DNA of 64,000 bases, taken from positions 6,833,299 through 6,897,298 of the forward strand of contig CM037597.1 in assembly GCA_021018995.1 (NCBI GenBank), read 5' to 3'. The stretch is from Chloranthus sessilifolius (Eukaryota > Streptophyta > Magnoliopsida > Chloranthales > Chloranthaceae). Of this stretch, positions 1 to 64,000 are shown in pieces (position 1 is the first letter of the stretch; every line of letters starts with the position of its first letter). The position numbers and the translations under genes were made by a program. Under the pieces are notes generated by a model. The model was not told where the DNA came from and made no database searches. It was given only the letters and a program-made list of their open reading frames with translations.

Positions 1-3
1 GCC

Positions 4-49
<46 letters not shown>

Positions 50-50
50 G
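1..50. repeat. (GA)n microsatellite, array unit at window edge
   Basis: A (GA)n tract with AAGACAG interruptions, cut by the window start; the (GC)n part is outside. Confidence 0.9.
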
Positions 51-470
51 GCATTGTTCCAAAGAAAAAAAATCACCTCCAAGAAAATGTTTTACAAAGT
101 AGATAATGTTGTTCATCAAGTGAAACATTGGATTCAAAGTAGATAATGGTTAAATCAATCATGCCATAGATTTCATTGAAAAGTCATCTTATACTGTAAT
201 TAATAGTCAAATGTTATAAACATGAATGGATAAACACTTTGGAGATAACCATTCATTTTTATAATTTTCCATAATCTAAAAAGTTTCCCTTTGTTTCTTG
301 GTTTTCAAATCATTAACAACTATGGTAACTAATAGTAGAAGTGTAGAACAAAAGAAAATGGATCTCTACAAAAGATAGATTTTTTCTAATTTCAACAAAA
401 TCTCGTAATACAACCGAAAAGTGTAGTTTCTATCAAAAAATAACGAGGCCGATGATGATGCTAAGTGTAT

Positions 471-808
471 GAGATTAATACTTGACATTAGAAGCTCTCC
501 AAAAGAAAGAACTTTTTGAGTATATTCCAATAACTCCTTCAACTTTGATGGAGACTTGTTAAACTTGTGCTCTCCAGTAATGTGTATGATTATATTCTCC
601 AATACAATTGCGTTCTTCATCAAAAATTTCACTAGGTTTAGTTTTCGTTCCATCATTTTCAGAAAAATTTCCCTCTTGTCATTTTTGTAATCACACGGCC
701 AACTACTTCCGACTAGGTTGCGTACCTTGAGGGTCTTTAGATGGTTCATCAAACAAGAGAAATTAGTTGTTTGCAATTCCCCGTAATCTATTAAGTCAAA
801 GTCACTTC
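471..808 (-). pseudogene. FBD-domain terminal exon, array copy 1
   Basis: Minus-strand copy of the FBD domain found at the C-terminus of plant F-box/LRR proteins; the diagnostic stretch LVKFLMKNAIVLENIIIH is present. The last residues shift frame near 490-510, so the usual ending NAEVLISYT is lost. No F-box or LRR exons accompany it. It could only be used as an alternative terminal exon or as part of a long downstream transcript. Confidence 0.8.
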
Positions 809-1053
809 CTTGGATATGAATTTAAGTACAAACTTTTAGATATGATAGATAGTGTGTGCTACATGGAATAAAAAACTTGGCCGCTAATAATAATGGTACG
901 CCCATGGTAGCAAAATCCTTCGTGGAAGAAAGAGATAAAAACTCTATCTATTATTCTGATTCAAAGTGGCAATTAGTTTTTAGCATAAGTGCCCTCACTA
1001 AGTCGGTATGTGCGAGTTAAGCACCTTTCGTTATTTTTGCAGAGATAAATTAG

Positions 1054-1466
1054 GAGCACTGCTAAGCGCACACCATTTTTTTCTTGATGCACACCACTTA
1101 AAACCACTTAATGAATAGACTTCGCATTTTAGGGATATGTATCATGTGAAAACACCATCTTAATCCTTTAATTTAAAGGTCATGATCTAAGGATCTTTCA
1201 TGCAAAAGATCGGCATGAAACACAATCTTTATCATCTGATTCCATGTATTCAATTGTTGAATCGAATAATGGCCTGAGTCTGTGACTGCATAAAATCATA
1301 TAATAGAGATCACACTTCGTGCCAATTTTTTGTGTTAAAGATCTTTAATACACGGCCTTCAAATCATACGGCTTAGATGATGTTTTTCGCATGGCACAGG
1401 TCTCCAAAATGCAAAGTATCTCTATTTGTGATGTGTGCATTGAAAAAATTGGTGCGAAAAGGTTTC
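1054..1466. mobile_element. hAT-like MITE, array copy 1
   Basis: About 413 bp, beginning GAGCACTGCTAAGCGCACAC. The 3' terminal repeat is altered here to GGTGCGAAAAGGTTTC. The 8 bp duplication TAAATTAG flanks both sides. Better preserved copies (21530-21947) show the full terminal inverted repeat. There is no coding capacity. Confidence 0.7.
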
Positions 1467-1811
1467 TAAATTAGTTCTTCCTTTCTATGTTTTTAGACGT
1501 AAAACTTAAGATGAATCTCTTTTCCTGGGTCAATGATTTGGCCCAATTAGTTGAACTTGATTACATCTTCAACTCATCTTGACTTTCATAGCTTCAATTT
1601 TTATAAGATGACATAGTAGTCAAGATTCTCTTCTGTACAATGGCTGAAAATTTATTTGAACACGAAATCAAGTTCAACTAGTCGGACTCAACCATTGCCT
1701 CTCCTTCCTTTAAGCATTCTACTCAGATTAATTGAAGCCAACAAAAACATTCTATGCTTGAGTACAAAAAACTTCGTGAGAACTTTCATGGCATTTCTTT
1801 GTTGTATAAAT

Positions 1812-1830
1812 TGCGCGCGCGCGTGCGCGT

Positions 1831-1863
<33 letters not shown>
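1812..1863. repeat. (GC)n(GA)n microsatellite
   Basis: A GC/GT alternating block with a purine-pyrimidine pattern, followed by about 13 GA repeats. It lacks the ACAG interruption seen in most other units. Confidence 0.95.
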
Positions 1864-2278
1864 GGCATTGTTCCAAAGAAAAAAAATCTCCTCCAAGAAA
1901 ATGTTTTACAAAGTAGATAATGTTGTTCATCAAGTGAAACATTGGATTCAAAGTAGATAATGGTTAAATCAATCATGCCATAGATTTCATTGAAAAGTCA
2001 TCTTATACTGTAATTAATAGTCAAATGTTATAAACATGAATGGATAAACACTTTGGAGATAACCATTCATTTTTATAATTTTCCATAATCTAAAAAGTTT
2101 CCCTTTGTTTCTTGGTTTTCAAATCATTGACAACTATGGTAACTAATAGTAGAAGTGTAGAACAAAAGAAAATGGATCTCTACAAAAGATAGATTTTTTC
2201 TAATTTCAACAAAATACTGTCAAAATACAACTGAAAAGTGTAGTTTCTATCAAAAAAATAACGAGGCCGATGATGATG

Positions 2279-2628
2279 CTAAGTGTATGAGATTAATACT
2301 TCGGCATTAGAAGCTCTCCAAAAAGAAAGAACTTTTTGAGTATATTCCAATAACTCCTTCAACTTTGATGGAGACTTGTTAAACTTGTGCTCTCCAGTAA
2401 TGTGTATGATTATATTCTCCAATACAATTGCGTTCTTCATCAAAAATTTCACTAGGTTTAGTTTTCGTTCCATCATTTTCAGAAAAATTTCCCTCTTGTC
2501 ATTTTTGTAATCACACGGCCAACTACTTCCGACTAGGTTGCGTACCTTGAGGGTCTTTAGATGGTTCATCAAACAAGAGAAATTAGTTGTTTGCAATTCC
2601 CCGTAATCTATTAAGTCAAAGTCACTTC
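2279..2628 (-). pseudogene. FBD-domain terminal exon, array copy 2
   Basis: Open over the whole exon, from about 2628 to the stop at 2279, ending RASNAEVLISYT like the gene-linked copy. Typical FBD features are visible: the NHLKTLKVRNLVGS strand-turn and the hydrophobic LVKFLMKNAIVLENIIIH helix. It has no F-box or LRR exons of its own. It is separated from the gene by the 12.2 kb retrotransposon and seven further copies. Confidence 0.82.
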
Positions 2629-2874
2629 CTTGGATATGAATTTAAGTACAAACTTTTAGATATGATAGATAGTGTGTGCTACATGGAATAAAAAACTTGG
2701 CCGCTAATAATAATGGTACGCCCATGGTAGCAAAATCCATTCTGTGGAAGAAAGGGATAAAAACTCTATCTATTATTCTGATTCAAAGTGGCAATTAGTT
2801 TTAGCATAAGTGCCCTCACTAAGTCGGTATGTGCGAGTTAAGCACCTTTCGTTATTTTTGCAGAGATAAATTAG

Positions 2875-3249
2875 GAGCACTGCTAAGCGCACACCATTTT
2901 TTTCTTGATGCACACCACTTAAAACCACTTAATGAATAGACTTCGCATTTTAGGGATATGTATCATGTGAAAACACCATCTTAATCCTTTAATTTAAAGG
3001 TCATGATCTAAGGATCTTTCATGCAAAAGATCGGCATGAAACACAATCTTTATCATCTGATTCCATGTATTCAATTGTTGAATCGAATAATGGCCTGAGT
3101 CTGTGACTGCATAAAATCATATAATAGAGATCACACTTCGTGCCAATTTTTTGTGTTAAAGATCTTTAATACACGGCCTTCAAATCATACGGCTTAGATG
3201 ATGTTTTTCGCATGGCACAGGTCTCCAAAATGCAAAGTATCTCTATTTG
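2875..3249. mobile_element. hAT-like MITE, array copy 2, truncated by LTR
   Basis: The left terminus and 375 bp of the MITE are present. Its right terminus is missing because the retrotransposon LTR starts at 3250. Confidence 0.75.
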
Positions 3250-3584
3250 TGTGACGACCCGACTTTTCCAATCCTTACGGTATAGGAAAGGCCGGTTCAT
3301 CAACTTATTGATTTCTCAATAAGCCGTATTCAAACAGAAGCCGGCACATAACAATGATCTAAAACAGAGGCAAAGTAGAGATAAACCATAAATCAAAAGC
3401 TTGATATAACAAATCTATCACTATGAGGAACCAAAAGGAACCACCGGTGATGGCCAATCCAACACCTAAACTAATGGTTCACGATGATGGTTCCTCAAGT
3501 GATATCAAAAGAACAAAATAAGGCCTAAGGCCCAATATTCAAAACAATATTCAAACAAAATACCAAAAATATAGGATCTAGAGA

Positions 3585-3671
3585 TCAAGGGAAGAACTCC
3601 TCAGCAGGTAAATCTAATTCCTCCTCAGGAATATAGTCAGAATCCTCCAAATCCTCCGATCCCAAATCGCC
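3585..3671 (-). CDS. Conserved acidic short ORF inside the LTR (minus element, 3' LTR)
   Basis: Read on the minus strand, this segment encodes an acidic peptide ending DSDYIPEEELDLPAEEFFP followed by TGA. The equivalent frame in the plus-strand LTRs ends DSDYIPEEDLDIPAEEFFP. Differences between the two lineages fall mostly at third codon positions and are synonymous. Function is unknown. No start codon is certain; it could be an exon of a spliced product, or a relic. Confidence 0.5.
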   Translation of the reverse strand, partial: GDLGSEDLEDSDYIPEEELDLPAEEFFP

Positions 3672-5201
3672 TCAAGACTGTGACGTATAGTCGAGGGGTG
3701 AGCTAACAACAAAGCCCAATAGAGGAAACAGATCTATTTGCATTTCATTATAAGTAAAGGTTTTCAAAAGATGAATTCGGATCAAATATGGTTTTCAAAT
3801 GATGCTTTAAACGAAATCTCGTTCTAATCTGAGTTAAAACGAATACATAAATCTGATGTGTTCGAAATTTTCTGACTGAGCATGCTTCTTATATTAAATT
3901 TATAACTTAATTTTATCTCTCAAATTTCCTATAGCATGAGAGCAAGGTGCATTACCGATGGGAAAACCCTACTGACCATCGTCGTTCATGAACCCTTTTT
4001 CTGAATGCAACAAGCCCCTACGCTATGAGGGAAACTTGCCAAAGTTATACCGTCAACACGGTTGGTAGAATCTAGGGCATCGCTTACGCACCTCAAATCA
4101 AATGCAGATGCTAACGTATTTCAATACTTATATTCATAACATAATACTGATTTTCGGAAGTTCTGATTCAAAAGTTCTGATTCAAGATTTAACTGAGGTT
4201 CTGAGGTTCAATTTGCAAAGTTCTTAGTTATAACAAAGTTTCCAAATTTTCAGATTTGTGTCATATAATCAGAGTTTTATTCATGCTGTGTGCAACTGAA
4301 TTTCCAAATTTATACTTCTTAATTTAACAGTAAAACAGTCTTTACTTACAATTTAATGCAAATAAAATACAAGGTTCCCCTACCTTAACAAAGAGCTTCC
4401 AATCAAGCACAAAAAAAGTCCTCACCAAGGACTCCCAACAGTCAAAACCTACATATATTAACACTCTCAGTGTTAATATAAAACCAAAAATCAAACTAAG
4501 AGATTGCGGATCAAAAATCCAACAAACGATTTGAATGCCGAACAGATGAATTCAATTCTAATTCAAATTGCGGGTCGAATTTGAAATTGATGGTCGATTC
4601 TAAATTCGAATTCTAATTTCAAATTTACATTTCAAACAAAAAAATTGAAAATCGACACTCGATTTTCAATTCGATGGTCGATTCTGGAATTCGACCCTCG
4701 ATTTGAAAATCGACAGTCGATTTTCTCAGACATGAAATTTTGTAAAAATTAGGATCTTAGATCCTTTTTAAAATTTTTTTTTTTCGCCACAGATTGTTTA
4801 GCCAATAATTACCTTTATAAACTAAACAAAATACAACATAACATGTTTAACTAACAGGTTTTAAAAACCTACCTTTTGACGTATATTTAGTTGTTTCCGT
4901 TGCACCAATCACGCATCGGAAAACATCTCAAAGCTCAGCAGTTCAAAATTTCACTTCAGTCCATCCAATAAGGTGACCACAGCCTCATCAGTCAACCAAA
5001 TCACACAGAGGTTCTCACTCTCCACATCACTCTTCTCTTTCTATAGATCAAAATGATCCGAATACAAATCTAAGGTTAATTAATGGGTGAGATGTGAAGA
5101 GGAGTTCTAAATCTTACAAGATCTAAGATCAATGAAGCAAGGCCTTTAAGGCTTAAATTTCCAACGAGAGAGAGAGATTAATCTTCTCTTGCACTCTCTC
5201 T

Positions 5202-5207
5202 CTTATA
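5202..5207 (-). promoter_or_regulatory. TATA-like motif in 3' LTR
   Basis: TATAAG followed by a purine-rich leader (GAGAGAGAG...) on the minus strand. The plus-strand LTRs have TATAAAAG at the homologous place, so the position is conserved. Confidence 0.35.
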
Positions 5208-5470
5208 ACCGAAAACTAAACAAATTAATATCTAGATATTATATTTTTGTAACTTATCTCCTAAAATAGAAAAGGTGTCCGACGCAAACCTCAAACACCT
5301 ACGTTATGGTGTAAGTCATCGCTACATGACTTGCACACATCGTTGACAAAACCTCTTACCACTAGTCTTATCATAGCCTTATCTTACTAAAAGTCCAAAA
5401 TATTATACCGTATTTTCGCACGCTTCCGAGGTAAACGCGAAAATAGGTCAAAAATATCGTGGATATTACA

Positions 5471-5483
5471 TTCTCCTCCTTAG
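5471..5483 (-). other. Polypurine tract
   Basis: The minus strand reads AAGGAGGAGAA immediately upstream of the LTR start TGTAAT. This is the expected plus-strand DNA priming site for reverse transcription. Confidence 0.85.
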
Positions 5484-6059
5484 GAATTTTCGTCCTCAAA
5501 ATTGAAGACAACACATACCACAAAAGGAAATGAGAAATAACAGGGTGCAGTCGATGGTCTCACAGGCACGCAAGTCAAGGGATGAAATCCGTAGTAACGT
5601 GGATGTACTACATGTGGCACCGGAAGGGCCATAGTGGGTTGCATCCGTACATGGATGCCACCCCAAGTGTCACGTCGGAAACCGTCACACACACACACGA
5701 GCAAAACCAGAGCAAAAGCAGAGAAAACAAGCAAATACAAGGAACAGAGGCGGAGGTACTGTGGAGAGTACAAAGCCGAGAGAACAAGCCCAACTCGCAT
5801 AAAAACCCCACATATGGAGTGCAATGTAAATCAAACATATCCACAATAGAACAATTACTGCCAAGAAGGAATGGATATGAAAATAGACGCACGTAGCATG
5901 TCAAACCAAAATAATGTAATATCCAATGCACGTCAAAAAGTATATAAGAGATAACAAAAGATATAAGGACCACCAGGCCCTAAATAATCCAGGCTGTAGA
6001 AAATAATACATGCCCACAAAAACAAAAAAAAACAGATCCCCCCCCCCACCATGGAATAC
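5484..6059 (-). other. 3' untranslated spacer of the minus element
   Basis: Non-coding stretch between the extra ORF and the polypurine tract. Short frames in both directions show no recognisable protein. It has one copy of the GGACC..GGTCC segment that is duplicated in the plus-strand unit 2. Confidence 0.6.
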
Positions 6060-7378
6060 TCAGAAATCCCCCACACGAGATGTGCCCGCCTGATCCGCAT
6101 CATCAGCTTGCGCACCAACATCGTCACCCGCATCTGCGCCGGCTGTAGAAGGAATATCAGAACCAGCGCCCGACGTCGAAGGGCGATAGACCGAAGCGCG
6201 TAAGTCAGCCAGGTATGTGGTGTAATCATCAGGGAACGCGTGCTGCATCAGATAAGAAAGAGCGCCGCCATGCACATCCAACTCCTGACGCATAGAGCTG
6301 GTATGCTGTGTGAGCTCGTGGATCTGGTGGCTCATCGCGGTCATCTGTCGTGTGAACTCTGAGAGCGTAAGGATATCGCTCTGTGGGGGCTGAGCAGGGG
6401 CAACATGAGCAGGATCCTCATCGGCATCACGTGCATCCGCATCAGGAACTGCTGGTTCTTTAGGAGGTTTCACAAGGCGACTGTAGGTTTGACCCCAATT
6501 GACCAGTTTATACATCTTTCTACCAGCAGTAGACTTGAGTTCGGTAGGAGAAATGTCATATTCGGGACCCGCTCGATAATTTTCAATCATGATAGAAATT
6601 AAACGGGCATAGGGAATGCCCTTCTTCGGCGTTTTTATTTGTTTCCCGGTTTCTCAGCCTTAATAAGCCCCTTTAAAAGTACCTCGTGAGCACTAAACCA
6701 TCGTTCTTTAAAAGCGACAAATAAAATCTGGAGGGACAGGCGCTTTATGTCCAAGAGGGTAAAGGGTAGTCTTAAAATTTTATCCAAAATCCACATAGAT
6801 TACGGCATATGTGTGCGAACAATGGACCTACAGTGGCGTCCTTGCGTCATTTGAGCCATTACCTCGTGAGAAGGGACTGGTTTGGGAAAGGGAGGACCTA
6901 AACCCATGGTTTTAGAGTATTTCAACGGGCATCGTAGTGCCACAGCCATGTCATCTAGGTCAAAAGTATAATCTCGCCCATCAATTTCAGTGTAAATTTT
7001 CTTCCCGTCCTCGCGGCGCATATGTTGGTAAAACAGGCGCACTAAACGAGGATAAAAATGGGCACTAAAATCAGTGCACAGGAAGGTCAGCTGGGCTTTT
7101 TCAAGGTATTCACTCGCCCACTGTGTGGTAGTTTGTTGGTCAAACAACTCCGGGTGAAAAACATACTCATAGGCGAAGCCCTTGATGCTCCAAAATTCAT
7201 TGGGCTGCTCAGGCATTGGAGGGGGCACAGATGGTGTGGGCTGAGAAGGTGGTGGAACCGACTGAGGTGGTTCCCGGGGCTGTGGGGCTGTCCGTGTAGG
7301 GCGGCTAGAGGAACCAGCTTTCGAAGCCGGCCTCTTGGAGGTGGGGTTGCGAATAGGGGTGGCCTTCTTAGGTCCCAT
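6060..7378 (-). pseudogene. Additional sense ORF downstream of pol (frameshifted)
   Basis: Begins MGPKKATPIRNPTSKRPAS, a basic Ser/Pro-rich N-terminus. About 150 residues of predicted globular sequence follow, with blocks such as HFYPRLVRLFYQHM and IDGRDYTFDL.DMAVALR, then an acidic Ala/Asp-rich tail ending GDF. At least one frameshift lies between about 6590 and 6830. From memory the core resembles the 'putative plant transposon protein' domain found in plant repeat-encoded proteins; this is recognition by eye, not a search result. No signal peptide or membrane segment is seen, which argues against an env-like protein. The plus-strand family has the same ORF at the same place. Confidence 0.7.
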
Positions 7379-8426
7379 TGAAAAAAAAAAAAAAAAAAAA
7401 AACAAGCAAAAATCCACAGATTACAAGTAACAGAGAGAGATAAAGGAATGGAGCAAGGGTTACCTTGTGAAAAGCCCCAAATCCGATTTCCTAAGAGTGA
7501 AATCCAAATCCTTGGTGTAATCCGTGTGAAAACCCCTTCGATTTTGGCAGAAAGAATGATGAAAACCCTAAAAACCACCAAATCGCCCAAAACCCTAAGC
7601 CTAAACCCACAGAAAAGCAACCAAAAATAACAGAGCCCGAAATAGGAGCCCCACTTAAATCGAGAAAATCGACCCTCGATTTCAAATTCGTGGGTCGAAT
7701 TTGAATTCGACCGTCGACAAAAAAAATCGACACTCGATTTTTGTGAAAATTTCTCAGGCCTAAATTTGGCCTTAAAATGCCTATAACAATGCAAAAAAAA
7801 TCGACCCTCGATTTGTAAACCCTCGATTTTCAAGTGTCTGAGGTCTTCACAATTTCGAAATTTTGAGATGTTTAAGGCATTACCTTGGGTCCAAATGGAC
7901 CATTTGTGTGTCCATTTCATGCAAAACAACTCGATTCTTGATAATAGCTATATTGGTCAATTTGGGCTAAAAGTTTCTGAAAATAAACTTAAAAATTTGT
8001 TGTGATGGAAAATAGCAAGTCCGGGTCTGATTGGACTCGAAATTTTTTTTTTTTTTTTTTCTGGTTTGTTCAGCAAGGAAAAACTGTGAAAGAGTTACAA
8101 AAAGAGCATATTTTGGACCATGACCATGACATGTCAAGGCCAAATGGTTCAGTAAATGTCCAAATAGGTAAGTGACCATAGACCGAATTTAGGTCACTAG
8201 ACCTATAGTGAGTAGCATACCAGAATTGGGTCTAAGGCCCAAAATTTTTTTTTTCCGATTTCTATAATGTAGGGATTTCGATATAGACCCACTCAGTAAA
8301 AATACCTTGATCCTCCAAAATTTCTCATAGAAATATTTATATGTATATATAAAACCAATAGGTACACATAAATGTCAAAATATTACACAGTCTACACAGA
8401 GTGAGAAATCAAAAAAAAAAGAAATT
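7379..8426 (-). other. Spacer and leader between pol and the additional ORF
   Basis: About 1 kb, non-coding. On the minus strand, just upstream of the extra ORF, it has AGGGTTT-type motifs typical of plant 5' leaders, a CACAAG|GTAACC donor-like site (about 7460) and a 20+ base T tract directly before the ATG. Further upstream is a cluster of TCGAnnnTCGA short repeats (about 7660-7830). The arrangement looks like a separate promoter and leader rather than plain spacer. Confidence 0.5.
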
Positions 8427-11400
8427 TTAAGCAAAAAGGCTCGGAAATTGTTCCCGGAGCTCAGCTTCACGCTCCCAAGTGGCTTCCTCCGGTGTATGAT
8501 TCCTCCATTGTACAAGAACCAAAGGAATCGTTTTAGTGCGTAGGATCTGCTCCTTGCGATCCAAAATCTGAATCGGGTCCTCAATCACCGTCAAACCATC
8601 CTGAAGCTCAATGGGTTGGAAATCAAGCACGTGAGTCGGGTCACGTATGTATCGACGAAGCATCGACACATGGAAGACGTTGTGCATGCTAGACAATTGT
8701 GGCGGTAGCGCCACTCGATAAGCAACCTCTCCGACTCGGCCTAATATCTCAAAAGGCCCAACGTACCGAGGACTCAACTTCCCTCGCTTCAAAACCTCAT
8801 AACGCTTTCGAGGTAAATCCAACAAAGACATTCTCGCCAACCTCAAAATCCACGTGTCGCCTCTTGAGATCGGCGTAGCTCTTCTGACGACTCTGAGCTA
8901 CTCGTAGTCGCTCGCGTATCAACCGAACCGTCTCGGTCGTGCGCTCAACTATCTCAGGTCCAATAATGAGCTTCTCACCCACTTCTTCCCAGTTCAACGG
9001 CGATCGACACCGTCGTCCATATAAAGCCTCGAACGGAGCCATACCGATGCTAGCCTGAAAGCTATTGTTGTAGGCGAACTCGATCAGAGGCAAGTGTTGG
9101 TCCCATGACCCGTGAAAATCCAACATGCAAGCTCTCAGCATGTCCTCAATGATCTGATTCACTCGCCACCGTCCGTCTGTCCCGTGGGGTGAAATGTGAA
9201 CTAAAGTCAAGACGAGAACCCATTCCTTCCTGAAATCTCTGCCAAAAGTGTGAAGTAAACAACGGGTCCGTTCGACACAATACTAGCGATCCCATGCTCC
9301 TAACAATCTCCTTGAGGTATAACTCTGCAAGTCTACTAGCTGTATACGAGGTATTGTATGGTAGGAAATGAGCAGATTTGGTTAGCCGATCGACAATGAC
9401 CCAAATGGCATTGTTCTTCCTCAGTGTTTTCGGCAAACCTAGAATGAAGTCCATCGAAATGGCTTCCCATTTCCATTCAGGCACAGGTAAAGGCTGTAAT
9501 AACCCTGTTGGATTCTGATGGTCAACCTTAACCTGCTGACAAACTAGGCACCGCGATACGTACTCAGCGACGTCGCGTTTCAAACCTCGCCACCAAAACT
9601 TTTCATCAAGTCCTGATACATCTTGGTGCTACCAGGATGTATGGCATACATGGATTTGTGAGCCTCTTCTAGAATAGTGTCCCAAGCTCGAGCTTGTTAC
9701 ACATACACGTCCACGAAACAACAAGGTTCCATCGCTCAATGGAGAAATCCTTCTTCCTGCCACACTCGACATCTCGCCGAATCACCACCAGCACATCATC
9801 GGTCATCTGAAGCTTTCTAATATTCTCGAAGAGCGTAGGGCGTAGTACAAGAGTAGCCATCAATGCTCCCGAGCCGTTTACATCGAACCGTGAGCTGCCT
9901 AAAGCCATATCCTCCAAAAGCTTCCATCGCTGAATCCGGCTCACAAGATGTGATAACTGTGCTGTAGACCTTCTACTGAGAGCATTAGCAACGACATTTG
10001 CCTTTCCTGGATGGTACTGAATCGAGCAATCATAGTCTTTCAAAAACTCCATCCATCGTCGCTGCCTCATGTTCAAGTCCTTCTGAGTGAACAGGTACTT
10101 GAGACTCTTGTGATCGGTGAATATATCAAATATTTCACCGTAGAGGTAATGTCTCCAGATCTTGAGGCGAATATATATGCTCGCTAACTTGAGATCATCG
10201 TCGGATAATTTCTCTCATGGTCCTTCAACGCCTAGAACCATAAGCAATAACCCGCCGTGTTGATTAAGCATGACCTAATCCATATAAGAAGCATCACACC
10301 ACGAAGCCTCCGCAAGGTATAGCAAGTACGGTGCCGTAGTCAGCGACGCTTCAACTCCACGAAAACTCTGCTCACCGCTCATCCCAATCGAACTTTGCAT
10401 TCTTTCTCGTAAGTCGTAAGCGGACCGAGATAATTCGAGAAACCTTCGACAAATCGCCGATAGTACCCTGCCAAACCAAGGAAACTCCGGACTTACAATC
10501 GCGAGGGCTGTTCCCGATTCACCAGTAATCGATCTTTGTAGGATCCACCGAAATGCCTGACTCAGAGACAACGTGGCCTAAGAAACTGACCTGATCGAGC
10601 CAAAACTCACACTTGCTGAGTTTGGCATATAATTGATGGTCCCTGAGTGTTTGAAGAGCCATCCTTAGATGTTGCACATGCTCCTCTCTGGTTTTCGAAT
10701 AGATGAGGATGTCATCTCTGAAAACAACCACAGATTTATCAAGGTGTGGTTTGAACACCTGTTCATCAGATCCATGAAAGATGCAGGCGCATTTGTCAAT
10801 CCAAATGGCATCACTAGAAACTCATAGTGGCCATAACGCGTCCGAAACGCAGTTTTGGATACATCTTCCACCTTGATCTTGAGTTGGTGATAGCCTGACC
10901 TCAGATCAATCTTTGAAAAGAATTTGGCACCTTGCAATTGATCAAACAAGTCATCTATCCGCGGAAGAGGATAACGATTCTTAATCGTCATCTTGTTGAG
11001 TTGCCTATAATCGATACACAGACGCATCGATCCATCCTTCTTTTCACAAATGTAACCGTGCACCCCAAGGAGAAACACTCCGAATAAAGCCTTTGTCTAA
11101 CAACTCTTGAAGCTGTTCCTTGAGCTCCTTCAACTCAGCAGGCGCCATTCGATAAGGAGCCTTGGACAATGGTTCTGTACCCGGAGCTAAGTCGATCGCA
11201 AACTCAATCTCTCGATCCGGTGGCAATCCAGGCAAGTCATCAGGAAAAACATCGGGAAACTCACTAACTACTGTAAGAAGTGCAATGTCCCGATCTTTCT
11301 CCTTACTATCTTGCAAGTAAGCAAGATATCCACAACATCCGTTCCTCATCATGCGCTCAGCTCGGATGGCGGAAATAATAGGTGCAACGTTCGATTTGAC

Positions 11401-11774
11401 TCCGCAAAATCGAAATGATTTCATCTTCGGTGGTCGGAAGGTTACGATCTTCCGTAAACAGTCCACATTCGCATGGTATGCAGACAACCAATCCATCCCG
11501 AGAATCACGTCGAACCCTGCCATTTTCAGCGTAATCATGTCGGTCATTGTCTCGTGGTCATCAACTATCACGATCAGCAGACTTGCACTGCAGATCTCAT
11601 CTTGAAGCGAGCTTCAGAGGAACCTTCACATCCAAGACAAACGCAAGGGTTTGGGTACAATGCTCATCTTCTCGGAGAAAAGAGGAGTAATGAAGAGTGA
11701 CTAGACCCGTGGTCTATTAATACTGTATGCTTCAATTTTACTTGAGTCGCTTCCACAACTCATCATAAGTGTAC
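8427..11774 (-). pseudogene. pol: pol: protease, RT, RNase H, integrase, chromodomain (minus element)
   Basis: Order on the minus strand: the protease region (about 11730-11300) includes [16 protein letters not shown] (about 11080-10560) includes [20 protein letters not shown] and [19 protein letters not shown]. RNase H (about 10300-9970) ends with [16 protein letters not shown]. Integrase follows with the zinc motif [14 protein letters not shown] (about 9540) and the catalytic core; then [15 protein letters not shown] and a chromodomain-like end [19 protein letters not shown]. The RT active site reads FRDD, not FVDD, at 10711-10722. Several one- or two-base indels break the frame (for example near 9210, 9640, 10230, 10560). 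Unlike the plus-strand family, no intron interrupts integrase: codons run straight through DFEVGENVFV. Confidence 0.88.
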
Positions 11775-11911
11775 CTTAATTAAAAAGTTTGTCATTAATT
11801 ATGTATGCTTATATGCAATGATGTTATTGTATTTTCAATGTATTGACAAGGAATATATAACTCAATCAATAAAATTTAATACTAAAAGTAAAATCTGAAC
11901 TTTAAAAATAC
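11775..11911 (-). other. Intron between gag and protease (minus element)
   Basis: A 137 bp AT-rich segment. On the minus strand it begins AAG|GTATTT and ends TTAATTAAG|GT. It carries stops in the gag frame. Removing it joins the end of gag to the protease region in frame. The plus-strand family has a 128 bp segment at exactly the same codon with the same boundary pattern. Confidence 0.7.
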
Positions 11912-13174
11912 CTTGGACCACGTCATTCGACGTTTGGGCATTTTTGCACGATCGCATAGCATAGACTCGACCTTGTAGGTCGCGTCGACTTTTGCGTAGA
12001 GCGTGTAGTAAATCCTTTCTCAACAATAGGACAATCCTTGATCATATGACCAACTTTGTCCCACACGAAGCATGCTCCGGTGTTAGTCGCAATCCTCTGT
12101 TTTATGTGTTTTCCCACATCTTGCACACAGTGGAGTAGAAACAGGAGTAACAGCTGATCCCTTCGTTGAACCTTGAGCCACAGAAGCTCCACTCGCAGTA
12201 GTGCTCCCAGCTCTGAATGGTTGTCCTGGTGACGAACTCTGCGGTCTCTGATATGAAGACGTCACTGGTCCTGAAGCAACAGCTGGTCTAGAGTATGATG
12301 GCTGACTAGGGTAGGGAGGAGGTCTAGAGAACCTCGGCTTTTTGTTCACCTGCCCTGAAGCACTCTGCTGTCCCTGGCCAAACCGATTTTTATTTCCCTG
12401 CTCTCGCCTCAAGTATTGTTTTTGAATGTCCTCCTCTGCTATGAGGGCCTTTGTCATGACGCCAGCATACGTCTCCATCTCCCACATAGACACCCTCTCC
12501 TGAATGTTCGGCCTCAATCCTCTCTGAAATTTCTGAGCTCTCATCAGCTCAGTGGCCACGTGCAAGGGTGCAAATCTGGAGAGTCTATCAAACTCGCCGA
12601 CTCGCGCAGACATCTCATCTCATCTGTTTACTCGATGATGGACTTGATGACGCACGATCTTAGGAAAATATTGATCGTTGAACGTCTCCACAAACTCTGC
12701 CCAAGTCCATGGAGTATTAGGGTAGTCCTGCTCTCTCATCCTAGAAACAGACTTCCACCACGGACTGGCCTCTCCCAAAAGTTTGAAGGATGCCCACATT
12801 TCTCAACAACATAGACATCGCAAAGACTTCAAATATCTTCTCTATCTCATCAAGCCACGCCGGCTTCCATAGGATCCGTCTGTCTCGAGAATGTAGGAGG
12901 TCTCATCCTCCCGAACTCGGCGTAATCCTCTGGTGATGTCGCCGCCAAGATCTCTCGCTGCTCTATCAATGGCTGCAATCTGGCCATGTTAGTAGCCAAG
13001 GCGCCAATACCTGCTCACATTCCTCTATCTCGCAGCTCCCAAAGGCTCTGCATTAGGGCCAGAAGCAACTCGCCCTCTACCATAAGAGGTGCCTACGCCC
13101 TCACCTATCCCATCAATGTGAGCTGTACGAGGTCCCTCTATACCTCGGCCTCTGCCTCTAAACCGTGGAGGCAT
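11912..13174 (-). pseudogene. gag: gag (minus element)
   Basis: Starts ATG-CCT-CCA-CGG (MPPR) as in the plus-strand family. The Gag body includes RVGEFDRLSRFAPLHVATEL and RGLRPNIQERVSMWEMETYA. A Ser/Pro/Gln-rich linker follows. Two zinc knuckles come next: CARCGKTHKTEDC and a second that reads CFVWDKVGHMIKDC, where the second cysteine of CX2C is lost (W-D in place of R-C-G). The frame is broken in the first 500 bp and near 12110. Gag packages the RNA and forms the virus-like particle. Confidence 0.85.
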
Positions 13175-13270
13175 GCTGATCTGTCATTGTTAACAACAAC
13201 AATAATTGATCAGTAATAATTGTTAGAATGAATCTAACCCCTAGTCCTAAGACTTTGAACCTAGAGCCTT

Positions 13271-13282
13271 GCTCTGATACCA
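13271..13282 (-). other. Primer binding site, tRNA-iMet
   Basis: The minus strand reads TGGTATCAGAGC two bases inside the 5' LTR. This is complementary to the 3' end of plant initiator tRNA-Met and is the standard priming site for this group. Confidence 0.9.
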
Positions 13283-13619
13283 ACTGTGACGACCCGACTT
13301 TTCCAATCCTTACGGTATAGGAAAGGCCGGTTCATCAACTTATTGATTTCTCAATAAGCCGTATTCAAACAGAAGCCGGCACATAACAATGATCTAAAAC
13401 AGAGGCAAAGTAGAGATAAACCATAAATCAAAAGCTTGATATAACAAATCTATCACTATGAGGAACCAAAAGGAACCACCGGTGATGGCCAATCCAACAC
13501 CTAAACTAATGGTTCACGATGATGGTTCCTCAAGTGATATCAAAAGAACAAAATAAGGCCTAAGGCCCAATATTCAAAACAATATTCAAATAAAATACCA
13601 AAAATATAGGATCTAGAGA

Positions 13620-13703
13620 TCAAGGGAAGAACTCCTCAGCAGGTAAATCTAATTCCTCAGAATATAGTCGAATCCTCCAAATCCTCCGATCCCAAATCGC
13701 CTC
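13620..13703 (-). CDS. Conserved acidic short ORF inside the LTR (minus element, 5' LTR)
   Basis: The same frame as 3585-3671, ending LPAEEFFP and TGA. Here it is disturbed by small losses at CTCCTCAGG and GTCAGAATCC. Those sites are intact in the other LTR of the same element, so consensus error is likely. Confidence 0.4.
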   Translation of the reverse strand, partial: EAIWDRRIWRIRLYSEELDLPAEEFFP

Positions 13704-15217
13704 AAAGACCTGTGACGTATAGTCGAGGTGAGCTAACAACAGAGCCCAGTCGAGGAAGCAGATCTATTTGCATTTCATTATAAGTAAAGGTTTTTCAAAA
13801 GATGAATTCGGATCAAATATGGTTTTCAAATGATGCTTTGCAAACGAAATCTCGATTCTAATCTGAGTTAAAAGCGAATACATAAATCTGATGTGTTAGA
13901 ACTTTTCCGTGAGCATGCTTCTTATATTAAATTTATAACTTAATTTTATCTCTCAAATTTCCTATAGCATGAGAGCAAGGTGCATTACCGATGGACCAAC
14001 CATCGCCGTTCATGAACCCTTTTACGAATGCAACAAGCCCTACGCTATGAGGGAAACTTGCGCCTAAAGTTATACCGTCAACACGGTTGGTAGAATCTAG
14101 GGCATCGTTTACGACGCGTACCTCAAATCAAATGCAAATGCTAACGTATTTCAATACTTATATTCATAACATAATACTGATTTTCGGAAGTTCTGATTCA
14201 AAAGTTCTGATTCAAGATTTAACTGAGGTTCTGAGGTTCAATTTGCAAAGTTCTTAGTTATAACAAAGTTTCCAAATTTTCAGATTTGTGTCATATAATC
14301 AGAGTTTTATTCATGCTGTGTGCAACTGAATTTCCAAATTTATACTTCTTAATTTAACAGTAAAACAGTCTTTACTTACAATTTAATGCAAATAAAATAC
14401 AAGGTTCCCCTACCTTAACAAAGAGCTTCCAATCAAGCACAAAAAAAGTCCTCACCAAGGACTCCCAACAAATAAAACCTACATATATTAACACTCGTGT
14501 TAATATAAAACCAAAAATCAAACTAAGAGATTATGGATCAAAATCCAACAAAAGATTTGAATGGAACAGATGAATTTAATTCAAATTCAATTGGGTCGAA
14601 TTTGAAATTCGATGGTCGATTCTAAATTCGACCCTCGAATTTCAAATTTACATTTCAAACAAAAAAATTGAAAATCGACACTCGATTTTCAATTCGATGG
14701 TCGATTCTGGAATTCGACCCTCGATTTGAAAATCGACAGTCGATTTTCTCAGACATGAAATTTTGTAAAAATTAGGATCTTAGATCCTTTTTAAAATTTT
14801 TTTTTTTCGCCACAGATTGTTTAGCCAATAATTACCTTTATAAACTAAACAAAATACAACATAACATGTTTAACTAACAGGTTTTAAAAACCTACCTTTT
14901 GACGTATATTTAGTTGTTTCCGTTGCACCAATCACGCATCGGAAAACATCTCAAAGCTCGATTCTCAAAATTTCACTTGACCATCCAATAAGGTGACCAT
15001 GACCTCATCAATCAACCAAATCAGAGGTTCTCACTCTCCACATCACTCTTCTCTTTCTATAGATCAAAATGATCCGAATACAAATCTAAGGTTAATTAAT
15101 GGGTGAGATGTGAAGAGGAGTTCTAAATCTTACAAGATCTAAGATCAATGAAGCAAGGCCTTTAAGGCTTAAATTTCCAACGAGAGAGAGAGATTAATCT
15201 TCTCTTGCACTCTCTCT

Positions 15218-15223
15218 CTTATA
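15218..15223 (-). promoter_or_regulatory. TATA-like motif in 5' LTR
   Basis: TATAAG with a purine-rich leader on the minus strand, the likely transcription start region of the element. Confidence 0.35.
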
Positions 15224-15492
15224 ACCGAAAACTAAACAAATTAATATCTAGATATTATATTTTTGTAACTTATCTCCTAAAATAGAAAAAGTGTCCGACG
15301 CTAACCACAAACACCTACGTTATGGTGTAAGTCATCGCTTACATGACTTGCACACATCGTTTGACAAAAACCTCTTACCACTAGTCTTATCATAGCCTTA
15401 TCTTACTAAAAGTCCAAAAATATTATACCGTATTTTCCGGGCACGCTTCCCGAGGTAAACGAAAATAGGTCAAAAATATCAGGGATATTACA

Positions 15493-15809
15493 AGCTCTCC
15501 AAAAAGAAAGAACTTTTTGAGTATATTCCAATAACTCCTTCAACTTTGATGGAGACTTGTTAAACTTGTGCTCTCCAGTAATGTGTATGATTATATTCTC
15601 CAATACAATTGCGTTCTTCATCAAAAATTTCACTAGGTTTAGTTTTCGTTCCATCATTTTCAGAAAAATTTCCCTCTTGTCATTTTTGTAATCACACGGC
15701 CAACTACTTCCGACTAGGTTGCGTACCTTGAGGGTCTTTAGATGGTTCATCAAACAAGAGAAATTAGTTGTTTGCAATTCCCCGTAATCTATTAAGTCAA
15801 AGTCACTTC
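15493..15809 (-). pseudogene. FBD-domain terminal exon, array copy 3, truncated by LTR
   Basis: The exon reads normally through LLEYTQKVLSFWRA and then runs into LTR sequence at 15492. The final residues and stop are replaced by retrotransposon sequence. This marks the right-hand insertion or recombination junction of the 12.2 kb element. Confidence 0.85.
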
Positions 15810-16056
15810 CTTGGATATGAATTTAAGTACAAACTTTTAGATATGATAGATAGTGTGTGCTACATGGAATAAAAAACTTGGCCGCTAATAATAATGGTAC
15901 GCCCATGGTAGCAAAATCCATTCTGTGGAAGAAAGGGATAAAAACTCTATCTATTATTCTGATTCAAAGTGGCAATTAGTTTTTAGCATAAGTGCCCTCA
16001 CTAAGTCGGTATGTGCGAGTTAAGCACCTTTCGTTATTTTTGCAGAGATAAATTAG

Positions 16057-16469
16057 GAGCACTGCTAAGCGCACACCATTTTTTTCTTGATGCACACCAC
16101 TTAAAACCACTTAATGAATAGACTTCGCATTTTAGGGATATGTATCATGTGAAAACACCATCTTAATCCTTTAATTTAAAGGTCATGATCTAAGGATCTT
16201 TCATGCAAAAGATCGGCATGAAACACAATCTTTATCATCTGATTCCATGTATTCAATTGTTGAATCGAATAATGGCCTGAGTCTGTGACTGCATAAAATC
16301 ATATAATAGAGATCACACTTCGTGCCAATTTTTGTGTTAAAGATCTTTAATACACGGACCTTCAAATCATACGGCTTAGATGATGTTTTTCGCATGGCAC
16401 AGTCTCCAAAATGCAAAAGTATCTCTATTTGTGATGTGTGCATTGAAAAATTGGTGTGAAAAGGTGCTC
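16057..16469. mobile_element. hAT-like MITE, array copy 3
   Basis: The left end is GAGCACTGCTAAGCG and the right end is a shortened GGTGCTC. TAAATTAG precedes it and AAATTAG follows it. Confidence 0.72.
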
Positions 16470-16805
16470 AAATTAGTTCTTCCTTTCTATGTTTTTAGAC
16501 GTAAAACTTAAGATGAATCTCTTTCCTCAATGATTTGGCCCAATTAGTTGAACTTGATTACGTCTTCAACTCATCTTGACTTTCATAGCTTCAATTTTAT
16601 AAGATGACATAGTAGTCAAGATTCTCTTGCATAATGGCTGAAAATTTATTTGAACACGAAATCAAGTTCAACTAGTCGGACTCAACCATTGCCTCTCCTT
16701 CCTTTAAGCATTCTACTCAAATTAATTGAAGCCAACAAAAACATTCTATGCTTGAGTACAAAAAACTTCGTGAGAACTTTCATGGCATTTCTTTGTTGTA
16801 TAAAT

Positions 16806-16806
16806 T

Positions 16807-16888
<82 letters not shown>

Positions 16889-16895
16889 GAGAGAG
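16806..16895. repeat. (GC)n(GA)n microsatellite
   Basis: About 90 bp: a short GC block, a long GA run, one ACAG interruption, then more GA. Confidence 0.95.
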
Positions 16896-17307
16896 GGCAT
16901 TGTTCCAAAGAAAAAAAATCACCTCCAAGAAAATGTTTTACAAAGTAGATAATGTTGTTCATCAAGTGAAACATTGGATTCAAAGTAGATAATGGTTAAA
17001 TCAATCATGCCATAGATTTCATTGAAAAGTCATCTTATACTGTAATTAATAGTCAAATGTTATAAACATGAATGGATAAACACTTTGGAGATAACCATTC
17101 ATTTTTATAATTTTCCATAATCTAAAAAGTTTCCTTTGTTTCTTGGTTTTCAAATCATTGACAACTATGGTAACTAATAGTAGAAGTGTAGAACAAAAGA
17201 AAATGGATCTCTACAAAGATAGATTTTTCTAATTTCAACAAAATCGTCAAAATACAAGCTGAAAAGTGTAGTTTCTATCAAAAATAACGAGGCCGATGAT
17301 GATGATG

Positions 17308-17652
17308 CTAAGTGTATGAGATTAATACTGCATTAGAAGCTCTCCAAAAGAAAGAACTTTTGAGTATATTCCAATAACTCCTTCAACTTTGATGGAGACT
17401 TGTTAAACTTGTGCTCTCAAAGAATGTGTATGATTATATTCTCCAGTACAATTGCATTCTTCATCAAAAATTTCACTAGGTTTAGTTTTCGTTCCATCAT
17501 TTTCAGAAAAATTTCCCTCTTGTCATTTTTGTAATCACACGGCCAGCTACTTCTGACCAGGTTGCGTAGCTTGAGGGTCTTTAGATGGTTCATCAAACAA
17601 GAGAAATTAGTTGTTTGCAAATCCCTGTAATCTATTAAGTCAAAGTCACTTC
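17308..17652 (-). pseudogene. FBD-domain terminal exon, array copy 4
   Basis: Homologous to the gene-linked FBD exon, but the frame breaks after ENIIIHIL. At this point the other copies read CCAGTAATG and this copy reads CAAAGAATG. Further one-base differences follow. Several breaks fall at CAG motifs and may be consensus errors. Confidence 0.75.
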
Positions 17653-17897
17653 CTTGGATATGAATTTAAGTACAAACTTTTAGATATGATAGATAGTGTG
17701 TGCTACATGGAATAAAAAACTTGGCCGATAATAATAATGGTACGCCCATGGTAGCAAAATCCATTCTGTGGCAGAAACGGATAAAAACTCTATCTATTAT
17801 TACGATTCAAAGTGGCAATTAGTTTTTAGCATAAGTGCCCTCACTAAGTCGGTATGTGAGTTAAGCACCTTTCGTTATTTTTGCAGAGATAAATTAG

Positions 17898-18311
17898 GAG
17901 CCGCTAAGCACACCATTTTTTTCTTGATGCACACCACTTAAAACCACTTAATGAATAGACTTCGCATTTTAGGGATATGTATCATGTGAAAACACCATCT
18001 TAATCCTTTAATTTAAAGGTCATGATCTAAGGATCTTTCATGCAAAAGATCGGCATGAAACACAATCTTTATCATCTGATTCCATGTATTCAATTGTTGA
18101 ATCGAATAATGGCCTGAGTCTGTGACTGCATAAAATCATATAATAGAGATCACACTTCGTGCCAATTTTTTGTGTTAAAGATCTTTAATACACGGCCTTC
18201 AAATCATACGGCTTAGATGATGTTTTTCGCATGGCACAGGTCTCCAAAATGCAAAGTATCTCTATTTGTGATGTGTGCATTGAAAAAATTGGTGTGCGCG
18301 TAGCAGTGCTC
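17898..18311. mobile_element. hAT-like MITE, array copy 4
   Basis: The right terminus GTGTGCGCGTAGCAGTGCTC is well preserved. The left end is altered (GAGCCGCTAAGCACAC). Flanked by TAAATTAG on both sides. Confidence 0.78.
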
Positions 18312-18658
18312 TAAATTAGTTCTTCCTTTCTATGTTTTTAGACGTAAAACTTAAGATGAATCTCTTTTCCTGGGTCAATGATTTGGCCCAATTAGTTGAA
18401 CTTGATTACGTCTTCAACTCATCTTGACTTTCATAGCTTCAATTTTTATAAGATGACATAGTAGTCAAGATTCTCTTCTGTACAATGGCTGAAAATTTAT
18501 TTGAACACGAAATCAAGTTCAACTAGTCGGACTCAACCATTGCCTCTCCTTCCTTTAAGCATTCTACTCAGATTAATTGAAGCCAACAAAAACATTCTAT
18601 GCTTGAGTACAAAAAACTTCGTGAGAACTTTCATGGCATTTCTTTGTTGTATAAATTA

Positions 18659-18667
18659 CGCGCGCAC

Positions 18668-18712
<45 letters not shown>
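18659..18712. repeat. (GC)n(GA)n microsatellite
   Basis: A short CGCGCACGCG block followed by an uninterrupted GA run. Confidence 0.95.
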
Positions 18713-18714
<2 letters not shown>

Positions 18715-19123
18715 CATTGTTCCAAAGAAAAAAAATCACCTCCAAGAAAATGTTTTACAAAGTAGATAATGTTGTTCATCAAGTGAAACATTGGATTCAA
18801 AGTAGATAATGGTTAAATCAATCATGCCATAGATTTCATTGAAAAGTCATCTTATACTGTAATTAATAGTCAAATGTTATAAACATGAATGGATAAACAC
18901 TTTGGAGATAACCATTCATTTTTATAATTTTCCATAATCTAAAAAGTTTCCCTTTGTTTCTTTGTTTTCAAATCATTGACAACTATGGTAACTAATAGTA
19001 GAAGTGTAGAACAAAAGAAAATGGATCTCTACAAAGATAGATTTTTCTAATTTCAACAAAATCTTGTCAAAATACAATGAAAAGTGTAGTTTCTATCAAA
19101 AAATAACGAGGCCGATGATGATG

Positions 19124-19464
19124 CTAAGTGTATGAGATTAATACGACATTAGAAGCTCTCCAAAAGAAAGAACTTTTTGAGTATATTCCAATAACTCCTT
19201 CAACTTTGATGGAGACTTGTTAAACTTGTGCTCTCGAATGTGTATGATTATATTCTCCAATACAATTGCGTTCTTCATCAAAAATTTCACTAGGTTTAGT
19301 TTTCGTTCCATCATTTTCAGAAAAATTTCCCTCTTGTCATTTTTGTAATCACACGGCCAACTACTTCCGACTAGGTTATGCATCTTTGAGGGTCTTTAGA
19401 TGGTTCATCAAACAAGAGAAATTAGTTGTTTGCAATTCGTAATCTATTAAGTCAAAGTCACTTC
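19124..19464 (-). pseudogene. FBD-domain terminal exon, array copy 5
   Basis: The FBD core is intact from NLVGSSWPCDYKND onward, but the 5' part is altered near 19378-19385 (GCGTACCTT is replaced by ATGCATCTTT). The CCAGTAATG site is shortened to CGAATG with the frame kept, and the last residues differ from the gene-linked copy. Confidence 0.75.
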
Positions 19465-19710
19465 CTTGGATATGAATGTAAGTAGAAACTTTTACATATG
19501 ATAGATAGTGTGTGCTACAGGGAATAAAAACTTGGCCGCTAATAATAATGGTACGCCCATGGTAGCAAAATCCATTACATGGAAGAAAGGGATAAAAACT
19601 CTATCTATTATTACGATTCAAAGTGGCAATTAGTTTTTAGCATAAGTGCCTCACTAAGTCGGTATAAAAAGTAGTTAAGCACCTTTCGTTATTTTTGCAG
19701 AGATAAATTA

Positions 19711-20108
19711 GAGACGCTAAGCGCACACCATTTTTTTCTTGATGCACACCACTTAAAACCACTTAATGAATAGACTTCGCATTTTAGGGATATGTATCAT
19801 GTGAAAACACCATCTTAATCCTTTAATTTAAAGGTCATGATCTAAGGATCTTTCATGCAAAAGATCGGCATGAAACACAATCTTTATCATCTGATTCCAT
19901 GTATTCAATTGTTGAATCGAATAATGGCCTGAGTCTGTGACTGCATAAAATCATATAATAGAGATCACACTTCGTGCCAATTTTTTGTGTTAAAGATCTT
20001 TAATACACGGCCTTCAAATCATACGGCTTAGATGATGTTTTTCGCATGGCACAGGTCTCCAAAATGCAAAGTATCTCTATTTGTGATGTGCATTGAAAAA
20101 AGGTGCTC
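19711..20108. mobile_element. hAT-like MITE, array copy 5
   Basis: Both termini are shortened (left GAGACGCTAAGCGCAC, right AAAGGTGCTC). The TAAATTAG duplication is still visible. Confidence 0.7.
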
Positions 20109-20450
20109 TAAATTAGTTCTTCCTTTCTATGTTTTTAGACGTAAAACTTAAGATGAATCTCTTTTCCTGGGTCAATGATTTGGCCCAATTAGTTGAACTT
20201 GATTACGTCTTCAACTCATCTTGACTTTCATAGCTTCAATTTTTATAAGATGACATAGTAGTCAAGATTCTCTTCTGTACAATGGCTGAAAATTTATTTG
20301 AACACGAAATCAAGTTCAACTAGTCGGACTCAACCATTGCCTCTCCTTCCTTTAAGCAATCTACTGATTAATTGAACAACAAAAACATTCTATGCTTGAG
20401 TACAAAAAACTTCGTGAGAACTTTCATGGCATTTCTTTGTTGTACAAATT

Positions 20451-20464
20451 GCGCGCGCGCGCGC

Positions 20465-20518
<54 letters not shown>

Positions 20519-20523
20519 GAGAG
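20451..20523. repeat. (GC)n(GA)n microsatellite
   Basis: A GC block followed by GA repeats with ACAG interruptions at both ends. Confidence 0.95.
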
Positions 20524-20938
20524 GGCATTGTTCCAAAGAAAAAAAATCACCTCCAAGAAAATGTTTTACAAAGTAGATAATGTTGTTCATCAAGTGAAAC
20601 ATTGGATTCAAAGTAGATAATGGTTAAATCAATCATGCCATAGATTTCATTGAAAAGTCATCTTATACTGTAATTAATAGTCAAATGTTATAAACATGAA
20701 TGGATAAACACTTTGGAGATAACCATTCATTTTTATAATTTTCCATAATCTAAAAAGTTTCCCTTTGTTTCTTGGTTTTCAAATCATTGACAACTATGGT
20801 AACTAATAGTAGAAGTGTAGAACAAAAGAAAATGGATCTCTACAAAAGATAGATTTTTTCTAATTTCAACAAAATACTGTCAAAATACAACTGAAAAGTG
20901 TAGTTTCTATCAAAAAAATAACGAGGCCGATGATGATG

Positions 20939-21288
20939 CTAAGTGTATGAGATTAATACTTCGGCATTAGAAGCTCTCCAAAAAGAAAGAACTTTTTGAG
21001 TATATTCCAATAACTCCTTCAACTTTGATGGAGACTTGTTAAACTTGTGCTCTCCAGTAATGTGTATGATTATATTCTCCAATACAATTGCGTTCTTCAT
21101 CAAAAATTTCACTAGGTTTAGTTTTCGTTCCATCATTTTCAGAAAAATTTCCCTCTTGTCATTTTTGTAATCACACGGCCAACTACTTCCGACTAGGTTG
21201 CGTACCTTGAGGGTCTTTAGATGGTTCATCAAACAAGAGAAATTAGTTGTTTGCAATTCCCCGTAATCTATTAAGTCAAAGTCACTTC
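20939..21288 (-). pseudogene. FBD-domain terminal exon, array copy 6
   Basis: The whole exon is open and ends RASNAEVLISYT, as in copy 2 and the gene-linked copy. It lacks upstream exons. It is one of four copies that keep the entire FBD reading frame. Confidence 0.82.
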
Positions 21289-21529
21289 CTTGGATATGAA
21301 TTTAAGTACAAACTTTTAGATATGATAGATAGTGTGCTACATGGAATAAAAACTTGGCCGCTAATAATAATGGTACCCATGGTAGCAAAATCCATTCGTG
21401 GAAGGAAGGGATAAAAACTCTATCTATTATTCTGATTCAAAGTGGCAATTAGTTTTTAGCATAAGTGCCCTCACTAAGTCGGTATGTGCGAGTTAAGCAC
21501 CTTTCGTTATTTTTGCAGAGATAAATTAG

Positions 21530-21947
21530 GAGCACTGCTAAGCGCACACCATTTTTTTCTTGATGCACACCACTTAAAACCACTTAATGAATAGACTTCG
21601 CATTTTAGGGATATGTATCATGTGAAAACACCATCTTAATCCTTTAAGTTAAAGGTCATGATCTAAGGATCTTTCATGCAAAAGATCGGCATGAAACACA
21701 ATCTTTATCATCTGATTCCATGTATTCAATTGTTGAATCGAATAATGGCCTGAGTCTGTGACTGCATAAAATCATATAATAGAGATCACACTTCGTGCCA
21801 ATTTTTTGTGTTAAAGATCTTTAATACACGGCCTTCAAATCATACGGCTTAGATGATGTTTTTCGCATGGCACAGGTCTCCAAAATGCAAAGTATCTCTA
21901 TTTGTGATGTGTGCATTGAAAAAATTGGTGTGCGCGTAGCAGTGCTC
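21530..21947. mobile_element. hAT-like MITE, array copy 6 (best preserved)
   Basis: A 418 bp non-coding element. The left end GAGCACTGCTAAGCGCACAC and the reverse complement of the right end, GAGCACTGCTACGCGCACAC, form a terminal inverted repeat. The repeat continues imperfectly for about 25 more bases. TAAATTAG occurs immediately before 21530 and after 21947, an 8 bp target duplication as expected for the hAT superfamily. A 9 bp Mutator-type duplication does not fit. It was present in the unit before the array was amplified, since every copy has it at the same place. Confidence 0.85.
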
Positions 21948-22293
21948 TAAATTAGTTCTTCCTTTCTATGTTTTTAGACGTAAAACTTAAGATGAATCTC
22001 TTTTCCTGGGTCAATGATTTGGCCCAATTAGTTGAACTTGATTACGTCTTCAACTCATCTTGACTTTCATAGCTTCAATTTTTATAAGATGACATAGTAG
22101 TCAAGATTCTCTTCTGTACAATGGCTGAAAATTTATTTGAACACGAAATCAAGTTCAACTAGTCGGACTCAACCATTGCCTCTCCTTCCTTTAAGCATTC
22201 TACTCAGATTAATTGAAGCCAACAAAAACATTCTATGCTTGAGTACAAAAAACTTCGTGAGAACTTTCATGGCATTTCTTTGTTGTATAAATT

Positions 22294-22380
<87 letters not shown>
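22294..22380. repeat. (GC)n(GA)n microsatellite
   Basis: A GC block and a long GA run with an AAGACAG interruption, the same interruption as at the left window edge. Confidence 0.95.
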
Positions 22381-22795
22381 GGCATTGTTCCAAAGAAAAA
22401 AAATCACCTCCAAGAAAATGTTTTACAAAGTAGATAATGTTGTTCATCAAGTGAAACATTGGATTCAAAGTAGATAATGGTTAAATCAATCATGCCATAG
22501 ATTTCATTGAAAAGTCATCTTATACTGTAATTAATAGTCAAATGTTATAAACATGAATGGATAAACACTTTGGAGATAACCATTCATTTTTATAATTTTC
22601 CATAATCTAAAAAGTTTCCCTTTGTTTCTTGGTTTTCAAATCATTGACAACTATGGTAACTAATAGTAGAAGTGTAGAACAAAAGAAAATGGATCTCTAC
22701 AAAAGATAGATTTTTTCTAATTTCAACAAAATACTGTCAAAATACAACTGAAAAGTGTAGTTTCTATCAAAAAAATAACGAGGCCGATGATGATG

Positions 22796-23143
22796 CTAAG
22801 TGTATGAGATTAATACTTCGGCATTAGAAGCTCTCAAAAGAAAGAACTTTTGAGTATATTCCAATAACTCCTTCAACTTTGATGGAGACTTGTTAAACTT
22901 GTGCTCTCCAAAGAATGTGTATGATTATATTCTCCAATACAATTGCGTTCTTCATCAAAAATTTCACTAGGTTTAGTTTTCGTTCCATCATTTTCAGAAA
23001 AATTTCCCTCTTGTCATTTTTGTAATCACACGGCCAACTACTTCCGACTAGGTTGCGTACCTTGAGGGTCTTTAGATGGTTCATCAAACAAGAGAAATTA
23101 GTTGTTTGCAATTCCCCGTAATCTATTAAGTCAAAGTCACTTC
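22796..23143 (-). pseudogene. FBD-domain terminal exon, array copy 7
   Basis: The FBD exon breaks frame after IIIHIL, at the same CCAGTAATG site that is altered in copies 4, 5 and 9. The rest is nearly identical to the intact copies. Confidence 0.75.
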
Positions 23144-23389
23144 CTTGGATATGAATTTAAGTACAAACTTTTAGATATGATAGATAGTGTGTGCTACATG
23201 GAATAAAAAACTTGGCCGCTAATAATAATGGTACGCCCATGGTAGCAAAATCCATTCTGTGGAAGAAAGGATAAAACTCTATCTATTATTCTCGATTCAA
23301 AGTGGCAATTAGTTTTTAGCATAAGTGCCCTCACTAAGTCGGTATGTGCGAGTTAAGCACCTTTCGTTATTTTTGCAGAGATAAATTAG

Positions 23390-23806
23390 GAGCACTGCTA
23401 AGCGCACACCATTTTTTTCTTGATGCACACCACTTAAAACCACTTAATGAATAGACTTCGCATTTTAGGGATATGTATCATGTGAAAACACCATCTTAAT
23501 CCTTTAATTTAAAGGTCATGATCTAAGGATCTTTCATGCAAAAGATCGGCATGAAACACAATCTTTATCATCTGATTCCATGTATTCAATTGTTGAATCG
23601 AATAATGGCCTGAGTCTGTGACTGCATAAAATCATATAATAGAGATCACACTTCGTGCCAAGTTTTTGTGTTAAAGATCTTTAATACACGGCCTTCAAAT
23701 CATACGGCTTAGATGATGTTTTTCGCATGGCACAGGTCTCCAAAATGCAAAGTATCTCTATTTGTGATGTGTGCATTGAAAAAATTGGTGTGCGTAGAAA
23801 GGTTTC
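23390..23806. mobile_element. hAT-like MITE, array copy 7
   Basis: The left end is intact and the right end is altered to GTGCGTAGAAAGGTTTC. TAAATTAG lies on both sides. Confidence 0.75.
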
Positions 23807-24152
23807 TAAATTAGTTCTTCCTTTCTATGTTTTTAGACGTAAAACTTAAGATGAATCTCTTTTCCTGGGTCAATGATTTGGCCCAATTAGTTGAACTTGA
23901 TTACGTCTTCAACTCATCTTGACTTTCATAGCTTCAATTTTTATAAGATGACATAGTAGTCAAGATTCTCTTCTGTACAATGGCTGAAAATTTATTTGAA
24001 CACGAAATCAAGTTCAACTAGTCGGACTCAACCATTGCCTCTCCTTCCTTTAAGCATTCTACTCAAATTAATTGAAGCCAACAAAAACATTCTATGCTTG
24101 AGTACAAAAAACTTCGTGAGAACTTTCATGGCATTTCTTTGTTGTATAAATT

Positions 24153-24246
<94 letters not shown>

Positions 24247-24253
24247 GAGAGAG
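24153..24253. repeat. (GC)n(GA)n microsatellite, longest
   Basis: About 101 bp, the longest in the array, with a single ACAG interruption near its right end. Confidence 0.95.
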
Positions 24254-24660
24254 GGCATTGTTCCAAAGAAAAAAAATCACCTCCAAGAAAATGTTTTACA
24301 AAGTAGATAATGTTGTTCATCAAGTGAAACATTGGATTCAAAGTAGATAATGGTTAAATCAATCATGCCATAGATTTCATTGAAAAGTCATCTTATACTG
24401 TAATTAATAGTCAAATGTTATAAACATGAATGGATAAACACTTTGGAGATAACCATTCATTTTTATAATTTTCCATAATCTAAAAAGTTTCCCTTTGTTT
24501 CTTGGTTTTCAAATCATTGACAACTATGGTAACTAATAGTAGAAGTGTAGAACAAAAGAAAATGGATCTCTACAAAAGATAGATTTTTTCTAATTTCAAC
24601 AAAATCTTGTCAAAATACAATGAAAAGTGTAGTTTCTATCAAAAAATAACGATGATGATG

Positions 24661-25010
24661 CTAAGTGTATGAGATTAATACTTCGGCATTAGAAGCTCTC
24701 CAAAAAGAAAGAACTTTTTGAGTATATTCCAATAACTCCTTCAACTTTGATGGAGACTTGTTAAACTTGTGCTCTCCAGTAATGTGTATGATTATATTCT
24801 CCAATACAATTGCGTTCTTCATCAAAAATTTCACTAGGTTTAGTTTTCGTTCCATCATTTTCAGAAAAATTTCCCTCTTGTCATTTTTGTAATCACACGG
24901 CCAACTACTTCCGACTAGGTTGCGTACCTTGAGGGTCTTTAGATGGTTCATCAAACAAGAGAAATTAGTTGTTTGCAATTCCCCGTAATCTATTAAGTCA
25001 AAGTCACTTC
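24661..25010 (-). pseudogene. FBD-domain terminal exon, array copy 8
   Basis: The whole exon is open and ends RASNAEVLISYT. It lacks upstream exons. The GAGGCCGATG segment just downstream in other copies is shortened here to GATGATG. Confidence 0.82.
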
Positions 25011-25257
25011 CTTGGATATGAATTTAAGTACAAACTTTTAGATATGATAGATAGTGTGTGCTACATGGAATAAAAAACTTGGCCGCTAATAATAATGGTA
25101 CGCCCATGGTAGCAAAATCCATTCTGTGGAAGAAAGGGATAAAAACTCTATCTATTATTCTGATTCAAAGTGGCAATTAGTTTTTAGCATAAGTGCCCTC
25201 ACTAAGTCGGTATGTGCGAGTTAAGCACCTTTCGTTATTTTTGCAGAGATAAATTAG

Positions 25258-25663
25258 GAGCACTGCTAAGCGCACACCATTTTTTTCTTGATGCACACCA
25301 CTTAAAACCACTTAATGAATAGACTTCGCATTTTAGGGATATGTATCATGTGAAAACACCATCTTAATCCTTTAATTTAAAGGTCATGATCTAAGGATCT
25401 TTCATGCAAAAGATCGGCATGAAACACAATCTTTATCATCTGATTCCATGTATTCAATTGTTGAATCGAATAATGGCCTGAGTCTGTGACTGCATAAAAT
25501 CATATAATAGAGATCACACTTCGTGCCAATTTTTTGTGTTAAAGATCTTTAATACACGGCCTTCAAATCATACGGCTTAGATGATGTTTTTCGCATGGCA
25601 CAGGTCTCCAAAATGCAAAGTATCTCTATTTGTGATGTGTGCATTGAAAAAATTGGTAATCTC
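25258..25663. mobile_element. hAT-like MITE, array copy 8
   Basis: The left end is intact and the right terminal repeat is reduced to GGTAATCTC. TAAATTAG flanks are kept. Confidence 0.72.
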
Positions 25664-25902
25664 TAAATTAGTTCTTCCTTTCTATGTTTTTAGACGTAAA
25701 ACTTAAGATGAATCTCTTTTCCTGGGTCAATGATTTGGCCCAATTAGTTGAACTTGATTACGTCTTCAACTCATCTTGACTTTCATAGCTTCAATTTTTA
25801 TAAGCATTCTACTCAGATTAATTGAAGCCAACAAAAACATTCTATGCTTGAGTACAAAAAACTTCGTGAGAACTTTCATGGCATTTCTTTGTTGTATAAA
25901 TT

Positions 25903-25958
<56 letters not shown>

Positions 25959-25965
25959 GAGAGAG
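25903..25965. repeat. (GC)n(GA)n microsatellite
   Basis: A GC block followed by a shorter GA run with one ACAG interruption. Confidence 0.95.
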
Positions 25966-26374
25966 GGCATTGTTCCAAAGAAAAAAAATCACCTCCAAGA
26001 AAATGTTTTACGAAGTAGATAATGTTGTTCATCAAGTGAAACATTGGATTCAAAGTAGATAATGGTTAAATCAATCATGCCATAGATTTCATTGAAAAGT
26101 CATCTTATACTGTAATTAATAGTCAAATGTTATAAACATGAATGGATAAACACTTTGGAGATAACCATTCATTTTTATAATTTTCCATAATCTAAAAAGT
26201 TTCCCTTTGTTTCTTGGTTTTCAAATCATTGACAACTATGGTAACTAATAGTAGAAGTGTAGAACAAAGAAAATGGATCTCTAAAAGATAGATTTTTCTA
26301 ATTTCAACAAAATCTTGTCAAAATACAATGAAAAGTGTAGTTTCTATCAAAAAATAACGAGGCCGATGATGATG

Positions 26375-26716
26375 CTAAGTGTATGAGATTAATACTTGGC
26401 ATTAGAAGCTCTCCAAAAGAAAGAACTTTTGAGTATATTCCAATAACTCCTTCAACTTTGATGGAGACTTGTTAAACTTGTGCTCCAAGAATGTGTATGA
26501 TTATATTCTCCAATACAATTCGTTCTTCATCAAAAATTTCACTAGGTTTAGTTTTCGCTCCATCATTTTCAAAAATTTCCTCTTGTCATTTTTTGTAATC
26601 ACACGGCCAACTACTTCCGACTAGGTTGCATACCTTGAGGGTCTTTAGATGGTTCATCAAACAAGAGAAATTAGTTGTTTGCAATTCCCCGTAATCTATT
26701 AAGTCAAAGTCACTTC
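26375..26716 (-). pseudogene. FBD-domain terminal exon, array copy 9
   Basis: This is the most altered copy. Small indels lie near 26484 (CAG site), 26520, 26570-26582 and 26592, and no long frame remains. It is still recognisable by position and by conserved blocks such as the GTACCTTGAGGGTC region. Confidence 0.75.
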
Positions 26717-26962
26717 CTTGGATATGAATTTAAGTACAAACTTTTAGATATGATAGATAGTGTGTGCTACATGGAATAAAAAACTTGGCCGCTAATAATA
26801 ATGGTACGCCCATGGTAGCAAAATCCATTCTGTGGAAGAAAGGGATAAAAACTCTATCTATTATTCTGATTCAAAGTGGCAATTAGTTTTAGCATAAGTG
26901 CCCTCACTAAGTCGGTATGTGCGAGTTAAGCACCTTTCGTTATTTTTGCAGAGATAAATTAG

Positions 26963-27368
26963 GAGCACTGCTAAGCGCACACCATTTTTTTCTTGATGCA
27001 CACCACTTAAAACCACTTAATGAATAGACTTCGCATTTTAGGGATATGTATCATGTGAAAACACCATCTTAATCCTTTAATTTAAAGGTCATGATCTAAG
27101 GATCTTTCATGCAAAAGATCGGCATGAAACACAATCTTTATCATCTGATTCCATGTATTCAATTGTTGAATCGAATAATGGCCCGAGTGCGGATCGCATA
27201 AAATCATATAATAGAGATCACACTTGCGCCAATTTTTGTGTTAAAGATCTTTAATACACGGCCTTCAAATCATACTTAGATGATGTTTTTCGCATGGCAC
27301 AGTCTCAAAATGCAAAGTATCTCTATTTGTGATGTGTGCATTGAAAAATTGGTGTGCCAGAAAAGGTT
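26963..27368. mobile_element. hAT-like MITE, array copy 9
   Basis: The left end is intact. The right end is altered (GTGCCAGAAAAGGTT), and internal CTG/CAG positions differ from other copies. Confidence 0.72.
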
Positions 27369-27712
27369 TAAATTAGTTCTTCCTTTCTATGTTTTTAGAC
27401 GAAAAACTTAAGATGAATCTCTTTTCTGGGTCAATGATTTGGCCCAATTAGTTGAACTTGATTACGTCTTCAACTCATCTTGACTTTCATAGCTTCAATT
27501 TTTATAAGATGACATAGTAGTCAAGATTCTCTTCTGTACAATGGCTGAAAATTTATTTGAACACGAAATCAAGTTCAACTAGTCGGACTCACCCATTGCC
27601 TCTCCTTCCTTTAAGCATTCTACTCATTAATTGAAGCCAACAAAACATTCTATGCTTGAGTACAAAACTTCGTGAGAACTTTCATGGCATTTCTTTGTTG
27701 TCTTGCTGTATG

Positions 27713-27735
27713 AAGAGAGAGAGAGAGAGAGAGAG
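27713..27735. repeat. (GA)n microsatellite, shortest, no GC block
   Basis: Only about 11 GA repeats preceded by TCTTGCTGTATGAA. The alternating GC block present in the other internal units is absent. This is the unit next to the gene and may represent the pre-expansion state. Confidence 0.9.
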
Positions 27736-28150
27736 GGCATTGTTCCAAAGAAAAAAAATCTCCTCCAAGAAAATGTTTTACAAAGTAGATAATGTTGTTC
27801 ATCAAGTGAAACATTGGATTCAAAGTAGATAATGGTTAAATCAATCATGCCATAGATTTCATTGAAAAGTCATCTTATACTGTAATTAATAGTCAAATGT
27901 TATAAACATGAATGGATAAACACTTTGGAGATAACCATTCATTTTTATAATTTTCCATAATCTAAAAAGTTTCCCTTTGTTTCTTGGTTTTCAAATCATT
28001 GACAACTATGGTAACTAATAGTAGAAGTGTAGAACAAAAGAAAATGGATCTCTACAAAAGATAGATTTTTTCTAATTTCAACAAAATACTGTCAAAATAC
28101 AACTGAAAAGTGTAGTTTCTATCAAAAAAATAACGAGGCCGATGATGATG

Positions 28151-29829
28151 CTAAGTGTATGAGATTAATACTTCGGCATTAGAAGCTCTCCAAAAAGAAA
28201 GAACTTTTTGAGTATATTCCAATAACTCCTTCAACTTTGATGGAGACTTGTTAAACTTGTGCTCTCCAGTAATGTGTATGATTATATTCTCCAATACAAT
28301 TGCGTTCTTCATCAAAAATTTCACTAGGTTTAGTTTTCGTTCCATCATTTTCAGAAAAATTTCCCTCTTGTCATTTTTGTAATCACACGGCCAACTACTT
28401 CCGACTAGGTTGCGTACCTTGAGGGTCTTTAGATGGTTCATCAAACAAGAGAAATTAGTTGCTTGCAATTCCCCGTAATCTATTAAGTCAAAGTCACTTC
28501 CTTGGATATGAATTTAAGTACAAACTTTTAGATATGATTGATCTAGAAAAGTATAAAATTTAAATTAATAGATAAATTATATGTGTGTGTTTTGTAGGAC
28601 ATACAATGGTAAGAGATTTTGGAAAATTTATAACAAGCGTCTCGAGCTCAGGTGAGCCTATCAATAAAAGAACTAAGCCTTGTTCTTCTGGGTATTGCAA
28701 TAGTAAGTCCACCATTAAACACTTATAGTTTGAGACGGGTGTTGGAAGAGTTTTTGGGACTAGTGTTGTCAACCCCTTAAGAGTATCAAAACCATAAAGC
28801 AAAATTAGGAACAAGAAGAGCATGTTAAATTTCTAATCCAACCAAAATGACTCATGTATATTTATAATAAAATGTGAATGCAAAATACCCTATTTACAGC
28901 AGGGAATGAACACAGAATGCACAAGTCATACCTGTAAACATGAAAGATGTAGTCTGAGAACTTTGGCGTGTTGAAGATCTACGATATACTTTTCAAGAAT
29001 TTTCCCATCACGTCTTTTGTAAAAGTGCCCAAATGAAAGACTAGCATCCATCAAAGAAGATAAATTCTTCAGAGAATAACTACATTTATCTATTTCGCCC
29101 CATATATCTAACGAGAGCAGATTGGGGGCCGAATTTTCAAAACCATGAAAGATGCAACCACCTATTGTCAAGCATTTAAGTTGCAGGTTGGAGGTGGTGA
29201 GAATAGTGAGACCATAACATTGTCTCAACAGGAAATCTTCAAGTAAGGGACAACCAGCTAGTAAATTTCGAACCGATTCATTGCCCAACTTCATATTCTA
29301 TAGAGATAACTTTTTGAGAGATCCCAGATGCGTAGAAGCTGGTGGTCGGAAAACACAAAAAGTTAACTTCAATTGCGTCAATGATCCACTTGTAAAGAGC
29401 CAACTAGGTATTTTGTATGTGGAAGAGGCCCCCACGAACACATAACTATGTCCAGTTAAGTCCAGCTCGAGTTCTTGAACTTGCTTTCTTATGGCAAAAA
29501 AGATCCAATTATCAACATGTGGAGTATACTTCTTTTCATGTGTAAAGCAATATTTTGATGACCTTAGAAGCCTTGTAAAGAAGTAATGATCGGTTAATGA
29601 AGTTTTGATAGTCATCCCCTCCCTCGTTAGATAAAGGTTTTGGGATAAATATCAGATTTTGTGAATGAGTCCAAAGATTTCTCCATCTTTTTGATAATAA
29701 ACTCATTTTTACGGCAACTTTCATCTCCAAGAAAGAAATTATATGAAGCATAAGGGATTCTGATAAACTGGTCAGCCGATCACAATTTTCTTCTGTAGTG
29801 AAATGCTTCTTCCCCATACCCTCAGCCAT
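28151..29829 (-). pseudogene. F-box / LRR / FBD protein gene, disrupted as read
   Basis: Minus strand. The F-box comes first (29829-29640): RLTSLSESLMLHIISFLEMK and LSKRWRNLWT. LRR-type sequence follows: NWIFFAIRKQVQELELDL, then LGNESVRNLLAGCPLLEDF. Exon 1 ends about 28932 at CAG|GTATGA. A middle exon (about 28823-28605) holds SPELETLVINFPKSL and may end at GTATGT (28604). The last exon (about 28500-28151) is the FBD domain ending NAEVLISYT; it is the rightmost array copy. Such proteins recruit substrates to SCF ubiquitin ligases. Two breaks are seen: a frameshift near 29550 and an in-frame TAG at 29300-29298, before MKLGNESVRN. The exact acceptors are uncertain. Either it is a pseudogene or the breaks are sequence errors. 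Confidence 0.8.
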
Positions 29830-29952
29830 TGAATTGGTTTTCGAATATTATGATTTGCTAGGCTCTGCTGAATTGGATATAATAAAGTAAAGAAACCCAC
29901 AACTTCAAAGCTACACCAAATGAGAAAGGAAAAAATGACATTCACTACAGAA
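29735..29952. repeat. 218 bp tandem duplication, copy 1 (F-box gene 5' end)
   Basis: Covers the start codon, the first ~30 codons of the F-box gene (minus strand) and its upstream flank. It is repeated directly at 29953-30164 with few differences. Confidence 0.9.
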
Positions 29953-30164
29953 GAAATTATATGAAGCATAAGGGATTCTAGTAAACTGGTCAGCCGATCA
30001 CAATTTTCTTCTGTAGTGAAATGCTTCTTCCCCATACCCTCAGCCATTGAATTGGTTTTCGAAGATTATGATTTGCTAGGCTCTGCTGAATTGGATATAA
30101 TAAAGTAAAGAAACCCACAACTTCAAAGCTACACCAAATGAGAAAGGAAAAAATGACATTCAAA
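29953..30164. repeat. 218 bp tandem duplication, copy 2 (truncated F-box start)
   Basis: Carries a second MAEGMGKKHF start at 30047 (minus strand) with the F-box cut after MLHIIS. Reading on runs through the duplicated upstream flank and cannot make the full protein unless splicing skips it. It may act as an extra promoter or 5' leader for the copy downstream. Confidence 0.88.
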
Positions 30165-30429
30165 GTAGAATTAGTGTCACATGAAAATCTAAATTCCTTT
30201 TTGAAAGTGATAAACACCCCTTTTCCTGCATAACCTAATTGGGGAATTAAACACTGATATATATCGGCATACAATTTGGGTCCCAGGCCGATATTAAAAT
30301 ATTTTTTCATTTTATTTTTTAATACTAAATACATATTAATAATAATAATAATTTCCCCAAAGCATAGTGACAAATTTTGCATTCAGCAATATTTCAGTAA
30401 GGGGCCATTTCGGTTCATTTCAAGAGGTG

Positions 30430-30431
<2 letters not shown>
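30165..30431. other. AT-rich intergenic DNA
   Basis: Upstream of the duplicated F-box start. I see no gene or clear regulatory site. Confidence 0.5.

Positions 30432-30481
<50 letters not shown>
30432..30481. repeat. (TA)n microsatellite
   Basis: An uninterrupted TA run of about 50 bp directly abutting the MITE. Confidence 0.95.
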
Positions 30482-30483
<2 letters not shown>

Positions 30484-30805
30484 AGCTGATTCATGGTCAC
30501 CGTCCTCCAAGGTCCACATGGCACCCGAAATATTGTTTAGGGGCCACGTGGAGCACGGGTGGATGGTTTAGATCAATTTTAACAAAAGAAATTTCAAAAA
30601 ATACTTTTTAAATAGATAAGTCAAAGTTTGACAGGTTTCAATGGTCCATATTTCACGATTAAAAAAAACACTATTGAGATGAGTTTTTAATTTATTTATT
30701 TTTAAGATGATCTAAGCAATGCACCCAAGCTCCACGTGGCATCGAAACAACATTTCAGGTGCCCCATGGAACTCCACATGGAACCTTGGAGGATGAACAA
30801 CTTTT

Positions 30806-30812
<7 letters not shown>
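30480..30812. mobile_element. MITE with long imperfect inverted repeats, set in (TA)n
   Basis: The left arm (30480-30560) and the reverse complement of the right arm (30722-30812) share CATCCTCCAAGGT-like and GCCACGTGGAGC blocks over roughly 80-90 bp with small indels. The centre has no coding capacity. (TA)n lies on both sides, so the target was probably a TA microsatellite or the duplication is TA. From memory, rice Micron elements show a similar preference for TA arrays. Confidence 0.65.

Positions 30813-30883
<71 letters not shown>
30808..30883. repeat. (TA)n microsatellite
   Basis: About 75 bp of TA repeats flanking the right arm of the MITE. Confidence 0.95.
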
Positions 30884-30887
<4 letters not shown>

Positions 30888-31001
30888 TTACATTTATAAA
30901 AATCTTATTTATTATTTAAAAATGGCTGAAATTAGAAGAAAAATAATTAATTTCGGCAAACTTTTTTTAATTTCACCGCAATTAATGAAATTTCCGTGAT
31001 T

Positions 31002-31128
31002 TCAGAGAAATCACAAAAATTTCGCCAAAATTTTCGTTTGACCCCCTGTTTTGGTGATTTTCAGAGAAATCACAAAAATTTCGCCAAAATTTTCGTTTGA
31101 CCCCCTGTTTTGGTGATTTTCAGAGAAA
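31002..31128. repeat. 59 bp minisatellite, two copies plus a partial
   Basis: TCAGAGAAATCACAAAAATT starts at 31002 and 31061; a third partial copy (TCAGAGAAATTTTG) starts at 31120. Confidence 0.9.
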
Positions 31129-31200
31129 TTTTGAAAAATCTTGGAGAAATTTGTCACTACGCCCCCAAAGGGCATTTTCAGTATTACAACCAATTCATGA

Positions 31201-31300
31201 TGGATACAAATTGGCTTATATGATCCAGTATTGGTCGATATGGTCTGAGATGGATACATATTGGCTGATATGATCCGGTATTGGTCGATATGGCCTGATA
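31201..31300. repeat. 50 bp minisatellite, two copies
   Basis: TGGATACAAATTGGC and TGGATACATATTGGC start at 31201 and 31251. Both continue to ATTGGTCGATATGG. Confidence 0.88.
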
Positions 31301-31860
31301 TCACCTGATATTGATTGATGTTTGACAAGAATGCACAACAATTGAGCTTATATTTAATCGGGGTTGTATATCATATCGGAGGGGGCCTTACCCCATACAT
31401 ATCAGTTGTATCAAAATTGCAGATATTTAAAGACCAGTATAAAAATTTAGACTTACAGGGTTACTGAGTACCCCACTTAGTGATTTAAAGACCGATATAT
31501 AACAGCATATTGACCGGATCCTAGGCCGATACATCAACTAAATCGGTCTATATTAGAGTACATTTTTTATTTTTACAAAATTAGAAAATATCTAAATAAA
31601 TAAATAAAATTACCCAAACAGCATTTTGTCGGGTTCATATCATATGGGCCGATATTTGACCTGTTTGATCCCCGATATTTGACCCCACATCAAAGTGGGG
31701 ATGTATATCTTATCGGATGCGGCTAAACCAATACATATCGGCTGATATGTATCAAATATGGCCGATATTTATGACCATTAAGCTTGCTATAAAAAAATTT
31801 ATAGTCTATTCTGTTTGCAGGGAAGGATTTATAATCTTCTTAAAATTAGGGATTAAGGAT
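31301..31860. other. Intergenic DNA rich in GATATnnnCCGATAT motifs
   Basis: Scattered short motifs such as GGCCGATATT, CATATCGG and CCGATACAT recur, as in a decayed dispersed repeat. No coding frame or element ends were found. Confidence 0.45.
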
Positions 31861-32230
31861 TACGGGTTTAATAATTAGTAATTAGAGGGTTTAGAAATTA
31901 GGAATACGGGGGTTTGGAAATTAGGGCATCCGATTTTAGGTTTAGTTTAATAGTTATGGCCCTATGGGTGTAGAAATTAGGGATAAGGGGGTTTGGAAAT
32001 TAGGGCATCCGATTTTAGGTTTAGCATAATAGTTATGGCCTTATGTGTTTAGATTATTCAAATTAATAATAAAAATAAAATATACTGTACAGGTTTAGAA
32101 ATTAGGAATTGAGGGCTTAGCTTTTAGAAATTTTTGGATTTGGAATTAGAGATTAAGGGATTAGGGTTTGGAAATTAATAGTTGTCGGTTCAGAGATTAA
32201 AAAACATTAAATTAAATTAAGGATTAAAAA
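31861..32230. repeat. Degenerate TTAGGG-like AT-rich minisatellite
   Basis: A 79 bp unit is duplicated (GGTTTGGAAATTAGGGCATC at 31911 and 31990). Around it are many GGTTTAG/GGATTAGG words that resemble a degenerate plant telomere motif. Confidence 0.7.
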
Positions 32231-32331
32231 AGAATGTTTACCGGCGGTAACTTGGTAGCCATCGTAGCTTCTGGCGTGCCAGTGAAACGTTATCTAAGAA
32301 CTGAGCAGTGATCGGTGTGGATTAATCAATT

Positions 32332-32352
32332 AGAGAGAGAGAGAGAGAAAGA

Positions 32353-32387
<35 letters not shown>
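32332..32387. repeat. (GA)n microsatellite
   Basis: A GA tract with AAGAAGG interruptions. It is not part of the 1.8 kb array. Confidence 0.9.
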
Positions 32388-32389
<2 letters not shown>

Positions 32390-32508
32390 AGCAGAAGGAG
32401 TTAGTAGTTATTTGTTTTTTCTATTTTTTAAGGGGGAATTTTGATTTGATACATTAATACATATATTTTTAGCACCATGTCAACTAATAAACTTTCACGG
32501 CATGGCAT

Positions 32509-32840
32509 TGTAGGGGCCCGAGATCTCACAGCCTCTTGATTGTAAGATCTTAGACCGTACTATTGTATCGTGAACCATAGAAACATATTAAGGCGATAAA
32601 AGCACCTTAAACAGTGGAAGATAAAATTTCTTTAAAACATTAATTAATCAAAATAAAACTCATGATAATATTCTTATTCCAATAACAAGTCCAACCTGAT
32701 TAAAGCTTAAACAATCTTAATAAAATACTAACTGATCGATGTCTCATTTATTTAAAACCCATAAGAATAACTAGAAAGGAAAATAGCTAATTAGGCCTCG
32801 AAGCCTCCATCGCCATTCATTCCAGTCCGATATAGCTTAC
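32509..32840 (-). repeat. Probable LTR remnant of the second Gypsy lineage
   Basis: On plus it begins TGTAGGGGCCCGAGATCTCA, similar in style to the TGTGACGACCCGAC end of the main family's LTR. It is AT-rich and non-coding and directly abuts the inverted integrase segment. The matching second LTR is not in the window. Confidence 0.4.
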
Positions 32841-32877
32841 AGATCAAGTATCATCCGGGGAAGGCTAATGTTGTTGC
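32841..32877 (+). repeat. 37 bp inverted repeat, left copy
   Basis: Encodes the end of RNase H. The perfect reverse complement is at 33831-33867. Confidence 0.93.
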
Positions 32878-33778
32878 ATGCCTTCTGCTTTCGCACATTA
32901 TTATCACCTCTTCATTATTTGATCGAATAAAGAGACTACAGCTTGAAGATCCTATCCTCTTGAAACTGAAGGACAGTGGAAAGCCGGAGATTACTGTCAG
33001 AGATGATGGGATGATGTTGTCCCAGGGACGCTACTGTGTACCTGATAATATAGAATTGAAACGGGAGATCTTGGACGAAGCCCATAAGTCTAAATTCTCT
33101 ATTCACCATGTGAACAATAAGATGTATAAAGGGTTGAAGAAAAATTATTGGTGGAATGATATGAAGAGAGAGATCGCTGACTACATGGCAAGGTGTCTCA
33201 CATGCCAGCAAGTCAAGGCTGAACATCGGAAACCACTCGGGTTACTTCAGCCAATACCGATTCCGGGTTGGAAATGGGAGAGTATCGGCATGGATTTCAT
33301 CACCGGTTTGCCGAGGACCTTGAAAAGGAACGATGCTATTTGGGTTGTGGTCGATAGATTGACTAAATCGGCTCATTTTATTCCGTACCGCATGACCTAT
33401 TCAGCTTCCTAGTTGGCGGATATTTATATTCGTGAGATTGTCAGATTGCATAGTGTACCTGCTGATATCATATCTGATAGAGACCCTCATTTCATGTCGA
33501 GATTTTGGCAGAAATTTCAAGATGGGATGGGATCTAAGTTAAAATTTAGCTCCGCTCTTCATCCTCAGACGGATGGGCAGACTGAAAGGCTGAATCAAGT
33601 GTTAGAAGACATGCTTCGCGCTTGTGTACTGGACTTTGGAGGCAATTGGGACGAGCATCTACCTATTGCGGAATTCGCGTATAATAATAATTACCAGTCC
33701 ACTATACAGATGGCCCCTTATGAGGCCTTCTATGGGAGAAGTTGCAGAACTCCGTTGTGTTGGGATGAGATCGGTGTA
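32841..33778 (+). pseudogene. Integrase segment, inverted relative to the rest of pol
   Basis: Starts with the RNase H tail [10 protein letters not shown], then the integrase zinc-binding region (ending CLTCQQVKAEHRKP). The catalytic core has GMDFITGLPRTLKRNDAIWV, IISDRDPHFMSRFW and [20 protein letters not shown], which show the D, D and E of the DDE triad. It ends around [16 protein letters not shown]. There is one in-frame TAG at 33410-33412. No GPF module or chromodomain follows, because the segment is broken by the inversion point. Confidence 0.88.
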
Positions 33779-33830
33779 GGGTATTATCAGTTGAATCACT
33801 CGTTCTGGAATAAATCTGCTGAGGGCATAG

Positions 33831-33867
33831 GCAACAACATTAGCCTTCCCCGGATGATACTTGATCT
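33831..33867 (-). repeat. 37 bp inverted repeat, right copy
   Basis: Perfect reverse complement of 32841-32877. The two copies bracket the inverted integrase segment, with about 50 bp of extra sequence at the right side. Confidence 0.93.
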
Positions 33868-35590
33868 CGTAATCATAATCGATCAGAAATTCCAACCATC
33901 TTCTCTGCCTCATATTCAAGTCTTTCTGCGTAAAAAGATATTTAAGACTTTGATGATCCATGGAGATAATGAATTTCTCTCCATACAGGTAGTGTCTCCA
34001 GATCTTCGGTGCGAATATGATAGCGGCCAGTTCTAGATCGTGCGTAGGGTAATTCTTTTCATATTCCTTTAGCTGCCTGGATCCGTAAGCTACAACTCTC
34101 TCATTCTGCATCAGGACATCACCTAGTCCTTTATATGACGCATCGGTATTAACGGTGAAGCCACCACTACCAGAAGGTATTACTAGAACGGGAGCAGTAG
34201 TCAACCTTTTCTTCAACTCGAGAAAGCTCTTCTCACACTCATCAGTCCAAATGAATTTCACATTCTTCTTGGTCAGCCCGATAAGAGGCCTTGAGATCTT
34301 TGAGAAACCTTCCACGAACCATCTTTAGTAACCAGCTAAGCCAAGGAAACTCCGTACTTCAGTGACACTTTTGGGACTCGCTCAATTTACAATGGCTTCA
34401 ATTTTTACAGAATCAACAGTAATCCCTGCCTCAGAAATCCTATGGCCCAGAAATGCCACCTCACGCATCCAGAATTCGCATTTACTCGTCTTAGCATACA
34501 ACTGGTGGTCCAATAGGGTTTCTAAGATGATCTTTAAGTGTTCGGCGTGCTCTTCTTCGGACTTAGAGTAGATCAGGATGCCATCAACGAAAACCACCAC
34601 AAACTGATCCAAGTAGGGCTTGAAGATACGATTCATCAAGTCCATAAAGATTGCAAGAGCATTAGTCAATCCGAAAGGCATTACCAAAAACTCAAACTGC
34701 CTACACCTCGTATTGAATGTCGTCTTAGCTATATCGGACTCTCTCACCCTCAACTAATGATATCCAGATCTCATATTGATCTTAGAGAAATATCGCGCAC
34801 CTTGCAGTTGATCAAATAGAACATCGATCTGTGGCAATGGATACTTGTTCTTAATCATCGCTTGGTTCAACTGTCGGTAATCAATGCATAGTCTCTAAGA
34901 ACCGTCCTTCTTTACAAATAAAACAGGAGCACCCCATATCTTTCTAATAAAGCCCTTATCTTGTAGTTCCTATAACTGTTTCTTCAATTCTGATAGTTCT
35001 GCAAGCGCCATCTTGTAAGGAGTCTTGGCTATCGGAGCAGTGCCAGGTACGAGCTCAATTTGAAATTCGACTTCCCTACTCGGCGGCAAACCCGTCACCT
35101 CATCAGGAAAAACTCCACCAAATTCATTTACAACAGGAATCGATGATATATCTCCCCGCTTTTCCTCGGCTTTTAATGAAGCAAAGAGGTTCGGAATGGC
35201 ACCCTTCCGTGCGCCCTTGAATTTAAACGTCGGTCCATCCAAAGGGGTAAATATCATGGTCTTGGCAAAACAATCAAGGGTCACATGAGATTCAGTGAGC
35301 CAATCCATTCCTAGGACAATATCGAAATCTTTGAAGTCTAATTCAATTAGATCGACAACTAATGCATGGGTTCCAATCTGGACATAACATCGAGGATAGA
35401 CTCTATCACCAAGCACACTCTTCCCCAGAGGAGTTGCTACGGTCAAAGGAATGCTCATAGGAGATGACTCTTTATCAAGACGTTTAGCGAAGCTCAAGGA
35501 GACGAATGAATGGGAAGCACCCGAATCCAACAACACATGAGCAAAAAGACCATCGATTAACATCGAACCTGGGCACCCAAGACATGCCAC
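33831..35590 (-). pseudogene. Protease-RT-RNase H of the second Gypsy lineage
   Basis: Minus strand. Protease has LLDSGASHSFVS (classic DSG) and FDIVLGMDWLTESH. RT follows, with the start of the domain broken by several stops between 34970 and 34750. The RT active site reads FVDG at 34591-34580, so the second catalytic aspartate is lost. RNase H has [10 protein letters not shown] and [20 protein letters not shown]. The frame ends at [10 protein letters not shown], the same 37 bp that begins the plus-strand integrase segment. Confidence 0.88.
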
Positions 35591-35711
35591 GACTTAAATT
35601 ATTCAACATAAGGTATCGTTTAATTTAAAAGCGTAATGTCTACCAGATCTTCGTTAGTTCTTAATAAATTCATTTAATTCATTTTTGAAAATATTTTCGA
35701 AAAGTTATTCT

Positions 35712-36717
35712 GTGACGACCCGACTTTTCCAATCCCTAAGGTATAGGAAAGGTCGGTTCATCAACTTATTGATTTCTCAATAAGCCGTAACAAACAGAAG
35801 CCGGCAACATAAACAGAGGTCTAAAGAACAGAGGCATCATATCATAATCCAAAAAGAACCAAAAGACTACAGATAGCAAAAGAATATATCACTGTGAGGA
35901 ACCAAAAGGAACCACCGGTGATGGCCAATCCAATCACCTAAAATAGAGGTTCACGATAATGGTTCCTCTAGTGATATCAAAAGGACAAAATAATAGCCTA
36001 GGGCTCAATATTCCAAAATAATATCCAGACAAAATACCAAAAATACAGGAATCCAAAGATCACGGGAAGAACTCCTCCGCTGGTATATCCAAATCCTCCT
36101 CTGGAATATAATCGGAGTCCTCCGGATCCTCTGACCCAATGTCGGTCTCAGCACCTGTGACGTATAGTCGAGGGTGAGCTAACAGCTAAGCTCAATAGAA
36201 GAAGCCAGATCTATTTGCAGTTCATTATAAGTACTGGTTTTCAAAAGACGGAATCGGATCAAATATGATTTTTCAAAGATGCTTTCCAATTTAAATCTCC
36301 AGTTCTAATCCTGAGTCAAACTGATAGTAAGTTCAAGGTGTTCAAAATGTTCTGATTTAGCATGCTTCTTGTCTTAAATTTATAACTTAATTTTATCTCT
36401 CAAATTTCCTATAGCATGAGAGCGGACTAAGTGACCGATAGGAAGACCCTACTGACCATCGTCGTTCATGAACCTATTTCGAAAATGCAACAAGCCCCTG
36501 CGCTATGAGGGAAACTTGTGCCAAAGTTTTACCGTCAACACGGTTGGTGGAATCTAGGGCATCGTACTTATGAACCCTAAATCAAATGCAAATGCTAATA
36601 CATATCAAAGCTTATTAATTATAACATATACTGAATTGTCAAAGTTCTGATTCGAAATTCTGATTCGAAAATTCACTAAGATTCTGATTCAAAAAGGTTT
36701 AGCTGAGGTTCTGATTC
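35712..36717 (-). repeat. Half LTR of the main family, minus strand, cut by the plus element
   Basis: On plus it begins TGTGACGACCCGAC, the end of the main family's LTR. It matches about 1 kb of the plus-lineage LTR in reverse complement, then stops at CTGATTC where another LTR starts (36718). It contains the conserved acidic reading frame at 36060-36146. Confidence 0.9.
36060..36146 (-). CDS. Conserved acidic short ORF in the half LTR
   Basis: Same frame and nearly the same codons as in the plus-strand LTRs (DSDYIPEEDLDIPAEEFFP then TGA). This LTR keeps the longer upstream frame through a CGACTATACGTCACAGGTGC segment. Confidence 0.45.
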   Translation of the reverse strand, partial: TDIGSEDPEDSDYIPEEDLDIPAEEFFP

Positions 36718-36981
36718 TGTAATATCCCTGATATTTTCGGCATATTTTCGTTTACCTCGGTAAGCGTGCCCGGAAAATACTATAAAATATTTTTGGACTT
36801 TTGGTAAGCTAAGGCTATGGTAAGACTAATGGCCAAAGGATTTGGTCTCGAGAGGTGTGCAAGTCATGTACGTATTGGCATACACAATAAGGAGGTGTTA
36901 GTGGTTAGCATGAAATAAATCCCAAAGTTAGTAGATAAGTTAAAGAGTTAGAATATCTAGATATTTTAAGCTTGGTTTGGT

Positions 36982-36989
36982 TATAAAAG
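36982..36989 (+). promoter_or_regulatory. TATA-like motif, LTR 1
   Basis: TATAAAAG about 265 bp into the LTR, followed by a CT-rich tract; conserved in all three plus LTRs. Confidence 0.4.
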
Positions 36990-38496
36990 AGATTGCAAGT
37001 GAAGCTTGCATCTCTCTCTCTCTCTCGTTGGAAAGGCTTGAGGAAAATAACCATGCAAGGTTATTTAAATTCCAGATCTAAGAAGCAAGAGAGATCCTCC
37101 TCCCATCTTGACCATTGATCGTATTGGTGATGGTCTTTAGATCAGTTTAAGCTATAAAAAGGGAAAGATAGAGGAGAAGACATCCCTGTGCCTATAAATC
37201 TGTGCCAAAGAAGAAGGGTTGCAATGAACAAAGCTGATGCCATTGAACCCTTGGTTTAGAAACTGATTTCCGAAGCACAAATCGGTACGAAGGGATCTAC
37301 CGTTAAAGATAAAAAGAGGTATGTATTGAAACCTCTGTATGAAAATCTGTGAATCTTTTTCTTTGAATTAAAAATATATATGTGCGATAAAGAAGAGGGT
37401 TGGTCATGAAAAGATCGGAAAAGATCCGGACATGTCAAAGTGCATACGAAACGGAAATTAATCGATTTCAAAATCATTTGTCAATTCTTGATTAAGGCTC
37501 GATCGGGATGTGGAAATTCGATGGTCGATTTTGGATTCGACCATCGATTTCAAATTCGACCATCGAATTGGAAAATCGATGGTCGAATTCTGCCCTGACT
37601 TTTTGGTTCGAAAATTTGTTGGACTTTCTTCTTGCAAGCTTTCGGGTTAAATCTTGTAGCTTTATATTAACACTAAGGGTGGTAAGATATGTAGGTTTTG
37701 ACGTCGGAAGTCCTTGGAGAGGACCGTTTTTGCATGCTTTTGAAACCGCTTGGTTAAGGTAGGGGAACCCAAATTCTCTTTGCATAAATTATAAGCACAA
37801 GCCATGATAGACAATTTATTTGAAACGCATAAATTTGATAGAAGTCTGTGCACATAGTATAAACAAAGCTTGAATATAAGACAACATCAGAAATTTGTAA
37901 ACATTGTTAGGGACAAGAATCTGTGTGAATCAGAACCTCAGCTAAACCTTTTTGAATCAGAATCTCAGTGAATTTTCGAATCAGAATTTCGAATCAGAAC
38001 TTTGACAATTCAGTATATGTTATAATTAATAAGCTTTGATATGTATTAGCATTTGCATTTGATTTAGGGGTCATAAGTACGATGCCCTAGATTCCACCAA
38101 CCGTGTTGACGGTAAAACTTTGGCACAAGTTTCCCTCATAGCGCAGGGGCTTGTTGCATTTTCGAAATGGGTTCATGAACGACGATGGTCAGTAGGGTCT
38201 TCCCATCGGTCACTTAGTCCGCTCTCATGCTATAGGAAATTTGAGAGATAAAATTAAGTTATAAATTTAAGACAAGAAGCATGCTAAATCAGATCATTCT
38301 GAACACTTGCAATTTACTATCAGTTTTGACTCAGGATTAGAACTGGAGATTTAAATTTGAAAGCATCTTTTGAAAAATCATATTTGATCCGATTAGTCTT
38401 TTGAAAACCGATTACTTATAATAAAGCGCAAATAGATCCGCTTCTTCTATTGAGCTTGGTTGTTAGCTCACCTCGACTATACGTCCAGTGTCTTTG

Positions 38497-38583
38497 ACCG
38501 ACATTGGGTCAGAGGATCCGGAGGACTCCGATTATATTCCAGAGGAGGATTTGGATATACCAGCGGAGGAGTTCTTCCCTTGA
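38497..38583 (+). CDS. Conserved acidic short ORF in LTR 1
   Basis: Frame ending DSDYIPEEDLDIPAEEFFP and TGA. The stretch just upstream differs at a CAG/CTG-type site (GTCCAGTGTCTTTG against GTCACAGGTGCTGAG in LTR 3), so the longer frame is broken here. Confidence 0.45.
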   Translation, partial: TDIGSEDPEDSDYIPEEDLDIPAEEFFP

Positions 38584-38934
38584 TCTTAGGATCCTTGTAT
38601 TTTGGTATTTTGTCTGAATATTAATTTTGGAATATTGAGCCCTAGGCTAATATTTTGTCTTTTTTGATATCACTAGAGGAACCATTATCGTGAACCTCTA
38701 TTTTAGGTGATTGGATTGGCCATCACCGGTGGTTCCTTTTGGTTCCTCACAGTGATATATTCTTTTGCTATCTGTAGTCTTTTGTTTCTTTTGGATTATG
38801 TTATGATGCCTCTGTTCTTTAGACCTTTGTTTATGTTGTCGGCTTCTGTTTGTTACGGCTTATTGAGAAATCAATAAGTTGATGAACCGGCCTTTCCTAT
38901 ACCTTAGGGATTGGAAAAGTCGGGTCGTCACAGT

Positions 38935-38945
38935 TGGTATCAGAG
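38935..38945 (+). other. Primer binding site, unit 1
   Basis: TGGTATCAGAG two bases after the LTR end; matches the initiator tRNA-Met 3' end. The next base differs (A for C). Confidence 0.85.
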
Positions 38946-39042
38946 AAAGGCTCTAGGTTCAGAGTCTTAGGACTAGGGGTTAGATTATTTCTAACAATTA
39001 TTACTGATCAATTGTTGTTGTTGTTAACAATGACAGATCAGC

Positions 39043-40228
39043 ATGCCTCCACGGTTTAGAGGCAGAGGTATAGAGGGACCTCGTCTACATTTCGCATTGA
39101 TGGGATAGATGAGGCGTAGGCACCTCTTATGGCGGAAGGCGAGTTGCTTACGGCCCTAATCACGAGATCCCTTGGGAGCTCTAGGCAGGATAGAGGAATG
39201 TAGACGAGGTGTTGGCACCTTGGCTACTAATATGGCACAGCTATGACCATTGATAGGCAGAGCAGAGATCTTTGGCTAGACATCAGCCAGGAGGATTCGC
39301 AGAGTTTAGGAGGATGAGACCTCCTACATTCTCAGGGCAGACGGATCCTATGGAAGCCGAGGCATGGCTGGATGAGATAGAGAAAATATTTGAAGTGTTG
39401 CAGTGTACTGAGGTTGAGAAAGTACGATGGGCATCTTTCAAACTTCTGGGCGAGGCTAGCCCATGGTGGAAATCTGTTTCTAGGATGAGAGAACAGGACT
39501 ACCCCAATACTCCATGGACTTGGGCAGAGTTCGTGGAGACATTCAACGATCAGTATTTTCCGAAGATCGTACGTAATCAGTGGGAGGTCCAATTCATCGA
39601 GTTGAAACAGAATGAGATGTCGGTGCGCGAGTATGGCGCAGAATTTGATAGACTTTCCCGATTTGCACCCCTACATGTGGCCACTGAGCTGCTGAGAGCT
39701 CGAAATTTGAGAGGTTGAGGCGAACATCGGGGAGAGGGTGTCGATGTGGGAAATGGAGACGATATCTTTGGCGTTATGTCCAAGGCCCTCATTGAGAGAA
39801 GACATTCAAAAGCACTTGAGGCGAGGCGAGGTAATAGAAATAGGTTTGGCGGGGGAGCAGAGTGCTTGAGCGGGTGAACAAAAGCCGAGGTTCTCTAAAC
39901 CTCCTCCCTACATATTCTAGACCATTTTGTTGCGCCAGGACGATGGCGTCCTCCTATCGAGACCGCATGAGTTCATCACCGGAGACGACCTTCGAGCCGG
40001 AGCACTCGCAAGTGGAGCCGTGGCTCGGTTGACGAAGGATCAGCTACTCTGTTTCTACCACAGTGTGTGCAAGATGTGGGAAACCACATAGGCGAGGATT
40101 GCGGAACAGGGGATGCTTGGTGTGGACGGAGTTGGTCACATGATCAAGGATTGTCTGGCCTCTGATTCAAGGTCGGGCTTATCACGGTGGCTGCAGGATG
40201 CCCAAACGTCGAATGAGCGTCATTCAAG
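39043..40228 (+). pseudogene. gag: gag, unit 1 (frameshifted)
   Basis: ATG of MPPRF at 39043, as in units 2 and 3. The Gag body is open from about 39272 to 39718 (MARHQPGGFAEFRRMRPPTF...). After that, small deletions destroy the frame through the Pro/Gln-rich linker and both zinc knuckles. Most lost bases lie at CAG/CTG words that are intact in unit 3. Confidence 0.85.
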
Positions 40229-40356
40229 GTATCATTAAAGTTGAGATGTCATTTATGCATTGATTCAATTATTATTGTTTAAATTTGAATACAAGCCAAT
40301 TATGTTGAACCACATAGAAATCATTGCATATAATTAACAAAACTTTTTAACTAAAG
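40229..40356 (+). other. Intron between gag and protease, unit 1
   Basis: 128 bp from CAAG|GTATCA to CTAAAG|GTACCC; identical boundaries to units 2 and 3. Confidence 0.68.
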
Positions 40357-43300
40357 GTACCCTTATGATGAGTAGTCGAGATGACATGGATAAAATTGAA
40401 GCATGAGTACTTATAGACCCTGGGTCTACACACTCGTTTATTACTCCTTCCTTCTCAGAGAAGTTGGGTATTACTCACGAACCTCTTGCTTTATTACGGA
40501 TGTCAAGATTCCTACGGGAGTTCGGTGTGTCGATATTGATGTCGATCCATCGTGATGATTGATGAGCACGAGACATCGACCGACATGATTACGTTGAGCA
40601 TGGAAGGGTTCGACGTTATTCTCGGAATGGATTGGTTGGCAGCTTATCACGCGAGTGTAGACTGTCTGCGGAAGATAGTGACCTTCATGGCCAAAGCGAA
40701 AATCCTTCCGATTTTGTGGAGTCAAATCCAAGGTTGCCGTTGGTTTGACCATTAAAAGCCGGCGTATGATGAGGAATGGTTGCAGTGGGTATCTAGCCTA
40801 TTTGCAAGATTCTACCGAAAAGAAGAACGACTTGCCTCTTATCAAGGTGGTCTGTGATTATCCTGATGTCTTTCCAGTGGACTTGCCTGGATTACCACCT
40901 GACCGAGGGATTGAATTCGCGATTGAGCTAGCGCCAGATGTAACCGTTATCTAAAGCTCCATAGCGGATGGCGCTGCTAAGTTGAAGGAACTCAAGGACT
41001 TCAGAGCTCTTAGACAAAGGCTTTATACGACAAAGTGTTTCTCCTTGGGTGCACGGTTCTATTTGTGAAAAAGAAGGATGGATCGATGCGTCTGTGTATC
41101 GATTATAGGCAGCTCAACAAAATGACAATTAAGAATCGTTATCCTCTTCCAAGGATAGATGATTTGTTTGACCAATTGCAAGGTGCAAGATTCTTTTCGA
41201 AGATTGATCTGAGGTCGGGCTATCACCAGCTCAAGATCAAGGCAGAAGATATATCCAAGACTGCGTTTCAGACGCGTTATGGCCACTATGAGTTTCTAGT
41301 GATGCCATTTGGATTGACGAATGCGCCTGCATCTTTCATGGACCTGATGAACAGGGTGTTCAAACCACATCTTGATAAATTTGTGGTAGTTTTCAGAGAT
41401 GATATCCTCATCTATTCGAAAACCGAGAGGAGCATGTCGACATCGAAGATAGCTCTTCAAACACTCAGGGACCATCAGCTGTATGCCAAACTCAGTAAGT
41501 GTGAGTTTTGGCTTGAGCAGGTCAGTTTCTTGGGCCACGAGTCTCAAGCGTATCTCAAAGGATCCTACAAAGATAGATTCTGTGGTGACATGGGAACAAC
41601 CTACGGCCATACTAGAGGTCCAAGTTTCCTTGGTTTGGCAGGTACTATCGGCGATTTGTCGAGGGTTTCTCAAGATATCGTCCACTTACACTTTCACAAG
41701 AAAGAATGCTAAGTTCGATGACGAGCAAAGGTGAGCAGAGCTTTCAGGAGTTAAAGCCGCTGACTACAAGACCAAGCTTGCTATACCTTCCGGCAGTGGA
41801 GGTTTTGCAGTATATAGTGATGCTTCTTATGGCGGATTAGGCTGTGTGCTTAATCAACACGAGCGGGTCATTGCATATGGTTCTAGGCAGTTGAAGGACC
41901 ATGAAAGAAACTATCCGGACGATGACTTAGAGCTAGCAAGAGTTATATTCGCTTTGAAGATCCGGGCGACATTACCTCTACGGTGAAGTTTTGATATATT
42001 CACCGATCACAAGAGTCTCAAGTACTCTTCACTCAAAAGGACTTGAATATGCTACGACGATGGATGGAGTTCTTGAAGGACTACGATTGCTCGATTCAAG
42101 ACCATCCGGGAAAGGCAAATGTCGTCTTGATGCTCTTAGTAGAGGTCTTCACGCTTATCACATCTTGTTAGCCGGATTCAGAGATGGAAGCTATTGGAAG
42201 ATATGGCTTTGGGCAGCTCAAGGTTTGATGTAAAAGGCTCGGGAGCATTGATGGCTACACTTGTGTTACGTCCTACGCTCTTCGAGAATATTAGAAAGCT
42301 TCAGATGACCGATGATGAGCTGATGGCAATCAGACGAGATGTCGAGAATGGCTGTAAGAAGGATTTCTATACCATGAGCAGATGGAACCTTATTATTTCA
42401 CGACCGTGTATGCGTACCGTCGAGTACCGAGCTTCGGGACACCATTCTGGAAGAGGCTCACAAATCCATGTATGCCATACATCCTGGTAGCACCAAGATG
42501 TATCAGGACTTGATGAAGAGTTTCTGGTGGCGAGGTTTGAAACGCGACGTCGCTGAGTACGTATCGCGGTGTTTGGTTTGTCAGTGTTAAGGTTGATCAT
42601 CGTAATCCGGAGGTCTATGCGGCCTTTACCTATACTCGAGTGGAAATGGGAAGCCATTTCGATGGATTTTATACTCAGGTTGCCTAAGACACTGAGGAAG
42701 AACAATGTCATCTGGGTCATTGTAGATCGACTAACCAAGTCTGCTCATTTCTTGCCATATAATACCACCTATACAGCCAGTAGACTTGCAGAGTTATACC
42801 TGAAGGAGATTGTTAGACTGCATGGGATACCGGCCAGTATTGTGTCTGATCGAGACCCGTTGTTTACTTCACATTTTTGGCAAAGATTTCAGGAAGGCAT
42901 GGGTTCTCGTCTTGATTTTAGTTCGGCGTTTCACCCACAGACGGATGGCCAGACCGAGCGCGTGAACCAGATCATTGAGGACATGTTGAGAGCATGTATG
43001 CTGGATTTTCACGGGTCATGGGACCAACACTTGCCTCTGATTGAGTTCGCCTACAACAATAGCTTTCAGGCTAGTATTGGTATGGCTCCATTCGAGGCGT
43101 TATATGGACGACGGTGCCGATCACCGTTGAACTGGGAAGAAGTGGGTGAGAAGCTCATTATTGGACCTGAGATAGTTGAGCGCACTACCGAGACAGTTCG
43201 GTTGATACGCGAGCGACTACGAGTAGCTCAGAGTCGTCAGAAGAGCTACGCCGATCTCAAACGGAGACACGTGGACTTTCAGGTAGATTTATCATGTTAA

Positions 43301-43775
43301 TGAGTATATTTTCTTGGTATAAATTCCATTTGAAAATAGCAATAATACTCGATTTTTCAGGTCGGCGAGAATGTTTTCGTTCGGATTTCGCCTACCAAGG
43401 GCGTTATGCGGTTCGGGAAACGAAAGCGAGTCCTCGATGACGTTGGGCCTTTTGAGATACTAGGCCGAGTCGGAGAGGTTGCATATCGGTGGCGTTATCA
43501 CGCAATTATCTAGCATGCACGATGTCTTTCATGTGTCGATGCTGCGACGATACATCCGTGACCCGACTCATGTACTTGATTACCAACCCATCGAACTTCA
43601 GGATGGTTTGAAGGTGATCGAGGACCCGATTCGTATTTTGGATCGCAAGGAGCAGATCCTACGCACTAAAAGCATTCCTTTGGTTCTCGTGCAATGGCGG
43701 AATCATACACCAGAGGAAGCCACTTGGGAGCGTGAAGCTGAGATCCGAGACCAATTTCCAAGCCTCTTTGTTTAA
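40357..43775 (+). pseudogene. pol: pol, unit 1 (frameshifted), with integrase intron
   Basis: Protease, RT, RNase H, integrase and chromodomain follow in the normal order, with many small indels. The long open parts are RT (41035-41712) and integrase (42569-43300). An in-frame TGA at 40404 precedes the protease DPGSTHSF motif, as in the other units. The RT active site is FRDD (41392-41403), as in the minus element, while units 2 and 3 have FVDD. At 42248 it has TTG (Leu), where units 2 and 3 have TAG. An intron (43283-43360) interrupts integrase before the GPF/chromodomain part. Confidence 0.85.
43283..43360 (+). other. Intron inside integrase, unit 1
   Basis: 78 bp from TTTCAG|GTAGAT to TTTTTCAG|GTCGGC; carries stops; phase 0. 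Confidence 0.68.
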
Positions 43776-44779
43776 ATTTTTGAGATTTTATGTGTTGACA
43801 GTATGATACTTGAAATTTTATGTAATTGTTGATTATATATATATAGTTTGTCGAGAAATTTTGGCGGAATAAGCGATAAGTGTACTTGATTTCCATAAGC
43901 AAATTGGACTAGCTACTACTTTCTTGATCAATATTGGTGATCGAAGAGGAATTGCAAAAATTTTGGAAAATTTTGGAAAGCCTCAGATGTGTTAAACTCA
44001 TTGACAAAAGGTCATTTTAAATGATTAATTTTGACAAAAGGGTTACCATGATTCCAATGCTTAAACCTATTTTTGTCCACATTTGACGCAACAATTACAT
44101 AATCTTTGTGGAAACCTTGATAATTTTGCAAGCAGAAAGCGGACTACTCTTTTTCAATTAAAATGTGGGGCTAATTCGCTAAAGTTTAGCCCTATTTTAT
44201 AATTTTTGCACCTTTTAATTGCGATAATTTGGATCGAGGTCCAAATAAGTCAAGCGGATGAAAAAAGGCTTCGATAACGGTCAATGTAGATCCAATGGTA
44301 AGGACTAGATTCAAAATTTGGAAAATTTTAAGCAAATTTAGTTGCCAGAAATTAATCATCGATTTTGATAATCGACCATCGAAAAAAATATAACTTATAA
44401 TCGCAATTTAAAGCCCAAAACAGGACGAGAAATGCTGAAATCGATAGTCGATTTTCAAATCGACCATCGATTGAAAAAATCGACCATCGATTTGAAATTG
44501 ATCAATTTATCGATTTAAGTGAGGGTTGAAACCCTCTTTGCCATTTCGGTTTCAACATTTTTGGGGTTTTTGAGCTAGGGTTTGGAGCGATTGGCGATTT
44601 GGGACTTCTCTTGTATTTTCGCAAATCCAAGGGGAGTGCACTACATTGTCAAGGGATTCAATTTCTTCATTGCAAAAACCGATTTGGGGCTTTCATAAGG
44701 TAAATCCTCCTCATCTCAAGATTTCTTGGTTTTTTTGCATCTGTTTTGAGGGTTTTCTTGCATTTTTTTGTGTTTTTTC
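43776..44779 (+). other. Spacer and leader between pol and the additional ORF, unit 1
   Basis: Non-coding. It has a TATATATATAG motif at about 43837, TCGACCATCGA-type repeats at about 44350-44510, and AGGGTTTGG and AAGGTAAATCC just upstream of the ORF. Confidence 0.5.
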
Positions 44780-46032
44780 AATGGGCCTAAGCAAACACCC
44801 ATTGAAACCCTACCTCAAAGCGACTCACCACTCGGCTCAGTCCACTTCACGATCCAAACAGCTGGGACACTCAAACTCGGCTCCATCTGTCCCCCTTTTG
44901 CCCGAACAACCACGAGATTTTGGAGCATTAAAGGCTTCGCCACGATTACGTTTCCACCCGAGTTGTTTGATCAACAAACGACCACACAATGTGGGAGAGT
45001 ATTTGGAAAAAGCCAAATTAACCTCGTTGTGTACTTCCTTTAGCGACCACTTCTACCCGCGACTCGTGCGCTTATTTTATCAGCACATGAGCCGCGAAGA
45101 TGGTAAAAGAATTTATACGGAAATAGATGGTCGGGATTACACATTTGACCTAGAGGATATGGCTGTAGCATTGCGTGCCCCGTTAAATCACTCCCAGACT
45201 GGGGGTTTAGGTCCCCCTTTCCCAAAACCGCTTTGAGGACGCCACTACACAAATGACGCAGGTCATTATGGATCTAAATCTATAGTTACAGCCCAGATGC
45301 CGGAGACCATGTGGATTTTAGATAAAATTTTAAAGACCACTTTGTATCCTTTTGGTCACCAATCGGAGCGCACCGGACCCCTTCAACAAATTTTATTTGC
45401 GGCCTATAAGGAAAGATGGTTCAGTGCACCGGACATTCTTTTTAAGGGGATCCTTAAAGCCCGCGAGAAAATGGGGAACATAGAAGAAGCCCATGAAAAA
45501 TATGCCCTATGCACGTGTGATTTCCATGATTGAGAATTATAGAGCGGGCCCCGCTTATGACCTTCACCTATCGAGCCCAAATCCCGCCGGTCGGAAACTA
45601 TACACCTGGTCAATTGGGGTCAAACGATAGTCGATTGGTAAAGGCTCTAAGGATGCGGCGGCACCGGAGACATAGCGAGGACGATGAGGGACCCTACTCT
45701 GCAGCCTCGATGCTCTGCACCTTCCTCAAATTTCGCCGAGTGATGTCCTCACTCTCCGAGTTTACTAGGCAGATGACCGCCATGAGCCACTGATCCGTGA
45801 GCTCACCCACCATACCGATGTCGCGCCAGAGCTAGATGTCCACGTGGCGCGCTCTCTTACCTCATGCAAGATGCATTTCGAGGACTACACCACGATATGG
45901 TCGAGATCCGAAGCTTGATATATCACCCTTCGACATCGGGCCGGTACTAGTATTCCTCCTTCGCCACTATACGGGTGATGATGATGCTCTTGACGGTGAT
46001 GGTGTTCGGATCGCGGGTCCATCTGTGAGATT
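44780..46032 (+). pseudogene. Additional ORF, unit 1 (heavily frameshifted)
   Basis: The start ATGGGCCTAAGCAAAC corresponds to MGPKKQ in unit 2 with one base missing. Conserved blocks such as HFYPRLVRLFYQHM and ILDKILKTTLYPFGHQSERT survive in different frames. Confidence 0.75.
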
Positions 46033-46587
46033 TTTAGTATGCTTGGGAGAGAGGTTACTCATTTACTTTTGTCATATCTCTTATTTATTATACACTGGAT
46101 TATTAGGACGTGGTCCTTCTTTTATCTTCCACTATGGATTATTAGGACCGTGGTCCTTCTTTTGTTATCCTTATTTTTATGTCTTTGTTCGGGTTTTAGA
46201 TACTTTGATTATCCTGTTTGTATATATGGAGCACTTTGCACTTGTGGTTAATTTTCTATCTATGTTTTGGCTCAAAGATGAGTTTACTTTTGTATATATT
46301 TTGGTAAATATTTCTTTTAGACACTTGTGTGGGTTTGCTTCTGTCACTCTGATTCTACATGTTGGCTTTGCTTTTTTTTTTTTGCTCATGGGTCACTGTG
46401 CATCGGTCTCCCGGCACGTGACACTTGGGGTGTGGGCATCCATGTACGGATGCAATCCACTATGGCCTTCGATGCCACATGCAAGACATCCATGTTACTA
46501 CGGATCCCATCCCTTGGCTTGCGTGCTCTGTGGATCGAAACACGGTCCCATGTAATTGCTTTTGCATCCAATTTCTGAAAAATTCCT
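46033..46587 (+). other. 3' untranslated spacer, unit 1
   Basis: Non-coding AT-rich sequence. It includes two GGATTATTAGGAC..GGTCCTTCTT copies (about 46090 and 46134), then the conserved pre-PPT stretch. No gene seen. Confidence 0.5.
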
Positions 46588-46598
46588 AAGGAGGTGAA
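46588..46598 (+). other. Polypurine tract, unit 1
   Basis: AAGGAGGTGAA immediately before the next LTR. Confidence 0.8.
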
Positions 46599-46856
46599 TG
46601 TAATATCACGATATTTTGGCAAATTTTCATTTACCTCGTAAGCGTGCAAAAATACTATAAAATATTTTTGGACTTTTGGTAAGCTAAGGCTATGGTAAGA
46701 CTAATGGCCAAAGGATTTGGTCTAGAGGTGTACAAGTCATGTACACGTAATGGCATACACAATAAGGAGGTGTTAGTGGTTAGCATGAAATAAATCCCAA
46801 AGTTAGTAGATAAGTTAAAGAGTTAGAATATCTAGATTTTTTAAGCTTGGTTTGGT

Positions 46857-46864
46857 TATAAAAG
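46857..46864 (+). promoter_or_regulatory. TATA-like motif, LTR 2
   Basis: TATAAAAG at the same LTR position as in LTRs 1 and 3. Confidence 0.38.
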
Positions 46865-48361
46865 AGATTGCAAGTGAAGCTTGCATCTCTCTCTCTCTCG
46901 TTGGAAAGGCTTGAGGAAAATAACCATGCAAGGTTATTTAAATTCCAGATCTAAGAAGCAAGAGAGATCCTCCTCCCATCTTGACCATTGATCGTATTGG
47001 TGATGGTCTTTAGATCATTTGAGCTATAAAAGGGAAAGATAGAGGAGAAGACATCCCTGTGCCTATAAATCTGTGCCAAAGAAGAAGGGTTGCAATGAAC
47101 AAAGCTGATGCCATTGAACCCTTGGTTTAGAAAAGCACAAATCGATGCGAAGGATCTACCGTTTAAAGATAAAAAAGAGGTATGTATTGAAACCTCCGTA
47201 TGAAAATCAGAGAATCTTTTTCTTTGAATTAAAATATATATGTGCAATAAAGAAGAGGGTTTAATGTGAAAAGATTGGGAAAGATCCGGGACATGTCAAA
47301 GTGCATGTACCACGAACAGAAATTAATTTATCGATTTCAAAATCGATCGTCAATTGTTGATTTAAGGCTCGATGGTAGATGTGAAATTCGGTCGATTTTG
47401 ATTCGACCATCGATTTAAATTCACCATCGAATTGGAAAATCGACCATAATTCTGCCTCGACTTTTGGGTTGAAAATTTGTTGGATTTTCTTCTTGCAAGC
47501 TTTCGGGTTAAATCTTGTAGCTTTATATTAACACTAAGGGTGTTAATATATGTAGGTTTTGTCTGTTGGAAGTCCTTGGAGAGGACCGCTTTTGCATGCT
47601 TTTGAAACCGCTTGGTTAAGGTAGGGGAACCCTAATTTTTATTTGCATAAATTATAAGCACAAGCCATGATAGACAATTTATTTGAAACGCATAAATTTG
47701 ATAGAAGTCTGTGCACATAGTATAAACAAAGCTTGAATATAAGACAACATCAGAAATTTGTAAACATTGTTAGGGACAAGAATCTGTGTGAATCAGAACC
47801 TCAGCTAAACCTTTTTGAATCAGAATCTCAGTGAATTTTCGAATCAGAATTTCGAATCAGAACTTTGACAATTCAGTATATGTTATAATTAATAAGCTTT
47901 GATATGTATTAGCATTTGCATTTGATTTAGGGGTCATAAGTACGATGCCCTAGATTCCACCAACCGTGTTGACGGTAAAACTTTGGCACAAGTTTCCCTC
48001 ATAGCGCAGGGGCTTGTTGCATTTTCGAAATGGGTTCATGAACGACGATGGTCAGTAGGGTCTTCCCATCGGTCACTTAGTCCGCTCTCATGCTATAGGA
48101 AATTTGAGAGATAAAATTAAGTTATAAATTTAAGACAAGAAGCATGCTAAATCAGATCATTCTGAACACTTGCAATTTACTATCAGTTTTGACTCAGGAT
48201 TAGAACTGGAGATTTAAATTTGAAAGCATCTTTTGAAAAATCATATTTGATCCGATTCCGTCTTTTGAAAACCAGTACTTATAATAAACTGCAAATAGAT
48301 CTGGCTTCTTCTATTGAGCTTGGCTGTTAGCTCACCCTCGACTATACGTCCACGGTCCGAG

Positions 48362-48448
48362 ACCGACATTGGGTCAGAGGATCCGGAGGACTCCGATTAT
48401 ATTCCAGAGGAGGATTTGGATATACCAGCGGAGGAGTTCTTCCCTTGA
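48362..48448 (+). CDS. Conserved acidic short ORF in LTR 2
   Basis: Frame ending DSDYIPEEDLDIPAEEFFP and TGA, identical to LTRs 1 and 3 over this stretch. Confidence 0.45.
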   Translation, partial: TDIGSEDPEDSDYIPEEDLDIPAEEFFP

Positions 48449-48795
48449 TCTTAGGATCCTTGTATTTTGGTATTTTGTCTGAATATTAATTTTGGAATAT
48501 TGAGCCCTAGGCTAATATTTTGTCTTTTTTGATATCACTAGAGGAACCATTATCGTGAACCTCTATTTTAGGTGATTGGATTGGCCATCACCGGTGGTTC
48601 CTTTTGGTTCCTCACAGTGATATATTCTTTTGCTATCTGTAGTCTTTTGTTTCTTTTGGATTATGTTATGATGCCTCTGTTCTTTAGACCTTTGTTTATG
48701 TTGTCGGCTTCTGTTTGTTACGGCTTATTGAGAAATCAATAAGTTGATGAACCGGCCTTTCCTATACCTTAGGGATTGGAAAAGTCGGTCTGATT

Positions 48796-48806
48796 GGTAT
48801 CAGAGA
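48796..48806 (+). other. Primer binding site, unit 2
   Basis: TGGTATCAGAG; initiator tRNA-Met type. Confidence 0.82.
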
Positions 48807-48902
48807 AAGGCTCTAGGTTCAGAGTCTTAGGACTAGGGGTTAGATTATTTCTAACAATTATTACTGATCAATTGTTGTTGTTGTTAACAATGACAGATCA
48901 GC

Positions 48903-50151
48903 ATGCCTCCACGGTTTAGAGGCAGAGGCCGAGGTATAGAGGGACCTCGTACAGCTCGCATTGATGGGATAGATGAGGGCGTAGGCACCTCTTATGGCAG
49001 AGGGCGAGTTGCTTCTGGCCCTAATGCAGATCCCTTGGGAGCTCCTAGACAGGATAGAGGGAATGTAGACGAGGTGTTGGCAGCCTTGGCTACTAATATG
49101 GCACATGATGCGGACCATTGATAGACAGAGATGTCTTGGCTAGACATCAGCCAGGAGGATTCGCAGAGTTTAGGAGGATGAGACCTCCTACATTCTCAGG
49201 GCAGACGGATCCTATGGAAGCCGAGGCATGGCTGGATGAGATGGAGAAAATATTTGAAGTGTTGCAGTGTACTGAGGTTGAGAAAGTACGATGGGCATCT
49301 TTCAAACTTCTGGGCGAGGCTAGCCCATGGTGGAAATCTGTTTCTAGGATGAGAGAACAGGACTACCCCAATACTCCATGGACTTGGGCAGAGTTCGTGG
49401 AGACATTCAGATCGATTTTCCAAGATCGACGTAATCGGTGGAGGTCCAATTCATCGAGTTGAAAGAATGAGATGTCGGTGCGTGAGTATGGCGCAGAATT
49501 TGATAGACTTTCCCGATTTGCACCCCTACATGTGGCCACTGAGCTGATGAGAGCTCAGAAATTTCAGAGAGGGTTGAGGCCGAACATTCAGGAGAGGGTG
49601 TCGATGTGGGAAATGGAGACGTATGCTGGCGTTATGTCCAAGGCCCTCATTGCAGAGGAAGACATTCAAAAGCAGCACTTGAGGCGAGAGCAGGGTAATA
49701 GAAATAGGTTTGGCCAGACGCAGAGTGCTTGAGGCGGTGAACAAAAGCCGAGGTTCTCTAAACCTCCTCCCTACCCTAGTCACCATTATATTCTAGACCG
49801 GGTTGCCAGACCAGTGACGTCCTCCTATCAGAGACCGCCGAGTTCATCACCAGGACGACCTTTCAGAGCCGGGAGCACTACTGCAAGTGGAGCTTCTGTG
49901 GCTCAGGGTTCGACGAAAGGATCAGCTGCTACTCCTGTTTCTACCACAGTGTGTGCAAGATGTGGGAAACCACATAAGACAGAGGATTGCAGACGGAACA
50001 CTGGGGGATGCTTCAGGTGTGGACAGGTTGGTCACATGATCAAGGATTGTCCTGTTGTTGAGATTGTTGAAGTCGACGCGGCCTACAGTTCAAGGTCGGG
50101 CTTATGCGGTGACTGCACAGGATGCCCAAACGTCGAATGACGTCATTCAAG
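48903..50151 (+). pseudogene. gag: gag, unit 2 (frameshifted)
   Basis: MPPRFRGRGRGIEGPRTARI opens at 48903. The Gag body follows in three frames (breaks near 49121, 49410-49470 and 49715-49800). The two zinc knuckles are intact in the last part: CARCGKPHKTEDC (CX2CX3HX4C) and CFRCGQVGHMIKDC (CX2CX4HX4C). The gag frame reaches the splice donor at 50151. Confidence 0.87.
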
Positions 50152-50279
50152 GTATCATTAAAGTTGAGATGTCATTTATGCATTGATTCAATTATTATTG
50201 TTTAAATTTGAATTCAAGCCAATTATGTTGAACCACATAGAAATCATTGCATATAATTAACAAAACTTTTTAACTAAAG
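50152..50279 (+). other. Intron between gag and protease, unit 2
   Basis: 128 bp; CAAG|GTATCA to CTAAAG|GTACCC; AT-rich; stops in frame. Confidence 0.7.
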
Positions 50280-53200
50280 GTACCCTTATGATGAGTAGTC
50301 GAGATGACATGGATAAAATTGAAGCATGAGTACTTATAGACCCTGGGTCTACACACTCGTTTATTACTCCTTCCTTCTCAGAGAAGTTGGGTATTACTCC
50401 TGAACCTCTTGCTTTTATTCTGGATGTCAAGATTCCTACGGGGAGTTCAGTGTGTACTGATACAGCATGTCAGTCAGTCATCGTGATGATTGATGAGCAC
50501 GAGACATCGACCGACATGATTACGTTGAGCATGGAAGGGTTCGACGTTATTCTCGGAATGGATTGGTTGGCAGCTTATCACGCGAGTGTAGACTGTCTGC
50601 GGAAGATAGTGACCTTCCGACCGCCAAAGCGAAAATCCTTCCGATTTTGTGGAGTCAAATCCAAGGTTGCGCCGTTGGTTTCAGCCATTAAAGCCGAGCG
50701 TATGATGAGGAATGGTTGCAGTGGGTATCTAGCCTATTTGCAAGATTCTACCGAAAAGAAGAACGACTTGCCTCTTATCAAGGTGGTCTGCGATTATCCT
50801 GATGTCTTTCCAGAGGACTTGCCTGGATTACCACCTGACCGAGAGATTGAATTCGCGATTGAGCTAGCGCCGGGTACAGAACCGTTATCTAAAGCTCCAT
50901 ATCGGATGGCGCCTGCTAAGTTGAAGGAACTCAAGGAACAGCTTCAGGAGCTCTTAGACAAAGGCTTTATACGACCGAGTGTTTCTCCTTGGGGTGCACC
51001 GGTTCTATTTGTGAAAAAGAAGGATGGATCGATGCGTCTGTGTATCGATTATAGGCAGCTCAACAAAATGACAATTAAGAATCGTTATCCTCTTCCAAGG
51101 ATAGATGATTTGTTTGACCAATTGCAAGGTGCAAGATTCTTTTCGAAGATTGATCTGAGGTCGGGCTATCACCAGCTCAAGATCAAGGCAGAAGATATAT
51201 CCAAGACTGCGTTTCAGACGCGTTATGGCCACTATGAGTTTCTAGTGATGCCATTTGGATTGATTTAATGCAGCATCTTTCATGGACCTGATGAACAGGG
51301 TGTTCAAACCACATCTTGATAAATTTGTGGTAGTTTTCGTAGATGATATCCTCATCTATTCGAAAACCAGAGAGGAGCATGTGCAGCATCTGAAGATAGC
51401 TCTTCAAACACTCAGGGACCATCAGTTGTATGCCAAACTCAGTAAGTGTGAGTTTTGGCTTGAGCAGGTCAGTTTCTTGGGACACGTAGTCTCTGAAGCA
51501 GGTATCTCAGTGGATCCTACAAAGATAGATTCTGTGGTGACGTGGGAACAACCTACGACATTTACAGAGGTCCGAAGCTTCCTTGGTTTGGCAGGGTACT
51601 ATCGGCGATTTGTCGAGGGTTTCTCGAAGATATCGGGTCCACTTACACAGCTCACAAGAAAGAATGCTAAGTTCGACCGATGATCGGTGTGAGCAGAGCT
51701 GAGAGTTAAAGCGTCGCTGACTACAAAGACCGATGCTTGCGATACCTTCGGGCAGTGGAGGTTTCGCAGTATATAGTGATGCTTCCTATGGCGGATTAGG
51801 CTGTGTGCTTAATCAACACGAGAGAGTCATTGCTTATGGTTCTAGGCAGTTGAAGGACCATGAAAGAAACTATCCGACGCATGACTTAGAGCTAGCAGTA
51901 GTTATATTCGCCTTGAAGATCTGGCGACATTACCTCTACGGTGAAGTTTTTGATATATTCACCGATCACAAGAGTCTCAAGTACCTCTTCACTCAAATGG
52001 GCTTGTATATGCGCGAGCGACGGTGGATGGAGTTCTTGGAGGACTACGGTTGCTCGATTCAAGAACCATCCGGGAAAGGCAAATGTCGTTGCAGATGCTC
52101 TTAGTAGGAGGTCTTCAGCACAGTTGTCACATCTTGTTAGCCGGATTCAGAGATGGAAGCTTTTGGAGGATATGGCTTTGGGCAGCTCACGGTTTGATGT
52201 AAAAGGCTCGGGAGCATAGATGGCTACACTTGTGTTACGTCCTACGCTCTTCGAGAACATTCGCAAGCTTCAGATGACCGATGATGAGCTCATGGCAATC
52301 AGACGAGATGTCGAGAATGGCAGTAAGAAAGATTTCTCTATACGAGCAGATGGAACCTTATTATTTCACGACCGTGTATGCGTACCGTCGAATACTGAGC
52401 TTCGGGATACCATTCTAGAAGAGGCTCACAAATCCATGTATGCCATACATCCTGGTAGCACCAAGATGTATCAGGACTTAAGGAAGAGCTTCTGGTGGCG
52501 AGGATTGAAGCGCGACGTCGCGGAGTACGTATCGCGTTGTTTGGTCTGTCAACAGGTTAAGGTTGATCATCAGAATCCTGGAGGTCTATTGCAGCCTTTA
52601 CCTATACCTGAGTGGAAATGGGAAGCCATTTCAATGGATTTTATACTCGGGTTGCCGAAGACACTGAGGAAGAACAATGCCATCTGGGTCATTGTAGATC
52701 GGTTAACCAAGTCTGCTCATTTCTTGCCATATAATACCACCTATACAGCCAGTAGACTTGCAGAGTTATACTTAAAGGAGATTGTTAGACTGCATGGGAT
52801 ACCGGCTAGTATTGTGTCTGATCGAGACCCGTTGTTTACTTCACATTTTTGGCAAAGATTTCAGGAAGGCATGGGTTCTCGTCTTGATTTTAGTTCGGCG
52901 TTTCACCCACAGACGGATGGCCAGACCGAGCACGTGAACCAGATCATTGAGGACATGTTGAGAGCATGTATGTTGGATTTTCACGGGTCATGGGACCAAC
53001 ACTTGCCTCTGATTGAGTTCGCCTACAACAATAGCTTTCAGGCTAGTATTGGTATGGCTCCATTCGAGGCGTTATATGGACGACGGTGCCGATCACCGTT
53101 GAACTGGGAAGAAGTGGGTGAGAAGCTCATTATTGGACCTGAGATAGTTGAGCGCACTACCGAGACAGTTCGATTGATACGCGAGCGACTACGAGTAGCT

Positions 53201-53756
53201 CAGAGTCGTCAGAAGAGCTACGCCGATCTCAAACGGAGACACGTGGACTTTCAGGTAGAATTATCATGTCAACGAGTATATTATTTTCTTGGTACAATTC
53301 CATGTGAAATTTGCAATAATACTCGATTCTTCTCAGGTCGGCGAGAATGTTTTCGTTCGGATTTCGCCTACCAAGGGCGTTATGCGGTTCGGGAAACGAG
53401 GGAAACTGAGTCCTCGGTACGTTGGGCCTTTTGAGATACTAGGCCGAGTCGGAGAGGTTGCATATCGAGTGGCGTTACCGCCGCAATTATCTAGCATGCA
53501 CGATGTCTTTCATGTGTCGATGCTGCGACGATACATCCGTGACCCGACTCATGTACTTGATTACCAACCCATCGAACTTCAGGATGGTTTGAAGGTGATC
53601 GAGGACCCGATTCGTATTTTGGATCGCAAGGAGCAGATCCTACGCACTAAAAGCATTCCTTTGGTTCTCGTGCAATGGCGGAATCATACACCAGAGGAAG
53701 CCACTTGGGAGCGTGAAGCTGAGATCCGAGACCAATTTCCAAGCCTCTTTGTTTAA
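50280..53756 (+). pseudogene. pol: pol, unit 2, with integrase intron and in-frame stops
   Basis: Protease and RT are open from 50387 to 51268. RT continues at 51282 with active site FVDD. The RNase H start is broken near 51675-51730 and its tail near 52000-52080. A TAG at 52217-52219 separates the RNase H end from the integrase frame (52220 on). The integrase zinc motif ([14 protein letters not shown]) and DDE residues (in [28 protein letters not shown] and [18 protein letters not shown]) are intact. The intron at 53255-53336 precedes [15 protein letters not shown] and the chromodomain-like end [17 protein letters not shown]. Confidence 0.88.
53255..53336 (+). other. Intron inside integrase, unit 2
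   Basis: 82 bp from TTTCAG|GTAGAA to TTCTCAG|GTCGGC, flanked by the direct repeat TCAGGT. Phase 0; removal restores the integrase frame that is continuous in the minus element. Confidence 0.72.
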
Positions 53757-54820
53757 ATTTTTGAGATTTTATGTGTTGACAGTATGATACTTGAAATTTT
53801 ATGTAATTGTTGATTATATATATATAGTTTGTCGAGAAATTTTGGCGGGCCAATAAACGATGAAGTGTACTTGATTTCCATAAGCAAATTGGACTAGCTA
53901 CTACTTTCTTGATCAATATTGGTGATCGAAAGGTGAGGAATTGCAAAAATTTTGGAAAATTTTGGAAAGCCCCAGATGTGTTAAACTACGACTGACAAAG
54001 GTCATTTTAAATGATTAATTTTGACAAAAGGGGTTACCATGATTCAATGCTTAAACCTATTTTTGTCCACATTTGACCGCAACTTAATTACATAATGCTG
54101 TGGAAACCTCGATAATTTTGCAAGCCCGACCGAAAAGCGGACTACTCTTTTTTTTCAATTAAAAATGTGGGCTAATTCGCTATAAGTTTCGCCCATTTTT
54201 ATAATTTTTGCACCTTTTTCGGCTGCGATAATTTGGATCGAGGTCCGAATAAGTCAAGCGGATGAAAAAGGCTTCGATAACGGTCAATGTAGATCCAATG
54301 GTAAGGACTAGATGCAAAATTTTAAGCAAATTTAGTTGCCAGGAAATTCGACTGTCGATTTTGATAATCGACCATCGAAAAAAATATAGACTTAGGTGCA
54401 ATTTAAAGCCCAAAACAGGACAGAGAGCTGTCTGGTGAAATCGATAGTCGATTTTCAAATCGACCATCGATTTGAAAAATCGACCATCGATTTGAAAAAT
54501 CGACCATCGATTGTGAATTCGACCATCGAATTTATCGATTTAAGTGAGGGCTGAAACCCTCTGTTGCCATTTCGGGTTTCAACATTTTTGGGGGTTTTTG
54601 AGCTAGGGTTTGGAGCGATTGGCGATTTGGGACTTCTCAGTGTATTTTGGGCTGCAAATCCAAGGGGGAGTGCACTACATTGTCAAGGGGATTCGAATTT
54701 CTTCATTGCAAAACCGATTTGGGGCTTTCATAAGGTAAATCCCTCCCTCATCTCAAGATTTCTTGGTTTTTTTGCATCTGTTTTGAGGGTTTTTCTTGCA
54801 TTTCTGTTGTGTTTTTTTCA
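53757..54820 (+). other. Spacer and leader between pol and the additional ORF, unit 2
   Basis: Non-coding, about 1.06 kb. It has TATATATATATAG at about 53816 and four ATCGACCATCGA-type repeats at about 54450-54530. Next is a plant-leader-like stretch with GAGCTAGGGTTTGG, then CATAAG|GTAAATCC (about 54735) and a pyrimidine-rich run into the ATG. It could hold a promoter and a 5' intron for the additional ORF. Confidence 0.5.
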
Positions 54821-56135
54821 ATGGGCCCTAAGAAGCAAACACCCATTCGAAACCCTACCTCTAAGCGACCAGCCACTCGCGCTGCGTCCACTTCACGATC
54901 CAAACAGCCCGTGGGACACTCAAACTCGGCTCCACAGCCCACTGTCCCCCTTTTTCCCGAACAACCACGAGATTTTTGGAGCATTAAAGGCTTCGCTACC
55001 GATTACGTCTTCCACCCAGAACTGTTTGATCAACAAACGACCACGCAATGGGCGGGAGAGTATTTGGAAAAAGCCAAATTAACCTCGTTGTGTACTTCCT
55101 TTAGCGACCACTTCTACCCGCGACTCGTGCGCTTATTTTATCAGCACATGAGCCGCGAAGATGGTAAAAGAATTTATACGGAAATAGATGGTCGGGATTA
55201 CACATTTGACCTAGAGGATATGGCTGTAGCATTGCGTGCCCCGTTAAATCACTCCCAGACTGTGGGTTTAGGTCCCCCTTTCCCAAAACCGGCTCGTTTT
55301 GAGGACGTCACTACACAGATGACGCAGGGCCGTCATGGATCGGGTAAATCTATAGTTACAGTCCAGATGCCGGAGACCATGTGGATTTTAGATAAAATTT
55401 TAAAGACCACTTTGTATCCTTTTGGTCACCAATCGGAGCGCACCGGACCCCTTCAACAAATTTTATTTGCGGCCTATAAGGAAAGATGGTTCAGTGCACC
55501 GGACATTCTTTTTAAGGGGATCCTTAAAGCCCGCGAGAAAATGGGGGAACATAGAAAGAAGCCCATGAAAAACATGCCCTATGCACGTGTGATTTCTGTC
55601 ATGATTGAGAATTATAGAGCAGGCCCTGCTTATGACCTTCTTCCTATCGAGCCCAAATCCACCGCCGGTCGGAAACTATACACCCTGGTTAATTGGGGTC
55701 AGACGTATAGTCGATTGGTAAAGGCTCCTAAGGATGCAGCGGCACCGGAGACCGATAGCGAGGACGATGAGGACCCTACTCGTGCGAGCCCACGATACCT
55801 TCCTGCACCTTCCGGCCGAGTGATGTCCTCACATTATCGAGTTTACTAGGCGATGATCCGCCATGAGCCACGGATCCACGAGCTCACACACCAGCTCGAT
55901 CGTCGGGGAGCTAGATGTCCACGGCGGCGCTCTCTCTTACCTCATGCAGCATGCATTTCCCGAGGACTACGCATCGTATATGGCTGAGATCCGAGCTTCG
56001 GTATATCGCCCTTCGACATCGGGCGCTGGTACTAGTATGCCTCCTTCGGCCACGACTGATACGGGTGCAGATGCTGCTGCTGACGGAGATGGTGTTGCGG
56101 ATCAGGCGGATCCATCTGCGGCTGGGGATATTTAG
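54821..56135 (+). CDS. Additional ORF downstream of pol, unit 2
   Basis: MGPKKQTPIRNPTSKRPATR opens a basic, Ser/Pro-rich N-terminus (residues 1-55). A helical core of about 230 residues follows, including WSIKGFATDYVFHPELFDQ, HFYPRLVRLFYQHM, IDGRDYTFDLEDMAVALRAP and ILDKILKTTLYPFGHQSERT. The tail is acidic. The frame is open to 55849; one frameshift near 55845 (GGCGATGATCC, where unit 1 has GGCAGATGACC) separates the last part (55863-56135), ending VADQADPSAAGDI. No signal peptide, membrane segment or nuclease motif is visible. From memory the core resembles the 'putative plant transposon protein' domain. It is conserved between two diverged lineages with conservative changes, which suggests a real function. 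Confidence 0.78.
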
Positions 56136-56747
56136 TATATTTGTGAGAGAGGGTTACTCATTTACTTTTTGATGCTATCGGTCTGTACTTATTTTACACT
56201 ATGGATTATTAGGACCTGGTGGTCCTTCTTTTATCTTTACACTATGGATTATTAGGACCTGGTGGTCCTTCTTATGTTATCCTTTATTTTTATAGTTCTG
56301 CTTAGTTTTCGATGCTTTCGTTATCCCTGTTTGTATATAAGGCACATTTGGCACTGGTGGTTAATTTTCTATACATGTTTTTGACTCTCCGCATGAGTTA
56401 CTTTTGTATATATTTTGGTATAAGTCTCTTTTCGATATATTTGGTCATTGATTCTCAGAATGAGTTACTTGTGTGGGTTTGCTTTTGTCACTTTGATTCT
56501 ACATGTGAGTTTTGATAAATGCTATGATATTATGGCTTCATGCGTCACTGTGCATCGGTCTCCCGGCACGTGACACTTGGGGTGTGGGCATCCATGTACG
56601 GATGCAATCCACTATGGCCTTCGATGCCACATGCAGTACATCCATGTTACTACGGATCCCATCCCTTGGCTTGCGTGCCCTGTGCGATCGAAACACGGTG
56701 GCCCATGTACCCTGTTTTGCATCCAATCTTCGCGGACGAAAATTCCT
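56136..56747 (+). other. 3' untranslated spacer, unit 2
   Basis: Non-coding. It contains a 43 bp direct duplication (starts 56193 and 56236), then a segment with CATGTACGGATGCAATCC that is conserved in all copies just before the polypurine tract. Confidence 0.6.
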
Positions 56748-56760
56748 AAGGAGGGGTGAA
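56748..56760 (+). other. Polypurine tract, unit 2
   Basis: AAGGAGGGGTGAA immediately before LTR 3. Confidence 0.85.
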
Positions 56761-57024
56761 TGTAATATCCCTGATATTTTCGGCATATTTTCGTTTACCT
56801 CGGTAAGCGTGCCCAAAAAATACTATAAAATATTTTTGGACTTTTGGTAAGCTAAGGCTTTGGTAAGACTAATGGCCAAAGGATTTGGTCTCGAGAGGTG
56901 TGCAAGTCATGTACGTATTGGCATACACAATAAGGAGGTGTTAGTGGTTAGCATGAAATAAATCCCAAAGTTAGTAGATAAGTTAAAGAGTTAGAATATC
57001 TAGATATTTTAAGCTTGGTTTGGT

Positions 57025-57032
57025 TATAAAAG
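57025..57032 (+). promoter_or_regulatory. TATA-like motif, LTR 3
   Basis: TATAAAAG, conserved in position. Confidence 0.4.
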
Positions 57033-58515
57033 AGATTGCAAGTGAAGCTTGCATCTCTCTCTCTCTCTCGTTGGAAAGGCTTGAGGAAAATAACCATGCA
57101 AGGTTATTTAAATTCCAGATCTAAGAAGCAAGAGAGATCCTCCTCCCATCTTGACCATTGATCGTATTGGTGATGGTCTTTAGATCAGTTTAAGCTATAA
57201 AAAGGGAAAGATAGAGGAGAAGACATCCCTGTGCCTATAAATCTGTGCCAAAGAAGAAGGGTTGCAATGAACAAAGCTGATGCCATTGAACCCTTGGTTT
57301 AGAAACTGATTTCCGAAGCACAAATCGGTACGAAGGGATCTACCGTTAAAGATAAAAAGAGGTATGTATTGAAACCTCTGTATGAAAATCTGTGAATCTT
57401 TTTCTTTGAATTAAAAATATATATGTGCAATAAAGAAGAGGGTTGGCTGTGAAAAAGATCGGAAAAAGATCCGGACATGTCAAAGTGCATGACCACGAGC
57501 AGAATTGATCGATTTCAAAATCGATTGTCAATTCTGATTTAAGGCCTGATGCAGGATGTGGAAATTCGATGGTCGATTTTGGATTCGACCATCGAATTTC
57601 AAATTCGACCATCGAATTGGAAAATCGATGGTCGAATTCTGCCCTGACTTTTTGGTTCGAAAATTTGTTGGACTTTCTTCTTGCAAGCTTTCGGGTTAAA
57701 TCTTGTAGCTTTATATTAACACTAAGGGTGTTAATATATGTAGGTTTTGTCTGTCGGAAGTCCTTGGAGAGGACCGTTTTTGCATGCTTTTGAAACCGCT
57801 TGGTTAAGGTAGGGGAACCCAAATTCTCTTTGCATAAATTATAAGCACAAGCCATGATAGACAATTTATTTGAAACGCATAAATTTGATAGAAGTCTGTG
57901 CACATAGTATAAACAAAGCTTGAATATAAGACAACATCAGAAATTTGTAAACATTGTTAGGGACAAGAATCTGTGTGAATCAGAACCTCAGCTAAACCTT
58001 TTTGAATCAGAATCTCAGTGAATTTTCGAATCAGAATTTCGAATCAGAACTTTGACAATTCAGTATATGTTATAATTAATAAGCTTTGATATGTATTAGC
58101 ATTTGCATTTGATTTAGGGGTCATAAGTACGATGCCCTAGATTCCACCAACCGTGTTGACGGTAAAACTTTGGCACAAGTTTCCCTCATAGCGCAGGGGC
58201 TTGTTGCATTTTCGAAATGGGTTCATGTACGACGATGGTCGTGAGGGGTCTTCCCATCGGTCACTTAGTCCGCTCTCATGCTATAGGAAATTTGAGAGAT
58301 AAAATTAAGTTATAAATTTAAGACAAGAAGCATGCTAAATCAGATCATTCTGAACACTTGCAATTTACTATCAGTTTTGACTCAGGATTAGAACTGGAGA
58401 TTTAAATTTGAAAGCATCTTTTGAAAAATCATATTTGATCCGATTCCGTCTTTTGAAAACCAGTACTTATAATAAACTGCAAATAGATCTGGCTTCTTCT
58501 ATTGAGCTTGGTACA

Positions 58516-58638
58516 TTAGCTCACCCTCGACTATACGTCACAGGTGCTGAGACCGACATTGGGTCAGAGGATCCGGAGGACTCCGATTATATTCCAGAGG
58601 AGGATTTGGATATACCAGCGGAGGAGTTCTTCCCTTGA
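58516..58638 (+). CDS. Conserved acidic short ORF in LTR 3 (longest frame)
   Basis: This copy keeps the frame open from LAHPRLYVTG through the acidic part to AEEFFP and TGA at 58636. The frame can be extended back to an ATG at 58408, but the upstream part is not conserved. TTAG directly before CTCACC could be a splice acceptor, making this an exon. It is rich in Glu and Asp with no Lys or Cys; no known domain is recognised. Confidence 0.5.
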   Translation, partial: LAHPRLYVTGAETDIGSEDPEDSDYIPEEDLDIPAEEFFP

Positions 58639-58989
58639 TCTTAGGATCCTTGTATTTTGGTATTTTGTCTGAATATTAATTTTGGAATATTGAGCCCTAG
58701 GCTAATATTTTGTCTTTTTTGATATCACTAGAGGAACCATTATCGTGAACCTCTATTTTAGGTGATTGGATTGGCCATCACCGGTGGTTCCTTTTGGTTC
58801 CTCACAGTGATATATTCTTTTGCTATCTGTAGTCTTTTGTTTCTTTTGGATTATGTTATGATGCCTCTGTTCTTTAGACCTTTGTTTATGTTGTCGGCTT
58901 CTGTTTGTTACGGCTTATTGAGAAATCAATAAGTTGATGAACCGGCCTTTCCTATACCTTAGGGATTGGAAAAGTCGGGTCGTCACGAT

Positions 58990-58999
58990 TGGTATCGAG
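58990..58999 (+). other. Primer binding site, unit 3
   Basis: TGGTATCGAG; one base short of TGGTATCAGAG, the loss falling in a CAG word. Confidence 0.75.
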
Positions 59000-59096
59000 A
59001 AAGGCTCTAGGTTCAGAGTCTTAGGACTAGGGGTTAGATTATTTCTAACAATTATTACTGATCAATTGTTGTTGTTGTTAACAATGACAGATCAGC

Positions 59097-60378
59097 ATGC
59101 CTCCACGGTTTAGAGGCAGAGGCCGAGGTATAGAGGGACCTCGTACAGCTCGCATTGATGGGATAGATGAGGGCGTAGGCACCTCTTATGGCAGAGGGCG
59201 AGTTGCTTCGCCTAATCTGAGATCCCTTGGGAGCTCCTAGACAGGATAGAGGGAATGTAGACGAGGTGTTGGCAGCCTTGGCTACTAATATGGCACAGAT
59301 CGACCATTGATAGGCAGACAGAGATCTTTGGCGACTAGACATCAGCCAGGAGGATTCGCAGAGTTTAGGAGGATGAGACCTCCTACATTCTCAGGGCAGA
59401 CGGATCCTATGGAAGCCGAGGCATGGCTGGATGAGATGGAGAAAATATTTGAAGTGTTGCAGTGTACTGAGGTTGAGAAAGTACGATGGGCATCTTTCAA
59501 ACTTCTGGGCGAGGCTAGCCCATGGTGGAAATCTGTTTCTAGGATGAGAGAACAGGACTACCCCAATACTCCATGGACTTGGGCAGAGTTCGTGGAGACA
59601 TTCAACGATCAGTATTTTCCGAAGATCGTACGTAATCAGTGGGAGGTCCAGTTCATCGAGTTGAAACAGAATGAGATGTCGGTGCGTGAGTATGGCGCAG
59701 AATTTGATAGACTTTCCCGATTTGCACCCCTACATGTGGCCACTGAGCTGATGAGAGCTCAGAAATTTCAGAGAGGGTTGAGGCCGAACATTCAGGAGAG
59801 GGTGTCGATGTGGGAAATGGAGACGTATGCTGGCGTTATGTCCAAGGCCCTCATTGCAGAGGAAGACATTCAAAAGCAGCACTTGAGGCGAGAGCAGGGT
59901 AATAGAAATAGGTTTGGCCAGGGACAGCAGAGTGCTTCAGAGCAGGTGAACAAAAAGCCGAGGTTCTCTAAACCTCCTCCCTACCCTAGTCAGCCAGCAT
60001 ATTCTAGACCGGCTGTTGCATCAGGACCAGTGACGTCCTCCTATCAGAGACCGCCGAGTTCATCACCGTGACCTTTTTCGAGAGCCGGGAGCACTCGCAA
60101 GTGGAGCTTCAGGCTCGTGGTTCGACGAAAGGATCAGCTGCTACTCCTGTTTCTACCACAGTGTGTGCAAGATGTGGGAAACCACATAAGACAGAGGATT
60201 GCAGACGGAACACTGGGGGATGCTTCAGGTGTGGACAGGTTGGTCACATGATCAAGGATTGTCCTGTTGTTGAGAGAGGACGAACTCGCAGTCTACTCTA
60301 AGTCGAGCCCTACAGTTCAAGGTCGGGCTTATGCGGTGACTGCACAGGATGCCCAAACGTCGAATGACGTCATTCAAG
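59097..60378 (+). pseudogene. gag: gag, unit 3 (nearly intact)
   Basis: Starts MPPRFRGRGRGIEG at 59097. It breaks near 59210-59240 and 59298-59340, then is open from 59307 to 60071 through the whole Gag body and the Pro/Gln-rich linker. After a frameshift near 60066, both zinc knuckles follow (CARCGKPHKTEDC and CFRCGQVGHMIKDC), and another break near 60290 precedes the conserved end that joins the intron at 60378. Gag is the structural protein that binds RNA and forms particles. Confidence 0.88.
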
Positions 60379-60506
60379 GTATCATTAAAGTTGAGATGTC
60401 ATTTATGCATTGATTCAATTATTATTGTTTAAATTTGAATTCAAGCCAATTATGTTGAACCACATAGAAATCATTGCATATAATTAACAAAACTTTTTAA
60501 CTAAAG
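60379..60506 (+). other. Intron between gag and protease, unit 3
   Basis: 128 bp, about 75% A+T, from CAAG|GTATCA to CTAAAG|GTACCC. It carries stops in the gag frame; removal fuses gag to the protease exon in frame. AAGGTA is repeated at both junctions. Confidence 0.72.
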
Positions 60507-63500
60507 GTACCCTTATGATGAGTAGTCGAGATGACATGGATAAAATTGAAGCATGAGTACTTATAGACCCTGGGTCTACACACTCGTTTATTACTCCTTC
60601 CTTCTCAGAGAAGTTGGGTATTACTCCTGAACCTCTTGCTTTTATTCTGGATGTCAAGATTCCTACGGGGAGTTCAGTGTGTCGTCAAGATGTCACTACC
60701 ATCGTGATGATTGATGAGCACGAGACATCGACCGACATGATTACGTTGAGCATGGAAGGGTTCGACGTTATTCTCGGAATGGATTGGTTGGCAGCTTATC
60801 ACGCGAGTGTAGACTGTCTGCGGAAGATAGTGACCTTCCGACCGCCAAAGCGAAAATCCTTCCGATTTTGTGGAGTCAAATCCAAGGTTGCGCCGTTGGT
60901 TTCAGCCATTAAAGCCGAGCGTATGATGAGGAATGGTTGCAGTGGGTATCTAGCCTATTTGCAAGATTCTACCGAAAAGAAGAACGACTTGCCTCTTATC
61001 AAGGTGGTCTGCGATTATCCTGATGTCTTTCCAGAGGACTTGCCTGGATTACCACCTGACCGAGAGATTGAATTCGCGATTGAGCTAGCGCCGGGTACAG
61101 AACCGTTATCTAAAGCTCCATATCGGATGGCGCCTGCTAAGTTGAAGGAACTCAAGGAACAGCTTCAGGAGCTCTTAGACAAAGGCTTTATACGACCGAG
61201 TGTTTCTCCTTGGGGTGCACCGGTTCTATTTGTGAAAAAGAAGGATGGATCGATGCGTCTGTGTATCGATTATAGGCAGCTCAACAAAATGACAATTAAG
61301 AATCGTTATCCTCTTCCAAGGATAGATGATTTGTTTGACCAATTGCAAGGTGCAAGATTCTTTTCGAAGATTGATCTGAGGTCGGGCTATCACCAGCTCA
61401 AGATCAAGGCAGAAGATATATCCAAGACTGCGTTTCAGACGCGTTATGGCCACTATGAGTTTCTAGTGATGCCATTTGGATTGACGAATGCGCCTGCATC
61501 TTTCATGGACCTGATGAACAGGGTGTTCAAACCACATCTTGATAAATTTGTGGTAGTTTTCGTAGATGATATCCTCATCTATTCGAAAACCAGAGAGGAG
61601 CATGTGCAGCATCTGAAGATAGCTCTTCAAACACTCAGGGACCATCAGTTGTATGCCAAACTCAGTAAGTGTGAGTTTTGGCTTGAGCAGGTCAGTTTCT
61701 TGGGACACGTAGTCTCTGAAGCAGGTATCTCAGTGGATCCTACAAAGATAGATTCTGTGGTGACGTGGGAACAACCTACGACATTTACAGAGGTCCGAAG
61801 CTTCCTTGGTTTGGCAGGGTACTATCGGCGATTTGTCGAGGGTTTCTCGAAGATATCGGGTCCACTTACACAGCTCACAAGAAAGAATGCTAAGTTCGAC
61901 TGGACAGATCAGTGTGAGCAGAGCTTTCAGGAGTTAAAGCGTCGCTTGACTACAGCACCAGTGCTTGCGATACCTTCTGGCAGTGGAGGTTTCGCAGTAT
62001 ATAGTGATGCTTCCTATGGCGGATTAGGCTGTGTGCTTAATCAACACGAGAGAGTCATTGCTTATGGTTCTAGGCAGTTGAAGGACCATGAAAGAAACTA
62101 TCCGACGCATGACTTAGAGCTAGCAGTAGTTATATTCGCCTTGAAGATCTGGCGACATTACCTCTACGGTGAAGTTTTTGATATATTCACCGATCACAAG
62201 AGTCTCAAGTACCTCTTCACTCAAAAGGACTTGAATATGCGGCAGCGACGATGGATGGAGTTCTTGAAGGACTACGATTGCTCGATTCAGTACCATCCGG
62301 GAAAGGCAAATGTCGTTGCAGATGCTCTTAGTAGGAGGTCTTCAGCACAGTTGTCACATCTTGTTAGCCGGATTCAGAGATGGAAGCTTTTGGAGGATAT
62401 GGCTTTGGGCAGCTCACGGTTTGATGTAAAAGGCTCGGGAGCATAGATGGCTACACTTGTGTTACGTCCTACGCTCTTCGAGAACATTCGCAAGCTTCAG
62501 ATGACCGATGATGAGCTCATGGCAATCAGACGAGATGTCGAGAATGGCAGTAAGAAAGATTTCTCTATACGAGCAGATGGAACCTTATTATTTCACGACC
62601 GTGTATGCGTACCGTCGAATACCGAGCTTCGGGATACCATTCTAGAAGAGGCTCACAAATCCATGTATGCCATACATCCTGGTAGCACCAAGATGTATCA
62701 GGACTTAAGGAAGAGCTTCTGGTGGCGAGGATTGAAGCGCGACGTCATGAGTACGACGCGTTGTTTGGTTTGTCAACAGGTTAAGGTTGATCATCAGAAT
62801 CCTGCAGGTCTATTGCAGCCTTTACCTATACCTGAGTGGAAATGGGAAGCCATTTCAATGGATTTTATACTTGGGTTGCCGAAGACACTGAGGAAGAACA
62901 ATGCCATCTGGGTCATTGTAGATCGGTTAACCAAGTCTGCTCATTTCTTGCCATATAATACCACCTATACAGCCAGTAGACTTGCAGAGTTATACTTAAA
63001 GGAGATTGTTAGACTGCATGGGATACCGGCTAGTATTGTGTCTGATCGAGACCCGTTGTTTACTTCACATTTTTGGCAAAGATTTCAGGAAGGCATGGGT
63101 TCTCGTCTTGATTTTAGTTCGGCGTTTCACCCACAGACGGATGGCCAGACCGAGCACGTGAACCAGATCATTGAGGACATGTTGAGAGCATGTATGTTGG
63201 ATTTTCACGGGTCATGGGACCAACACTTGCCTCTGATTGAGTTCGCCTACAACAATAGCTTTCAGGCTAGTATTGGTATGGCTCCATTCGAGGCGTTATA
63301 TGGACGACGGTGCCGATCACCGTTGAACTGGGAAGAAGTGGGTGAGAAGCTCATTATTGGACCTGAGATAGTTGAGCGCACTACCGAGACAGTTCGATTG
63401 ATACGCGTGCGTCTACGACTAGCTCAGAGTCGTCAGAAGAGCTACGCCGATCTCAAACGGAGACACGTGGACTTTCAGGTAGAATTATCATGTCAACGAG

Positions 63501-63980
63501 TATATTATTTTCTTGGTACAATTCCATGTGAAATTTGCAATAATACTCGATTCTTCTCAGGTCGGCGAGAATGTTTTCGTTCGGATTTCGCCTACCAAGG
63601 GCGTTATGCGGTTCGGGAAACGAGGGAAACTGAGTCCTCGGTACGTTGGGCCTTTTGAGATACTAGGCCGAGTCGGAGAGGTTGCATATCGAGTGGCGTT
63701 ACCGCCGCAATTATCTAGCATGCACGATGTCTTTCATGTGTCGATGCTGCGACGATACATCCGTGACCCGACTCATGTACTTGATTACCAACCCATCGAA
63801 CTTCAGGATGGTTTGAAGGTGATCGAGGACCCGATTCGTATTTTGGATCGCAAGGAGCAGATCCTACGCACTAAAAGCATTCCTTTGGTTCTCGTGCAAT
63901 GGCGGAATCATACACCAGAGGAAGCCACTTGGGAGCGTGAAGCTGAGATCCGAGACCAATTTCCAAGCCTCTTTGTTTAA
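60507..63980 (+). CDS. pol: pol polyprotein, unit 3: protease, RT, RNase H, integrase, chromodomain
   Basis: The most complete pol in the window. Protease begins DPGSTHSF (about 60569) just after an in-frame TGA at 60554. RT (about 61190-61700) has [16 protein letters not shown] and FVDD at 61559-61570. RNase H (about 61990-62330) has [27 protein letters not shown] and [14 protein letters not shown] at 62444-62446 interrupts the frame before integrase. The integrase zinc region has [14 protein letters not shown], and its core has the DDE residues (in [19 protein letters not shown] and [18 protein letters not shown]). An intron at 63479-63560 is followed by [15 protein letters not shown] and the chromodomain-like tail [20 protein letters not shown] chromodomain would steer integration toward marked chromatin. 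Apart from the two stops the frame is continuous. Confidence 0.9.
63479..63560 (+). other. Intron inside integrase, unit 3
   Basis: 82 bp from TTTCAG|GTAGAA to TTCTCAG|GTCGGC, phase 0, with the direct repeat TCAGGT at both ends. Absent from the minus-strand relative. Confidence 0.73.
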
Positions 63981-64000
63981 ATTTTTGAGATTTTATGTGT
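63981..64000 (+). other. Start of the post-pol spacer, unit 3, cut by window end
   Basis: Identical to the first bases after pol in units 1 and 2; the additional ORF of this unit should lie beyond the window. Confidence 0.7.

What the first reader, a model, noticed from the sequence alone, without database searches (positions are those of the whole stretch)
63479..63560. Recent spliceosomal intron inside integrase of the plus-strand lineage
An 82 bp segment (78 bp in unit 1) begins CAG|GTAGAA and ends CTCAG|GTCGGC, is phase 0, and carries stops. It sits between the integrase core and the GPF/chromodomain part. The minus-strand relative has uninterrupted codons at the same place. TCAGGT is repeated at both ends, as if the segment had been inserted with a target duplication that supplied both splice sites. 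Introns inside retrotransposon pol are unusual because reverse transcription should remove them.
Basis: partly seen in the sequence, partly recalled or inferred. Interest (0 to 1): 0.75.

Follow-up and report, generated by a model that had tools for sequence, protein, structure and literature searches.

The report
Two-intron plant LTR retrotransposon family
A high-copy plant retrotransposon carries what looks like a spliceable intron inside its integrase gene, and an older one between gag and protease, and some genomic copies lack one or the other exactly, which suggests that partly spliced RNA is now and then copied back into the genome.

Summary
In detail: an 82-nt GT-AG segment splits integrase in phase 0 at 63479-63560 (identical at 53255-53336, 78 nt at 43283-43360); the minus-strand relative is uninterrupted. 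Genome-wide, at zero mismatches, 193 copies carry it at this site, 23 lack it exactly, none has 1-58 nt left. Rooted on an uninterrupted sister family, the minus-strand lineage branches first, and intronless CAG|GTC copies are scattered through the intron-bearing clade (one clade rejected, p-AU 1.4e-7), though recombination is plain. Behind the intron the exon shows purifying selection in intron-bearing copies (pN/pS 0.12-0.21), so it is probably translated, hence spliced. An older intron (128 nt, 60379-60506) sits at the gag-protease joint in both lineages; three copies lack it precisely. In the copies read, each was missing only where the other was present or never gained. Best reading: spliceosomal introns gained stepwise, kept because genomic RNA is mostly unspliced, sometimes lost through reverse transcription of partly spliced RNA. 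Introner dispersal found no support; 'recent' is overstated; 'carries stops' is false for two of three window copies in the integrase frame. No RNA data were available; recombination and repeat-mediated deletion remain rivals.

The parts
63479..63560 (+). integrase intron, unit 3 (82 nt, phase 0, GT-AG)
53255..53336 (+). integrase intron, unit 2 (82 nt, identical to unit 3)
43283..43360 (+). integrase intron, unit 1 (78 nt)
62447..63478 (+). integrase exon 1 of unit 3 (open stretch): zinc-binding H2C2 and rve core
   Evidence: Pfam PF17921; PF00665 matched below its curated cut-off
63561..63980 (+). integrase exon 2 of unit 3: SH3-like domain and chromodomain, to the stop codon
   Evidence: Pfam PF24626, PF00385
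60379..60506 (+). gag-protease intron, unit 3 (128 nt, CAAG|GTAT...AAAG|GTAC)
50152..50279 (+). gag-protease intron, unit 2 (128 nt)
40229..40356 (+). gag-protease intron, unit 1 (128 nt)
11775..11911 (-). gag-protease intron of the minus-strand relative (137 nt)
8841..8842 (-). uninterrupted integrase joint (GAG|GTT) in the minus-strand relative
59289..60071 (+). gag capsid open stretch of unit 3
   Evidence: Pfam PF03732, PF19259
60557..62446 (+). protease, reverse transcriptase, RNase H open stretch of unit 3
   Evidence: Pfam PF08284, PF00078, PF17917

Best explanation
The segment is a spliceosomal intron (GT-AG; U2 type by its signals only) gained once in one lineage of a Ty3/gypsy chromovirus, between the integrase core and the SH3-chromodomain part, into a CAG|GT site. 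The same family carries an older intron at the gag-protease joint. Removal of the integrase intron gives full integrase with chromodomain; if it stays in, integrase ends or changes frame before the chromodomain. If the gag-protease intron stays in, translation stops a few codons past Gag. Both introns persist because the RNA that is reverse-transcribed is mostly unspliced. Now and then a partly spliced RNA is the template, which makes copies lacking exactly one intron; copies without the integrase intron go on multiplying, copies without the gag-protease intron are very few. Shown: anatomy, distribution, exact absences, constraint on exon 2. Inferred: splicing, the unspliced genomic RNA, the route of loss.
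For: Signals: GTAG...CAG, 78-84 nt in 37 of 38 copies, 70% A+T against 47-48% in the flanking 120 nt, T-rich 3' end; a CTAAT branch-like word in many copies, not in this window's units, which have ATAAT. Frame: exon frames meet in phase 0; intron length is 0, 1, 2 mod 3 in 15, 7, 16 of 38 copies. Polarity: 10 of 10 other chromovirus copies fetched (of 150 listed among 34,406 candidates, several of one family) are uninterrupted, among them the closest, L118, 85% aa identity, CAG|GTT; rooted on L118 the minus-strand lineage branches first. Exact absence at zero mismatches: 193 with the intron, 23 without (33 at up to 1 mismatch), 0 with 1-58 nt left. Scatter: intronless copies as one clade rejected, p-AU 1.4e-7 (26 against 35 rows), also in four windows near the joint; fewest changes 16, or 9 after collapsing branches under 90. 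Selection: pN/pS 0.12-0.21 in exon 2, 0.06-0.14 in exon 1 between intron-bearing subfamilies (14 of 38 copies); shared variants in exon 2 fall 8, 5, 21 at codon positions 1, 2, 3 (38 copies). 6 of 38 have both flanking frames open (at least 300 codons before, 130 after). Gag-protease intron: in both lineages, its 5' side and frame break in the sister family, precisely missing in 3 copies.
Against: No RNA evidence. Splice-site conservation could not be judged without bias, since the patterns required GT and CAG. Up- and downstream haplotypes are shuffled among copies, and in -250..+250 the nearest copy of 20 of 26 intronless rows is another intronless one, of 4 an intron-bearing one, 2 tie. The 16 changes lie inside the range of shuffled labels (14-26, mean 20). 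TTTTCAGGT at both ends would let slippage remove the segment exactly; 2 copies have five T at the joint instead of four, as slippage could give. Part of the selection signal may be shared with intronless copies by descent or recombination, and the 22 GAG copies show no codon-position bias in exon 2 (4, 7, 5). The 5' splice site GTAGNT is not the optimum (recalled).
Confidence: 0.8

Rival explanations
1. The segment is a real intron, but the intronless CAG|GTC copies descend from one or few intronless lineages and were spread over subfamilies by template switching or gene conversion, not by many losses.
For: Mosaic haplotypes are plain. All 33 places carry T at -7, although the intron-bearing subfamily nearest to some has C there. 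In -250..+250 the nearest copy is another intronless one for 20 of 26 rows, an intron-bearing one for 4, with 2 ties. Intron state fits the tree hardly better than shuffled labels.
Against: One clade is rejected even in -150..+150 (that test does not allow for recombination). L009, L024, L094 and L100 are nearest to an intron-bearing copy, and so are L031, L032, L092, L093, L098, L099 once their own partner is set aside. 32 of the 33 places have the +3 C of most intron-bearing copies (the pattern favoured C); L107 and the older intron-bearing L123 and L124 have T.
Confidence: 0.3
2. Exact losses are deletions between the direct repeats at the ends (mostly TTTTCAGGT), by reverse transcriptase slippage or DNA repair, with no splicing needed.
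For: Repeats of 6-11 nt are there; AAGGTA likewise flanks the gag-protease intron. Two places have a five-T joint (up to 2 mismatches) against 33 four-T (up to 1 mismatch).
Against: Does not explain constraint on exon 2 behind a frame-breaking segment nor exact absence of the other intron with 6 nt of repeat. Slippage should often give the five-T joint; the two five-T copies are nearest to intronless copies, so may be later T gains. Copies are not independent events.
Confidence: 0.12
3. Introner-like element: a mobile intron-making element inserted here with target duplication and was given splice sites by the target.
For: Repeat at both ends; abrupt AT-rich insert absent from the sister family.
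Against: Exact words of its 5' and 3' ends were found in no other context; exact words would miss diverged copies. No inverted ends seen by eye. Gozashti 2022 found introners in two animal groups and no land plant among 835 animal and land-plant genomes (PMC9860276, passages).
Confidence: 0.05
4. Not an intron: a non-functional insertion in a dead lineage.
For: Most copies read are broken in the flanking frames (32 of 38).
Against: Subfamilies with synonymous differences of 0.19-0.28 in exon 2 kept pN/pS at 0.12-0.21 behind the insertion.
Confidence: 0.04

Closest known systems
[quoted passage not shown]
   Same: Intron removed from only part of the transcripts, so that the whole polyprotein can be made while unspliced RNA carries it on (PMC6317226, passage; the primary papers were not seen, not held).
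   Different: There one intron before RT; here one at the gag-protease joint and a second inside integrase, in a chromovirus, each exactly missing in some copies.
EVADE, BARE1, sunflower Tyran and Varan (Ty1/copia) spliced isoforms
   Same: Splicing separates RNA pools for Gag and for genomic use (PMC12786077 and PMC7730604, passages; PMC3735527, abstract).
   Different: Those remove coding sequence to make a short Gag or other isoform; here removal of the intron restores the full Pol frame.
Cer1 of C. elegans (Ty3/gypsy)
   Same: Has splice sites and must export unspliced genomic RNA (PMC10309623, start of abstract and passages).
   Different: Splicing makes a separate protein, CERV; nothing about an intron inside integrase in what was seen.
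Introners
   Same: Intron at a CAG|GT site with a repeated end.
   Different: No dispersal found; not found in land plants by Gozashti 2022 (PMC9860276, passages).

Membership tests
Spliceosomal (U2-type) intron | GT-AG ends at joints that keep the reading frame | tested here: met
Spliceosomal (U2-type) intron | AT-rich body, T-rich 3' end, branch-like word | tested here: met
   CTAAT in many copies, ATAAT in the window's units
Spliceosomal (U2-type) intron | removed from transcripts | not testable with these tools
   no RNA data; indirect only
Ty3/gypsy chromovirus | order gag, protease, RT, RNase H, integrase, C-terminal chromodomain; LTRs and primer site | tested here: met
   rve below its Pfam cut-off
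Tekay/Del clade | place in a reference RT or integrase phylogeny | not tested
   name recalled; no reference set used
Ogre-type intron | intron between gag-prot and RT | tested here: not met
   introns lie at the gag-protease joint and inside integrase
Introner | many similar copies at different sites | tested here: not met
   (exact words only)
Introner | target site duplication or inverted ends | tested here: inconclusive
   6-11 nt direct repeat, partly expected of AG|GT sites

The most novel reading that the evidence does not exclude
The two introns form a two-step splicing switch: retention of the gag-protease intron sets Gag against Pol, and retention of the integrase intron makes a chromodomain-less integrase that could change insertion targeting. 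The family would regulate both the amount and the targeting of its integrase through host splicing, and its mixed intron-plus and intron-minus population would be a natural record of which RNA species are reverse-transcribed.
Probability: 0.2. Interest if true: 0.8.

Novelty: new variant of a known kind. Interest (0 to 1): 0.62.

Why it matters
Introns in reverse-transcribed elements should erase themselves. A family with two introns of different age, present in hundreds of copies and exactly missing in dozens, lets one measure inside one genome how often spliced RNA is packaged and copied, and how introns are gained. In the copies read, one intron was missing only where the other was kept (or had never been gained), which points to partly spliced templates or to a need for the gag-protease intron.

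Tried and rejected
Introner dispersal: exact end words with a forbidden neighbouring base; 2 of the 3 hits were read (L125, L126) and are ordinary copies, the third overlaps a listed copy. Tandem duplication of exon sequence as origin: the intron start does not resemble exon 2 by eye; not tested further. Loss of both introns: not seen in the 18 readable of 20 fetched (of 33) integrase-intronless copies nor in the 2 gag-protease-intronless copies of the intron-bearing lineage. L107 (CAG|GTT, intronless, near the base) first looked like an empty site; intron-bearing copies with GTT (L123, L124) make it equally a loss. Protein relatives (best 120 of 7,980 listed, none over 67% identical): a motif search read the joint in 55 of 120, unbroken in the protein; annotated proteins cannot exclude predicted introns, so this was not used for polarity. 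The IQ-TREE run timed out; FastTree and quick treekit trees were used instead. Presence in sister species was not mapped, no plant collection being at hand; the viral and prokaryote collections were not scanned. On re-reading, the nearest-neighbour counts and the zero-mismatch count were added, and the odds moved from 0.82 to 0.80 (best) and 0.25 to 0.30 (first rival).

Full report
What is there. Its right half holds three units of a Ty3/gypsy chromovirus lying head to tail, apparently sharing LTRs, with a primer site TGGTATCAGAG at 38935 and 48795. Unit 3 has gag, protease-RT-RNase H, the integrase core, and behind the segment an SH3-like domain and a chromodomain. The segment is as described: 82 nt at 63479-63560 and 53255-53336 (identical), 78 nt at 43283-43360. 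The minus-strand relative, an element with 2.2-kb LTRs at 3250-15492, reads straight through at 8841. That the segment carries stops holds for unit 1 in the integrase frame, not for units 2 and 3, where the frame shifts and the stop codon begins 96 nt past the segment.

A second intron. At the gag-protease joint the three units have a GT-AG segment of 128 nt and the minus-strand element one of 137 nt. In the sister family (L118; upstream stretch L129) the gag frame runs on from ...SNDVIQ through the same CAAG|GTAT and stops 13 codons later, while protease resumes in another frame; the 3' end of that segment was not mapped. In a more distant family L130 reads ...LIQG straight on into protease in one frame; L131, similar, is broken by frameshifts but has VIQGNVP unbroken. 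So this intron is probably older than the split from L118, and the integrase intron younger.

Distribution of the integrase intron. At zero mismatches the own genome has 193 copies with 55-85 nt between CAGGT and CAGGTCGGC, 23 joined CAG|GTC copies, and none with 1-31 or 32-58 nt left. With up to one mismatch the joined copies are 33, among them one TAG|GTC (L101) and one CAG|GTT (L107); with up to three mismatches joined copies of CAG and GAG type are 221. Reversed control patterns gave 0 in all of these. Counts are lower bounds: intron-bearing copies with GTT behind, such as L123 and L124, do not match. One shortened intron (68 nt, L047) is among the 38 read.

Tree. Exon columns only, 89 copies: 38 with intron, 28 CAG-type without, 22 GAG-type without, 1 TAG-type. 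L008 did not match the script's pattern and was left out, though it has the segment; L001 and L002 were dropped as the window's own units. Of the 33 places, 29 were read, the TAG one included. Rooted on L118 (88 copies, L101 left out), the GAG lineage splits off first (support 0.963, its sister side 0.903), with one CAG copy, L102, inside it, probably a recombinant; the other CAG-type copies lie at many places of the intron-bearing side. With 61 rows (35 with, 26 without; L102 and gappy rows dropped) the fewest changes are 16 (14 in each half). Shuffled labels give a mean of 20 (range 14-26 whole, 14-25 upstream, 16-25 downstream), so intron state follows the tree only loosely. With branches under 90 collapsed the counts are 9, 3 and 5. 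One clade of intronless copies is rejected: p-AU 1.4e-7 whole, 9.8e-11 upstream, 1.3e-6 downstream, and p 7e-61, 2.6e-5, 0.002 and 2e-4 in the windows -150..+150, +1..+150, -150..-1 and -250..+250. In -250..+250 the nearest copy is another intronless one for 20 of 26 rows, an intron-bearing one for 4, with 2 ties. Haplotypes before and behind the joint are partly shuffled. So several origins of the intronless state, then multiplication and exchange, fit; their number is not fixed.

Function of the exon behind it. Among intron-bearing subfamilies pN/pS is 0.12, 0.14 and 0.21 in the downstream exon and 0.06, 0.11 and 0.14 upstream (14 short-branched copies chosen by me of 38, 63 pairs). Shared variants in the downstream exon of all 38 fall 8, 5 and 21 at codon positions 1, 2 and 3 (Fisher p 0.0004). 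In the 22 GAG copies the same count is 4, 7 and 5, no bias; that is unexplained and counsels care. The intron differs by 0.13-0.27 between the same groups, close to the synonymous differences (0.14-0.28).

Exact absence of the older intron. One perfect and two two-mismatch joints in the genome, all three precise on alignment. By spacing, the first lies in an element of the GAG lineage (L119 with L108), the other two in elements that have the integrase intron (L120 with L123, L121 with L124). Conversely, of 20 integrase-intronless copies fetched (of 33), 18 could be read at the gag-protease joint and all 18 have that intron, 17 over its full length, 1 in part. No copy lacking both after having had both was seen among these.

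Model. Unspliced RNA serves as genome and for Gag; removal of the first intron opens protease-RT, removal of the second joins core and chromodomain. Exact single absences follow if partly spliced RNA is sometimes packaged. This extends the scheme reported for Ogre (PMC6317226, passage) and the separate RNA pools of BARE (PMC3735527, abstract). Six searches of the held library (20 of 44, 20 of 150, 25 of 167, 13 of 13, 15 of 147 and 15 of 36 papers listed) showed in titles and starts of abstracts no report of an intron inside integrase of a plant chromovirus; that is a listing-level check. A 2025 review says that plant LTR elements generally lack introns, with Ogre and EVADE as notable exceptions (PMC12786077, passages).

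Origin. L118 has CAG|GTT without an intron, so the gain probably hit an existing CAG|GT site. The end repeat may be a target duplication, but AAGGTA at the other intron shows that such repeats need no transposon. No source sequence was found.

Noticed in passing
28-3249 and 15493 to about 28570: About ten tandem copies of a 1.8-kb repeat, split by the minus-strand LTR element at 3250-15492 (LTRs 95.3% identical, 43 mismatches and 63 gap positions in 2246 columns).
   Followed up: partly
40229-40356, 50152-50279, 60379-60506 (+), 11775-11911 (-): Second, older intron at the gag-protease joint, with a counterpart in a sister family and three exact absences in the genome.
   Followed up: yes
L016, L028, L049, L051, L094 and others, 60-100 nt before and 50-65 nt behind the joint: Clusters of small changes and indels at the same spots in many copies; could be read errors at methylated bases or real damage.
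   Followed up: no
22 GAG-type copies, downstream exon: No codon-position bias among shared variants (4, 7, 5), unlike the other groups.
   Followed up: no
36318-36717 against 37927-38326: Inverted 400-nt repeat, 98% complementary: apparently a piece of the LTR in opposite orientation beside unit 1.
   Followed up: no
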